From: Cyrtodaria siliqua
Lineage: Eukaryota; Mollusca; Bivalvia; Adapedonta; Hiatellidae
Length of the DNA stretch: 64,000 bases
NCBI GenBank assembly: GCA_037043455.1
Contig: JAWPHD010000227.1
Location: 62,001 to 126,000, forward strand
Direction of reading: 5' to 3'
Shown one piece after another: positions 1 through 64,000 of this stretch. Position 1 is the stretch's first letter. Every line of letters begins with the position of its first letter. Below the pieces are notes generated by a model that saw only the letters and a list, made by a program, of their open reading frames with translations, was not told the origin of the DNA and ran no database searches. A program made the position numbers and the translations under genes.

Positions 1-909
1 TAGTTGTGAAGAAGTAATCGCTACAAACTTATTTATTTTAAATCTATTTTTAGCTGTGGCGGCCATCTTGAATTTCCGGCCGACCTGAAATTTTTCTAGG
101 ATCAACTAGACATCAAGAGCAACATTCCTGGGAAGTTTCATGAACATCCGTCAAGTAGTTTCAGAGGAGTAGTCGCTACAAGAATTTACTATATAACTCT
201 ATGTAACCAAAGATGGCCACTGGCAGCCATGTTTAACGTCGAATCAAAATAATTTTCCACAAGGATCAACATCATGTCATGCTGATCATTTTAGAAAAAG
301 TCCCATATCAATATCACTTATAGTTTTCAAGAAGTAGTCGCTACAAACTTATTTTTTAAAAATCTATTTTTAGCTGTGACGGCCATCTTGAATTTCTGGC
401 AGATCTGAAATTTTGCTAGGATCAATTAGACATCAAGAGCAACATTCCTGTAAAGTTTCATGAAAATCCGTCAAGTAGTTTCAGAGGAGTAGTCGCTACA
501 AGTTTTTACTATATAACTCTATGTAAACAAAGATGGCCGCTGGCAGCCATGTTTAACGTTGAATCAAAACGATTTTTGACAAGGATCAACATCATGTCAT
601 GCTGATCATTTTAGAAAAAGTCCCATATCAATATCACTTATAGTTTTCAAGAAGTAGTCGCTACAAACTTATATTTTAAAACTCTATTTTTAGCTTTGAC
701 GGCCATCTTGGATTTCACATCAACATGAATTTTTGCTAGGATCAACTAGACTTTATGGGCAACATTTCTGTAAAGTTTCATGAATATCCATCCAGTAGTT
801 TCAGAGGAGTTGTCGCTACAAATAAAAGTTTACGGACAGACGGACAGATGGACGACAGACGCCGCACCACGGCATAAGCTCTGCTGATCTCTGATCAGTA
901 GAGCTAAAA
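1..909 (+). repeat. Family A tandem-repeat element, right part
   Basis: Units of about 320 bp restart near 11, 331 and 651 with GAAGTAGTCGCTACAAACTT. Each unit is a dimer of two diverged halves of about 155-165 bp, both opening with G(A/G)AGTAGTCGCTACAA. The array ends in a GGACAGACGGACAG simple-sequence tract near 834-855. A hairpin follows (AGCTCTGCTGATC at 877-889 pairing imperfectly with GATCAGTAGAGCT at 893-905), then AAAAA. The left end lies outside the window. No coding capacity is seen. Confidence 0.9.
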
Positions 910-1500
910 ATCGTTCATATCCAAACGATGCTTTACTAATATTGTATAAATTTAGGACCGTACTTTTTTGTTTATCTAAGAACCATTTCTGTATAAAAGT
1001 ATCAATTAAGCGTTGCTTAAACGAGACAATAAACGTTTGATCACTTACTAGTACGTTAGTATTTTCCCATACATATAGAAAACCAGACTTGCCTAACATT
1101 TGTTTTACATTCGACAACTTGCAAACATTGTGTTTTAACTTCATACATCTTAATTTATTGTACGTGGCTTATTCAATAGTATTTTACACCTGCCTACACA
1201 TTGATTGCAATTTCATTGTAAAGTCCATAAATGCCAAAACTGACGGTGACACTGTCAGTGTAACAGTTCTTATTGTTTGATAACTCGCCATGACAACGGC
1301 TAAACTCATTGATACCAAAAAAGAAAATGACATTAACAATCTAGATTTCAACATGTTAACAAACATAATTCAAAGCAGCTCTATACACAGCTCTGAAACG
1401 GTACCCATATACTGCAGTCCGTGCTGCATCAGGGGTAGAGGCCAATAACAGGCCAATTAGAGCTAGGGACTACAATGCGACATTGAAATCCCACGTTCCA
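910..1500 (-). pseudogene. Degraded LINE pol C-terminal region
   Basis: Short reading segments in shifting frames resemble the region downstream of the reverse transcriptase in invertebrate non-LTR retrotransposons. In minus-strand order they include TPDAARTAVYG (about 1450-1400), SNNKNCYTDS and GLYNEIAIN (about 1300-1210), and FKQRLIDTFIQKWF followed by LYNISKASFGYE (about 1030-910). Stops and frameshifts separate the segments, so this is a dead fragment. The end abuts the family A terminus at 910. The open segment at 1366-1184 starts with a hydrophobic stretch that looks like a signal peptide, but it lies within this degraded pol and I do not call it a gene. The clade is uncertain. The assignment rests on remembered family patterns, not on a search. 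Confidence 0.45.
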
Positions 1501-1959
1501 CGTGGACCTTTAATTAACTTCCCATAGACGGTTGCATGAGGTGACAGCTGGTTACGGGCAAACCTAAACATACAATGTCCGAATTATGGCTCTTATTCCC
1601 AAGCAATTTCCACGGAAATCATTCAAACCAAAAAATAGCCACCTTTCCTTTAAGTAAAGTCACTTACCAGGTCTCTGTTTAATTCATGTCAGACAGCAGT
1701 AAAAATGGCCGAAATATCATTTGGAGTTAATTCTACCAAAATATGAAGAAGAAAGGTTTTGTGCAAATTTTCATCACCAATAAATGCAACCATCTTATCT
1801 AACATGTTATACATCTAAAATTTCAATTTGCAGTATTGTCATAACATTTTCAAATTTCCATGACCCTTCACTCCTGCTGCATGTCAATCCGGGAAAGGGA
1901 CGAGGCTTGTTTTAATGTTCCAGTATGTTTAGGCCATCGCAACCGTACTACACCCCCTT
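1501..1959. other. No recognisable feature
   Basis: AT-rich sequence with stops in all frames. It could be the intron or 3' flank of the lectin-domain gene to the right (minus strand), but no further lectin exon with a matching phase is visible. A donor-like GTAAGTG on the minus strand near 1661-1668 follows sequence that is closed in all three frames. Confidence 0.5.
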
Positions 1960-2215
1960 TTTGACCCGATTACCATTTCTTACGATCTTACTTGTTCTAC
2001 CCAAGAAAAAGTGGGTGGTCTGCCTCCACAACAACTATCGACCGTCATATATAGTTTGTAAGTGGTTAAACCTGCGCTATATTTGCTCGCTTAAATTCCC
2101 GATTTCGACATGAGCTGGTGAACATGAATTTACAACTAAAGACACGCCTACAAAGAAGAAATCGATTGATATAGGGACTGCTGAAAATGACGTAAAACAC
2201 CATTCAACCAACAAA
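1960..2215 (+). mobile_element. SINE-1 copy, 3' part, interrupted
   Basis: The segment containing AAAGTGGGTGGTCTGCCTCC and CGACCGTCATATA (about 2007-2054) and the tail with GACGTAAAACACCATTCAAC (about 2190-2209) match the 3' half of the full-length SINE at 55214-55475. The tRNA-like head is missing. Between the two SINE blocks lies a roughly 113-bp segment (2071-2184) that copies one end of the MITE at 2775-3596, so the SINE appears to have been interrupted. Confidence 0.65.
2071..2184. repeat. Solo copy of MITE right end
   Basis: Nearly identical, in direct orientation, to 3478-3589, the right end of the MITE at 2775-3596. Both run from TGCGCTATATTT to GATATAGGGACT. Only this end is present here, so it is a truncated insertion or a gene-conversion patch inside a SINE. 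Confidence 0.75.
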
Positions 2216-2345
2216 CCAACTCATTTCTCTAAGTCATATGAAACCGTTCTTGTTTGCGCACTGCAATAGCTCAGATCAGTATGATATGATTTTATCTTAA
2301 AGCAGTTTCAGAAGAAATCTTTCTTAAATGTTGAGTTTGCATGCT

Positions 2346-2412
2346 TACTTCTCTTCCATGTCTGTCTAGGTCATTGTCCATGACAGAGTTATCCGCCCAT
2401 CTCCAGACGTAC
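2346..2412 (-). repeat. Partial duplicate of the lectin exon end
   Basis: On the minus strand, a copy of the last part of the adjacent lectin exon (2413-2541) follows it directly at a 62-bp spacing. Both contain GGATAACTC, GTCATGGACAATGAC and TGGAAGA. The copy carries its own donor-like GTAAGC. Because 62 is not a multiple of 3, reading through from the first copy goes out of frame, so the first donor (GTACGT at 2412-2407) is the likely one. Confidence 0.7.
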
Positions 2413-2541
2413 CTTTCTTCCAGGTGTATATGTCATTGTCCATGACGGAGTTATCCACCCATTTCCAGGTATGTCGCCTGTCTTGTGATGCACCCAGCCA
2501 TACACCTCGATATACATTTGTTTCGTCAGACCGAACTATGC
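2413..2541 (-). CDS. C-type lectin-like domain, central exon
   Basis: This exon encodes the middle of a C-type lectin-like domain. The stretch WLGASQDRRHTWKWVDNS matches the family's conserved 'W-I-G-L ... W-x-W-x-D-G/N' block, the core strand pair before the ligand loop. The minus-strand exon is bounded by a good acceptor (TGTTTCAG just before 2541) and a donor (GTACGT at 2412-2407). Its length of 129 bp begins and ends in phase 1. The upstream exon at 7557-7727 ends in phase 1 too, and joining the two gives a continuous domain. The exon that should carry the last two cysteines is not visible. Such proteins are usually secreted or membrane-anchored recognition molecules, but calcium- or sugar-binding residues cannot be judged because the loop exon is missing. 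An out-of-frame 62-bp duplicate of the exon end lies just downstream. Confidence 0.75.
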
Positions 2542-2970
2542 CTGAAACACAACATGTGGGGTACAAACTGACCATTGAGTAGTAAGCATGATTATGCTTT
2601 TACCAAATCATACATCATACATGTAAATGAGAAGCACTCTGGTAGCCATACGGAGTATATGCTACTATCACATAAAGAAGAGTGCATGAAAAACACCAAA
2701 AAGGAATCAGTCAACAAACTATATGCGAATCCAGAGATATGATATAATCGTTTTTTTACATACTCTTTTAACCCTTAAAGCTGTACAGTCCCTATTTTAA
2801 CTGGTAATAACTCATGAATATGAATGAGTCACGTGTGAAGTAGTTACAAATCGACGAACACCCCAAAAGTCGGTATATAAGGAGAAATCGGTACGTAAAT
2901 TTTCACATTTTTATTTAGCTTTAATATTGATAAATATACGGCTCCAGAATATATGTGATATACAAAAATA

Positions 2971-3050
2971 GTTGCCCGGAACGGGATTTGAACCACAGCC
3001 TTGCACTTGTAAGATTTGAAAGATGTACGCTGAACCTCTAGACCACTGCT
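2971..3050 (-). other. tRNA-like sequence, probably non-functional
   Basis: The minus strand shows a box-A-like TGGTCTAGAGG and a box-B-like GGTTCAAATCC (complement of 2984-2994) about 45 nt apart. The T stem and acceptor stem do not pair properly, so I read this as a tRNA-derived relic inside the MITE, not a working tRNA gene. Confidence 0.4.
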
Positions 3051-3322
3051 ATTTATTGGTATTTTGTAGCATTTTTAACACTAAATAGGCATTACGTAAT
3101 AAGAAGAGCGCGCACACAAACTCATCAAGCGCTAAATTACATGTCGAGATATGGTTGAATTGAGGCGAAGTATTAGTTTCATATTGATAAGATACAGTAT
3201 GTTAATTTACACGTGCGACAATATTAGTATGGACTGCATATTTACCATCTTTAGTTGCGTTCAAATATGTTAAGTTATTTTGCCTCAAAATGTATGTAGT
3301 TAGTATACTGTTTTCTCAAGTA

Positions 3323-3398
3323 GCGTATTAGTTCAGTGGATAGAGCACAGGACTTGAAATCAGAAGGTCGTGTGTTCGAGCCCCGAAAGAAGCTAACT
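3323..3398 (+). other. tRNA-like sequence, probably pseudogene
   Basis: A box-A-like TTAGTTCAGTGGATAGAGC and box-B-like GTTCGAGCC have normal tRNA spacing, and a T8 run that could end Pol III transcription follows. The anticodon stem (AGGA/TCAG) and T stem are mismatched. The anticodon loop would read TGA. It is likely a degenerate tRNA copy carried by the MITE. Confidence 0.45.
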
Positions 3399-3596
3399 TT
3401 TTTTTCTGTAAAAATTACTGTTACCTGTGTATAGGTACGATGTGCACTGGTCGATGTATATACAGTAAATGATTTCCTGCGCTATATTTACTCGCTTAAA
3501 TACCCGATTTCGACATGAGCTGGTGAACATGAATTTACAAATAAAGACACGCCTACAAAGAAGAAATCGATTGATATAGGGACTCTGTAGCTTTAA

Positions 3597-4530
3597 CTCG
3601 TTAAGCACGACTATAATAGCGTTGCGTCCATTATAATCCCAGATCAGGCTGATCAGGGTTTAGAATGTCCGTCTGCTGATTAGTCACCTAAAACACCCCT
3701 TTGTCACATAAATGGAATGGTCTTAATTCAAAGAAAGAACAGTCCATTATATATATATGTAGCGGGTTAAGGGTTAAACATATATAGCTGTCAGACGACG
3801 GACGTGTGATATTTAAGGTTAAGTCGATGGAACAACGGCACTTGTTTATGCAAGTGATGTCTTCTGAAACCTCACCGGAAAGTGTGGATGGAATCGTGCC
3901 GTATACTCTACCAATATTCCCCATAGGCCGCGACACAGCTCTGTGTATACAACCAAAAGATGTGTGATTCTCACAGCTGCTGGTAATGTTGGTATTTTCA
4001 TAGGTCAGTTTTTGAGTGCGCATAAAACGTCAAAAATGTATAATGTGTGTGTAAGCCCACTTCATGGAGAACATAAGTTAAATTAATATTCTATTAAGCA
4101 GTTTCAAATTTGACAGGTATAATATGTTACGGATGTTACCAAAACGTTAAAGGAACGTAATTGTAACTGTGGATAATCAATGTAAGCTGCTATCTACAAA
4201 CGCTTTGTTAATATGTTTGTTTTGGTGACGTTTTGGGTGAGGAGACTACAGAAAATATTGCCTCGAACCTATTTGGATATATTTTTATAAAGCATATGTA
4301 TTTTAGGCTAAAAGTGCATCTTTAAGAAAAAAGAGAGATAATCTCCATTGTTAACTAAACTTTTCAATTAATTCTATTGGAGGTAGTCAATCTAATTTTT
4401 CAATAAAATCATTAATTATTTCCTGTTTGTTGTTCAAAAAATAAGGGAAAGGGAAATGGTACTTGTTTCGTTATGTCGTTATTCGTTAAGATCTCAGAAT
4501 TATAAATGAAAAAATGGTAAGCCTAACAGA
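3597..4530. other. Intronic sequence, no firm feature
   Basis: AT-rich, within the lectin-gene intron. A minus-strand open stretch at 4023-3688 contains an Ig-like pattern (ITC ... LTLNITRPSSDSYIC). There is no convincing splice frame and its position lies between two exons of another gene on the same strand, so no gene is called. Part of the left segment (3650-3770) looks like dispersed repeat. Confidence 0.4.
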
Positions 4531-4699
4531 AACAAGAGCTGTCGGAGAACAGCGCAGCTCGACTATTCGATTTTTCAGAGAATAATAAATTTATAGCTAG
4601 TATATACCATCAGAAAACAAGGCTACAACAATGTGGGGTGGGGTTGGGAGCACAACATAACTATGTGTAAGATGACCAAAACTACACAGAAATATGTAA

Positions 4700-6515
4700 A
4701 AAAAAAAAAAAAAAATCGAGTTGAGTGAGGTGCAGGGTGGGGATGGGAGAGAGGCGGGGGCGGATGGTGGGGAAGTGGTGGTGGTGAGAGCAACATATAT
4801 GTGTAAGAAGCTATGTAATAATTCACCAAAACAACACAAAAATATGAAGAAAAAAATAATTAAAAAATCGAGTTTGAGTGGGGATGGGGTAGTATTGACT
4901 AAAACAACAAAGAAATATGTAAAAAAAAAAGTTTCAAGTGTGTGGGGGCGGGGGGGGGGGGGGTTGGGGGGGGGTTGGGGGGCGGGCGGGGGAGGGGGCA
5001 ACATATATGTGTAAGAATTGACAAAAGCAATACAGAAATATGTAAAAAAATAATTTTAAGTGGGGGTGGGGTGTGGGGTGTGGAGGTGCGGGGGGAGAGG
5101 CGGGTGTGGGATGGGGGCGGGGGGAGGGGGCAATATATATGTGTAAGAATTGACTAAAACAACAAAGAAATATTGTAAAAAAAAAAAAAAAAAAAGTTTC
5201 AAGTGTGGGGGGGGGAGGGGGGTGGGGAGAGGCGGGTGGGGGCGGGGAAGGTTGCAGGTTGCAACATATATGTGTAAGAATCGACTAAAACAACACAGAA
5301 ATATAAAGAAAAAATAGATTTTCAAGTGGGGGTGGGGTGGGGGGTAGCGGGGTGAGAGGCGGGAATGGGTTGGGGGCAGGGTGCAACATATATGTGTAAG
5401 AATTGACTAAAACAACAAAGAAATATGTAAAAAAAAGAAAAAGGTTTCAAGTGTGGGGGGGGGGGGGGTGAGAGGCGGAGGGGGAGGGGTGGGGGGGGGG
5501 CGGGGGAGGGAGCAACATATATGTGTAAGAATTGACAAAAGCCACACAGAAATATGTAAAAAAAAAATCAAGTGGGGGTGGTGTGTGTGGTGTGGGGGTG
5601 CGGGGGGAGAGGCGGGAGTGGGTTGGGGGCGGGGGGAGGAGGCAATATATGTGTAAGAATTGACTAAAACAACAAAGAAATATTGTAAAAAAATAAATAA
5701 ATAAAAAAAGTTTCAAGTGTGTGGGTGGGTTGGGAGGGTGGGGGGGGGGTGGGGGGGAGGGGGGAAGGTTGCAACATATATGTGTAAGAATCGACTAAAA
5801 CAACACAGAAATATGAAGAAAAAAAAAGATTTTCAAGTGGGGGTGGGGTGGGTGGTAGCGGGGGTGAGAGGCGGGAGCGGGTTGGGGGGGGGGGGGGGGG
5901 GGGGGGGCAACATATATGTATAATAATTGACAAAAACAACACAGAAATATGTAAAAAAAAAACATAGTTTGAAGTGGGGGTGATGTGTGGGAGAGGGAGC
6001 GTGGGTGAGAGGCGGGAGTGGGTTGGGGAGGGGGCAACATATATGTGTAAGAATTGACTAAAACAACAAAGAAATATTTAAAAAAATAAAAATAAAAAGT
6101 GGGGGTGGGGTGGGGGGTGGGGGGTGGGGTGAGAGGCGGGGTGGGGGCAGCAACATATATGTGTAAGAATTTACAAAAGCAACACAGAAATATGTAAAAA
6201 AAAAAAGTTTCAATGGGGTTGAGGTGGTGGTGGGGGTGGAGCGAGGGTGAGAGGCGGGAGTGGGTAGGGTGGGGAAGGGGGGGGGGGAGGGGGCAACATA
6301 TATGTGTAAGAATTGACTAAATCAACAAAGAAATATGTCAAAAAAGTTTCAAGTCTGGGGGGGAGAGGGTGAGAGGCGGGGTGGGGGGGGGGGGGGGGTT
6401 GCAACATATATGTGTAAGAATTGACTAAAACAAGACAGAAATATGTAAAAAAAATAAAAAAATATGTGGAGGGGAGTGGGGGCGGGCGTAGGGGTGGAGG
6501 GTGGGGAGGAGGGAG
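4700..6515 (+). repeat. G-rich 129-bp tandem array
   Basis: About 13 units, marked by CAACATATATGTGTAAGAAT at about 4792, 5000, 5132, 5261, 5387, 5515, 5643, 5772, 5907, 6037, 6152, 6294 and 6402. Each unit alternates an A-rich block (ACAACAAAGAAATATGTAAAAA) with a 40-70 bp block of G runs around GAGAGGCGGG. The plus strand is extremely G-rich and could form G-quadruplexes. The long proline-rich reading frames on the minus strand are by-products of the C runs. Confidence 0.92.
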
Positions 6516-6599
6516 CCCATGCCCCAATATGGGTGAAGTAATAAGATGCATAATGCTATAACAAATCCCAAACCACAATTATAGATATATACATGCTTA

Positions 6600-7195
6600 C
6601 ATGCAAAACTAAATCTGCCTTTATTTCACATTTCATAGGCCATCACAATTTGGGTTCCATGGGAGCCCAGAATTTGCAGAAGACAAAATTACTTATCCAA
6701 CCCTTTACAACATACTATAAGGAAACCAATTCCAAAATTTAGTTCAGCTAGGACAATAAATGTAAGAGATATAGACCTGTAAACACAGCTTACACACAAA
6801 AGTTGATGTGAAACAGACATATTTTAAGGGCTATCAGAATTTGGGTTCCATGGGAGCCCAGGGGTTACAGGAACCAAAATTACTTAAGCAGCCCTTATGA
6901 TAATGCTATAAGGAAGCTAATGGCCAAATTTGGTTGTGCTAGGGTAAGAATTGTAAGAGATATAGACTTGTAAACACAGCTTACACGCACAATTTGATGT
7001 GAAACAGACACATTTTAAGGGCTATCAGAATTTTGGTTCCATGGGAGCCCAGGGGTTAAAGGAACCAAAATTACTTAAGCAGCCCTTATGATAATGCTAT
7101 AAGGAAGCTAATGGCCAAATTTGGTTGTGCTAGGTTAAGAATTGTAAGAGATATAGACTTGTAAACACAGCTTACACGCAAAATTTGATGTGGGA
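6600..7195 (+). repeat. 188-bp tandem repeat, three copies
   Basis: The unit is marked by GGTTCCATGGGAGCCCAG at about 6652, 6844 and 7036, with GTAAGAGATATAGAC and CAGCTTACAC in every copy. It is the second tandem block within the family E element. The last two copies are nearly identical. Confidence 0.88.
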
Positions 7196-7274
7196 CGCCG
7201 ACACCAACGCCGACGCCGGGGTGATTACACAAGCTCTCTTATTCTTCGAATAGTCGAGCTAAAAACAAATGGGT

Positions 7275-7503
7275 AGTGACAATTTATGAAACGATCATAT
7301 AATTTTCGCTTTTGTTTTGCTGCTTTCGGTTTTGCTCTTTTGGCTTACGGTAATTTATGAAACGTTCATATAACTTTCGCTTTTGTTTTGCTCTTTTGGT
7401 TTTCGGTTTTATTCTTTTGTCTTTCGGTTTTGCTCTTTGGTTTTCGGTAATAAAACGTTCATATACTTTTCGCCTTTGTATTGCTCTTTTGGCTTTCGGA
7501 ACC
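7275..7503. repeat. Degenerate T-rich minisatellite
   Basis: Short irregular repeats of CTTTTGGTTTTCGGTTTT type are mixed with three copies of AAACG(T/A)TCATATA(A/C)TTTTCG. It sits between the family E end and the lectin exon at 7557. A minus-strand reading frame gives a lysine/arginine-rich repetitive peptide, which I consider non-coding. Confidence 0.7.
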
Positions 7504-7556
7504 ATACCACCAAATCAAATAGTACTACTAATGTTCCCGACTACTTCTATACTTAC

Positions 7557-7727
7557 TATTTAGGACATATTGATCTTGGACGTTTAAGATAACAGCTAGG
7601 GTTGATTTTGAGCTTTGGCAAAACCGTTTCGATTCCGACCAGGTTTTTAGAGTACTGGTGTAGAGTTTATAGCAATGGCCTACTGTTTTATCTGATATCC
7701 AGCCTTGCTCGCAACTTAGAACTACAT
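7557..7727 (-). CDS. C-type lectin-like domain, N-terminal exon
   Basis: This exon encodes the start of a C-type lectin-like domain. CEQGWISDKTVGHCYKLY is followed by TWSESKRFCQ and LAVILNVQDQY, matching the family pattern C-x2-G-W ... C-Y ... W ... A-x2-F-C ... L-A-x-I/V. The three cysteines are as expected for the long form of the domain, which has an N-terminal disulfide hairpin. The acceptor is TTTTTACAG just above 7727 and the donor is a perfect GTAAGT (7556-7551), both on the minus strand. The length is 171 bp, beginning and ending in phase 1, so it joins in frame to the exon at 2541-2413 with serine AGC at the junction. No start codon or signal peptide exon is visible on the right, where family C repeats begin at once. 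It probably belongs to a secreted or transmembrane lectin-like protein. Confidence 0.78.
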
Positions 7728-7730
7728 CTG

Positions 7731-10700
7731 TAAAAACAAATCTAAGTAAAATCATCTCCGGTGAAATTAATTCGATCTGGCTGGTTTTCGAACTTGTCTG
7801 AGCTTTCATTGGTATAAAGATACTGGAACAGTTTTGTAAATATCCGATTAATAATGAAGGCCTTACAGTTTTCACAATGCAAAAGTTAACGGACGGACGA
7901 TAGACGACAGACACCTCGTCATCCGATAAGCTCTGCTGGCCTTCGGCAAGTAGAGCTAACAAGAGGCCATAGAGGGCATAAATGGTCCGATCTGGCAGTT
8001 TTTCGAACTCGTCCAAGATTTCATTGCTATTAACAATCTATGCAAGCTTGATGATGATCAAATAATAAATGAAGGTGCTAGTGTTCGTTCACAAGGCAGC
8101 AAATAGCACTTTTCAGGGGGAAAACAAGGGCCATAACTCTGGTGTTACTGATCCGACTCTGGTGTTACTGATCCGATTTGACTGGTTATTAAACCTGTAC
8201 AAGCTTTTCATTGATATTAACAATCTGTGCAAGTTCGGTAAATATCAAATAATAAATGAAGGTGCTACAGTGTTCACAAGGCTTAATATTGCATTTTTCA
8301 GCTAAACAAGGGCCATAACTTCAGCGAAATTAATCCGACCTGTCTGGTTTTCGAACTTTTCCGAGCTTTCATTGGTACAAAGTCGCTTTCATTGGTACAA
8401 AGACACTGGCAAAGTATTGTAAATATCCGATTAATAATAAAGGCTCTAGAGTGTTCACAAGGGCCCAAGATTTGGCCAGCAGAGCTAACAAGAGGCCCAA
8501 GAGGGCATACATGGTCCGATTTGGCTGTTTTTCGAACTCGACCAAGATGTCATTGCTATTAACAATCTTTTCAAGCTTGATAAAGATCAAATAATAAATG
8601 AAGGTGCTAGTGTTCACAAGGCAGAAAATGGCATTTTTCAGAACAAACTAAGAGCCATAACTCTGGTATTACTGATTTGATTTGACTGTTTTTTAAACCT
8701 GTCCAAGCTTTTTATTGATATTAACAAGCTGTGGAAGTTTGGTGAAGATCAAATAATAAATGAAGGTGCTAGATTGTTCACAAGGCAGAAAATGGATTTT
8801 TTTTAGAAAAAAGTGACATTACTCTGGTGTTATTGAGCCAGTTTAGCAGGTGTTTGCAATTGTCCAAGCTTTCAATGATATTAACAATCTTTGCAAGTTT
8901 GGTAAAAATAAAATAATAACTGAAGATGCTAATATTTTCACAAGGCAGAAAATGATTTTTTTCAGAAAAAACAAGGGCCATAACTCCGGTGTTACTAATC
9001 CGATATGACTGTTTTTCGGACTTTTCCGAGCTTTCATTGATATTAACAATCTGTGTAAGTTTGGTAAAGATCAATAATAAATGAAGGTGCTAGAGTGCTC
9101 ACAAATGACATTTTTTTAGATAAAAAAACAAGGACCATTACTCTGGTGTTACCGACTCAATTTAGCTGTTTTTTTAAATTGGCCAAGCTTTCATTGGTAT
9201 TAAGAATCTGTGCAAGTTTGGTAAAGATACAATAATAACTGAAGGTGCTAAAATGTTCACAAGGCAGAATATGGCATTTTTCAGAAAAAAAAGGACATAA
9301 CTCTACAATTACTAATTCGATTAGGATGTGGTTATTTGAACTTGTCCGAGCTTTCATTGATATTAACAATATGTGCAAGTTTGGTAGAGATCAAATAATA
9401 AATGAATGTGCTAGAGTGTTCACAACGCAGAACATTGCATTTTCCAGAAAAAAAAAGGAATATAACTCTGGTATTACTGATCCAATATAGCTGGTTTTCG
9501 AACTTATCCGAGCTTTCATTGATATTAACAATATGTGCAAGTTTGGTAGAGATCAAATAATAAATGAATCTGCTAGAGTGTTCACAACGCAGAACATTGC
9601 ATTTCCAGAAAATACAAGGGACATAACTCTGGTATTACTGATCCAATTTAGCTGGTTTTCGAACTTATCCGAGCTTTCATTGATATTAACAATCTGTGGA
9701 AGTTTGGTAAAGATTAAATAATAAATAAATGAAGGTGATAGTGTTCACAAGGCAGAAAATGACATTGTTTCAGAAAAAAAGGGCCATAACTCCGGTGTTA
9801 CTAATCCTATTTGACTGGTTTTCGAACTTGTCCGAGCTTTCATTGATATTAACAATCTGTGCAAGTTCGGTGAAGATCAATAATAAATGAAGGTGCTAGA
9901 GTGTTCACAAAGCAGACAATGACATTTTTTACATAAAAAACAAGGGCCATAACTCTGGTGTTACTGACCCAATTTAGCTGGTTTTTGAACTTGTCCAAGC
10001 TTTCATTGGTATTTACAATCTGTGCAAGTTTGGTAATGATAAAATAATAACTGAAGGTGCTAAAGTGTTCACAAGGCAGAATATGGCATTTTCAGAAAAA
10101 GACGACATAACTCTACTATTACTAATTCGATTAGGATGTGGTTGTTTGAACTTGTCCGAGCTTTCATTGATATTAACAATATATTCAAGTTTGGTAGAGA
10201 TCAAATAATAAATGAATGTGCTAGAGTGTTCACAACCCAGAACATTGCATTTTCCAGAAAAAACAAGGGCCATAACTCTGGTATTACTGATCCAATTTAG
10301 CTGGTTTTCGAACTTGTCCGAGCTTTCATTGATTTTAACAATCTGTGCAAGTTTGGTAAAGATTAAATAATAAATAAATGAATGTGCTAGAGTGTTCACA
10401 AGGCAGAAAAATTGCATTTTTCAGAAAAAAACAAGGGCCATAACTCCGATGTTACTGATCCGATTTGGCTGGTTTTCGAAATTTTCCGAGCTTTCATTGA
10501 TAATAACAATCTGGGGAAGTTTGGTAAAGATAAAATAATAAATGAATGTGCTAGATTGTTCACAAGGCCTAATATAAAAAAAAATCAGCAAAACAAGGGC
10601 CATAACTCCGGTGAATTAATTCGATCTGGCTGGTTTTCATACTTGTCCGAACTTTCATTGGTATAAAGACACTGGCAAAGTTTTGAAAATATCCGATTAA

Positions 10701-11085
10701 TAATGAAGGCCCTAGAATGTTCACAAGGCAAAAGTCGACGGACGAACAACGGACGGACAATGGACGACGGACAATTCGTGATCCAATAAGGGGCCCAAGA
10801 GGGCATAAATGGTCTGATCTGGCTGTGTTTCGAACTTTTCCGAGCTTTCATTGATATTAACAATCTGTGCAAGTTTGGTAAAGATCAATAATAAATAAAG
10901 GTGCTAGAGTGTTCACAGGGCAGAAAATGGCATTTTTCAGAAAAAACTAGGACCATAACTCGGAAGTTACTGATCCAATTTGGCTGGTTTTCGAAGTTGC
11001 TTGAGCTTTCATTGATATTTACAATCAGAGGAAGTTTGGTAAAGATCAAATAATAAATGAAGGTGCTATTGTGAAGGTACATTTA
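7731..11085 (+). repeat. Family C tandem array with head-to-tail joins
   Basis: Units of about 162 bp carry AAGGGCCATAACTC, GAACTTGTCCGAGCTTTCAT, TTAACAATCTGTGCAAGTTT and GTTCACAAGGCAGAA. Right ends (hairpin, AGAGCTA) are fused directly to new left ends (ACAAGAGGCC) at 7957/7958 and 8487/8488. A further start (GGGCCCAAGAGGGCATAAAT) lies near 10793. The longest run, about 8488-10790, holds some 14 units. It is interrupted on the right by the non-LTR element at 11086-15160 and resumes afterwards. Confidence 0.9.
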
Positions 11086-11328
11086 TACTGCTGAACGTAG
11101 ACGTCGTCAGCCGAGTCTCCATCTGTCATTGGATGTTTCGCCCCTTATCTCGGTACACCCTCTAAATGGCGGGGCAGATAGTGCTGATCAGTCACTACCT
11201 CGTCTACGTTGGCTGCCAAGTTGGTTCACTGCGTCGTAGCCAGAGCCAACTGGACGCTCTCTCTACAGCTTTCCAAAGAGCGTGGACTGCAGTCTTCCGG
11301 ACTCTTCCTTTAATGCCCACTGCTCCCA
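11086..11328 (-). other. 3' untranslated region of R2-like element
   Basis: Non-repeat sequence between the family C array and the end of the endonuclease frame. By position it is the 3' UTR of the minus-strand non-LTR element. No poly(A) or simple tail is obvious at the junction near 11086. Confidence 0.5.
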
Positions 11329-11907
11329 TCATTCTCCACACTGACTGCCTCTGTCTCTGCATGTGTCAGCCAAGTCTTGGTATTTTTCCTTCTTGATCTC
11401 GTACGCCTCGTCTGCTCTCTCCTCCCAGGGGACAGTAAGTTCCACCAGTATCACCAGCTTCGGCGACCTGGACCAAATAACTATGTCTGGCCGGAGGGTT
11501 GTGTGGGTCACTTCCTCAGGGAACTTCAGCTTCTTCCCTAGGTCTACCAACATTTCCCAGCTCTTGGATTCCTGTAGAATGCTGGTACTCGTTGATATTG
11601 TTGACTTCTTCTCCCCTTCTCTAACGAAGTTGATAAACTTGGGTCCTGTCCGATTCTCCTTCTTCCTCGCTTTCTCCAGGATGTCCGCCACTTCACGTAG
11701 AACCTGGTCGTGACGCCATCTATACCGCCCTTGAGATAATGCGGTTGGGCATGATGACAATATATGGCGTAGTGATCCTATGTTCTCACACAGTGGGCAG
11801 GTGGGGTCTTCTGATAGCTTCCACTGCTTCAAATTCGTCGGAGAAGGTAACATGTCATACACGGATCGGAGAAGGAAAGTCAGTTGAAGTGGCTCGTATC
11901 TCCACAA
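11329..11907 (-). pseudogene. R2-like retrotransposon: zinc knuckle and endonuclease
   Basis: This is the C-terminal part of a restriction-like-endonuclease non-LTR retrotransposon protein. It shows a cysteine/histidine knuckle (CPLCENIGSLRHILSSC) followed by an endonuclease block with RPDIVIW, VELTVPWE and KKEKYQDL. This layout is known from R2/Hero/NeSL-type elements, whose PD-(D/E)xK-like nuclease nicks the target site before reverse transcription. The segment is open for 192 codons and looks well preserved. It is in a different frame from the preceding segment (12690-11950), so the single polyprotein is broken. The whole element is dead because its reverse transcriptase core is partly deleted upstream. 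The precise clade cannot be fixed by eye. Confidence 0.8.
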
Positions 11908-11949
11908 CTCCTGCCAGGTAATCTTCCTCTCTGGTAAGTTCCACTTCGT

Positions 11950-12690
11950 TCAATTCCCCTGGGGTCCAGGTTGAACCGACTTTGACGACCGCGTCTCCTC
12001 TTCCGCTCTCCTAACTTCTGTCTGTACCATAGATCTCCTCTCCACTTTATCAGCTTTCTCCCACCGCTGTTGGTGTCTAGTACCCAGTCCTTCTCTACCC
12101 CTGTTTGTTGTGCCCACTATGTCCTGGTGCTTGAGACTACTTTCTGCTTGTTCTACTGCCTTGCTCACTGACCATTTCCTCCCTGTTCTAATTTCTATAC
12201 CTGCACCACTGATCTTCTCATCACTGGAGTCCCCGAGTGTAAGCAGCAGGCGCGCCTTAGCAACGTTATACTCCTCGACGAGGGAGTTGATGGGCATCTG
12301 CAGTTTTGTTGAGATGCCGTATAAACCTATATTGGTAAATGATGGCGGCAGGCCTAGCCACCTCCTCAGATGCTTGCTAATCGACTGCTCCAACTTCTCG
12401 ACTGTGCTGATGGGGATTTCGTTGACCATCAATGGCCAGATGAGTCTAGCTAGGAGACCATGCTGGAAGATCCATGCTTTCAACTTCCCAGGGAGATCTG
12501 ACTTGTCTATCCTCCTCAGCCCTTCTTCAACTTGCTGTTTTAGCCTGTCTTGGCTGCGAGTGTCCTTGAGCGTGGAATCAAACCACTTTCCCAAGCACTT
12601 GATCGGGTTGTTGATTAGCGAAGGAATCTCCTCGCTCTGTATGAACAACTTGAACTTGTCCGTGACGTCCCCTTCTTCACTACCGAACAC
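11950..12690 (-). pseudogene. R2-like retrotransposon: RT thumb and linker
   Basis: A 246-codon open segment downstream of the RT catalytic box. IKCLGKWFDSTLKD resembles the conserved 'K-Y-L-G' region at the end of the RT palm. KLKAWIFQHGLLARLIWPL and LRRWLGLPPS follow, as in R2-type thumb/linker regions. The C-terminal 90 residues are charged and low in hydrophobics. It overlaps the catalytic-box segment (12965-12615) in another frame, so a frameshift lies near 12690-12620. Its role in an intact element would be template and target binding. Confidence 0.78.
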
Positions 12691-12942
12691 CCCGACTTCC
12701 CTGGTTTAAACAGCATCCGCGCCCATGACACGGTCTCGTCAAGCGCTTTGAGAATCCATCTCGCCTGAATGTGGGTTTCTGTGGTGACCGTCATGTCATC
12801 CATGAATCCCCTATTGGATGGGAGTCGGATCCCGGTGTTTATCCGTGGGCCTCTTGATTCCCTCTCTGCTGCTTGGATGATCATGTTCATGCCCATGACA
12901 AACAAGATGACAGATATGGTGCATCCTGTGACAATCCCCTTC
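12615..12942 (-). pseudogene. R2-like retrotransposon: RT catalytic box
   Basis: Contains GIVTGCTISVILFVMGMNMI, the family's version of RT motif B, and RGFMDDMTVTTET, where F-M-D-D is the RT motif C carrying two of the three catalytic aspartates. The frame is open from the 948-bp insertion boundary to 12615 and is then lost by a frameshift. The third catalytic aspartate (motif A) lies upstream in intact relatives and appears to be deleted here (see 13899-14690). In sequence the segment continues directly from 13899-13980 once the insertion is ignored. Confidence 0.82.
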
Positions 12943-12946
12943 CATG
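12943..12946. repeat. Target-site duplication CATG, left copy
   Basis: CATG at 12943-12946 and again at 13895-13898 flank the 948-bp TIR insertion. With one copy removed, the retrotransposon frame continues through EKAW and KGIVTGC without a shift, which supports a 4-bp target duplication. Confidence 0.7.
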
Positions 12947-13406
12947 GTTCATACAGACTTTTCAAACCTAAATTTAGGGCCTTTTTAGGGACATTTTCGC
13001 TAAATTTAGGGCCTCAATATTTATAGCATAATTATGCGTTTGACTAAAATTCCTGCTTACTGCTACAGTAAAACCCCTCTAAAGTGACCCCTACAAGAAG
13101 ATAGGTGGCAGCTTAATGCAGCATGATAGTATTGTAGAAAGCTCCTCTAATAGCTTTCTGAAAACTATAGTGCTGCATTAAGCAGTCACCTGTAAAAAAA
13201 AACTCTAAATGTGTATATTGTAAACGGTTGCATTAGCTGGGTTTTACTGTATTTATAGCCAATAAACCTGGACCTACCTAAGAATAAACAGTTTTCAGCT
13301 CTGTGGCCTTGTCCACAGGTATTCGAGGAGTAGCTTAGACTTACACTTAAAATTTTCAGAAAAAAACAACAACATCATTTAAATACTAATCAAACATTAA
13401 AAACAC

Positions 13407-13449
<43 letters not shown>

Positions 13450-13894
13450 TTTTTTTTTTTTTAATTATACCCCACCCACTCCACCAAATATTGGCCGCGA
13501 TTTTTCAAAAACGGCCGTCGGCCGTGCAAAAATGGCTGCACGGTTGGCTCAGTCGTTGGCTGGCTAATAACTTCCCCTCTGAAATATAACCGAGTATGAA
13601 TCAAACTGAGTACGATGTACAAATTACAAATCTAATTTCGTAGGAGTTGTCGTTCTTGAATTCATTCTATTTTTAGAAATTTCGTAGGAGTTGTCGTTCT
13701 TGAATACATTCTATTTTTAGAAGCAACAACACCTTGACAGCCCAAATAATGTGCGAAATGAAATTTAGGGCCACCAAAACTAATTTTTAGGGCCGTATAG
13801 AGTAAATTTAGGGACTTTTTAGGGCCTGACATGCAATTTAGGGCCTTTTCAAGCAACTCATCAAAATTTAGGGCCTTTTCAAGTCTGTGCGAAC
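12947..13894. mobile_element. 948-bp TIR element inside the R2-like RT
   Basis: The left end is GTTCATACAGACTT. The right end, as reverse complement, is GTTCGCACAGACTT (12 of 14 match). Both ends are followed by TTTAGGGCC motifs, which recur near 12974, 13008, 13766, 13829, 13844 and 13866. Inside are a poly(A)/poly(T) stretch (13411-13461), a roughly 45-bp direct duplication (13639-13720, ending in ATTCTATTTTTAGAA) and a short minus-strand reading segment (13856-13662) with FGGPKFHFAHYLGCQGVVAS that may be a transposase or host-gene scrap. The superfamily is unassigned. The 4-bp duplication argues against classic hAT (8 bp). Confidence 0.72.
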
Positions 13895-13898
13895 CATG

Positions 13899-14690
13899 CC
13901 TTCTCAGGTAGTAACCAGTTTGTTGTAAATCTGTTGCACGAGAACCTCAGATGGATGTTGCTGAAGTAGCTCATGATCAGGTTACTGGCATGATCCGGGT
14001 GTGTGGTAGTGCCCGTAAATGTCTGGGGCATTTCTTATATACCTTGTAAGGGATGCCACTGGGACCTGGTGCAGAACAAGAGCGCGCCTTCTTCACCACA
14101 TCGTTTACCTCTTTCCATGTGGGTTCCTTCATATCCAAGGGGATAACTGGGTCCTCCACTGGTTGAATTCTTTCGCATTCTCCCAGGGTTTCGCTTCGGT
14201 GTGGGTCAGAATGGGTTTCCCTAAGGTACTGTTCAACCTCATTCTGGCTACTCTCGAGCTTCCCAGATTTCTCCTCGCTCAACAAGTCCTTCGTAAACTT
14301 GTATGGGTTTGAAATGAAAGCCGTTCTCTTCTTCGCCTTTTCCCTCCTTTTACGTCTCAGTCTCTCAGCATTGGTAAGCGTCTTGAGTCTTGATCTTATC
14401 TGTTCGCTGAGTTGCACGATACCTTCTCTCTCCACGTCGCTTGAGCGCTTATAGCGCTTCCTCAGGGACCGCAGTTCTGCTCGGATCTTCTTTATTTCGC
14501 AGAGTCTTCTGTTGGGAACTAGCGGCGGTTTAGGGAGATTGGGTTTCTTCTCTAGTCCAAATCTCTCCTTTCCTAGGGCGTAGGTAAGTGTAGGTAGTGC
14601 ACACAATTTCCTCTCAACTGCTCCAATGAGTGCTGTCCGTGGGACTAGGTTAAAGTCTTTATCAAACAGTGCCCAGTCACTGTCGTTCAT
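13899..14690 (-). pseudogene. R2-like retrotransposon: RT N-terminal region
   Basis: An open segment (14690-13977) starts with a basic region (LRRKRREKAKKRTAF) and reaches the RT entry motif KKARSCSAPGPSGIPYKVYK, where S-A-P-G-P-S/D-G is a family hallmark. Shortly after (KKCPRHLR) the sequence jumps to DHASNLIMSYFSNIHLRF (about 13996-13943), in another frame. In relatives this lies far downstream, next to motif B. The fingers and motif A are therefore missing in an internal deletion near 13990-14020. The element cannot encode an active reverse transcriptase. Confidence 0.75.
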
Positions 14691-15155
14691 ATTGGGCCAA
14701 GCGATCTTCTGTCTTCTCTCACTAGAAATTGGTTGTTGTCATCCTCGACTGGGTCGTGTGTCACCTCACTACTTCCTGCACGTGGTGATCGCCATGACTC
14801 TGGGAAGGTAAATGGTCCTTCAGGGCTTGTTTCTGTGGCTTGACCTCTCGCTGTTCTGGGTAGTACTTGCCCCAAATATGGGAGATTCTTTTCTAATATA
14901 GGTCAGCCTGAATATTGGTGAGTCCTCTTCTGTGTCTGGTACATCGGCATCTTGCTTCTCAGGGACAGTATCGTGTGTACTGCCCTGCGCACCCAGGAAA
15001 TCATCTACCGACTGTGATAAGCTGCCGTAGACCCGCTTCCAGCCAGTGAAAATACAGGAGCGAGCTGAGAGACGTCTAGTACTGTGGTTGGACACCTGAC
15101 TAGATATCTACCCTGTCTCACCAGGTGCACCTGTGCGTTGCTGATGTTTCTCACT
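14687..15155 (-). pseudogene. R2-like retrotransposon: N-terminal remnant
   Basis: Two short minus-strand frames (15095-14820 and 14875-14687) precede the RT region in the right order and distance to be the N-terminal part of the same polyprotein. They are rich in Ser, Pro and acidic residues (PEKQDADVPDTEEDSPIF). No zinc fingers, usual at the N-terminus of R2-type proteins, are visible, so the 5' end is probably truncated. Family C repeat resumes at about 15160. Confidence 0.5.
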
Positions 15156-15159
15156 GACA

Positions 15160-16145
15160 GCGATGTTACTGATCCGATTTGGCTGGTTTTCGAAATTTTC
15201 CGAGCTTTCATTGATATTAACAATCTGAGGAAGTTTGGTAAAGATCAAATAATAAATGAATGTGCTAGAGTGTTCACAAGGCCTAATATGGCATTTTTTC
15301 AGCAAAACAAGGGCCATATCTCCGGTAAAATTAATCTGATCTGGCTGGTTTTCGAACTTGCCCGAGCTTTCATTAGTATAAAGACACTGGCAATGTTTTG
15401 AAAATATCCGATTATTAATGAAGGCCCTAGAGTGTTCACAAGGCAAACGTTAACGGGCGGAAGACAGACGGACAATGGATGACGGACAACTCATCCGAAA
15501 AGCTCTGCTGGCGAAGCTAACAAGAGGCCCAAGAGGCATAAGTGGTCTAATCTGGCTGTTTTTCGAACTCGTCCAAGATTTCAATTCTATTAACAATCTA
15601 TGCAAGCTTGATACAGATTAAATAATAAATGAAGGTGCTAGAGTGTTCTCAAGGCAGAAAATGGCATTTTTCAGAAACTGTGGTGTTACTGATCCAATTT
15701 GGCTGGTTTTCATCCAAGTTTTCATTGATATTAACAATCTGTGCAAGTTTCATAAAGATCAAATAATAAATAAAGGTGTAGATTGTTCACAAGGTAGATA
15801 ATGGCATTTTTTTAGACAAAACAAGGGCCATAACTCTGGTGTTCCTTAACCAATATAGTTGGTTTTCAAACTCTTCCAAGCTTTCATTGGTATTAACAAT
15901 CTGTGCAAGCTTGATAAAGATCAAATAATAAATGAAGGTGCTAGTGTTCACAAGGCAGAAAATGGCATTTTTCAGGAAAAAAAAGAATGCCAGAACTCCG
16001 GTGTTACTTATCCGATTTGGCTGGTTTTCAAGCTTGTCCAAGCTTTCATTGGTATTAACTATCTGTGCAAGTTTGGTAAAGATCAAATAATAAATGAAGG
16101 TGCTAGAGTGTTCACAAGGCAGAAAATGGCATTTTTCAGAAAAAA
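15160..16145 (+). repeat. Family C array, right of the LINE
   Basis: The same roughly 162-bp units as 7731-11085. A right-end/left-end junction lies at about 15518/15519 (GAAGCTA then ACAAGAGGCC), preceded by the GACAGACGGACAATGGATGACGG-like tract. The array stops where family H begins. Confidence 0.88.
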
Positions 16146-16910
16146 ACGAACTGTCGCCTGAAGCAGACAAATACCCCACGCTGGCAACTTGTTGGGGGGT
16201 GGGTAAACATGCAAGACTTTGTTCCTATAAGATATATAGACATATATTATAGAGAAAAAGCCCGGACAAGCATTTTCTGTTTGACTACCAAGTATGAAAT
16301 GCATTAAAAATACAAAGGGCCTTAACTGAGGGGAAAATTATCGAACCGGAATGTAACGATAATATGCGCATTTCCACTTGATATTGATGCATTGTAGCAA
16401 GTTTCAATAAATTCTAACAAGGAGAGAAATAACCCGGACAATAATTTTGTATTATATATAAATTAGAATTACAAAGGATCATAATTAACTCAGTGGAAAA
16501 TTATCGAACCAGGACGTCACGACAATTTGCGCATATTCACTTGATATTGATGCTTCGTAGCAAGTTTCACGAAATTATAACATGGGGTTTTAGAGAAATA
16601 GCACGGTCAAGAATTTTCTATTTGACTACCAAGTATGAAATGCATTAAAAATACCAAGGTCCATAACTCAGTAGAAAATTATTGAACCTGAGAGTCATGC
16701 CAGTATGCGCATATTCACTTGATATTGATGCTTCATAGCAAGTTTCACGAAATTATATCATGGGTTTTTAGAGAAATAGCGCAGACAAGAATTTTCTATT
16801 TCACTACCAAGTATGAAATGCATTAAAAATATAACGGGGCATAACTCAGTGGAAAATTATTGAACTGGAACGTCATGACAGTATGCACATCTCCACTTGA
16901 TATTGATACT
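16146..16910 (+). repeat. Family H tandem repeat, about 170 bp
   Basis: About four units marked by AAAATTAT(C/T)GAAC near 16334, 16497, 16674 and 16853, with CACTTGATATTGATGCTTC and ACCAAGTATGAAATGCATTA in most. A non-repeat leader (16146-16257) contains CAACTTGTTGGGGGGTGGGT. The right boundary is a mid-unit switch to family C at TTGATATTGATACTTCGAAG. Confidence 0.82.
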
Positions 16911-17499
16911 TCGAAGTTGTCCGAACTTTCACTGATATTAACAATCTGTGCAAGTTTAGTAAATATCAAATAATAAATGAAGGTGCTAGTGTTGACAGGG
17001 CTCAATATGCCAATTTTCAGCAAAACAAGGGCCAAAACTCCGGTAAATTTAATCCGATCTCTCTGCTTTTCGAACTCGTCCGAGCTTTCACTGATATAAA
17101 GGAACTGGCAAAGTTTAATAAAGATCCGATTAATAATAAAGGCCCTAGAGTGTTCACAAAGCAAAAGTTAATGGACGGACAACAGACGGACAATGGACGA
17201 CGGACAACTCGTCATCACATAAGCTCTCCAGGAGAGCTAACAAAAGGCTCAGGAAGGCATAAATGGTCCAATCTGGCTGTTTTTCGAACTCGTCCAAGAG
17301 TTATTTGCTATTATCAATCTGTGCAAGCTTGATAAAGATCAAATAATAAATAAAGGTGCTGGAGTGTCAACAAGGCAGAAAATGTCATTTTTCAGAAAAA
17401 AACAAGGGCCATAATTTTGGTGGTACTGGTCCAATTTGGCTGGTTTTCGTCAGAGCTTTCATTGATATTAACCATTTGTGAAAGTCTGGGAAAGTTCAA
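16911..17499 (+). repeat. Family C array, last part
   Basis: Three to four roughly 162-bp units. A perfect right-end hairpin (AGCTCTCC, A, GGAGAGCT at 17222-17238) is followed at once by a degenerate left end (ACAAAAGGCTCAGGAAGGC). The array ends at the start of the family A element at 17500. Confidence 0.85.
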
Positions 17500-19204
17500 A
17501 CAAGAGGTCAATGACCTTGAAGCTCTACTGATATGTTTTTGGTAGCTAGATCAGCATTCCTGTGAAGTTTCATGAAAATCCGTCAAGTTGTTTCAGAGGA
17601 GTAGTCGCTACAAGTTTTTATTTTATAACTCTATGTAAACGAAGATGGCCGCTGGCGGTCATGTTTAACGTCAAATCAAAATAATTGTTCACAAGGATCA
17701 ACATCATGTCATGCTGATCATTTTAGAAAAAGTCCCATATCAAAAACACTTATAGTTTTCAAGAAGTAGTCGCTACAAACTTGTATTTTGAAATCTATTT
17801 TTAGCCATAGTGGCCATCTTGAATTTTCGGCTGACCTGAAATTTTGCTAGGATCAGTAAGACATTTAGAGCAACATGCCTGTGAAGTTTCATGAAAATCC
17901 GTCGAGTAGTTACAGAGAAGTAGTCGCTACAATTTTTTACTAGATAACTCTATGTAAAAAAAGATGGCCGCTGACAGCCATGTTTAACATCAAATCAAAA
18001 CGATTTTCGACAAGAACCAACAATATGTCATGCTGATCATTTTAGAAAAAGTCCCATATCAATATCACTTATAGTTTTCAAGAAGTAGTCGCTACAAACT
18101 TGTTTTTTGAAAATCTATTTTTAGCCATGGAGGCCATCTTGAATTAACAGCCGACCTGAAGTTTTGCTAAGATCAATTAGACATCAAGAGCAACATTCGT
18201 GTGAAGTTTCATGAAAATCCGTCAAGTAGTTTCAGAGGAGTAGTCGCTACAAGTTTTCATTATATAACTCTATGTAAACAAAGATGGCCGCTGTCAGCCA
18301 TGTTTAACGTCAAATCAAAATTTCGACAAGGATCAACATCATGTCATACTGATCATATTAGGAAAAGACGCATATCACTATCAATATTCGCTACAAACTT
18401 GTTTTTTGAAAAATTATTTTTACCCTTGCCGGCCATCTTGATTTTCCGCCCGACCTGAAATTGTGCTAGGATCAATTAGACATCATTTCTGTGAAGTTTC
18501 ATGAAAATCTGTCAATTAGTTTAAGAGGCGTAGTCGCTACAAGTTTTCATTATATATAAACAAAGATGGCCTCTGGCGGCCATGTTTAACATCAAATTAA
18601 TTTTCGACAAGGATCAACATCATTCCATACTGATCATTTTAGAAAAAGTCCCATATCAATATCACAGTTTTCAAGAAGTACTCGCTACAAACTTGTTTTT
18701 TGAAAATCTATTTTTAGCTGTGGCGGCCATCTTGAATTTCCGACCAACCTGAAATGTTGCTAGGATCATTTAGACATTAAGAGCAACATTCCTGTGAAGT
18801 TTCATGGAAATCCGTCGAGTAGTTTCAGAGGAGTAGTCGCTACAAGTTTTTACTAAATAACTCTATGTAAACAAAGATGGCCGCTGGCAGCCATGTTTAA
18901 TGTCGAATCAAAACGATTTTGACAAGGACCAACATTATGTCATGCTGATCATTTTAGAAAAAGTCCCATATCACTTTTAGTTTTCAAGAAGTAGTCGCTA
19001 CAAACTTATTTGTTAAAAATCTATTTTTAGATTTGGTGGCCATCTTGGATTTCACATCAACATGAATTTTGCTAGGATCAACTAGACTTCATGGGCAACA
19101 TTTCTGTAAAGTTTCATGAAAATCCATTCAGTAGTTACAGAGGAGTAGTCGCTAAAAAAAAAGATGACGGACGGACGGACGACGGACACCGCACCACGGC
19201 ATAA
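17500..19204 (+). mobile_element. Family A element, full left end
   Basis: It starts ACAAGAGGTCAATGACCTTG at 17500, containing the palindrome AGGTCA-A-TGACCT (17505-17517), then AGCTCTACTGAT, the inverted partner of the usual right end. About five 320-bp dimer units follow. It closes with GACGGACGGACGGACGACGG and GCCGCACCACGGCATAA-type sequence but lacks the terminal hairpin, being cut at about 19204. Confidence 0.88.
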
Positions 19205-19898
19205 AAGATGGAGAAATATAAAAATTATGAAAGAAAAAAAAGTCAAAAAATCTGGTAAAGTTTGGTAAAGATCAGATGAAAAATGAAGGCCCTATCGCCT
19301 TAACAAGGCAAAGTATAGCATATTTAACGAAATCAAGGGCCATAACTCCGCTGTTACTGGTCCGATATGGGTAGTTTTCAAACTTGTCCAAGCTTTTATT
19401 GACATCAACAATCTCGTAAAATTTGGTAAAGATCAGATGAAAAGTGAAGGCCCTATCGTCTTAACGAGGCAAAATATATCATTTTTAACTAAATCAAGGG
19501 CCATAACTCCGCTGTTACATGTCCGATCTGGCTGGTTTTCGAACTTGTTCAGCTTCCGTTGACATTAACAATCTGTTAAAGATTAGTAAAGATCAGATGA
19601 AAAATGAAGGCCCTATTGTCTTAACAAGGCAAAATATAGCATTTTTAACTAAATCAAGGGCCATAACTCCGCCGTTACAGGTCCGATCTGGCTGGTTTTT
19701 CGAAACTTGTCCGAGCTATCATTGATTTAACTAAGTTTGGTAAAAGATCAAATGAAAAGTGAAGGCCCTACCGTATTAATGAGGCAAAATATAGCTAAAT
19801 CAAGAATATAACTAAATCAAGAGCCATAACTCCTCTGTTACTGATCCGACTGGTCCAAAAATAGAGCTAAAAAAAGAATTAAACAATTTAAAAAAAAA
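19205..19898 (+). repeat. Family B array fragment
   Basis: Four units of about 160 bp with AAATCAAGGGCCATAACTCC, GGTAAAGATCAGATGAAAAA and GAAGGCCCTATCG, then an A-rich end with AATAGAGCTAAAAAAAGAA (19859-19877). It has no left end of its own and is squeezed between two family A elements. Confidence 0.86.
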
Positions 19899-21480
19899 CA
19901 ACAGGTCAATGACCTTGAAGCTCTACTGATTGATTTTGATTTCAGGAAGTAGTCGCTACAGACTTGTTTTTTGAAAATCTATTTTTAGCCGTGGCGGCCA
20001 TCTTGAATTTCCGGCCGACCTGAAATTTTGCTAAGATCAATAAGACATTAAGAGCAACATTCCTGTGAAGTTTCATGAAAATCCGTCGGGTAGTTTCAAA
20101 GAAGTAGTCGCTACAAGTTTTCATTATATAACTCTATGTAAACAAAGCAGCCATGTTTAAGGTCAAATCAAAACGATTTTCGACAAGGACCAACATCATG
20201 TCATACTGATCATTTTAGAAAAAGTCCCATATCAATATCTCTTATTGTTTTGAAGAAGTAGTCGCTACAAACTTATTTATTTTAAATCTATTTTTAGCTG
20301 TGGCGGCCATCTTGAATTTCCGGCCGACCTGAAATTTTTCTAGGATCAACTAGACATCAAGAGCAACATTCCTGTGAAGTTCATGAACATCCGTCAAGTA
20401 GTTTCAGAGAAGTAGTCGCTACAAGTTTTTACTATATAACTCTATGTAACCAAAGATGGCCACTGGCAGCAATGTTTAACGTCGAATCAAAATAATTTTC
20501 CACAAGGATCTACATCATGTCATGCTGATCATTTTAGAAAAAGTCCCATATCAATATCACTTATAGTTTTCAAGAAGTAGTCGCTACAAACTTATTTTTT
20601 AAAAATCTATTTTTAGCTGTGACGGCCATCTTGAATTTCCGGCCAACCTGAAATTTTGATAGGATCAATTAGACATCAAGAGCAACATTCCTGTAAAGTT
20701 TCATGACAATCCGCCAAGTAGTTTCAGAGGAGTAGTCGCTACAAGTTTTTACTATATAACTCTATGTAAACAAAGATGGCCGCTGGCAGCCATGTTTAAC
20801 GTTGAATCAAAACGATTTCTGACTAGGATCAACATCATGTTATGCTGATCATTTTAGAAAAAGTCCCATATCAATATCACTTATAGTTTTCAAGAAGTAG
20901 TCGCTACAAACTTATTTTTTAAAAATCTATTTTTAGCTGTGACGGCCATCTTGAATTACCGGCCGACCTGAAATTTTTCTAGGATCAATTAGACATCAAG
21001 AGCAACATTCCTGTAAAGTTTCATGACAATCCGCCAAGTAGTTTCAGAGAAGTAGTCGCTACAAGTTTTTACTATATAACTCTATGTAAACAAAGATGGC
21101 CGCTGGCAGCCATGTTTAACGTCGAATCAAAACGATTTTTGACTAGGATCAACATCATGTCATGCTGATCATTTTAGAAAAAGTCCCATATCAATATCAC
21201 TTATAGTTTTCAAGAAGAAGTTGCTACAAACTAGTATTTTAAAACTCTATTTTTAGCTTTGGCGGCCATCTTGGATTTCACATCAACATGAATTTTTGCT
21301 AGGATCAACTAGACTTTATGGGCAACATTTCTGTAAAGTTTCATGAATATCCATCCAGTAGTTTCAGCTGTGAAGTCGCTACAAATAAAAGTTTACGGAC
21401 AGACGGACAGACGGACAGACGGACGACGGACGCCGCACCACGGCATAAGCTCTGCTGATCTCTGATCAGTAGAGCTAAAA
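19899..21480 (+). mobile_element. Family A element, complete
   Basis: Left end ACAACAGGTCAATGACC at about 19899 with AGCTCTACTGAT, four to five 320-bp units, a GGACAGACGGACAGACGGAC tract, and the right-end hairpin AGCTCTGCTGATC/GATCAGTAGAGCT (about 21448-21476) then AAAAA. The left AGCTCTACTGAT and right ATCAGTAGAGCT are exact inverted partners. No ORF of note. Confidence 0.88.
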
Positions 21481-22344
21481 ATTAAAAAAAAAAAAAAAAA
21501 GTCATAAAATCTGGTAAAGTTTGGCAAAGATCAGATGCAAAATGAAGGCCCTATCGTATGACGAGGCAAATTATAGCATTTCTAACTAAATCAAGGGCCA
21601 TAACTCCGCTGTTACTGGTCCGACCTGGCTGGTTTTCGAACTTGTTCGAGCTTTCGTTGATATTAACCATCTGATAAAGATTGGTAAAGATCGGATGAAA
21701 AATGAAGCCCCTATCGTCTTAACGAGGTAAAATATAGCATTTTTAACTAAATCAAGGGCCATAACTCCGCTGTACTTGTCCGATATGGCTGATTTTCGAA
21801 CTTGTTCGAGCTTTCAATGACATTAACAATCTGATAAAGTTTGGTAAAGATCGGATGAACAATGAAGCCCCTATCGTCTTAACGAGGCAAAATATAGCAT
21901 TTATAACTAAATCAAGGGCCATAACTCCGCTGTTACTGGTCCGATATAAATGGTTTTCGAACTTTTTCGAGCTTTCAACGACATTAACAATCTGATAAAG
22001 TTTGGTAAAAATCGGATGAACAATGAAGCCCCTATCGTCTTAACGAGGCAAAATATAGCATTTTTAACTAAATCAAGGGCCATAACTCCCCTGTTACTAT
22101 TCTGATATGGCTGGTTTTCAAACTTGTCCGAGCTTTCATTGGTATTAACAATCTGATAAAGTTTGGTAAAGATCGGATGAACAATGAAGCTCCTATCGTC
22201 TTAACGAGGCAAAATATAGCATTTTTAACTAAATCAAGGGCCATAACTCCGCTGTTACTCGTCTGATATGGCCGGTTTTCGAACTTGTCCGAGCTTCATT
22301 GATATTCACAATGTGGTAAAGCTTGGTAAAGATAGGATAAACAA
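21481..22344 (+). repeat. Family B array
   Basis: Five to six roughly 160-bp units, each with AAATCAAGGGCCATAACTCC, TTGTCCGAGCTTTCATTGAT-type text and CCCCTATCGTCTTAACGAGG. The array runs into a full family B left end at 22345. Confidence 0.9.
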
Positions 22345-24645
22345 GAGGCCCAAGAGGGCCTGTGGACGCTCTACTGGCTTATATGGCTCTTATAACATCA
22401 ATGAAGCGAGTGACTATCACCTTAAAGAGGCAAAATATAGCATTTTTTACTAAATCAATAGCTATAACTCCGCCATTACTGGTCCGATCTGGCTGGTTTT
22501 CGAACTTGGCCAGTAGAGACAATAAAAATAAAAAAAAATAAAAAATAAACATTAAAAAAAAATAAAAATAAAAAAAATTCAAAAAAAATTATGAAAAAAA
22601 AAATAAAAAAAAAATAAAAAAAAATTAAATTAAAAAAGTAAATAAATAATAATATAAAAAAAAGTCATAAAATCTGGTAAAGTTTGGCAAAGATCAGATG
22701 CAAAATGAAGGCCCTATCGTATGACGTGGCAAATTATAGCATTTTTTAACAAAATCAAGGGCCATAACTTCGCTGTTACTGGTCCGATCTCGCTAGTTTT
22801 CAAACCTGACCGAGCTTTCAACGACATTAACAATCTGATAAAGCTTGGTAAAGATTGGATGAAAAATGAAGGCCCTACCGTCTTAACAAGACAAAATATT
22901 TTGAACTAAATCAAGGGCCATAACTCCGCTGATATTGGTCCGATATGAATGGTTTTCGAACATGTCCAAGCTTTTATTGATATAAACAATCTGATAAAGT
23001 TTGGTAAGGATCGGAACAATGAAGCCTCTATCGCCTTAACGAGGCAAAATATAGCATTTTTAACTAAATAAAGGGCCGTAACTCCGCTGTTACTAGTCCG
23101 ATATGGCTGGTTTTCGAACTTGACCGAGCTTTCATTGATATTAACAATCTGATAGTGTTTGGTAAAGATCGGATGAACAATGAAGCCCCTATCGTCTTAA
23201 CGACGCAAAATATAACATTTTTACCAAATCAAGTGCCATAACTCCGCTGTTACTGGTCCGATAAGGCTGGTTTTCAAACTTGTTCGGGCTTTCAATGACA
23301 TTAACAATCTGATAAAGTTTGGTAAAGATCGGATGAACAATAAAGCCCCTATCGTATTAACGAGGCAAAATATAGCATTTTTAACTAAATCAAGGGCCAT
23401 AACTCCGCTGTTACTAGTCCGATATGGCTGGTTTTCGAACTTGTCCGAGCTTTCATTGATATTAACAATGTGGTAAAGCTTGGTAAAGATAGGATGGAAA
23501 ACGAAAGCCCTATCGTCTTAACGAGGCAAATAATAGCAATATAGCGTTTTTAACTAAATCAAGGACCATAACTCCGCTCTTACTGGTCCGATTTGGCTGG
23601 TTTTCGAACTTGTCCGAGCTTTCATTGATATTAACAATGTGGTAAAGTTTGGTAAAGATAGGATGACAAATGAAGGCCCTATCGTCTTAACGAGGCAAAA
23701 TATAGCAATATAGCAATATAGCATTTTTAACTAAATCAAGAGCCATAACTCCGTTGTTACTTATCCGATCTGGCTGGTTTTCGAACTCATCCGAGCTTTC
23801 ATTGATATTAACAACCTGTTAAAGTTTGGTAAAGATCGGATGAAAAATGAAGGCCCTATCGTCTTAACGAGACAAAAGTTAACGATGGACGGACAACGGA
23901 CGGACGACGGACAACTCGGCATCCCATAAGCTAAGGCCAGTAGAGCTAAAAACGAAGGTCCTATCATCTTAATGACGCATAATATAGCAATATAGCATTT
24001 TTAACTAAATCAAGGACCATAACTCTGGTGTTACTGGTCCGATCTGGCTGGTTTTCGGACTTGTCCGAGCTTTCATTGATATTAACAATGTCGTAAAGTT
24101 TGGTAAAGATAGGATGAAAAATGAAGGCCCTATCGTCTTAACGAGGCAAAATATAGCAATATAGCATTTTTAACTAAATCAAGGGCCATAACTCTGCTGT
24201 TACTTGGCCGATCTGGCTGGTTTTCGAACTCATCCGAGCTTTCGTTGATATTAACAAGCTGTTAAAGTTTGGTAAAGATTGGATGAAAAATGAAGGCCCT
24301 ATCGTCTTAACGAGACAAAAGTTAACAACGGACGACGGACAACTCGGCATCCCATAAGCTCTGCTAGCCTTCGGCCAGTAGAGCTAAAAATGAACGCCCT
24401 TTTGTCTTAACGAGGCAAAATATAGCATTTTTAACTAAATCAAGGGCCATAACTCCGCTGTTACTGGTTCGATTTAGCTGGTTTGCGAACTTGTGCGAGC
24501 TTTCATTGACATTAACAATCTGGTAAAGTTTGGTTAAGATCAGATGAAAAATGAAGGCCCTATCATCTTAACGAGACAAAAGTTAACGACGGACGGACGA
24601 CGGACGACAGACAACTCGGCATCCCATAAGCTCTACTAGCTAAAA
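22345..24645 (+). mobile_element. Family B elements, nested copies
   Basis: The left end ACAAGAGGCCCAAGAGGGCC (hairpin GGCCC/GGGCC) is followed by GGACGCTCTACTGGC. An A-rich stretch (22505-22660) precedes the roughly 160-bp array. Three right ends occur: about 23927-23950 (GGCCAGTAGAGCTAAAAA), 24358-24389 (hairpin CTGCTAGCCTTCGGCCAGTAG) and 24629-24646 (TCTACTAGCTAAAAA). Each has a GGACGGACAACGGACGG-type tract before it. This suggests serial copies that each kept part of the array. Confidence 0.85.
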
Positions 24646-24882
24646 ATTGAATAAAATCGCTGATTTCTGTAATACATTATGGGTATTTAACTAAAAATTA
24701 GAAATTTATCTAATACAATAGAAAAACGAAATATTGTTACTTTTTTTGTCAGGGTTAAGGTCCAGTGATTAAGAAGAAAAAAGTCCCAAACCGCATGATG
24801 TTTGGAAATGCCTTAATTTTGGGGCGTTTTTTTTTATTTTTGTAAAAAATCGCCGGAATGTGGAATTATTTTTTGAAATTAG

Positions 24883-25064
24883 ATTGAATTGGATTTTATT
24901 GTCGCACCAACAGCTAAGGTCATATGGCGACTTTCCAGCTTCCATTGGTGGAGGAAGACCCCAGGTGCCCCTCCGGGCAATTTTCGTGCACGGGCGGGCA
25001 CCTGGGTAGAACCACCGACGTTCCGCAAGCCAGCTGGATAGCTTCCTCACATAAAGATTCCTAG
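24883..25064 (-). mobile_element. SINE-2, 182 bp
   Basis: A GC-rich insert in AT-rich family G sequence, flanked by the duplication GAAATTAG (24875-24882 and 25065-25072). On the minus strand it begins near GAAGCTATCCAGCTGGCTTG, continues through AACGTCGGTGGTTCTACCC and CCCGGAGGGGCACCTGGGGT, and ends AATCCAATTCAAT. GGTGGTTCTACCC could be a degraded Pol III box B. The short length and duplication fit a SINE. The family is not named. Confidence 0.7.
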
Positions 25065-25174
25065 GAAATTAGTTTGAACATGAACTTATCAAACAGAAGC
25101 AATAGAATGTTGCACAGCATACATATTCAAGTTTTTCCTGACACAATATAAACGTATGTGCTCAAATATTGGCA

Positions 25175-25446
25175 GGGGGCCCCGGGTTCAATCCTCCGTG
25201 GTGCCACTGGGTTTCGTCGGTGTGTTCTTGGGCAAGACACTTTACCTTAGCCTCGTCCGTCGGATGGGGACGTAAACCGGGCGGTCCCGTGTATCGGTCT
25301 ATCCTCTGAGCACGTTAAGAACCATAGGAATCTCTTCGATAATAAGAGTAGGGCAGGTTCCCGGATTCCTATGTATCCTTCCCCTCTCTCTGGGGCGGCT
25401 CTAAATAACCTATACTGTGTTGATGAGCCGTTAAACAACATTCAAT
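25175..25446 (+). mobile_element. SINE-3, 5'-truncated copy
   Basis: Flanked by a 13-bp duplication, TCAAATATTGGCA (25162-25174 and 25447-25459). It matches the full-length SINE-3 at 40747-41062 in opposite orientation, starting just before box B (GGTTCAATCC). It contains CTTGGGCAAGACACTTTACC, which resembles conserved central domains of widespread animal SINEs, and ends in ATTCA repeats. The box A head is absent, so this is a typical 5' truncation. Confidence 0.88.
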
Positions 25447-25830
25447 TCAATTCAAATATTGGCATTTTAGGGCAAAATGTTGGAAAAATTTCTGTAATCC
25501 ATTGTGGGTATTGGGTTAAAATATAGAAATAAATTTAATACCATTGAATAAGGACACATTGTAACATTTTTGGATAGACAAAGGTTCAATAATTAAGTAG
25601 AAAAAAGTCCCAAACCTTAATTTTCAGGCGAAAAATGTGTATTTTTTTCAAAAATCGATGGAATATGGGATTATTTTTGAAAATAACTTTAACAAACTTA
25701 TCAAATTGAAATAATAGAATGTTGCACAGCATACATTTTCAAGTGTTTTCTAGCATTATGCTGAAATATTGACATTTTAGGGGAAAATGTTTGAAAAAAG
25801 GACTAAAATCACTTATTTCAGCAAACCATT

Positions 25831-26014
25831 GGGTGTAAAATCTAGAAAAATATAGCAGTACAATAGAAAAATAAGACTGTAAGCTAGTAGGAGAAACCCT
25901 CCCCCAATTTTGTTTTTGTACACCCTATTTTTCTGAAAGTCCATTATGTGTAGAGCATGTTCCATGTACGTGTACCAACTTGGCGACTTCGGCTTTACCA
26001 TGTTACCTGGTACA
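25831..26014. other. Short unassigned spacer
   Basis: AT-rich spacer between arrays G and F. Nothing recognised. Confidence 0.4.
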
Positions 26015-26439
26015 TAGAGCTATATACAGTATACGTTATAAATAGAGAAATAGTGTTGAGCGACCCTCTGTATACGGCCACTGGGCCGACCCACAGATTT
26101 TGCTACACAACGGGACCGGTGGCCAGCCATAGACAAAAGTCCCCAGTATATGTGGCGCTTGGTCGCTAGTCCATATAAGGGGAAGGATACCCGAGTTCGA
26201 GTCTTGAACATGGCACATAGAGCTATATACAGTTATATAGAAGGAAAAAACATTGAACGACCTTCGGCCAACAGCTGCTGGGCCGACTTACAGATTGGGC
26301 GACACAACGGGACTAGTGGGTAGCCGTCGGCAAAGGTCCCGGCAATGCAAGGCATTCGATCGCTAAGCCGTATCAGGGGAGAAGCTACCTGAGTTTGGGC
26401 CTCGAACCTCGTAACTCACCTAAGAGCTATATACAGTAT
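26015..26439 (+). repeat. Family F array, left part
   Basis: About two units of roughly 195 bp with AGAGCTATATACAGT, GAGAAATAG(C/T)GTTGA, CTGGGCCGACCCACAG and CACAACGGGACCGGTGGCC. It is interrupted at AGTAT (26435-26439) by the long-TIR element and continues at 30846. Confidence 0.87.
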
Positions 26440-27242
26440 CACTGTCGGGATCCGTACACCGGATCTTGGTCAAGACCCCGTTCACTAGTACGGAGTTTTG
26501 GTCAGCCATGTTGTAGAAAACGTGCGGATAACAACAGCAAAGGTAGGTTAACCACGTTTTTCTCCTATTTTTGTTCATGTATATGAATAATCAGTATTGC
26601 TATATGTTGCGGAAACATTTCCCCGTTCAAATATTACCGTACATTGTTGACATATTACTTTAAATGCTACAATTCGGATCAAAGAAAAACAATTGCCGGT
26701 GCTGAAATTCGCCCAAAGTACCCTTCAGCAATAAATATCTCATTAATTTTCAAGTTAATGAAATTTTTGAATTGGCAGATTTATTTGTTTTCCCAATATA
26801 CGTCCATGTTCAAAATTTCAGCATCATTCATCCGAAATTGGCCGAGATATGAATCGAAACAAAACGTGCCCAGCGTAACTAATTCATATAAACAGACGCT
26901 GATTTGTGTACGGAGTCTTGTCCATGTACTGTACGGGGTTTTGCAATGCTACGATTGTTTTCGCTGCTCTGCACTGAAGTTATTTACTTATATTTGTAGT
27001 AATTCTGAGACATTATTTAGGTCCTATATGTCTTATACCATTTTGTATTGTTAAGACGAAAAAATGCAGAAAACTAAAACTCAAAAGGGGTAATTCTTGA
27101 GAAAGACTCCGTACTTATTCCAAATAACTACAAGTACTACAAACTAAGTCCAGACGTATATTATTGTCTGTTAGAATTGATACAGTTGTCCAATTTTAGC
27201 TCATTGTGACCACAGTTAACGTCATATATTTTTTTTTCTCAT

Positions 27243-29434
27243 TTACAACAATCCATTACATTGGTCAATGTTTATTCAACTTAGAAATGAGGTAATTGCT
27301 TTAATCCGCGAATCTAAGGAATCATACAAGTCAAAACTTACATCCAAATTAACTGATAAATCAATCCCCACGGGTAAATGATGGCGTATAGCAAAATCGA
27401 TCTCTAAATTGAACAAAATAACTCAACCAAACTTTCCAATAAAAAATAACGGTCGTATTTTAATACATCCAGTAGACAAAGCAAACGCATTGAATTCTTC
27501 CTTTTCTGCAACATCTCATATTGAACATGAGCCGGAATTACCTACTTTTCATAATCCCACTGACTATAAAATGAATGACTTTATTATAAATGAAACGGAA
27601 GTAATTGATCAATTGAAAATCTTGAAATTATCGAAACCTCCAGGCCCAGATATGATTAGCCCAAAGGTGTTAAAATTAGTTTTAAATAGCATCGCTGCTC
27701 CATTGACGCGACTTTTTAATCTGTCATTGTCCACTAGAAAAGTACCATACCAATGGAAACAGGCGAATGTAACTCCTATTTTTAAGGGCAAGGGAAAACC
27801 TGACATGCCGGGCAATTATAGGCCTATATCCATTACCAGTATTATTTGCAAATTGATGGAAAAAATCGTATTTAAACACTTGTTCAACTATATCAAAACG
27901 AATAACCTTCTGTGCAAATGCCAGGCAGGCTTTCAACCTAGAGACTCTACAGTAAATCAGCTCATAGAAATATATAATAACATAATAAGCAACCTCGACG
28001 CTGGGAAAGATGTACGATTTATATTTTGCGTTTGACAAAGTATGGCATGCTGAGTTGCTTTTTAAATTAGCTAAATACGGTATCAATGATTCATTATGTA
28101 ACTGGATACGTAGTATCTCTCTGATAGGCAGCAAAAAGTAGTCCTAGATGGATTTTCTTCACGCTTCAGTACTATAGATGCAGGTGTTCCGCAAGGCTAT
28201 GTTTTAGGTCCGTTTCTATTTCTGCTTTATATAAATGACATCTCAGATGACTTATTGAATGATGTACGGTTATTTGCTGATGACACTTCTCTTTTTGTTG
28301 TAGTTGATAAAAACCCAGTAGAATGTGCCAACTCTCTTACAAATGATCTTTGCAAAATATCTGAATGGTCAAAAAAATGGGCTGTTACATTTAATCCTAA
28401 AAAAACACAAAAGCCTTGTTTGCACTAGAAGAAACTATAACCACCCACCAGTCTACTTTGATAATGATGTAGTACAAGACGTAGCGTCACATTGCCACCT
28501 TGGATTAACAATTCAGTCCAATGCAACTTGGTCGCAAAAAAAAATAGAAAATATATACGAAAAAGCATGTGCACGATTTAACATTCTAAGAATGCTTAAG
28601 TACAAACTTGACAGACATTCTCTATTGAAAATATATATCGCCTTTATAAGACTTATACTTGAATATGGAGATTCAGTATGGGATAACTGTACACAGGGAG
28701 AATCTGATCTATTAGAGAGCGTCCAAGTTGAAGCAGCACGAATAATAACAGGCCTCAGATGCAATTCCTCTAGATCATACTTATATACTGAATTGAACTT
28801 AGAAACAATAACAAAAAGAAGAAAAGATCATAAACTTGTAACTATTTACAAAATAATTTATGGCATAAGTCCAGAATACATGTATAACTTAATCCAGCCA
28901 TACTTACCTGTAAACAATAATTATAACCTTCGAACTTCAGGATTAAACTTACGTCTCCCTCTTTGTCGTACAACATCATATTATAACAGCTTTCTGCCGA
29001 GTACAATTAGATTGTGGAATGCTTTACATTTAGACGCTAAAAATGCACCATCTGTTGAACAGTTTAAGCATAAACTTAAGGCTATTGAACATAGGACTGA
29101 CAGTCCATATCACTATAATATAGGAATTAGGAATGATAACATCATCCATTGTCAATTAAGAAATAACTCAAGTAATCTAAATACGCATTTATTTGACCAC
29201 TTCTTGACAGATTCAGCAGTATGTCCGAAATGTGGCAATCCATGTGAGGACAATTCTCATTTCTTTTTCAACTGTCCACTGTATAACCAATTCAGAAATG
29301 ACTTACTTGATACCCTAGCCAATCGTGTTGATGTCACGCATATCAACATTGACTTGATACTAAACGATACGACGAACTCAGAAATTGTACTTATCGTCCA
29401 CAAATACATCAAGTGTACCAGGGGATTTTCGTAG
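27243..29434 (+). pseudogene. Jockey/CR1-like LINE pol, broken
   Basis: A 5'-truncated non-LTR pol read in at least four pieces. A first degenerate piece (27243-27408, one stop) shows LRNEVIALIRESKESYKSKL. The second (27409-28035) holds the RT fingers: SKPPGPDMISPKVLK, WKQANVTPIFKGKG and NYRPISITSIICKLMEKIV. A frameshift near 28025 leads to FDKVWHAELLFKLAKYGIND, then GVPQGYVLGPFLFLLYINDI (motif B) and LFADDTSLF (motif C, F-A-D-D), with another shift near 28130. A shift near 28405 opens the last frame (to 29434), which includes HLGLTIQSNATWSQKKI, an ARFNILRMLKYKLDR thumb and a final CPKCGNPCEDNSHFFFNC knuckle. The endonuclease and ORF1 are absent. It is nested in the long-TIR element. Confidence 0.9.
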
Positions 29435-29990
29435 AATTATAGATGTATGTACATGTACATATGTATATGTATGTATATACTATTGTATTTTCAGATATGT
29501 TTTGTCACAATGCTAGAAGTTTTTTTTATATATTATCATCTTTCTTCCTTTTTTATTGTAATTTTTATTTGTTTGTTTGTCTGTTTTCTCAGTTATCTTA
29601 AATTCCAAAATTAACTATTGGTTACAGAAACTCATACTAAAACCATTATATTTTGTAATAATCGGTACATTTTTATATATATTTCGTATTGGTTTCCAGT
29701 ATGATTTTCTTTCTGTTGATTCTTTTTTTTTTCTCACTTAAATTTTTTCTGACAGTACAAAGTGTTAATACTAAACAATCACGGTACACATGTTTCAAAG
29801 ATTCTAAGTTAATTGTCAAACCAATATATGCAAACTGTACTACAAGTCCACATTTTATGTTATGTTTGATATGAATTTATTGTTTATATGTACCTTGATA
29901 TGGGAGAGGTCTTACATAGGCATTGCCTGTTGTCCAATCCCATTCAGTACTTGAATAAAATATTGTTTAAATAAAGTATTATTATTCGTC
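29435..29990 (+). other. LINE 3' UTR and tail
   Basis: AT-rich sequence downstream of the broken LINE, ending in AATAAAGTATTATTATT (about 29969-29985), a plausible 3' tail. No clear target duplication was found. Confidence 0.55.
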
Positions 29991-30337
29991 CCACGGGCGT
30001 TAAAAATCCTTACCGTATTTTTTTCAAACAGTTTGCCTGTCAGGTGAAAATTAATTCTATGCCCCATACTGACATCTAAACTATGTCAAACTTTCCTAAG
30101 CATGTTAATAGAAAATGTAAAGTTGGTTCTTAAACTACATTGACAACACATAATATAGATAAAGGCATGGGTTAATATTAATTATCTATATAGCTCGCAT
30201 GATTATATCTGTTCAAGGAAATCTACGTTGATTCAGTTCTAATGACACTACATTGACTGTTTACAAACATTCAATGAATGTTTTATGTATTACATGTAAT
30301 GCAAGTACCATTAAAACCATAGTTTCATACAATATAT
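29991..30337. other. Interior of the long-TIR element
   Basis: AT-rich sequence between the LINE tail and the right TIR arm. Stops in all frames and no recognised motif. Confidence 0.45.
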
Positions 30338-30845
30338 TTAAAGCAAAACTCCGTACAGTAATAAATAATATTTGCAGTACTCCGTACACAAGTGCCCAAG
30401 ACCCCGTACACAAACATTAATTTTGTTTCGATTCATATCTCGGCCAATTTCGGACGAATGATGCTGAAATTTTGAGCATGCACGTATATTGGAAAAACAA
30501 ATAAATCTGCCAATTCAAAATTTTCATTAACTTGAAAATTAATGAGATATTTATTGCTGAAGGGTACTTTCGGCGATTTTCAACACCGGCAATTGTTTTT
30601 CTTTGATCCGAATTGTAGCATTTAAAGTCATATGTCAACAATGTACGGTAATATTTGAATGGGGCAATGTTTCCGCAACATACACCAATACTGATTATTC
30701 ATATACATGAACAAAAATAGCAGAAAAACGTGGTTAACCTACCTTTGCTGTTCTTATCCGCACGTTTTCTCCAACATGGCTGACCAAAACTCCGTACTAG
30801 TGAACGGGGTCTTGACCAAGATCCGGTGTACGGATCCCGACAGTG

Positions 30846-31510
30846 AGTATAGTTATACATGTATAGGGGGAAAATAGCGGTGAGCGACCCTCGGCAGATG
30901 GACTGATCCACATATTTTGTGACAACGTGACCGGCCGTCAGCAAAGGTCCCCGCTATGCGTGTTACTCGGTCCCTAGTCCTTATCAGGGTGAAGGCTTCC
31001 CAAGTTCAAGTCTCGAACATGGCACATAGAGCTATATACAGTTATATAGAGGGAAATAGCGTTGAACATCCTTCGGCCGATAGCCTTTTGTGACATAATG
31101 GGACCGGTGGCCAGCCGTCGGCAATGGTCCTCACTACGCGTGGAACTCGGTCCCTAGGTCGTATCAGGGGAAGGCTTCGGGTCTCGAACATGGCATCTAG
31201 AGCTATATACAGTATAGTAATATAGAGAGAAATAGCGTTGAGCGACCCACAACTCGACGGCCGCTGGGCCGACCCACAGGTTTTGTGACTCAATGGGGAT
31301 GGTGTCCAGCCTCGGCAAAGGTCCCCACTACGCGTGGCACTCTGTCGCTAGACCGTATCAGGGGGAAGGCTACCCGAGTTCGGGCCTCGAACATGGCACC
31401 TAGAGCTATATACAGTATATTTATAGAGAGAGAAATAACGTTGTGCGACCCTCGGTCGACGGCTGCTGGGCCAACCTACAGATCTTGTGACACAACGGGA
31501 CCATCTTGGA
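30846..31510 (+). repeat. Family F array, right part
   Basis: Three to four units of about 180-195 bp with AGAGCTATATACAGT, GCGTTGAGCGACC and CCGTATCAGGGG. This is the continuation of 26015-26439 across the long-TIR element. Confidence 0.87.
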
Positions 31511-31860
31511 CGCCATGTTTGATTTCATTTTATTGTGTTACACCTAAATTTCGGCAAGTATACATATGCATATTATACACAAGTCTAATTAACATTTTGA
31601 TATGTTATAGAAACCCTTACTTACAGACGAACACCAGTTTTTACAACCTATTTGCACTAAAAAAAAGATTTTTTTTGTAATGAATGTGGTGTTAACTTAA
31701 ATTACAGAATAGTTTCATTATGTTTGAAACGCTTCTCAACTTATATTAATAAAAGTACATGTATTATGTTTTTTACATGGTTTTGATTTAATTTATAATG
31801 TTTTTGATGTACATTGAAATTTTAATTGTTATGTACGGTAACATAGTTTACATGCACGTT
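31511..31860. other. AT-rich spacer, no feature
   Basis: Very AT-rich with many stops. Nothing recognised. Confidence 0.45.
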
Positions 31861-32565
31861 ACTCACTAAAGCCCAACTCTCAGAACTGATGGCACACCCG
31901 TCTCATTTTGAAACTATTATATGTTCTTTCAGAAAATCATACCCTACAAAATCCCCCATGGGGAGGGGGATCTACAGCCAGCTCAAGATCTAGTACATGA
32001 TGTGTTGTATTTGTTCGGAAGGTTCTGTCATGTCATTTTTTAACAAATTCCCATAAGGTATCAGTTAGAGCAGGCTTGTTTGCTTATAAAAGCAAATCAA
32101 ATGTCAGCATGCCATGCACTCCTTGGAAATATATGACAATGGCAATATCGCTAAGTGAGAGTAGGAATGTTCCATAGAAGAAAGACGGCACTTTTTTCTC
32201 TCATCCGGCGATATCTCAGTGCAACATGTATTATAAAATTACTTCTTGAAGAAAAAAATCCAGATTTTGTTTAATTAAAAACACATTTTCCTCCAACAAA
32301 ATAAAGCAGCATTTACCACCTTCTTATGGGTTTTCTGGTATATTATTGCACATTGAACTGTGCAGAAATGTTATATTTTACTTTTTCCGTTCTTTCTATG
32401 CACTTTTAATTTTTTCCCCAATACCTCAATGCATTTAGTAATTTTTTCAACATTTTGCCCTAAAATACAAATACTTGAGCATATATTTATATCTGATACA
32501 ATAAATGACTTAGATATGTATAGTGTGCAACATTTTGATAAGTTTATGTTCAAACTATTTTCAAA
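31861..32565 (-). repeat. Family G array, reverse orientation, left part
   Basis: It opens with CACTAAAGCCCAACTCTCAG, repeated at 36847. A block at 32440-32565 (TTTGCCCTAAAATACAAATA, ATTTTGATAAGTTTATGTTC) matches 36320-36435 in the same direction and 24650-25830 inverted. It is interrupted at 32566 by family D. Confidence 0.75.
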
Positions 32566-33725
32566 CAAGAAATGTCACAGTTAGTTGTCACAAATACCGC
32601 CGAAGTGACCTGTAAGTGTGACCTTGACCTTGAAGCAATATGAAACCAACAGATATATTTAAAAATAAAAAATATATATTAAAAAAAACAAAAAAAAATG
32701 GTGAAAAAAACAACAACAAAAAAACAAAAACAAAAAATGAAATAAAATTTTAAAAAAAAATTCAAAAATTCAAAAAAAAAATCACACCAAATATTAAAAA
32801 AAAAAAAAAAAAAAAATTCACACAAAAATTACGTAAGAAATAAATGAAAAAAAAAAAATTCAAAAATAAAAAAATAATAAGTTAAAGTTATTTGAAAATC
32901 CGTCCAGGAATGCCAGAGTTATTGTCTGACAAAATTTGACCATTGACCTCTAAGTGTGACCTTGACCTTGGGGCCACAGACCTGGACATCGTCTTATTGT
33001 GGTGAACACTTGTGCCAAGTAATTTGAAAATCCTTCCAGGAATGCCAGAGTTATTGACCGGACACAATTTGACCTTTGACTTATGTGTGACCTTGACCTT
33101 GGAGTGCGTGACACATCATGTTGTTGTGGTGAGCACTTGTGCCAAGTTAATTGAAAATCTGTCAAGAAATGCCAGTTATTGACCGGACATGATTTGACCT
33201 CTGTGACCTTGACCTTGGAGCGACGGACCTGGATTTTGTGCGCGACATGTCGTCTGGTTGTGCTGAGCACTTGTGCCAAGTTATTTGAATATCCGTCCAG
33301 GAATGCCAGAGTTACTGACTGGACACACTTTGACCTTTGACCTCTAAATGTGACCTTGACCTTGGAGCCACGGACCTGGATTTGTGCACGACACGTCGTC
33401 TAGTTGTGGTGAGCAATTGTGCAAAGTTATTTGAAAATCTGTCCATGAATGTCAGAGTAATTAACCGGGCACGAAAGCACTTTGTTTTGACCTTTGACCT
33501 CTAAGTGTGACCTTGACCTTGGAGACACGGACCTGGATTTTGTGCGCGACACGTCATCTTGTTGCGGTGAGCAATTGTGCGAAGTTATTTGAAAATCCGT
33601 CCATTATTGTCAGAGTTGAAGCGGACACGATTGTACAGGCAACGGAGACGAACAGAGACAAAAGGAGACGAACGGACAGACAGTACTACTACTATATGCC
33701 ACCCTTCGGGTGCATAAAAATTATA
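32566..33725 (+). mobile_element. Family D element, TGACCT-rich
   Basis: Left end ACAAGAAATGTCACAGTTAG, an A-rich region (32640-32885), then about six units of 127-146 bp with GAAAATCCGTCCAGGAATGC, CAGAGTTATTGACCGGACAC, TGACCTTTGACCTCTAAGTG and TGACCTTGACCTTGG. A GGAGACGAACGGACAGACAG tract and the hairpin ATGCCACCCTTCGGGTGCAT then TAAAAA close it. The layout parallels families A and B. No ORF. Confidence 0.87.
33331..33519 (+). promoter_or_regulatory. Nuclear-receptor-like TGACCT motifs in family D
   Basis: Representative sites: TGACCTTTGACCT at 33331-33343 and 33488-33500 (reverse complement AGGTCA-A-AGGTCA, the DR1 form), and TGACCTTGACCT at 33351-33362 and 33508-33519 (contains TCAAGGTCA on the other strand, an ERR/SF-1-type extended half-site). 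Similar sites occur in most units here and at 35097-35880. The match to consensus is seen. Any binding is inference. Confidence 0.45.
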
Positions 33726-33740
33726 AAAAAAAATCACAAA

Positions 33741-34995
33741 ACAAGAGGTCAATGACCTTGAATCTCTACTGATTGATTTTGATTTCAGGAAGTTGTCACT
33801 ACAAACTTGTTTTTTGAAAATCTATTTTTAGCCGTGGCGGCCATCTTGAATTTCCGGCCAACCTGAAATTTTGCTAGGATCAATTAGACATCAAGAGCAA
33901 CATTCCTGTGAAGTTTCATGAAAATCTTTGAAGTAGTTTAAGAGTAGTAGTCGCTACAAGTTTTCATTATATAACTCTTATGTAAACAAAGATGGCCACT
34001 GGCAGCCATGTTTAACGTCGAATAAAAATAATGTTTGACTCGAATAACCGTCATGTCATGCTGATCATTTTAGAAAAAGTCCCATATCAATATCACTTAC
34101 AGTTTTCAAGAAGTAGTTGCTACGAACTTATTTTTTTTAATCTATTTTTAACTGTGGTGGCCATCTTGAATTCTGGTCGATCTGAAATTTTGCTAGGAAC
34201 AATAAGACATCAAGAGCAACATTCCTGTGAAGTTTCATGAAAATCCGTAAAGTAGTTTCAGAGGAGTAGTCGCTACAAGTTTTCATTATATAACTCTATG
34301 TAAACAAAGATGGCCGCTGGCAGCCATGTTTAACGTCGAATCAAAACGATTTTCGACAAGGACCAACATCATGTCATGCTGATCATTTTAGAAAAAGTCC
34401 CATATCAATATCTCTTATAGTTTTCAAGAAGTAGTCGCTACAAACTTATTTTTTAAAAATCTATTTTTAGCCGTGGTGGCCATCTTGAATTTCCGGCCGA
34501 CCTGAAACTTTGCTAGGATCAATAAGACATCAAGAGAAACATTCCTGTGAAGTTTCATGAAAATCCGTCGAGTAGTTTCAGAGGAGTAGTCGCTACAAGT
34601 TTTCATTATATAACTCTATGTAAACAAAGATGGCCACTGGCAGCCATGTTTAACGTCGAATCAAAACGATTTTCGACAAGGACCAACATCATGTCATGCT
34701 GATCATTTTAGTAAAAGTCCTATATCAATATCCCTTAGAGTTTTCAAGAAGTAGTCGCTACAAACTTGTTTTTTAAAAACATATTTTTAGATTTGGCGGC
34801 CATCTTGGATTTCACATCAACATGAATTTTTGCTAGGATCAACTAGACTTCATGGGCAACATTTCCGTAAAGTTTCATGAAGATCCATCCAGTAGTTTCA
34901 GAGGAGTAGTCGCTACAAATAAAAGTTTACGGACGGACAGACGGATGACGGACGCCGCACCACGGCATAAGCTCTGCTGATCTCTGATCTAAAAA
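33741..34995 (+). mobile_element. Family A element between family D copies
   Basis: Left end ACAAGAGGTCAATGACCTTG at 33741, just under four 320-bp units, GGACGGACAGACGGATGACGG tract, and a right end with a shortened hairpin (GCTCTGCTGATCTCTGATC, then TAAAAA). It lies between two family D arrays in the same orientation. Confidence 0.88.
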
Positions 34996-36075
34996 TTAGA
35001 ATCAATGAAAGAAAACTAATGACAAATAAAAAAAAATTAAAACAAGTTATTTGAAAATCCGTCCACGAATGCCAGAGTTATTGTCTGACACAATTTGACC
35101 TTTGACCTCTAAGTGTGAACCTTGACCATGGGGCCACAGACCTGTGCTAGACACATCGTCTAAATGTGGTGAGCACTTGTGCCAAGTAATTTGAAAATCC
35201 ATCCAGGAATTCCAGAGTTATTGACCGGACACGATTTGACCTTTGACCTATGTGTGACCTTGACCTTAGAGCCACGGACCTGGATTTTGTGCGCGACACA
35301 TCATGTTGCTGTGGTGAGCACGTGTGCCAAGTTAATTCAAAATTCGTCAAGAAATGCCAGAGTTATTGACCGGACATGATTTGACCTTTGACCTCTAAGT
35401 GTGACCTTGACCTTGGATCGACGGACCTGGATTTTGTGCGCGACATGTCGTCTGGTTGTGCTGAGTACTTGTGTCCAGTTATTCGAATATCCGTCCAGGA
35501 ATGCCAGAGTTATTGACTGGACACAATTTGACCTCTAAATGTGACCTTGACCTTGGAGCCAAGGACCTGGGTTTTGTGCATGACACGTCGTCTAGTTGTG
35601 GTGAGCAATTGTGTCAAGTTATTTGAAAATCTGTCCATGAATGTCAGAGTTATTAACCGGACACGAAAGCACTTTGTTTTGACCTTTGAACTCTAAGTGT
35701 GACCTTGACCTTGGAGCCACGAACCTGGATTTTGTGTGCGACACGTCTAGTTGTGGTGAGCAATTGTGCAAAGTTATTTGAAATTCCGTCTATTATTGTC
35801 AGAGTTATAAAGCGGACACGATTGTACAGACAAACGGACAACCTTTGACCTTTAAGTGTGACTTTGACCTTGGAGCCACGGACCTGGATTTTGTCTGCGA
35901 TACATTGTCTTGTTGTGGTGAGCAATTGTACATTGAAAATTCCGTCCATTATTGTCAGAGTTATGAAGCAGACACGATTGAACAGACTAACAGAGACGAA
36001 CGGACACAGTGAGACTAACGGAGACGAACGGAGAGACAGTGCGACTACTATATGCCACCTTTCGGGGGCATAAAA
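34996..36075 (+). repeat. Family D array, second copy
   Basis: About seven units like 32886-33720, ending in GGAGACGAACGGAGAGACAG and the hairpin ATGCCACCTTTCGGGGGCAT then AAAAA. Its stem differs from the 33720 copy on both sides while still largely pairing. It lacks its own left end. Confidence 0.86.
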
Positions 36076-36990
36076 ATAATTCCAGATTCTGTCAATTTTT
36101 GACAAGAAATACATATTTTTCGCCTGAAAATTAAGGCAATATATTAAGCATCATATGGTTCAGGACATTTTTCTACTTAATTATTGGACCTTTGTCTATC
36201 CAAAATTTTACAATGTCTTTATTCTATTGTATTAAATATTGTTTTCTAAATTTTAACCCAATACCCCAATGGATTACAGAAATCAGTGATTTTTTTAATA
36301 TTTTCCGACATTTTCCGACATTTTGTCCTAACATGCCAATATTTGAGCAATTATGTTATATATGATGCCAGGAAAAACTTGAATATGTATGCTGTGCAAT
36401 ATTCTATTGCTTCAATTTGATAAGTTTATGTTCAAACTAATTTTTTTATTTTTTTCCATATTCTGGCGATTTTTGACAAAAATACAAATTGTTCGCCCCA
36501 AAATTAAGGCATTTCCTAACATCATGCGGTTTGGAACTTTTTTCTATTTAATCACTGGACCTTACCCTGCCCAAAAAGGTTACAATATTTATTTTTTTCT
36601 ATTGTATTAGATATATTTTTAATTTTTAGTAAAATACCCCCAATGTATTACAGAAATCAGATTTTACCCAAAATCTCAATATTTAAGTATCAGATCCATA
36701 AATTATATGGTGGGACACGTAGAGATGCGTTTCGAGAAAGATTCCATCAATTCAAATTGGTTCTAATATCTTCCATTATTTTTCTTAATTTTTTTTCCAG
36801 ATTTTGGCGATTTTCGTCTAAAACCGCAACGTTTTTCCCAAAACCTCACTAAAGCCCCAACGCTCAGATGGCACACATGTCTCATTTTGAAGCTTAGTGT
36901 ATATTCTTTCAGAAAATCATACTCTACAAAATCCTCCCTGGTGGGAGGAAGGGGTCTACAGTAGCTCAAGGACTATAAGTACATTAATTT
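36076..36990 (-). repeat. Family G array, reverse orientation, right part
   Basis: It resumes the array interrupted at 32565, with GGCGATTTTTGACAAAAATA, CATCATGCGGTTTGGAAC and AATGTATTACAGAAATCAG. Units are about 375 bp. The last block (36846-36980, CACTAAAGCCCCAACGCTCA) repeats 31861-32000 directly. Confidence 0.8.
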
Positions 36991-37833
36991 TCAACACTTG
37001 CTATTTCTTTAAATTCTAGAGATATTAAAGTCCCAATCCCGCCAACAACAGGCAAATTTTACATCAAATGTACACCGTTTCTAAACCTACTGATGATGAG
37101 GTACACATATAACTTACATATTTCGAGAATCCAAACTCTATAGACAAAATATAACCAGCTTGAATAAGCCAGGCCAAATGCCAAAACTGGAGCGACGAAT
37201 TGAAGAGTTAATACAAAATAAATTGACACATATTCAATTGTGGGTATTTTTAGAACCCGTGCAAAAAACTTTACTTGTAATCGGCATATAAAATTATATG
37301 ACTTGAACACCTGGATAAGTTTTGATACACGGTTATGTAATGTAATTTTGCCGTTATTTCGCGGGTTAGTTTCTATATGTGCAAAATGTGTTTTAACGGA
37401 CTAAAATAGAGCAAATCTTATCCAACTGTTTATTGCCATAATATGTTAAGCTTTGGGACTTACGTACCAACATAACGTTTATTAGATATAAGCTTTTATT
37501 CAGCAAAATTCCAAATAGTCGCAAGACCCATAAGAATACAGAACATATATACAAGGTTGACAGTAGGTATATGCAATCATTTATATTATGTTTTTTTACA
37601 ATACAAGCTTGATTTGAACAAAAAACATGAGCGGACTTAAAAATAAAGGAAAAATGTACGGGGAATACATGTAATACAACATTAAATGAATAATAGTTTA
37701 AATTTCTTGTCTAGTTAGTATCAGTTGCTATATAATTATATGAATCTACAGCAGGGAATAATGATCACAATTTAACATACAGTTAAAGGGACATTGTCCG
37801 TAAGTAAGCATATTATATTGAGCTTAAACATAA
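36991..37833. other. Unassigned AT-rich sequence
   Basis: No repeat unit, ORF or RNA motif recognised. A minus-strand open stretch at 37310-37059 is hydrophobic but has no family resemblance. TTAAAGGGACA occurs at 37783-37793 (see findings). Confidence 0.45.
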
Positions 37834-39083
37834 ACAAGAGGCCCAAGAGGGCCTGTGGACGATCTACTGGCTAAAGGGCTCTTATGAGTGACTGCAATTT
37901 ACGCTTTTTTGAAAGTTTTGGGCAAAATACAGCATTTTTAACTAAATCAAGGGCAATAACTAAAGAATCTGGTAAAGTTTGGTAACGAACAGATGAACAA
38001 GAGGTCCATGAGGGCCTGTGGACGCTCTACTGGCTAACACGGCTCTTATAACATCAATGAAGCGAGTGACTGCCATTTACGTTTTTTTTGAAAGTTTCGG
38101 GCAAAACACAGCTTTTTAACTAAATCAAGGGCCATAACTAAAGAATCTGGTAAAGTTTGGTAAAGTTCAGATGAAAAATGAAGGCCCTACCGTATTAACG
38201 AGGCAAAATATAGCATGTTTAACTAAATCAAGAGCCATAACTCCTCTGTTACTGGTCCGACTGGTCCAACATAGAGCTAAAAAAAAAGTTGTGTGTTTTT
38301 TTTTTTTTTTTAACTAAATCAAGGGCCATAACTCCGCTTTTACTAATCCGATATGGCTGGTTTTCGAACTTGTCCGAGCTTTCATTGATATTAACAATCT
38401 GATAAAGATTGGTAAAGATCGGATTAACAATGAAGCCCCTATCGTCTTAACGAGGCAAAATATAGCATTTTTAACTCAATCAAGGGCCATAACTCTGCTG
38501 TTACTAGTCCGTTATGGCTGGTTTTCAAGCTTGTCTGAGCTTTTATTGATATTAACAATGTGGTAAAGTTTAGTAAAGATAGGATGAAAAACGAAGGCCC
38601 TATCGTCTTAACGAGGCAAAATATAGCAATATAGCATTTTTAACTAAATCAAGGACCATAACTCCGCTGTTACTGGTCCGATCTGGTTGGTTTTCGAACT
38701 TATCCGAGCTTTTATTGACATTAACAATCTGGTAAAGTTTGGTAAAGATCGGATGGAAAATGAAGGCCCTATCGTCTTAACAAGGTAAAATATAGCATTT
38801 TTAACTAAATCAAGGGCCATAACCATGCTGTTACTGGTCCAATCTGGCTGGTTTTTGAACTTGTCCGAGCTTTCATTGACATTAACAATCTGGTAAAGTT
38901 TGGTAAAGATCGGATGAAAAAGTGAACGACGGACGGACGGACGACGGACGGACGGACGATGGACAACTCGGCATCCCATCAGCTCTGCTGGCCAGTCGAG
39001 CTAAAAATGAAAAAAAAAAAAATGGAAAAAAAAAATATTCACAAAAAAAGATTTCAAAAAATTTAAAATAGAAATATTTTTAA
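37834..39083 (+). mobile_element. Family B elements, two nested starts
   Basis: Left ends at about 37832 (ACAAGAGGCCCAAGAGGGCC) and 37994 (ACAAGAGGTCCATGAGGGCC), followed by GGACGCTCTACTGGC in the second. Six to seven units of about 160 bp follow, then a GACGGACGGACGGACGACGG tract and a right end with CTGGCCAGTCGAGCTAAAAA near 38985-39006. An A-rich tail (39007-39083) leads to the next family A element. Confidence 0.86.
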
Positions 39084-40645
39084 ACAAGAGGTCAATGATT
39101 TTGATTTCAGGAAGTAGTCGCTACAGACTTGTTTTTTGAAAATCTATTTTTAACCGTGGCGGCCATCTTGAATTTCCGTCCGACCTGAAATTTTGCTAAG
39201 ATCAATAAGACATTAAGAGCAACATTCCTGTGAAGTTTCATGAAAATCCGTCAGGTAGTTTCAAAGAAGTAGTCGCTACAAGTTTTCATTATATAACTCT
39301 ATGTAAACAAAGCAGCCATGTTTAAGGTCAAATCAAAACGATTTTCGACAAGGACCAACATCATGTCATACTGATCATTTTAGAAAAAGTCCCATATCAA
39401 TATCTCTTATTGTTTTGAAGAAGTAGTCGCTACAAACTTATTTATTTTAATTTTTTTTTAGCTGTGGCGGCCATCTTGAATTTCCGGCCGACCTGAAATT
39501 TTTCTAGGATCAACTAGACATCAAGAGCAACATTCCTGTGAAGTTTCATGAACATCCGTCAAGTAGTTTCAGAGGAGTAGTCGCTACAAGTTTTTACTAT
39601 ATAACTCTATGTAACCAAAGATGGCCACTGGCAGCCATGTTTAACGTCGAATCAAAATAATTTTCCACAAGGATCTACATCATGTCATGCTGATCATTTT
39701 AGAAAAAGTCCCATATCAATATCACTTATAGTTTTCAAGAAGTAGTCGCTACAAACTTATTTTTTAAAAATCTATTTTTAGCTGTGACGGCCATCTTGAA
39801 TTTCCGGCTGACCTGAAATTTTGATAGGATCAATTAGACATCAAGAGCAACATTCCTGTAAAGTTTTATGACAATCCGCCAAGTAGTTTCAGAGGAGTAG
39901 TCGCTACAAGTTTTTACTATATAACTCTATGTAAACAAAGATGGCCGCTGGCAGCCATGTTTAACGTTGAATCAAAACGATTTTTGACTAGGATCAACAT
40001 CATGTAATGCTGATCATTTTAGAAAAAGTCCCATATCAATATCACTTATAGTTTTCAAGAAGTAGTCGTTACAAACTTATTTTTTAAAAATCTATTTTTA
40101 GCTGTGACGGCCATCTTGAATTTCCGGCCGACCTGAAATTTTTCTAGGATCAATTAGACATCAAGAGCAACATTCCTGTAAAGTTTCATGACAATCCGCC
40201 AAGTAGTTTCAGAGAAGAAGTCGCTACAAGTTTTTACTATATAACTCTATGTAAACAAAGATGGCCGCTGGCAGCCATGTTTAACGTTGAATCAAAACGA
40301 TTTTTGACTAGGATCAACATCATGTCATGCTGATCATTTTAGAAAAAGTCCCATATCAATATCACTTATAGTTTTCAAGAAGAAGTCGCTACAAACTTGT
40401 ATTTTAAAACTCTATTTTTAGCTTTGGCGGCCATCTTGGATTTCACATCAACATGAATTTTTGCTAGGATCAACTAGACTTTATGGGCAACATTTCTGTA
40501 AAGTTTCATGAATATCCATCCAGTAGTTTCAGCTGTGAAGTCGCTACAAATAAAAGTTTACGGACAGACGGACAGACGGCCAGACGGACGCCGGACGCCG
40601 CACCACGGCATAAGCTCTGCTGATCTCTGATCAGTAGAGCTAAAA
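39084..40645 (+). mobile_element. Family A element, left end shortened
   Basis: It starts ACAAGAGGTCAATGATTTTG at 39084. Compared with 33741, the stretch holding TGACC and AGCTCTACTGAT is deleted between two TGA repeats. About 4.5 dimer units, the GGACAGACGGACAGACGG tract and the standard hairpin and TAAAAA follow. The final AAAAACAAGAGG is shared with a family B left end. The interior closely matches 19899-21480. Confidence 0.88.
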
Positions 40646-43027
40646 ACAAGAGGCCCAAGAGGGCCTGTGGACGCTCTACTTGCTAACATGGCTCTTGAAG
40701 TTTCGGGCAAAAAACAGCTTTTGAACTAAATCAAGGGCCAGAACTAATTGAATGTTGTTTAACGGCTCATCAACACAGTATAGGTTATTTAGAGCCGCCC
40801 CAGAGAGAGGGGAAGGATACATAGGAATCCGGGAACCTGCCCTACTCTTATTATCGAATAGATTCCTATGGTTCTTTAACGTGCTCGAGGATAGACCGAT
40901 ACACGGGACCGCCCGGTTTACGTCCCCATCCGACGGACGAGGCTAAGGTAAAGTGTCTTGCCCAAGAGCACACCGACGGAACTCAGTGGCACCACGGAGG
41001 ATTGAACCCGGGGCCTCCGGTTACAAATCCGCCGCGCTAACCGACTGCGCCACGCCAGCCCCGGGCCAGAACTAAAGAATCTGTTAAAGTTTGGTAAAGA
41101 TCAGATGAAAAATGAAGGCCCTACCGTATTAACGAGGCAAAATATAGCATTTTTAACTAAATCAAGAGCCATAACTCCTCTGTTACTGGTCCGACTGGTC
41201 CAACATAGAGCTAAAAAAAAAAAAAAAAAAAAATTAAAAGCAAAAATTAAAATATATATATATAAAAAAAATAAAAAAAAATAAAAAAAAAATAAAAAAT
41301 AAAAAATAAAAAAAAAATAAAAAAAATTCAATTGAAAAAAAGAAATTTAAAAAAAAAAGAATTCAATTAAAAAAATAAAATAAAAAAAAAATAAAAAAAA
41401 AAATAAAAAAAAAATTAAAAAAAAGGAAAAGTTTGGTAACAATCAGAAGAAAAATAAAGGACCTCTCGTCTTAACGATGCAAAATATAGCGTTTTGAACT
41501 AAATCAATTTTCGAACTTGTCTGAGCTTTCATTGATATTAACAATCCGATAAAGTTTGGTAAAGATCAGATGAACAATGAAGCCCCTATCGTCTTAACGA
41601 GGCAAAACATAGCATTTTTAACTAAATCAAGGCCCATAACTCCACTGTTTCTTGTTTGAAATGGCTGGTTTTCAAACTTGTTCGAGCTTTCAATGACATA
41701 AACAAGCTGATAAAGTTTGGTAAAGATCGGATGAACATTGAAGCCCCTATCGCATTAACAAGGCAAAATATAGAATTTTTAACTAAATCAAGGGCCACAA
41801 CTATGCTGTTACTGGTCCGATATGGCTGGTTTTCGAACTTGTTCGAGCTTTCAACGACATTAACAATCTGATAAAGTTTGGTAAAGATCGGATGAACAAT
41901 GAAGCCCCTATCGCATTAACGAGGCAAAATATAGCATTTTTAACTAAATCAAGGGCCATAACTCCACTGTTACTATTCCGATATGGCTGGTTTTCGAACT
42001 TGTCTGAGCTTTCATTGATATTAACAATCTGATCTAGTTTGGTAAAGATCGGATGAACAATGAAGCCCCTAACGTCTTAACGAGGCAAAATATAGCATCT
42101 CTAACTAAATCAAGGGCAATAACTCCGCTGTTACTAGTCCGATATGGCTGGTTTTCGAACTTGTCTGAGCTTTCATTGATATTAACAATGTGGTAAAGTT
42201 TGGTAAAGATAGGATGAAAAACGAAGGCCCTATCATCTTAACAAGGCAACATATAGCAATATAGCATTTTTAACTAAATCAAGGACCATAACTCTGGTGT
42301 TACTGGTCCGATCTGGCTGGTTTTCGAACTTGTCCGAGCTTTCATTGTTATTAACAATGTGGTAAAGTTTGGTAAAGATAGGTTGAAAAATGAAGGCCCT
42401 ATCGTCTTAACGAGGCAAAATATAGCAATATAGCATTTTTAACTAAATCAAGGCCAAAGGCCAGCAGAGCTAAAAATGAAGGCCCTACCTTATTAACAAA
42501 GCAAAATATAGCATTTTTAACAAAATCAAGGGTCATAACTCCGCTGTTACTGGTTTGATCTGGCTGGTTTTCGAACATGTCCGAGCTTTAATTGATATTA
42601 ACAATCTGGTAAAGTTTGATAAAGATCGGATTAAAAATGAAGGCCCTATCTTCTTAACGGGGCAAAATATAGCATTTTTAACTAAATCAAGGGCCATAAC
42701 TAAAAAATCTGGTAAAGTCTGGTAAAGATCAGATGAAAAATGAAGGCCCTATCTTCTTAACGAGGCAAAATATAGCATTTGTAACGAAATCAAGGGCCAT
42801 AACTAAAGAATCTGGTAGTCTGGTAAAGATCAGATGAAAAATGAAGGCCCTATCTTCTTAACGAGGCAAAATATAGCATTTGTAACTAAATCAAGGGCCA
42901 TAACTAAAGAATCTGGTAAAGTCTGGTAAAGATCAGATGAAAAATGAAGGCCCTATCTTCTTAACGAGGCAAAATATAGCATTTGTAACTAAATCAAGGG
43001 CTATAACTCCGCTATTACTGGTCCGAT
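40646..43027 (+). mobile_element. Family B element with SINE insertion
   Basis: Left end ACAAGAGGCCCAAGAGGGCC and GGACGCTCTACT directly follow a family A right end. A SINE-3 is inserted at 40747-41062. An A-rich region (41213-41425) precedes about ten roughly 160-bp units. The array ends abruptly at about 43027, where it switches to the middle of a family A unit without any terminus. Confidence 0.86.
40747..41062 (-). mobile_element. SINE-3, full length, tRNA-derived
   Basis: Flanked by a 12-bp duplication GGGCCAGAACTA (40735-40746, 41063-41074). The minus strand begins GGGGCTGGCGTGGCGCAGTC. Box A is TGGCGCAGTCGG (41052-41041) and box B GGTTCAATCC (41008-40999). The head resembles a tRNA with a TTTGTAA anticodon loop (TGT, Thr-like). 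The body has CTTGGGCAAGACACTTTACC-like text (here TCTTGGGCAAGACACTTTAC), and the tail ends ACAACATTCAAT. Both Pol III boxes are intact, so it could be a recently active copy. Confidence 0.92.
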
Positions 43028-44393
43028 CAGCATTCCTGTGAAGTTTCATGAAAATCTGTCAAGTAGTTTCAGAGTAGTCGTTGCAAGTTTTTTATGTATA
43101 ACTCTATGTAAACAAAGATGGCCACTGGCAACCATGTTTAATGTCAAATCAAAATAATTTCTTAACAAGGACCAACATCATGTCATGCTTATCATTTTAG
43201 AAAAGTCCCATATCAATCTCACTTACAGTTTTCAAGAAGTAGTCGTTACAAATTTGTTTTTTAAAAATCTATTTTCAGCCGTGGCGGCCATCGAATTTCT
43301 GGCCGACCTGAAAATTTGCTAGGACCAACTAGACATCAACAGCAACATTCCTGTGAAGTTTCATGACAATCCGTCCAGTAGTTTAAGAGGAGTAGTCGCT
43401 AAAAGTATAAACTATATAACTCTATGTAAACAAAGATGGCCACTGAAAGTCATGTTTAATTTTGAATCAAAATGATTTTCGACAAGGACCAACATCATTC
43501 ATGCTGATCATTTTAGAAAAATTCCCTTATCAATATTACTTATAGTTTTCAAAAAGTAATCGCTACAAACTTGTTTTTTACAAATCTATTTTCAGCCGTG
43601 GTGGCCATCTTGAATTTCCTGTCGACCGGAAACATTCCAGTGAAATTTCTTGAAAATCCGTCAACGTAGTTTCAGAGGAGTAGTCGTTATAAGTTTTTAC
43701 TATATAACTCTATGTAAACAAAGATGGCCGCTGGCAGCCATGTTTAATGTCGAATCAAAACGATTTTCGACAAGGACTAACATCATGTCATGCTAATCAT
43801 TTTAGAAAAAGTCCATCAATATCACTTATAGTTTTCAAGAAGTAGTCGCTACAAGCTGTTTTTTAAAAATCTATTTTTAGCTGTGGCAGCCATCTTGAAA
43901 CTCCGGCCAACCTTATATTTTGCTAGGATCAATTAGACATCAAGAGCAACATTCCTGTGAAGTTTCATGAAAGTACTTTCAGAGGAGTAGTCGCTACAAG
44001 TTTTTACTATATAAACTCTATGTAAATAAAGATGGCCGCTGGCAGCCATGTTTGAAGTTGAATCATACAATTTTCGACTAGGACCAACATCATGTCATGC
44101 TGATCATTTTAGTAAAAGCCCAATATCAATATCACTTATAGTTTTTAAGAAGTAGTCGCTACGAACTTTCTTTTTTTTTAAATCTAGTTTAGCTTTGGTG
44201 CCCATCTTGGATACCACATCAACATGAATTTTTGCTAGTATCAACTAGACTTCATGGGCAACATTTCTGTAAAGTTTCATGAAAATCCACCCAGTAGTTT
44301 CAGAGGAGTAGTCGCTACAAAAAAAGTTTACGGACGGACGACAGACGCCGCACCACGGCATAAACTTTGCTGATCTTTGATCAGTAGAGATAA
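43028..44393 (+). repeat. Family A array, no left end
   Basis: Begins mid-unit (CAGCATTCCTGTGAAGTTTC) fused to family B. About four diverged 320-bp units, a GGACGGACGACAGACG tract, and the right-end hairpin with ATCAGTAGAGATAACAAGAG, where the last A is shared with the next family B left end. Confidence 0.86.
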
Positions 44394-46238
44394 CAAGAGG
44401 CCCAAGAGGGCCTGTGGACGCTCTACTGGCTAACATGGCTCTTATAACATCAATGAAGCGAGTGACTGCCATTTACGTTTTTTTGAAAGTTTCAGGCAAA
44501 AAACAGCTTTTTGACTAAATCAAGGGCCATAACTAAAGAATCTGGTAAATTTTGTAAAGATTAGATGAAAAATGAAGGCCATACCGTATTAACGAGGCAA
44601 AATATAGCATTTATTTCTGGTCCAACATAGAGATAAAAAAAAAAAAAAAAAAAAAATCTGAAAAAAAATGGAATAATTTCAACAAAAAAAAATATATGAA
44701 AAACATAATTATAATTAAAACAAATAAAAAAAAAAAAAAATAAAAAAAATAATAATAAAAAAAAAAAAAAAAAAAATAAATAAAAAAATAAATAAATAAT
44801 GATTAAAATAAAAATGAATAATAATATAAAAAAGACAGCTGTAAAATCTGGTAAAGTTTGGCAAAGATCAGATGCAAAATGAAGGCCTTATCGTAGGACG
44901 AGGCATATTATAGCATTTTTAACAAAATCAAGGGCCATAACTCCGCTGTTACTTGTCCGATCTGGTTGGTTTTCGAACTTGACCAAGCTTTCATAGACAT
45001 TAACAATTTCATGAAGTTTGGTAAAGATCGGATGAAAAATGAAGGCGCTATCGTCTTAACGAGGCAAAATATATCATTTTGAAGTAAATCAAGGGCCATA
45101 ACTCCGATGTTACTGGTCCGATATGGCTGGTTTTCGAACTTGTCTGAGCTTTCATTGATATTAACAATCTGATAAAGTTTGGTAAAGATCGGATGAACAA
45201 TGAAGCCCCTATAGTCTTAACGAGGCAAAATATAGCATTTTTAACTAAATCAAGGGCCATAACTCTGCTGTTACTACTTCGATATGGCTGGTTTTCGAAC
45301 TTGTCCAAGCTTTCTTTGATATTAACAATCTGTTCAAGTTTGGTAAAGATTGGATGAACAATGAAGCCCCTATTGTCTTAACGAGGCAAAATATAGCATT
45401 TTTAACTAAATCAAGGGCCATAACTTCCCCGTTACTGGTCCGATATGGCTGGTTTTCAAACTTGTTCGAGCTTTCAACGACATTAACAATCTGATAAATA
45501 TTGGTAAAGATCGGATGAACAATGAAGCCCCTATCGTCTTAACAATGCAAAATATAGCATTTTTAACTAAATCAAGGGCTACAACTCCGCTGATACTAGT
45601 CCGATATGGCTGGTTTTCGAACTTGTCCGAGCTTTCATTGATATTAACAACGTGGTAAAGTTTGGTAAAGATAGGAAGAAAAATGAAGGCCCTATCGTCT
45701 TAACGAGGCAAAATTTAGCAATATAGCATTTTTAACTAAATCAAGGGCAATAACTCCGCTGTTACTTGTCCGATCTGGCTGGTTTTCGAACTCATCCGAG
45801 CTTTTTATTGATATTAACAACCTGTTAAAGTTTGGTAAAGATCGGATGAAAAATGAAGGCCCTATCGTCTTAACGAGACAAAAGTTAACAACGGACGACG
45901 GACGGACGGACGGACGACGGACAACTCGGCATCCCATAAGCTCTGCTGGCCTTTGGCCAGTAGAGCTAAAAATGAAGGTCCTATCGTCTTAACGAGGCAA
46001 AATATAGCATTTTTAACTAAATCAAGGGTCATAACTCTGCTGTTAGTGGTCAGATATGGCTGGTTTTCAAACTTATCCGAGGTTTTATTGATATTAACAA
46101 TCTGGTAAAGTTTAGTAAAGATCTGATTAAAAATGAAGGCGCTATTGTCCTAAGGAGACAAAAGTTAACAATGGACAGACTACGGACGGACAACTCGCCA
46201 TCCCATAAACTCTGCTGGCCCTTGGCCAGTAGAGTTAA
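44394..46238 (+). mobile_element. Family B element with two right ends
   Basis: Left end ACAAGAGGCCCAAGAGGGCC at about 44393 and GGACGCTCTACTGGC. An A-rich region (44634-44832), then about eight roughly 160-bp units. Right ends occur at about 45938-45970 (hairpin CTGGCCTTTGGCCAG, AGAGCTAAAAA) and 46208-46240 (hairpin CTGGCCCTTGGCCAG, AGAGTTAAAAA). A short extra array between them looks like a second, partial copy. Confidence 0.87.
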
Positions 46239-47076
46239 AAATTAATAACAGTCTGATTTTTATTCAGTGAAATATGTACTAGGAACATGAGTGTAGACTC
46301 GAATAACTATGTAGTAATAAATTGGTTAATTTGAAACAAAAAGATTTATGTTGTTTAAACGTATTTGATTAATTATATGTACAACTATGCATATATACAA
46401 TGAAAACAAATAAAGGATCAGAAGGATAATGCTTATTAAGTTCCTTTCCTTACAATGTTTACATTTAAATTGAAATGGTAGACATTTTGTACATTTCTGG
46501 ATTAACTACTGATACCCTATTATTTATTGTTTGTAAACATCGCTGGGACCACACAATATTTACATTTCTGTTGTTCGAGTGATATAATAATTTATGAAAG
46601 TGTCTCTTTAATAATTTAAAGTTCGACAAGTTGAACCTGTTCGAGCCGGCAGTTTCTTTTTCTTATAATTATAAGCAGGAAGACTTATAGTCGAAATATA
46701 ACTGGGTAAATAAATCAAGGTACTGATTAAAAGCTTCACAACAACTTCAAGTTTTGCTGTGTGTCCCTTTAAGGAAGGTGATTAAACTGGAGATCGAATT
46801 GTTTAAAATTTCTAATGTTTCTTGACGATGGGTGGGGGACTATCAGCGATAAGGCAGCATGCATGAAAGATTCTGTTTTTGTAAAGAATAGTCTAGAGAA
46901 AGCAGGTTTTGTCCTAAAATGAATGAATGGTGTTTTACGGCAGGTCGACACATAAATAGGTCATATTGTGCGCAAAAATCGACGAGATGAAGAAATTAAG
47001 TAGTAATTAATGTAAATATATAAAGATAAAACTATTAAAAATAAGGGACGATATGGTAGTAATATAAACTACATAC
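46239..47076. other. Unassigned AT-rich sequence
   Basis: No gene, repeat unit or RNA recognised. TGTCCCTTTAA at 46762-46772 is the inverted partner of 37783-37793. Confidence 0.45.
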
Positions 47077-47590
47077 ATGTATGTAAATCAACAAATGCAT
47101 GTCAACAAATACTCAATTAAATATATACAAGAATTCATAAATTATAATATATCATTATGGGATCCTGCAAACAGTCTGACATGGGTTGGTCTTTGCTTGG
47201 AAAGTATTGAATTTAACCTTTCCATACCAGAGAAGACAGTTCAAGACCTGCTACTGACTCTTGATTTAATAATTAATATTCTACCGAATATTAGCGAAAC
47301 TTACTGGCAGAGTAATTTCATTGATGCCTGTTATTGACAATATCGCGAGATTCATGACAATGTCATTATACGTATATATCTCCTTGGGATCACTTATTTA
47401 AATTAAACAGTGACTGATCCCTATATTGAGGAATTGCTATTTTGGTAGAATAACGAAGACAATCTGAACATCCGAAAACTGGGTAATGTTTCTCGCTGCC
47501 CGACTATAGTTTATTCAGATGATAGCAACAGAGCATGCGGAGCGTCAATTCAATCTTCCACAAAGCATGGTCAGAAGTAAACGCCTAAAA
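47077..47590 (+). pseudogene. DIRS-like retroelement RT/RNase H fragment
   Basis: The segment up to 47337 contains LTWVGLCLESIEFNLSIPEK, resembling the end of the RT in DIRS-type (tyrosine-recombinase) retroelements, where 'T-W-L-G ... I-S-I-P' precedes the RNase H domain. After stops and frame changes, 47424-47570 gives EELLFW and DNLNIRKLG, then VYSDDSNRACGASIQ, which fits the RNase H start with its first catalytic aspartate ('Y-S-D-A-S-x-x-A/G-C-G-A'). The order and spacing match such elements. No recombinase is seen. It is a degraded fragment directly left of the hairpin satellite, and no link between the two is shown. Confidence 0.55.
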
Positions 47591-47734
47591 AATAGATTTT
47601 TTCTAATTCAGAGAAATTTAAGCAGCAAAAATAGTAATTAATATGTATAGTTCTTTGCTAAAGAACAAGTCGGTTAAATGGTTCACGTATTCTAAAAAAA
47701 AAAATGCGCCAAAATAATTACTATTTTGTCATTT

Positions 47735-50700
47735 TATGGATCCGGCGTCAGGCCGACGCAGACCATATTTATTTGGTATTGTATCGACCCAGTGTCGGGC
47801 GCCGGACAGTCAATTTACGGATACGGTGTCAGGCCGACGTAGAATGTATTTATTTTGTATTGTATCGATCCGGTGTCGGGCAGGCACAATCACTATATTG
47901 TTATTGTATGGATCTGGATTCAGGCCGACGCAGAATGTTTTTTTTTTGTATTGTATCGATCCGGTGTCTGGTGGACACCGTTAATATATTGTCGTTTTAT
48001 GGATCCGGCCGACGCAGAGCATATTTATTTTGTATTGTATCGAATTATTTGCGATCCGAGCTCGGGTAGAAACAGTGACTGACTATATTTTTTATTTTTT
48101 TGTCTTTTTATGGATCCGGCATCAGGCCGAAACAGAATGTATTTATTTTGTTTTGTATCATCCAGTGTCGGGCAGACACATTCACTATATTGTCATTTTA
48201 TGGATCGGTGTCAGAACGAAGCAGAGGAAATTTATTTTGTATTGTATCGAATTGTAGCGATCCGGTGTTGGGCGGACACATTCTCTATATTGTTGTTTTA
48301 TGGAAGAATGCAAAATGTATTTATTTGTCGTTTCATGGATCCGGCGTCAGGCCGTCGTAGAATGTATTTATGTTGTATTGTATCGATCCGGTGTCGGGCG
48401 GACACAGTCACTAAAATGTCATGTTATGGATCCGACGTCAGGCCTACGTAGAATGTATTTATTTTGTATTGTATCGATCCGGTGTCGGGCGGACACAAAC
48501 CATTTCTTCGATCCGGCGTCGGGCCGACCCATATATTTATGTTGTATTGTATCGATCCGGTGCCGGGCGGGCACAAACATTTTTTGGATCCGTCGTCGGG
48601 CCGACGCAGAAAGTATTTATGTTATAGTGTATCGATCCAGTGCCAGGCGGGCACAAACATTACGCAAAGTAATAATTTTGTTGTATCGCACTGTTCTGGT
48701 GTCGGGCAGACACAATCACTATATTGTCATTTTATGGATCTGACGTCAGGCCGACGTAGATTGTATTTATTTTGTATTGTATCGACCCGGTGTCGTGCGG
48801 ACACAGCCACTATATGCAGAAAGTATCTATGTTATATTGTATCGATCCGGTGTCAGGCAGGCAAACATTTTTCTGATCCGACGTCGGGCCGACACAAGTA
48901 ATAATTTTGTTGTATCGCACTGATCTGGCGTCAGGCAGACACAATCAATATATTGTCATTTTATGGATCCGACGTCAGGCCGATGTAGATTGTATTTATT
49001 TTGTACTGTATCGATCCGGCATCGGGCCGACGCAGAAAGTATATATGTTATATTGTATTGATCCGGTGCCAGGCAGGCAAACATTTTTCTGGTCCGACGT
49101 CGGGCCGACACAAGTAATAATTTTGTTGGATCGCACTGATCTGGCGTCGGGCAGACACAATCAATATATTGTCATTTTATGGATCCGGCGTCAGGCCGGC
49201 GCAGAATATACTTATTTTGTATTGTATCAATCCGGTGTCGGGCTGACACACTTACTATATTGTCATTTTATGGTTCCGACGTCTGGCCGACATAGAATGT
49301 ATTTATTTTGCATTGTTTCAATAAGGTGTCTGGCGGTCAGTCATTATTTTGTCATGTTATGGATCCGGCGTCAGGCCGACGTAGAATGTATTTATTTTGT
49401 ATCGTATCGATCAGGTGTCGGGTGGACACAAACCATATTTTGCTTCCGGCGACGGGCCGACGCAGAAAGTATTTATGTTATACTGTATCGATCCGGTGCC
49501 AGGCGGGCAGAAACATTTTTTGGATCCGGCGTCGGGCAAACGCAAAAAGTATTTGTTATATTGTATCGATCCGGTGCCAGGCGGGCACAAACATTTTTTT
49601 GATTCGACGTCGGGTTGACGCAAGTAATAATTTTGATGTATCACACTGATCTGGTGTCGGGCAGACACAATCACTATATTGTCATTTTATGGATCCGACA
49701 TCAGGCCGACGTAGATTGTATTTATTTTGTATTGTATTGATCCGGTGTCGTGCGGACACAGCCACTATATTGTGGTTTTATGGATCCGGCGTCAGGCCGA
49801 TGCAGAATGTACTTATTTTGTATTGTATCGATCCGTTGTCGGGCGGACACACTTACTATATTGTCATTTTATGGTGCCGACGTAGAATGTATTTATTTTG
49901 CATTGTTTCAATAAGGTGTTGGGCGGACACAAACCATATTTTGAATCCGGCGTCGGGTTGACGCAGAAAGTATCTATGTTATATTGTATCGATCCGGTGC
50001 CGGGCGGGCACAAACATTTGTTGGATCCGGCGTCGGGTCACCGCAGAAAGTATCTATGTTATATTGTATCGATCCGGTGCCGGGCGGGCACAAACATTTG
50101 TTGGATCCGGCGTCGGGTCACCGCAGAAAGTATCTATGTTATATTGTACCGATCCAGTGCCAGGCGGGCACAAACATTTTTTGGATCCGGCGTCGGGCCG
50201 ACGCAAGTAATAATTTTGTTGTATCGCACTGACCTGGTGTCGGGCGGACACAATCACTATATTGTCATTTTATGGATCCGACGTCAGGCCGACGTAGAAT
50301 GTATTTATTTTGTATTGTATCGATCCGGTGTCGTGCGGACACAGCCACTATATTGTCGTTTTATGGATCCAGCGTCAGGCCGACGCAGAATGGACTTATT
50401 TTGTATTGTATTGATCCGGTGTCGGGCCGACACACTTACTATAGTCATTTTATGGATCCAACGTCTGGGCGACGTGGAATGTATTTATTTTGCATTGTAT
50501 CAATAAGGTGTCGGGCTGTCAGTCATTTTTTTGTCATTTTATGGATCCAGTGTTAGGCCGACGTAGAATGTATTTATTTTGTATTGTATCGATCCGTTGT
50601 CGGGCGGACACAAACCATATTTTGAATCCGGCGTCGGGTCGACGCAGAAAGCATCTATGTTATATAGTATCGATCCGATGCCGGGCGGGCACAAACATTT

Positions 50701-50985
50701 TTGGGATCCGGCGTCGGCCAGACGCGGAATGTATTTAAGTTATATTGTATCGATCCGGTGCCGGGTGGGCACAAACATGTTTTGAATTTGGCGTCGGGCC
50801 GACGCAAGACACATTTTAAAGTTGTATCGCACTGATCTGGTTTGGTTGGACACATCAACTATTTATGTTATGTAATATGGACCCGGCGTTAGGCCATCAC
50901 ATTATGTATTTACGTTTTACTGAATCGATCCGGTGTCGGTCGGACACAAACCTTTTTGGATTCGGCTTTGGGCCGACGTAGAAAG
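47735..50985 (+). repeat. Micro-hairpin satellite, about 48/97-bp units
   Basis: About 65 related monomers of roughly 48 bp in 3.3 kb, mostly alternating in two types. Type 1: GGATCCG, hairpin GCGTC-AGGCC-GACGC (47745-47759), then AGAATGTATTTATTTTGTAT. Type 2: GATCCG, hairpin GTGTC-GGGCG-GACAC (48391-48405), then AATCACTATATTGTCATTTT. Other stems are ACGTC/GACGT (48743-48757) and GTGCC/GGCAC (48560-48574). Stem sides change together, keeping pairing. Later units lose some AT spacer (ACAAACATTTTTTGGATCC). Several overlapping plus-strand reading frames cross the array, but 97 is not a multiple of 3 and the same peptides appear in different frames, so I do not call them genes. Confidence 0.9.
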
Positions 50986-51329
50986 TATTTATGCTTTAAA
51001 TACCGTTTATTTGGTATAATTTGTCAGTTATTATAGTTTCAATATAAGAAAGGTTCTTGGGTCGTTATAGCGAATGCAAATCCCTTAGAATCGCGCTGAT
51101 TGTGTATTTTAGAGGGATTTATTAATTATGAGGTTAATCACATCTGAAATTGCCAAAATTGACCCGAAAATGACGGCGACTAAAATTTCGCCCCACATGA
51201 ATAAAAAAGCGAAGTCTGCCAAATCAGAGCGAAGTTTAAAGCGACTTCGCCTAATCGCGAGACCTCTGCTCGATTGCTTTCTCAGCCATCTGTTCCGTGC
51301 TTTAATCTCCTACTTCTGGTAAGCCGTTT
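50986..51329. other. Unassigned sequence right of the satellite
   Basis: Contains GCGAAGTTTAAAGCGACTTCGC (51229-51250), a short inverted repeat of a kind common in dispersed repeats. A plus-strand open stretch (51128-51322) has no family resemblance. Confidence 0.4.
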
Positions 51330-52200
51330 ATTCTTATATTTAATATTTCTTTGACTCGATTGTTGGAGCTCGTTGATCTTTCCTTTTGCCTTTTCATGGT
51401 TTCTTTCTATCTCCCTTTTTAGATTACTTTTTTCTTCCTTTTACTTTCCTATTTCATCTGTCAAGGTTTTCATATTTGTCTTTAAGGTATACTTTCCTTT
51501 CTCCTTTTCAAACAGCTTGCTTTCCAAGATGTCTATTCAATGAGACATGAATTTTAACAGTTCATCTGCTTGAACGTTTCTTTAATGAGCTCTTTGAGGT
51601 TACCATCTTCTTTTGTGTACACTTGAGACAGTTTTTTGTTGATTTCTATTAGATGTCAGGGGCGTAGCTTCCAATAGGCCGTGGCCTACACTTTTTTCTG
51701 AGAAATTGAACAAATAAAAATGCCAAAAATGCAATACAAATCGGAGGCCTAGTGGGGTAAGGGGTATACTAGTACTTTGTGTTGATATAAATAACATTAA
51801 ATTACTTTAAATGTTTTCAGCTTCTTTTTAGTTATAAGATATATAATTTACGGTAAAAAGTAAGGATATTGCTCTTATAGACATATTCACTGGTACGAAA
51901 TTTACGCCATAACGCACCTCCGACAGACTAGCATAAAAAAAAAAAATTACGGGGGAGCATGCCCCAGACCCCCCTAGAACTCGGCCTTCACATCATATTC
52001 AGCCGAGCTACGCACCTGGCTGTTTTCTCATTTCAACCATGTCTAGACTAGAACGCATTTCTGATTCGCTATCTTTATTTTGGCTCATTTTTGTAGCCTT
52101 CCTTTTCTTTTTCTGTTCATTATCAACTGGACTAGCGGCACTTGTGTCCAGCTCACTTACACTACTAACATCTTTTCTTTTTCACTTTCACTTTCGTAAT
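51330..52200 (-). pseudogene. LINE ORF1-like coiled-coil pseudogene
   Basis: Minus-strand segments read as a charged coiled-coil protein. An N-terminal part (about 52180-52025) shows SELDTSAASPVDNEQKKK and DSESEMRSSLDMVEMRK. After an inserted TIR element (52018-51657), EINKKLSQVYTKEDGNLKEL continues, followed in shifting frames by ILESKLFEKEK and KGKINELQQS down to about 51345. Stops and frameshifts are frequent. The pattern (acidic/basic head, then heptads) is like ORF1 or gag-like proteins of invertebrate LINEs, but a degraded host coiled-coil gene cannot be excluded. No RT is nearby. Confidence 0.5.
51657..52018. mobile_element. hAT-like MITE, 362 bp
   Basis: The left end is CAGGGGCGTAGCTTCC. 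The right end, as reverse complement, is CAGGTGCGTAGCTCGG (first 12 bases match with one change). It contains GGGGGAGCATGCCCCAGACC near the right end, typical of short non-autonomous elements with CAGGGGCGTAGC ends. An 8-bp target duplication is not recognisable, so hAT is tentative. It splits the coiled-coil pseudogene. Confidence 0.65.
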
Positions 52201-52675
52201 CTTTGCCCAACAGTATAATCGTTGAAATTTTGCGAGTGACCTGGTTACCGGCAATATTTCACGTCATGGCTATAATAAGTTCCATGATAAAGTGTGGCAT
52301 CTTGATAGTTACATTGATGATTTAAATACCTGAAGCAACTGTCCGTATCACCCGTTTCAAAGAAGTTAGATTTGCATGGTAGAAGATGCAATATTGTTCA
52401 AATTGCTGATTTTTTATACTACGTTTGTAGATAAATATGTATTTGCCAGTATATCCTTTTTTATTAATTCATTTTTAATGAATATTTATCCAACGTTGAT
52501 TTTAAAACATACTAAAAACACTCTGGTTTGTTTACATGATCTTGTAGCTGCTGGTACCCGTTTTTATTTTCTTCTGCGTTCATTCTGCATTTATTTGGGG
52601 TACTTGAACGCATAAACAGAAATGTCAGAGAGTTTGATGAATTTCCACAATACAATGTAAACTGAAATGAAATTT
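52201..52675. other. No recognisable feature
   Basis: AT-rich. A plus-strand open stretch at 52376-52615 has no family resemblance. Confidence 0.45.
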
Positions 52676-52804
52676 TGACATTTTGTGTCCGTTTCCTGTC
52701 TTTTATTATTTCCGCAATGCAACTTGAAAAAGAATTGTGGTCACAATTTCTTTTCAAGTTACATTGTTAACTTAATAAGACAGGAAACGGGCACCAAATG
52801 TAAT
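52676..52804. mobile_element. Foldback hairpin element, about 130 bp
   Basis: The two halves are imperfect inverted repeats of about 60 bp. TTTGTGTCCGTTTCCTGTCT on the left pairs with AGACAGGAAACGGGCACCAAA on the right, and CAACTTGAAAAAGAATTGTG with CACAATTTCTTTTCAAGTT, around a GTCA centre near 52740. This looks like a small foldback MITE. Confidence 0.75.
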
Positions 52805-52884
52805 CACTGTGACTTTGACTTTTGACATACTTACCCACAACACATATCGGTCATTGCTTTACCACAGGATATATTTGGGTAAAA

Positions 52885-53112
52885 TGTCAATACTGAATGT
52901 CTTTGTTTGTTTGTTTGTATGGTGTTTTACATCATTTTCAACACATGCAAGGTTATATATGACGGTCGATTTTTTCTGTTGGAAGCAGACCACCCACTTT
53001 ACCTGAACCAGTACTCACTCAGTACACCTTCCACCATCCGTAAGAATCGACACTTCCTCACTTACAAGTCAAACCCAGTGCTATTTGAATCCGGAGCGGT
53101 AAGAGGAGAAGA
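52885..53112 (-). mobile_element. SINE-1 copy, 5'-truncated
   Basis: Reverse-strand match to 55214-55475. It contains TTTGTTTGTTTGTATGGTGT (tail complement), ATATGACGGTCGATTTTTTC, GCAGACCACCCACTTTACC and CGTAAGAATCGACACTTCCT. The tRNA-like head is absent or degenerate. Confidence 0.8.
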
Positions 53113-53117
53113 TTGAA

Positions 53118-54395
53118 ACAAGAGGTCAATGACATTGAAGCTCTACTGATTGATTTTGATTTCAGGAAGTAGTCGCTACAACTTGTTTTTTTTAAATTTA
53201 TTTTTAGCCGTGGCGGCCATCTTGAATTTCCGGCCGACCTGAAATTTTGCTAGGATCAATTAGACATCAAGAGCAACATTCCTGTGAAGTTTCATGAAAT
53301 CCGTCAAGTAGTTTCAGAGGAGAAGTCGCTACAAGTTTTCACTATATAACTCTATGTTAACAAAGATGGCCGCTGACAGCCATGTTTAACATCGAATCAA
53401 AACGATTTTTGACAAGGACCAACATCATGTCATGCTGATCATTTTAGAAATCTTCCCATATCAATATCACTTATAGTTTTCAAGAAGAAGTCGCTACAAA
53501 CTTGTATTTTGAAAATCTATTTTTAGCCATGGCGGCCATCTTGAATTTCCGGCCGACCTGAAATTTTGCTAGGATCAATTAGACATCAAGAGCAACATTC
53601 CTGTGAAGTTTCATGAAAATCCGTCAAATAGTTTCAGAGGAGTAGTCACTACAAGTTTTCATTATATAACTCTATGTAAACAAAGATGGCCACTGGCAGC
53701 CATGTTTAACGTCGAATCAAAATAATGTTCGACTCGGATAACCATCATGTCATACTGATCATTTTAGAAAAAGTCCCATATCAATATCACTTATAGTTTT
53801 CAAGAAGAATTCGCTACAAACTTGTATTTTGAAAATTTATTTTTAGTCGTGGCGGTCATCTTGAATTTCCGGCCGACCTGAAATTTTGCTAGGATCAATT
53901 AGACATCAAGAGCAACATTCCTGTGAAGTTTCATGAAAATCCGTCGAGTAGTTTCAGAGGAGTAGTCGCTACAAGTTTTCATTATATAAATCTATTTAAA
54001 CAAAGATGGCCGCTGGCAGCCATGTTTAACGTCGAATCAAAACGATTTTTGACAAGGACCAACATCATGTCATGCTGATCATTTTAGAAAAAGTCCCATA
54101 TCTATATCACTTAGGAGTTTTCAAGAAGTAGTCGCTACAAACTTGTTTTTTAAAAATCTATGTTTAGATTTGGCGGCCATCTTGGATTTCACATCAACAT
54201 GAATTTTTGCTAGGATCAACTAGACTTCATGGGCAACATTTCTGTAAAGTTTCATGAAAATCCATTTAGTAGTTTCAGAGTAGTAGTCGCTACAAAAAAA
54301 AATTACGGACGGACAGACAGACAGGCGGACGGACGGACGACGGACACCGCACCACGGCATAAGCTCAGCTGATCTCTGATCAGTAGAGCTAAAAA
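53118..54395 (+). mobile_element. Family A element, complete
   Basis: Left end ACAAGAGGTCAATGACATTG with AGCTCTACTGAT, just under four 320-bp units, a GGACGGACAGACAGACAGGC tract, and right-end hairpin AGCTCAGCTGATC/GATCAGTAGAGCT then AAAAA. Non-repeat sequence lies on both sides, so this copy shows the true ends well. Confidence 0.9.
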
Positions 54396-55213
54396 AGCAA
54401 CGTCGTTAACCATTCGACACGGAGACTGAATGTCTAACAGTTTGCAAGTAACAAGACAGTGTGTTTTTAATGACTGAATCATTTCCAGGACAATTTGACG
54501 TTAGATATATCGACCCCAAAAACTCTCATCAAGGCAATGTACTAATGAAGTTTCAGGAGTGTTACACTTCCAAAGTTATCAAAAGGAATGCATATAAGGT
54601 ATGCATTCCTTTTGATAACTTTGGAAGTGTAACACTCCTGAAACTGAAACCATAATGGTGAACTTGAACTATGGCCTACTGACCCTAAAAGTAATAAGCT
54701 TCCCCCGTTTACCAAGGGCAAGGTACTTACAAAGTTTTATGAGTGTGGGTGTTATACTTCCATGGTTTATTCTTCAACAGAATTGAAGAATAGTTTCATG
54801 AGGGTGGGTGTTGTACTTCTGAAGCTATGACATAATTGTGTAATTGTTTACAGGCAGATGTTCGGACAACCCCATACCATAATACACTGGCAGTATAATA
54901 ATGAAGGCAAATTCCCAGCATGCAATCAATTATCAATATCTGGATTGATATTGATGACATTTGCCTATTTTTCTGGCACTTTGCCCAAAATGAAATGTTT
55001 ACATACTTACATGCTCGTTTTCCACATAAACTTAAGACAATACCATGGTACCTAATTTAGGAGATAGTTCTGAGTTGCTGGGACAATGAATAATACTCGT
55101 CTCTCGTTGGACATAATTTACATGTCATTCAATGTCATTCAATTTTCCACCAAGAATGGTTCCATAAAATATTTTCTGATTTTCTTTTCCATTTTAATAT
55201 GTAGGATTAGAAA
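54396..55213. other. Region around a perfect 46-bp inverted repeat
   Basis: No gene is called. It holds a perfect hairpin (54549-54645) and, to its right, looser repeats of GTTTCATGAGGGTGGGTGTT and GTTTTATGAGTGTGGGTGTT type (54734-54815), with a small hairpin TTCTTCAA/TTGAAGAA at 54770-54790. A plus-strand open stretch (54461-54655) runs through the hairpin and is not considered coding. Confidence 0.5.
54549..54645. repeat. Perfect 46-bp inverted repeat, 5-nt loop
   Basis: Left arm 54549-54594, loop TAAGG (54595-54599), right arm 54600-54645. Every base pairs. The arm contains AGTTTCAGGAGTGTTACACT and ends GGAATGCATA. The sequence resembles the neighbouring GTTTCATGAGGGTGGGTGTT repeats, so the hairpin may have arisen by snap-back copying of one unit. 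Confidence 0.93.
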
Positions 55214-55475
55214 GCGTCTCCGTGGCTGAGTGGTTAAAGGTGTTGCGTTGTAAACCTTCTCGCTTTCACTGCTGTGGGTTCGAATTCCACTGGGAGGAGG
55301 AAGTTCGACTTGTGAGTGAAGAAGTGTCGATTCTTACGGATGACGGGAGGTGTACAGTATAGGTTCTACCCAGGAAAAGTGGGTGGTCTGCGTCCACCAC
55401 AAAAAAATCGACCGTCATATACAACCATGCATGTGTTGAAAATGATGTAAAACACTATACAAACAAACAAATAGA
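55214..55475 (+). mobile_element. SINE-1, full length, tRNA-derived
   Basis: The tRNA-like head has box A TGGCTGAGTGGTT (55223-55235) and box B GGTTCGAATTCC (55277-55288), Ser/Leu-tRNA-like in layout. The body contains GTGTCGATTCTTACGGATGA, AAAGTGGGTGGTCTGCGTCC and CGACCGTCATATACAACC. It ends ACTATACAAACAAACAAA. A clear target duplication is not visible. Confidence 0.85.
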
Positions 55476-55716
55476 ACGCTGTTTTAAAGGATCCGTTTTT
55501 CTCAGCGTTTGTTACTGCATGGTATAATTGTACTTTTTGTTGGAATAACTGGACAATGATTCTTTTAATATGTTTATGTCAAAAGATTATTTGGTGTATC
55601 GTTGAAATATTTGTCCAGACTTCTCTGTTGCTCACTTTCATAATTCCTTTATTTATCAACGATATGCTGACACTCCATCTTTGTTTCTTTTCTCACCTGA
55701 AAGGAGAAGGATTATA
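55476..55716. other. Short spacer, no feature
   Basis: AT-rich sequence between SINE-1 and a family A left end. Confidence 0.4.
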
Positions 55717-58546
55717 ACAAGAGGTCAATGACCTTGAAGCTTTACTGACAAGTTTTGATAGCTAGATCAGCATTCCTGTAAAGTTTCATAAAAATCGGTA
55801 ACTGTGTAGTTTCAGGGATCAACATCATGTCATGCTGATCATTTTAGAAAAAGTCCCATATCAATATCATTAATCTTACAGTTTTTAAGAAGTAGGCCTA
55901 GTCGCTACAAACTTTTTTTTAGAAATCTATTTTTAGCCTTGGTGGCCAACTTGAATTCCCGGCCGACCTGAAATTTTTCTAGGATCAACTAGAGATCAAG
56001 TGCAACATTCCTCTGAAGTGTCACGAAAAACCGTCAAGTAGTTTCAGAGGAGTAGTCGCTACAAATATTTATTATATAAACTCTATATAAACAAAGATGT
56101 CCACTGGCGGTTAAGAAAAAGTCCCATATCAATATCACTTGTGGTTGTCAAGAAGTAGTCGCTACAAACTTTTTTCTAAAAAATCTATTATTAGCCGTGG
56201 CAGCAATATTGAATTCCCGACCAACCTGAAATGTTGCTAGGATAAATTAGACATCAAGAGCAACATTCCTGTGATTTTTCATGAAAATCCGTCGAGTAGA
56301 TTCAGAGGAGTAATTGCTAAATCTATTTTTAGATTTGGTGGCCATCTTGGATTTCACATCAACATGAATTTTTGCTAGGATCAACTAGACTTCATGGGCA
56401 ACATTTCTGTAAAGTTTCATGAAAATCCGTTAAGTAGTTTCAGAGGAGTAGTCGCTAAAAAAGTTAACAATACAAATTCTATGTAAACAAAGATGGCCAC
56501 TGTTGGCCATGTTTAATGTCGAATCAAACTAATTTTCGACAAGATTCAACACCATGTCATGCTGATCATTTTAGAAAAAGTCCATATCAATATCACTTAT
56601 AGTTTTCAAGCAGTAGTTGCTACAAACTTGTTTTAAAAAAATCTATTTCTAGCCGTGGTGGCCATCTTAAATTTCCGGCCGACCTGAAATATTGCTGGGA
56701 TCAATTAGACATCAAGAGCAACATTCCTGTGAAGTTTCATGAAAATCCGTCGAGTAGATTCAGAGGAGTATTGCTACAAATTTTTAATATATTAACTCTA
56801 TGTAAGCAAAGATGGCGGCTGGCGGCCATGTTTAATGTTGAATCAAAATAATTTACAACTAGGATCAACATCATGTCATGCTGACCATTTTAGAAAAAGT
56901 CCCATATCAATATCACTTATAATATTCAAGAAGTATGTTTTTTTTAATCTATTTTTAGCTATGGTGGCCATCTTGAAGTTACGGCCAGAAATTTTGCTAG
57001 GATCAACTAGACATCAAGAGCAACATTTCTGTGAAGTTTCATGAAAATCCGTCAAGTAGTTTCAGAGGAGTAGTCGCTACAAGTTTTTACTATATAACTC
57101 TATGTAAACTAAAATGGCCCCTGGCGGCCATGTTTAAAGTGGAATCAAAATAAATTTCGACATGGATCAACATCATCTCATGCTGATCATTTTAGAAAAA
57201 GTCCCATATAACGCTACAATTTTTTTTTTAATCTATGTTTAGCCGTGGCGGCCATCTTGAATTTTTGCTAGGATCAACTAGACATTAAGAGCAACATTCC
57301 TAGTTTTAGAGGAGTAGTTGCTAAATGTTTACAATACAAACTCTATGTCAACAAAGATGGCCACTGGCGGCCATCTTTAATGTTGAATCAAAATTATTTT
57401 CGACAAGATTCAAGATCATGTCATGCTGATCATTTTAGAAAAAGTCCCATATCAATATCTCTTATTGTTTTGAAGAAGTAGTCGCTACAAACTTATTTAT
57501 TTTAAATCTATTTTTAGCTGTGGTGGCCATCTTGAATTTCCGGCCGACCTGAAATTTTTCTAGGATCAACTAGACTTCAAGACCAACATTCCTGTGAAGT
57601 TTCATGAACATCCGTAAGTAGTTTCAGGAGTAGTGGCTACAAATTTTTACTATATAAACTCTATGTAAACATAGATGGCGGCTGGTGGCCATGTTTAATG
57701 TTGAATCAAAATAATTTACAACTAGGATCAACATCATGTCATGCCGATCATTTTAGGTCCCATATCAATATCACTTATAATTTTCAAGAAATATGTTGTT
57801 TTTTTAAAAATCTATTTTTAGTTATTGCGGCCATCTTGAATTTCCGGACGACCAGAAATTTTGCTAGGATCAACTAGACATCAAGAGCAACATTTTTGTG
57901 AAGTTTCATGAAAATCCGTCAAGTAGTTTCAGGAGAAGTCGCTACAAGTTTTACTATATAACTCTATGTAAACAAAGATGGCCCCTGGCGGCCATTGTTA
58001 ATGTGGAATCAAAATAAATTTTGACAAGGATCAATATCATGTCATGCTGATCATTTTAGAAAAAGTCCCATATCAATATCACTTACAGTTTTCAAGAAGT
58101 AATCGCTACAAGCTTGTCTTTTTAAATCTATGTTTACCCGTGGTGGCCATCTTGAATTTCCGGCCAACCTGAAATTTTGCTAGGATCAACTAGACATCAA
58201 GAGCAACATTCCTGTGATTTTTCAAGAAAATCCGTTAAGTAGTTTCAGAGGAGTAGTCGCTAAAAATGTTTACAATATAAACTCTTATCACTTATAGTTT
58301 TCAAGAAGTAGTCGCTACAAACTTGTTTTTTAAAATCTATTTTTAGCCATGGTGGCCATCTTGAATTTCCGGCCGACCTGAAATTTTGCTAGGATCAACT
58401 AGACATCAAGAGCAACATTCCTGTGAAGTTTCATGAAAATCGGACAAGTAGTTTCAGAGGAGTAGTCGCTACAAGAAAAAGTTTACAGTTGGACGGACAA
58501 CGGACGCCGCACCACCACATAAGCTCTGCTGATCAGTCGAGCTAAT
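55717..58546 (+). mobile_element. Family A element, longest and most diverged
   Basis: Left end ACAAGAGGTCAATGACCTTG then AGCTTTACTGA. About nine dimer units with many internal deletions follow, then a short GGACGGACAACGGACG tract and the right end AGCTCTGCTGATCAGTCGAGCT, whose two halves can pair directly. Unit divergence is higher than in the other copies, so it is probably the oldest insertion. Confidence 0.87.
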
Positions 58547-59194
58547 AACACTAAAAACTGAAGCATTTAAAACTTGTCCCCCTTCAATAAAATGTATGAA
58601 ACCTGTTATGAATTATTTTTAACTCGCATAAACACTCGATAAAATTAAAATAATTCATAACTCGCATCAATCTTATATGGTATGGGAACTGATTTAAGAT
58701 ACTCTTTATCACATAACATTACAGTCAAATGTGTAAAATATAACAAGATGAACATAAAACCACCACGACGTCTGACAATCTTTAGCTCCAAAATTTCATC
58801 TGACGTCATATAATCCTGTTGATTAGTGCCAAAATGTCATAACCTTATGTCGTTAACAACGTTGGAAATGAAATAGTTTGTGTTTTACTTCTTCGAAAAA
58901 GGGAATTTTACATCCACTTTTAGTTCCATGGCTAAATTTTATTTCATGAACATTTGTATGTTTATTTAAATCAATATCAAAACAATAGATTCTTACAATT
59001 CACACATTTCAATATCTGTGAAAAAGAAAAGAAAAAAGAAATAAGGTTTTATATTAGGACGTAGAAAAAATTGAACACATGCATTTATACCCAGGTCCCT
59101 GTAACGGTCAATTGTCTGGCAATAGATGTGCAATTATTCAATTCAGATTAACTTCATTTGCCTGTGAGGTCAAGCAAGGAGTAAAATTCAGTAG
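58547..59194. other. No recognisable feature
   Basis: AT-rich sequence. Local repeats of AATTCATAACTCGCAT type (58605-58670). No ORF, RNA or mobile-element end recognised. Confidence 0.45.
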
Positions 59195-59830
59195 CAGATT
59201 TAAATATGTGTTATGGTTCTTATGCTCTGTACTTCTTCTTACTTCTTTGATTATTGTGAGAATTTTCATTACAGTCCCATTAGTGTTTTTTGAGTTATGC
59301 TCCGGACAAGAACTCCAAGTATAAAATTACAAAGGGCAATCACTCTAATTTGAATGAAGACAGAGTTACAGTTCTTGCACTCTGCACTTCCTCTCATTAC
59401 CCTCTATCATTGTGCGAGGATTCATTGCAGTCCCATAAGATTACAAAGAACAATCACTCAAATTTGAATGAAGTTACAATTTTTCCACTCTGCACTTCCT
59501 CTCATTGCCTATATAATTATAGTATAAAATTACAAAGGGCAATAACTCTAATTGGAATGAACATAGTTACGGCTCTTGCACTCTGCACTTCCTCTCATTG
59601 CCCTCTATAATTGTTTGAAGTTTCACTGAAGCCTCATAAGCAGTTTTAAAGTTATACTCCGGACAAGAACTTTAAGTATAAAATTACTAAGGGCAATAAC
59701 TCTAAATTGAATGAAGACAGAGTTACGGTTCGCACATTCTGCACTTCCTCTCATTGCCTTTTATCATTGTGTGAAGTTTCATTGTAGTCCCATCCGTAGT
59801 TTTGAAGATATAAAAGTGGGAAGTACAGGA
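59195..59830 (+). repeat. Family I tandem repeat
   Basis: Four irregular units of about 130-190 bp with AAGGGCAATAACTCTAATT, GTTACGGTTCTTGCACTCTG, CACTTCCTCTCATTGCC and TGTGAAGTTTCATTG-type text. The last unit ends in AAGTGGGAAGTACAGGAGGATGGACAAAGCAGG-like sequence (59814-59847). It shares short motifs with families A-C (see findings). Confidence 0.82.
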
Positions 59831-59947
59831 GGATGGACAAAGCAGGGACTACCTAAAATTCCTGGTAGCAAAAAATATTTTGGAATTATTTGAATTGTTC
59901 CAAAATGTATTTGAACATTAACGCAATCCTGCTTCGGGCATGAATTA

Positions 59948-60427
59948 TCAACAAGACCTTGGTCTGAGGGTGTCCACCAACGGAACTTTCACAGTTACTG
60001 ATAAGCAGATGGCCTTGACCATGTCTGTGAAGAGCTGTGGTCGACGACTGAGCCAATCTACATCAGTATTCTTTTTGCCTGCTTTATAACATGCTGACAA
60101 GGCTGCAATCCAGCGATGACCTGTGGCGTCCAGCTTCGCTGTCGACATGACATATGTAAGGGGATTGTTGTCATTTAACACCTCGAACTCGGCACATCCA
60201 AAGAGTTAGTCGTGGAATTTATCTGTCACCGCCCATTTCAGTGCGAGAAACTCCAACTTGAGCGCTGGGTAATTGCGCTCGCTGACACAAAGTCCTCGGC
60301 TAGCATAGGCAATGACACGTTCAGCTCCACCTTTATTCTGCAGCAAAATGGCTCCGAGTCCAACACACACTTTAGCATCATCACAGAGAGATTGGGTACC
60401 GAAAAAGGTATGTGAATCTTGTATCAA
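59948..60427 (-). pseudogene. Ty3/gypsy-like RNase H fragment
   Basis: This minus-strand frame matches the RNase H domain of Ty3/gypsy LTR retrotransposons, which degrades the RNA of the replication hybrid. GLGAILLQ, RVIAYASRGL, ERNYPALKLEFLALKWAV and NNPLTYVMSTAKLDATGHRW appear in order, ending KAGKKNTDVDWLSRRP. There is an in-frame stop (TAA at 60208-60206) and a short deletion after ALSAC, so the copy is dead. No LTRs, integrase or gag are seen. An RT fragment of the same superfamily lies at 60945-61100 in the opposite orientation, so the two are not one intact element. Confidence 0.88.
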
Positions 60428-60944
60428 GCTTATATGTTGTATTGCGTGTTGTATTTTGTGTATTGCAGATATTGTGTGTTACTTTATAAATTTGTGAAAA
60501 TATGTGTTACTAATTGCTTGCCAGCGCTTAGATTAGTTTTACGTGCTATATACCGGTAGTTTAGTTTGTGCTTAAAGTTGACATTTGGGAGTGCGATATA
60601 TGCGCATCTATTGCATAGCATTTGAATTTACAGGATTGACAGAATGATAAACATTGTGGCTTATATTTGTCTAGATCTACTGAGACTTTTTGGGCAGACA
60701 AACATATTTGTTTGGCAAGGTCTCATTTCAGGGTTTATATTCTTGATATTACAGGATTTAAGACATTTAATGATTGATTTTCAGGGTTTATTGATTATAC
60801 TGGGAGTGTTTACAGGTATGGCCCAGTAGATCTGCACTTGAAGTGAGCTATAAATAGAAAAAAAAATCCTACTGTAGCTAGCAGAGTTGCATCTCTTTGA
60901 CAGTGCGTAATATTATTGTTTTTATGGTTAGTCTGTATTCCAAC
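60428..60944. other. No recognisable feature
   Basis: AT-rich sequence between two opposed retroelement fragments. Short plus-strand open stretches have no family resemblance. Confidence 0.45.
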
Positions 60945-61100
60945 GTTTGGATTATTATGGATTGAAATTGAAACCGTCGAAATGTGAACTCTTTAAAACA
61001 TCAGTTTCATACCTTGGACACATAATTTCCGAAGAAGGAATTGGGACTGATCCTGTAAAATTTTCTGCTATTTCAGATTGGCTTGTCCCGATGAATAAAA
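60945..61100 (+). pseudogene. Ty3/gypsy-like RT fragment
   Basis: About 50 codons with [20 protein letters not shown] followed by [20 protein letters not shown] match the C-terminal part of the Ty3/gypsy reverse transcriptase ('K-C-x-F ... V-x-Y-L-G-H-x-I-S-x-x-G-I'). The rest of pol is missing on both sides. It is probably a small truncated insertion. Confidence 0.85.
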
Positions 61101-61914
61101 TGTCAATTCCTAAAACTAAGTAACTATATGTCTTGCTATAACTTGCATAGTTTGCAACTCTGAAACTAAAAATAAAACAATTTTTCTTATTTAAAAGAAC
61201 AAATATATATAGAAATGGTCTACATCCAAATCACATCAAAACTTCTCAATCATACATAATGCGCCATACAGTAATTTTGTCAAATATGTATCTGCGTACA
61301 GATTTGTGTTCTGAAGCAGTAGCAAATTTTAAATGGTAACGCACCATACAGCCTAATATATTTTTAATCAGAATTTTGCTTATTTATAGCATAGTTTACA
61401 AGAAATTAGTAAGGTCATTTATATATCATCACAAAGTAAGTAATACAAGTTATTTTGCTTCGATCCGTGAAGAAACATGCCAGTAATGGTTCAAAACAGG
61501 TGGGACTCCTCTTTTTGATTTTAGATCGACAAAATTTGACATGCTTCAGCGATGATTTTTCAAAAGTAGTAAATATTTTTTACAAACTATGCAACCGAGT
61601 GTAAAACAATCATTTATCTAACTGTCAGCAAGTCACGTCGCATTAAGTAACGAGTAAAAATACTTTTCGGATGTCGACATGTCCGCCATCTTGGAAATAA
61701 CAACATCGGCTAGCCGTACAGTAGCCGTATAGGTTACAAGACACTGCTTAATAATTTCCTTACTGTTGCCTCCTGGACAATCATGTTTATTTCTATTTTG
61801 AACAGAAAATAAAGTGCATTTTCACATGTAATTTTTATATAGACTTTCATAATCGATCATCATAATTGGATGCCTAACTAACCGATGATCGGTTACAATC
61901 GATAAATCGATACA
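61101..61914. other. AT-rich sequence with a possible TE end
   Basis: No gene. ATCGATAAATCGATACATCACTA-type sequence at 61897-61920 looks like a transposon terminus, but no partner end was found on the left. Confidence 0.4.
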
Positions 61915-62260
61915 TCACTAGTTAAAGTTTTATGAAAAGGGGGCACAACTCGGCCAAAATGAAAGTACTTTTCAAGTTATGGCCAGTTATGAGCTTGGTT
62001 AAGTTGCAGCTTAAGTTTTATGAAAAAGGCAAAACTATTACAAAATGAAAGTCAAGAATTATTGGACATGGGTAACACTATTCTGTGTTGTAAGATGAAT
62101 ATATGTGTGAAGTTTCATGAACATAGGTCAAATACTTCTTAAGTTATGGCTAGTTATGATTCTGGTTAGGTTGCAGGTTAAAAGTTTTATTAAAGGGGGC
62201 ATAACTCAGTCAAAATGTAAATGTTAAGACTGACAGAGACTTTGACCCGGGGGTGAGTAA
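61915..62260 (-). repeat. Family J repeat, two to three units
   Basis: Copies of GTTTTATGAAAAGGGGGCA-type text with AACTC(G/A)G(C/T)CAAAATG recur near 61926, 62014 and 62185, with CAAGTTATGGCCAGTTATGA twice and GTGAAGTTTCATGAACATAG once. On the minus strand this overlaps the expected 3' UTR of the TRAF gene. AATAAA (complement of 62186-62191) lies about 145 nt past its stop codon and could serve as a poly(A) signal. Confidence 0.65.
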
Positions 62261-62335
62261 AATAGATTGCCATTTCAAGCTAAAGACAGTTTACATTTAC
62301 TAGAATGTAAAAGTATAGTGGTTAGAACTGTACCT

Positions 62336-63316
62336 TCAACTCAGTGAAGAAACTTTTATCCTGTCATCAGTGCCAGACAATGGTTCGTGAAGCTCATTGG
62401 TATCCACTGTCACCTTGATGAATATTGTGTCATCCTTCATAAAGCCGTTGGACGGGTTTGTCAGGCTTTCCAGTCTGATGAACAGTGGGCATCCACTTGC
62501 TATGTTCATGTCGGATGTAGGCCGTCGGAATGAAGAACTTGTCGGATCTGGTCGGAAAGAATCAAGCACATGTTCCCCACCATTCTGGTTGACCAGGCAA
62601 AACGAGACTCGCTGCTTGAATGGCCAGTTCTGTAAGGCATCATACTGACCCCTCATCACAACAAAGAACAGAGAAAGGTGTGAACCCTTCCCCATTCCAT
62701 CTCCATTGGGGTAGAGGCGTGCACACATCTTGAAACCTCGACGACTTGTGTAAAAGAATGGAGAGTAGATACTGATACTTCGACCATTGATAGCGTCTTG
62801 TTGTTTTTTGCTGAATTCTGTGACCTTCCAGATAAAGGTTCCATCATAGCTAGCTGACTCCAGGGACTGCACCCTCAACTCCAGCTCTGCAATAGCAATA
62901 TCTTTCAGTGCTAAGGTCCTCTCAAGTGTTCTCAATTTCTGTATGTTCTGCTCCACTGTTTCCTTTGTCTGTCTTCTTAACTGTTCAAACTTCTCCATAC
63001 CTCCTATTGTTTTATCTAACTCTCTGTGAAGAGCGGATGCAATTCCCTCAAATGTTCCCGTCTTCATTTCCAGTGCCTGACATCTGTCACTGACTGTGGT
63101 CTGGTGTAGCTCCACTGCTTGACGAATCTTCAGGTCGATGTTCTGGCCAAGAGGAAGACCATGATTGATCACGTCAACAAGCTGCCGTTCTATCGCAGCA
63201 GTTCTGTTTTCTGTTTCTTGTATCTGACCTTGTATTCTTGCTCCCAACTCATTGATGCTAGTACTTGTGTTGACAATGTTAGCAGTGGCTTCCCAGACAG
63301 TCAGTGAGTGTCCAGA
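62336..63316 (-). CDS. TRAF2/3/5-like adaptor, terminal exon
   Basis: The last exon of a TNF-receptor-associated factor, a cytoplasmic trimeric adaptor linking TNF-receptor or Toll-type receptors to NF-kB and kinase signalling. The exon gives 326 residues. Roughly residues 15-150 form a coiled coil with heptads (ERTLALKDIAIAELELRVQS). Residues 157-315 are a full TRAF-C/MATH domain: YDGTFIWKVTEF, YTSRRGFKMCARLYPNGDGM, HLSLFFVVMRGQYDALQNWP, PFKQRVSFCLVNQ, FRPDPTSSSFRRP, MNIASGCPLF and DDTIFIKVTVD. The stop is at 62336-62338. The acceptor is probably CCCCCTTCATGTCAG just above 63316, with a phase-0 start at SGHSLTVW. The RING and zinc-finger exons must lie beyond 64000. The mixture of TRAF2-like and TRAF3-like residues prevents a firmer name. 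No disruption is seen, so this is a live gene by appearance. Confidence 0.93.
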   Translation of the reverse strand, partial: SGHSLTVWEATANIVNTSTSINELGARIQGQIQETENRTAAIERQLVDVINHGLPLGQNIDLKIRQAVELHQTTVSDRCQALEMKTGTFEGIASALHRELDKTIGGMEKFEQLRRQTKETVEQNIQKLRTLERTLALKDIAIAELELRVQSLESASYDGTFIWKVTEFSKKQQDAINGRSISIYSPFFYTSRRGFKMCARLYPNGDGMGKGSHLSLFFVVMRGQYDALQNWPFKQRVSFCLVNQNGGEHVLDSFRPDPTSSSFRRPTSDMNIASGCPLFIRLESLTNPSNGFMKDDTIFIKVTVDTNELHEPLSGTDDRIKVSSLS

Positions 63317-64000
63317 CTGACATGAAGGGGGATGAGTTGCTGTTTAAGTATCCAGATACTTGCTCATACAGAATCTGAAAATTTAGCATTGAGAGTATGA
63401 GTTGAGGGCAGTGTCGAGTCAGAATGGTGTAGCTATCAGGCAAACATTTTATAACAAATGGCTTTTGAACTCTGACCTTGACTTTATATTTACTGATCAT
63501 TAATGCTATAGATAGTTCCACATTATATTTACTGGTGTGGTCATAATGCTATTGACATTTCCAACATTCAATTTCAAGATCCCCCTCTATTGTCAAAGGG
63601 TCAACTTCCCACCATGGCCATGTGCTCTACTGTTTTTATGTTGTTTGTGGGGGCTACATGTACTTTTCGTACAGGTGTAAATATCTATTGTACTTCTCAT
63701 TGTCCGAAATGCTGGTGGACAGATGGGAACTATCTATTTTTAATAAGTCTATATATTGATTATTTGGTAAAAAAATATTGGGAATGGCAATTTTTTGTGG
63801 CAAAAGAAGAGAAACTTTTGAACACAGCCTTTCACTTTGTCTGGAACCTTTATATTTATATATTGGTTAGTCACATGATTCCCCTCCATATCAACAACCT
63901 ACACAGTAAGTTTTGTCGCAAACAGCTCACTCCTAACAAAATTTATTCAGCGGAAACCATTTTTCTGTTTTTTAGCAACAGCAACTTTTACCTTGGCCCT
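63317..64000 (-). other. Probable intron of the TRAF gene
   Basis: Non-repeat AT-rich sequence upstream (minus strand) of the terminal exon. No exon with a fitting donor and TRAF zinc-finger pattern (C-x-C ... H-x3-C) is visible before the window ends. Confidence 0.55.

What the first reader, a model, noticed from the sequence alone, without database searches (positions are those of the whole stretch)
47735..50985. Satellite of about 65 micro-hairpins whose stems covary between units
Each roughly 48-bp monomer carries a 5-5-5 hairpin. Seen stems include GCGTC/GACGC, ACGTC/GACGT, GTGTC/GACAC and GTGCC/GGCAC, so changes on one side are matched on the other. Loops are tied to stem type (AGGCC with G/ACGTC, GGGCG with GTGYC). 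The AT-rich spacers also alternate in two types, giving a 97-bp dimer. Ordinary satellites do not keep pairing through compensatory change, so selection on a dyad or hairpin, or copying by a hairpin-using mechanism, is plausible (inference). It may be a protein-binding dyad array, a structured RNA, or the core of a mobile element.
Basis: partly seen in the sequence, partly recalled or inferred. Interest (0 to 1): 0.8.

Follow-up and report, generated by a model that had tools for sequence, protein, structure and literature searches.

The report
Retrotransposon carrying a hairpin repeat array
The repeat array is an internal part of a mobile DNA element (a tyrosine-recombinase retrotransposon of the DIRS/PAT kind) found in many places of this mollusc-like genome; the paired stems are real, but selection for pairing is not proven because a few founder variants could give the pattern.

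Summary
The array is real: 47733-50987, 65 scorable units, 34 perfect 5-5-5 inverted repeats against 3.8 in shuffles. It is not a free satellite: all 20 other loci fetched share element sequence beside it. The element has precise ends, split direct repeats A1...B1A2...B2 whose B1A2 junction fuses the two ends, and no target-site duplication. A relative with long open frames (L041) reads Gag(CCHC)-RT/RH/Dam-like-[array]-tyrosine recombinase-B1A2-B2: a PAT-type (echinoderm-form Pat1-like) DIRS retrotransposon. In five coding-type copies the array lies between the RT frame and the recombinase. The window copy is a truncated member of a deletion-derived, presumably non-autonomous family that kept and enlarged the array. 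The four amplified stem types are all fully paired and differ by compensatory changes, more than a simple mutation model predicts (P 0.0001-0.006 over thresholds). A tree-aware test on the units finds no covariation above founder linkage; a spacer-tree test finds it for one stem pair (4-12) only. There is no clear G.U preference and no plus-strand preference. The mobile-element reading is supported; selection on a hairpin is possible but undemonstrated. Novelty: new variant of a known kind.

The parts
46582..46632 (+). Remnant of the left terminal repeat A1 of the PAT-type element
   Evidence: 94% identical to repeat A of L014 over 51 bp; this is the left boundary seen in the other copies
46637..47646 (+). 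Internal region with eroded reverse transcriptase/RNase H coding sequence
   Evidence: 85.5% identical to L014; 46768-46912 and 47137-47698 match the Gag/RT stretch of L041 at 86% and 78%
47733..50987 (+). Hairpin array: 65 scorable units of TATNGATCCG + 5-bp stem + 5-nt loop + stem, alternating A and B types, 80/91-bp dimers
50988..51073 (+). Tail that follows the array in most other copies (recombinase-end region)
   Evidence: 50943-51073 is 95% identical to L014; 17 of 20 loci carry this region
51074..51093 (+). Last recognisable element sequence, after a 22-bp gap relative to L014; B1-A2-B2 not found in the window
   Evidence: pairwise alignment with L014 and blastn of the whole window with the L014 and L041 3' parts

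Best explanation
The array is an internal minisatellite of a PAT-type tyrosine-recombinase (DIRS-order) retrotransposon. It arose in the gap between the RT/RNase H/Dam-like frame and the recombinase frame from an A+B pair of dyads, grew by unequal exchange or copying slippage, and spreads because the whole element retrotransposes. The window holds a truncated copy of a deletion-derived family that lost the coding regions, kept and enlarged the array, and presumably moved with proteins of autonomous relatives. Full pairing of the main stem types reflects descent from a few fully paired founders; a pressure towards pairing is possible but not needed. Shown: the structure, the copies, the array's place in coding-type relatives. 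Inferred: circular intermediate, trans-mobilisation, origin and growth of the array.
For: Shared ends: along L014 the left end is covered by 16-17 and the right end by 14 of the 19 other loci, falling to 0-1 outside. Split direct repeats A (98.5%) and B (97.7%) in L014, 99.5% and 98.3% in L041. B1A2 junction equals right end plus left end in 13 of 21 loci examined, one with a substitution in the junction; target-site duplication 0-2 bp in the 11 loci with reliable outer ends. L041: CCHC Gag, RVT_1 E 7.5e-13, weaker Dam and recombinase matches, Cre-like PDB matches. Array between RT-frame end and recombinase in L041, L049, L050, L055 and L058; C5423 has it before the recombinase, RT end not fetched. 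The 12 best of 150 RT-remnant matches, found without the array, all carry it; 7 of them lie at places not listed. Repeated blocks of units within three arrays, seen by eye (L009, L015, L020). Spacers nearly as conserved as stems: 0.85-0.91 against 0.91-0.94.
Against: The four amplified stem types are all fully paired and no one-mismatch stem exceeds 42 units. Distinct stems seen in at least 2 loci have 167 paired cells against 139 (sd 5, maximum 154) when 3' arms are shuffled, a test that ignores relatedness. Founder-level restoring steps are over-represented; pair 4-12 co-changes on the spacer tree; the simulated comparison gives P 0.007 for the 21 compensatory changes, though that null is poorly matched. 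The 20 fetched loci were chosen by the array. Recombinase and Dam matches are below Pfam's cut-offs. Trans-mobilisation was not tested.
Confidence: 0.75

Rival explanations
1. The hairpins act in single-stranded RNA or cDNA of the element (packaging, RT recruitment, or expression of the downstream recombinase frame), and selection keeps the stems paired.
For: Four fully paired amplified stems and 4 of 6 restoring second steps; pair 4-12 co-changes on the spacer tree, 6 against 0.9; 11 of 13 partner-site second changes restore pairing; position just before the recombinase frame; the L041 array folds better than 20 shuffles on both strands, z -6.8 and -5.7.
Against: Covariation on the unit tree not above null, and 16 restoring events against 27.8 (sd 9.1) in that null; WC-to-GU and WC-to-AC steps 51 to 41 and 73 to 62, although GU-to-WC exceeds AC-to-WC, 28 to 15; stem pairing probability in 135-nt context 0.27 on the plus and 0.35 on the minus strand, 400 sampled units; the unit next to the recombinase is paired in C5423 but has a C.A mismatch in its L058 counterpart (read from the sequence printed).
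Confidence: 0.14
2. A double-stranded dyad array read by a protein: a host factor (as with the gypsy insulator, recalled) or the element's own Dam-like methyltransferase acting on the GATC that most units carry.
For: GATC intact in 1114 of 1246 units; 55 GATC in the window array, about 17 per kb against 4 per kb in the rest of the window; Dam-like match in the same element; GATCCG conserved at 0.95-0.97, first or second of the four classes compared.
Against: A read dyad should keep base identity, yet three stem pairs swap identity between types; any 4-mer of a tandem unit is enriched; two edge units of C5423 keep the hairpin and lack GATC (sequence printed); the Dam match is below Pfam's cut-off.
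Confidence: 0.09
3. Compensatory pairs are made by the copying itself: intrastrand template switching at the quasi-palindrome copies one arm onto the other, with no selection.
For: Intermediates with one mismatch exist beside both perfect parents; ten apparent one-step pair-to-pair switches on the spacer tree.
Against: Nine of those ten switches are between founder states of pairs 1, 2 and 4, so exchange between units explains them equally well; intermediates shared by up to 20 loci suggest two steps.
Confidence: 0.08

Closest known systems
Pat1-like retrotransposons, echinoderm form (PAT group of the DIRS order; PMC4157794 and PMC3266345, passages read)
   Same: Split direct repeats A1-B1-A2-B2, CCHC Gag, RT-RNase H, Dam-like (MT) domain, tyrosine recombinase on the same strand, B1A2 after the recombinase; reported from the mollusc Lottia gigantea
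   Different: A tandem hairpin array between the RT/RH/Dam-like frame and the recombinase; the word tandem has 0 occurrences in the main text of either paper
Cg_HINE non-autonomous Helentrons of Crassostrea gigas (PMC7492417, abstract and section list read)
   Same: Non-autonomous mobile elements that spread satellite-like central repeats through a bivalve genome
   Different: Helentron DNA transposons; here a retrotransposon with split direct repeats and a coding relative that also carries the array
TOC1 of Chlamydomonas (recalled; two searches listed no paper on its repeats)
   Same: PAT-group element recalled as carrying internal short tandem repeats
   Different: Different host and repeat; hairpins not recalled; not tested here
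Drosophila gypsy insulator (recalled)
   Same: Array of short protein-binding sites inside a retrotransposon
   Different: About a dozen sites, not dyads (recalled); no protein known for the present array

Membership tests
PAT (Pat1-like) DIRS retrotransposon | Split direct repeats A1-B1-A2-B2 | tested here: met
   L014 and L041: 97.7-99.5% identical A and B pairs; junction fuses the two ends in 13 of 21 loci. The window copy itself keeps only part of A1
PAT (Pat1-like) DIRS retrotransposon | Reverse transcriptase with RNase H | tested here: met
   RVT_1 E 7.5e-13, above cut-off; RVT_3 20.4 bits, just below its cut-off of 21.6; 593 homologues at E 0.001 or better, 120 listed
PAT (Pat1-like) DIRS retrotransposon | Dam-like methyltransferase domain after RNase H | tested here: inconclusive
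   Dam E 0.0024, 18 bits against a cut-off of 28.1; some listed homologues carry PF05869
PAT (Pat1-like) DIRS retrotransposon | Tyrosine recombinase on the same strand | tested here: met
   Phage_int_SAM_4 E 9.5e-5 (23.2 bits, cut-off 27) and Phage_integrase E 0.053, both below cut-off; 17 Cre/Tre sequences, best E 1.5e-4; HSLRSGG motif (recalled as recombinase box II) in another copy, L047
PAT (Pat1-like) DIRS retrotransposon | CCHC zinc knuckle in Gag | tested here: met
   zf-CCHC 21.1 bits, cut-off 20.8
PAT (Pat1-like) DIRS retrotransposon | No target-site duplication | tested here: met
   0-2 bp in 11 loci with reliable ends; 2 of the 13 rows dropped because they disagree
Helitron/Helentron satellite carrier | Helitron-type termini and Rep/helicase kinship | tested here: not met
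   Ends AATAATTTATG and ACATAA, split direct repeats, RT-coding relative; no Rep/helicase match among the four L041 frames scanned
Structured RNA family | Covariation above a phylogeny-aware null | tested here: inconclusive
   Unit tree: E 13-20 for the three varying pairs, not met. Spacer tree: pair 4-12 only, 0 of 2000 permutations. Founder-level excess
Structured RNA family | Match to a described family | tested here: not met
   0 gathering-level matches in the window; four weak microRNA matches, E 0.25-0.92, in the L041 array

The most novel reading that the evidence does not exclude
The array is a working cis-element of a tyrosine-recombinase retrotransposon: a multiplied GATC-plus-hairpin module before the recombinase gene, recognised as single-stranded hairpin or as methylated dyad by the element's own proteins, with pairing kept while bases change. 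The non-autonomous family would have enlarged it to outcompete the parent for those proteins.
Probability: 0.12. Interest if true: 0.75.

Novelty: new variant of a known kind. Interest (0 to 1): 0.42.

Why it matters
It places a dispersed hairpin satellite inside a DIRS/PAT retrotransposon and shows the same array in coding-type relatives. That lets one ask whether satellites born inside retrotransposons serve the element or merely ride on it, and it warns that stem 'covariation' in homogenised arrays must be tested against founder spread.

Tried and rejected
Free satellite: rejected for the 20 loci fetched; each shares element sequence beside the array. Coding repeat: rejected; periods 80 and 91 are not multiples of three and open frames through the array differ between copies. 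tRNA or Rfam RNA: no tRNA and no gathering-level match in the window. LTR element: rejected; the direct repeats are split. Relatives in prokaryote genome contigs (4 loci, 28-35% identity), viral contigs (none confirmed; one isolated pattern match, not examined) and phages (none) gave nothing useful; plasmids were not searched.

Coding-type places: 13 looked at. Six carry the array (L041, L049, L050, L055, C5423, L058). In the stretches fetched for the other seven I found no array: L048, L052, L053, L054, L057 and L059 show no RT or recombinase match either, and L047 only the recombinase end, so I count them as uninformative rather than as lacking it. Pattern searches list array-type matches outside the fetched stretches for C1244 (L048) and C949 (L047).

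Statistics: the simulated null gives far fewer breaks (21) than observed (243), so I lean only on its observed counts, although its P (0.007) favours pairing. The null has low power with three or four founder switches. In one search the rows of L023 and L027 disagree and were dropped. Of 1304 profile hits in 21 loci, 58 with gaps or cut cores were dropped before counting. A planned genome-wide census of eight stem combinations gave one count only (GTGTCGGGCGGACACA 657 places, control 0) because the search machine stayed busy; 142 exact B-to-A dimers were counted, control 0.

Full report
What is there. The window is G000:C227:62001-126000 of a 2.88-Gb genome in 26,948 contigs; no tool named the species. 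I take it for a mollusc, probably a bivalve, from the look of its other repeats (recalled, not tested). Named homologues of the related element's RT frame include Mytilus californianus and Mercenaria mercenaria, but also a brittle star, Amphiura filiformis. The array runs 47733-50987 with 65 scorable units. A unit is TAT(C/G)GATCCG followed by a 15-nt dyad; A and B types alternate, mostly at spacings of 47/44 or 47/33, so the dimers are 91 and 80 bp, not 97. Perfect 5-5-5 inverted repeats number 34 against 3.8 in shuffles.

It belongs to a mobile element. A 400-bp piece of the array gives 379 matches from 40 scored of 228 candidates. Twenty 10-kb loci (L009-L028), chosen by the array, were compared: along L014 the left end is shared by 16-17 and the right end by 14 of the 19 others, with 0-1 beyond. 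The left end reads AATAATTTATGAAAGTG and the right end GAGCGAATTAAAACATAA. Inside lie split direct repeats: in the reverse complement of L014, A1 1450-1648 and A2 7146-7344 (98.5%), B1 6974-7149 and B2 7809-7984 (97.7%). In 13 of 21 loci the B1A2 junction reads ACATAA+AATAATTTATG, right end fused to left end (one with a substitution), and in the 11 loci with reliable outer ends the target-site duplication is 0-2 bp. That is what a circle closed by a tyrosine recombinase would leave (inference; the DIRS model is described in passages of PMC3266345 read).

The coding relative. A 91-aa RT remnant of L014 gives 150 matches (150 scored of 260 candidates), one inside a 784-aa frame. That locus, L041, has A1 1729-1924, a Gag-like frame 1963-2811 with a CCHC knuckle, an RT/RNase H/Dam-like frame 2438-4792, the same array 5077-6020 (24 scored units), a recombinase frame 6117-7046, B1 7345-7522, A2 7521-7716 and B2 8247-8424. 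RVT_1 (E 7.5e-13) and zf-CCHC are above Pfam's cut-off, Dam and Phage_int_SAM_4 below it; the recombinase frame also matches Cre chains, E 1.5e-4. The order fits the echinoderm-form Pat1-like elements of PMC4157794 (passages read). The array lies between the RT-frame end and the recombinase in L049, L050 and L055 and in L058, whose recombinase match (C1978, 71% identical) begins at the end of the fetched stretch. C5423 has the array before its recombinase, the RT end lying outside the stretches fetched. Seven further coding-type stretches were uninformative. In the coding copies scored, the listed units are mostly GTGTC/GACAC and GCGTC/GACGC or one step from them; ACGTC/GACGT and GTGCC/GGCAC are not among the listed ones (at most 12 haplotypes listed per copy). 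Those two types are common in the deletion-derived family.

The window copy. It consists of an A1 remnant 46582-46632, eroded RT/RNase H sequence 46637-47646, the array, and a tail to about 51093; B1, A2 and B2 were not found in the window. It is a truncated member of the deletion-derived family. The 20 fetched loci and the window hold 33-88 scored units each, against 24, 21, 18 and 12 in L041, L049, L050 and L055. The 12 best of 150 RT-remnant matches all carry the array, so its presence is not only an effect of choosing loci by the array; common descent explains it.

Do the stems covary? In 1246 units from 21 loci, 840 are fully paired, and pairs 1-15, 2-14 and 4-12 switch base identity between types. 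Among distinct stems seen in at least 2 loci, paired cells exceed 3'-arm shuffles, 167 against 139 (sd 5, maximum 154 of 2000), a test that ignores relatedness. On a tree of 600 distinct 35-mers with substitutions re-dealt along branches, the stem pairs do not exceed the null (E 16.9, 20.0 and 12.8; the two other pairs E above 180), three non-stem pairs rank above them, and restoring events are 16 against 27.8. At founder level, 4 of 6 second steps from a one-mismatch stem restore pairing where 0.4-0.7 are expected: P 0.00027-0.0025 with stems in at least 3 or 4 loci, 4 of 5 and P 0.00009-0.0009 at 5 loci, 3 of 4 and P 0.001-0.006 at 6, 8 or 10 loci. On a spacer-only tree of 979 unit contexts, pair 4-12 co-changes on the same branch 6 times against 0.9 (0 of 2000 permutations), while pairs 1-15, 2-14, 3-13 and 5-11 give P 0.17, 0.19, 0.34 and 1.0; a non-pair, columns 10-14, is enriched as well, 3 against 0.4. 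The same tree counts 10 double switches and 11 partner-site restorations against 2 non-restoring partner changes, beside 43 same-site reversions; 19 of the 21 compensatory ones are at pairs 1, 2 and 4, as exchange between founder units would give. WC-to-GU and WC-to-AC steps are 51 to 41 and 73 to 62. Alone, 35-mers form at least four stem pairs in 673 (plus) and 766 (minus) of 1246 units; in 135-nt context the mean pairing probability is 0.27 (plus) and 0.35 (minus) for 400 sampled units. Spacers are nearly as conserved as stems.

Verdict. The best-supported account is a passenger minisatellite of a PAT-type retrotransposon, enlarged in a deletion-derived family and kept alike by exchange between units. 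Full pairing of all amplified founders, with the co-changes at pair 4-12, leaves room for a function of the hairpin at the single-strand level; a protein-read dyad fits less well because base identity is not kept. GATC in 1114 of 1246 units beside a Dam-like domain in the same element is a curious pairing, but two edge units of C5423 keep the hairpin without GATC. Literature searches on satellites in mobile elements and on DIRS/PAT elements (open-access papers only) listed no title or abstract start that describes such an array; the listed papers were not read through.

The structured-RNA covariation row was moved from 'not met' to 'inconclusive'.

Noticed in passing
window 4921-6345: 132-bp tandem repeat with long G-rich runs, strongly strand-skewed (GC skew 0.71 in 5001-6000), G-quadruplex-like by eye
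   Followed up: no
window, parts of 8515-10730, 17548-23877, 33783-34918, 39105-45883, 53160-54295: Several arrays of 161-163-bp and 320-bp tandem repeats
   Followed up: no
window 27409-28035 (+) and 11329-11907 (-): Reverse-transcriptase remnants of another kind: RVT_1 (E 1.5e-7) and zf-RVT (E 3.1e-5, below cut-off)
   Followed up: partly
window 62336-63247 (-): Open frame with TRAF/meprin MATH domain, E 9.3e-43
   Followed up: partly
L052 and L053, from base 1796 of the element strand to near the end: A different, 39-bp tandem repeat about 3.7 kb downstream of more distant relatives of the RT remnant; it may be a second array-bearing element
   Followed up: partly
L014 reverse complement 7245-7275, within repeat A: 31-bp near-perfect inverted repeat in repeat A, a candidate recombinase-binding dyad
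   Followed up: no
L041 4926-4950; L050 163-187, L055 192-216, L058 273-291 (element strand): Short TGTTTT repeat ahead of the hairpin array in four coding-type copies
   Followed up: no
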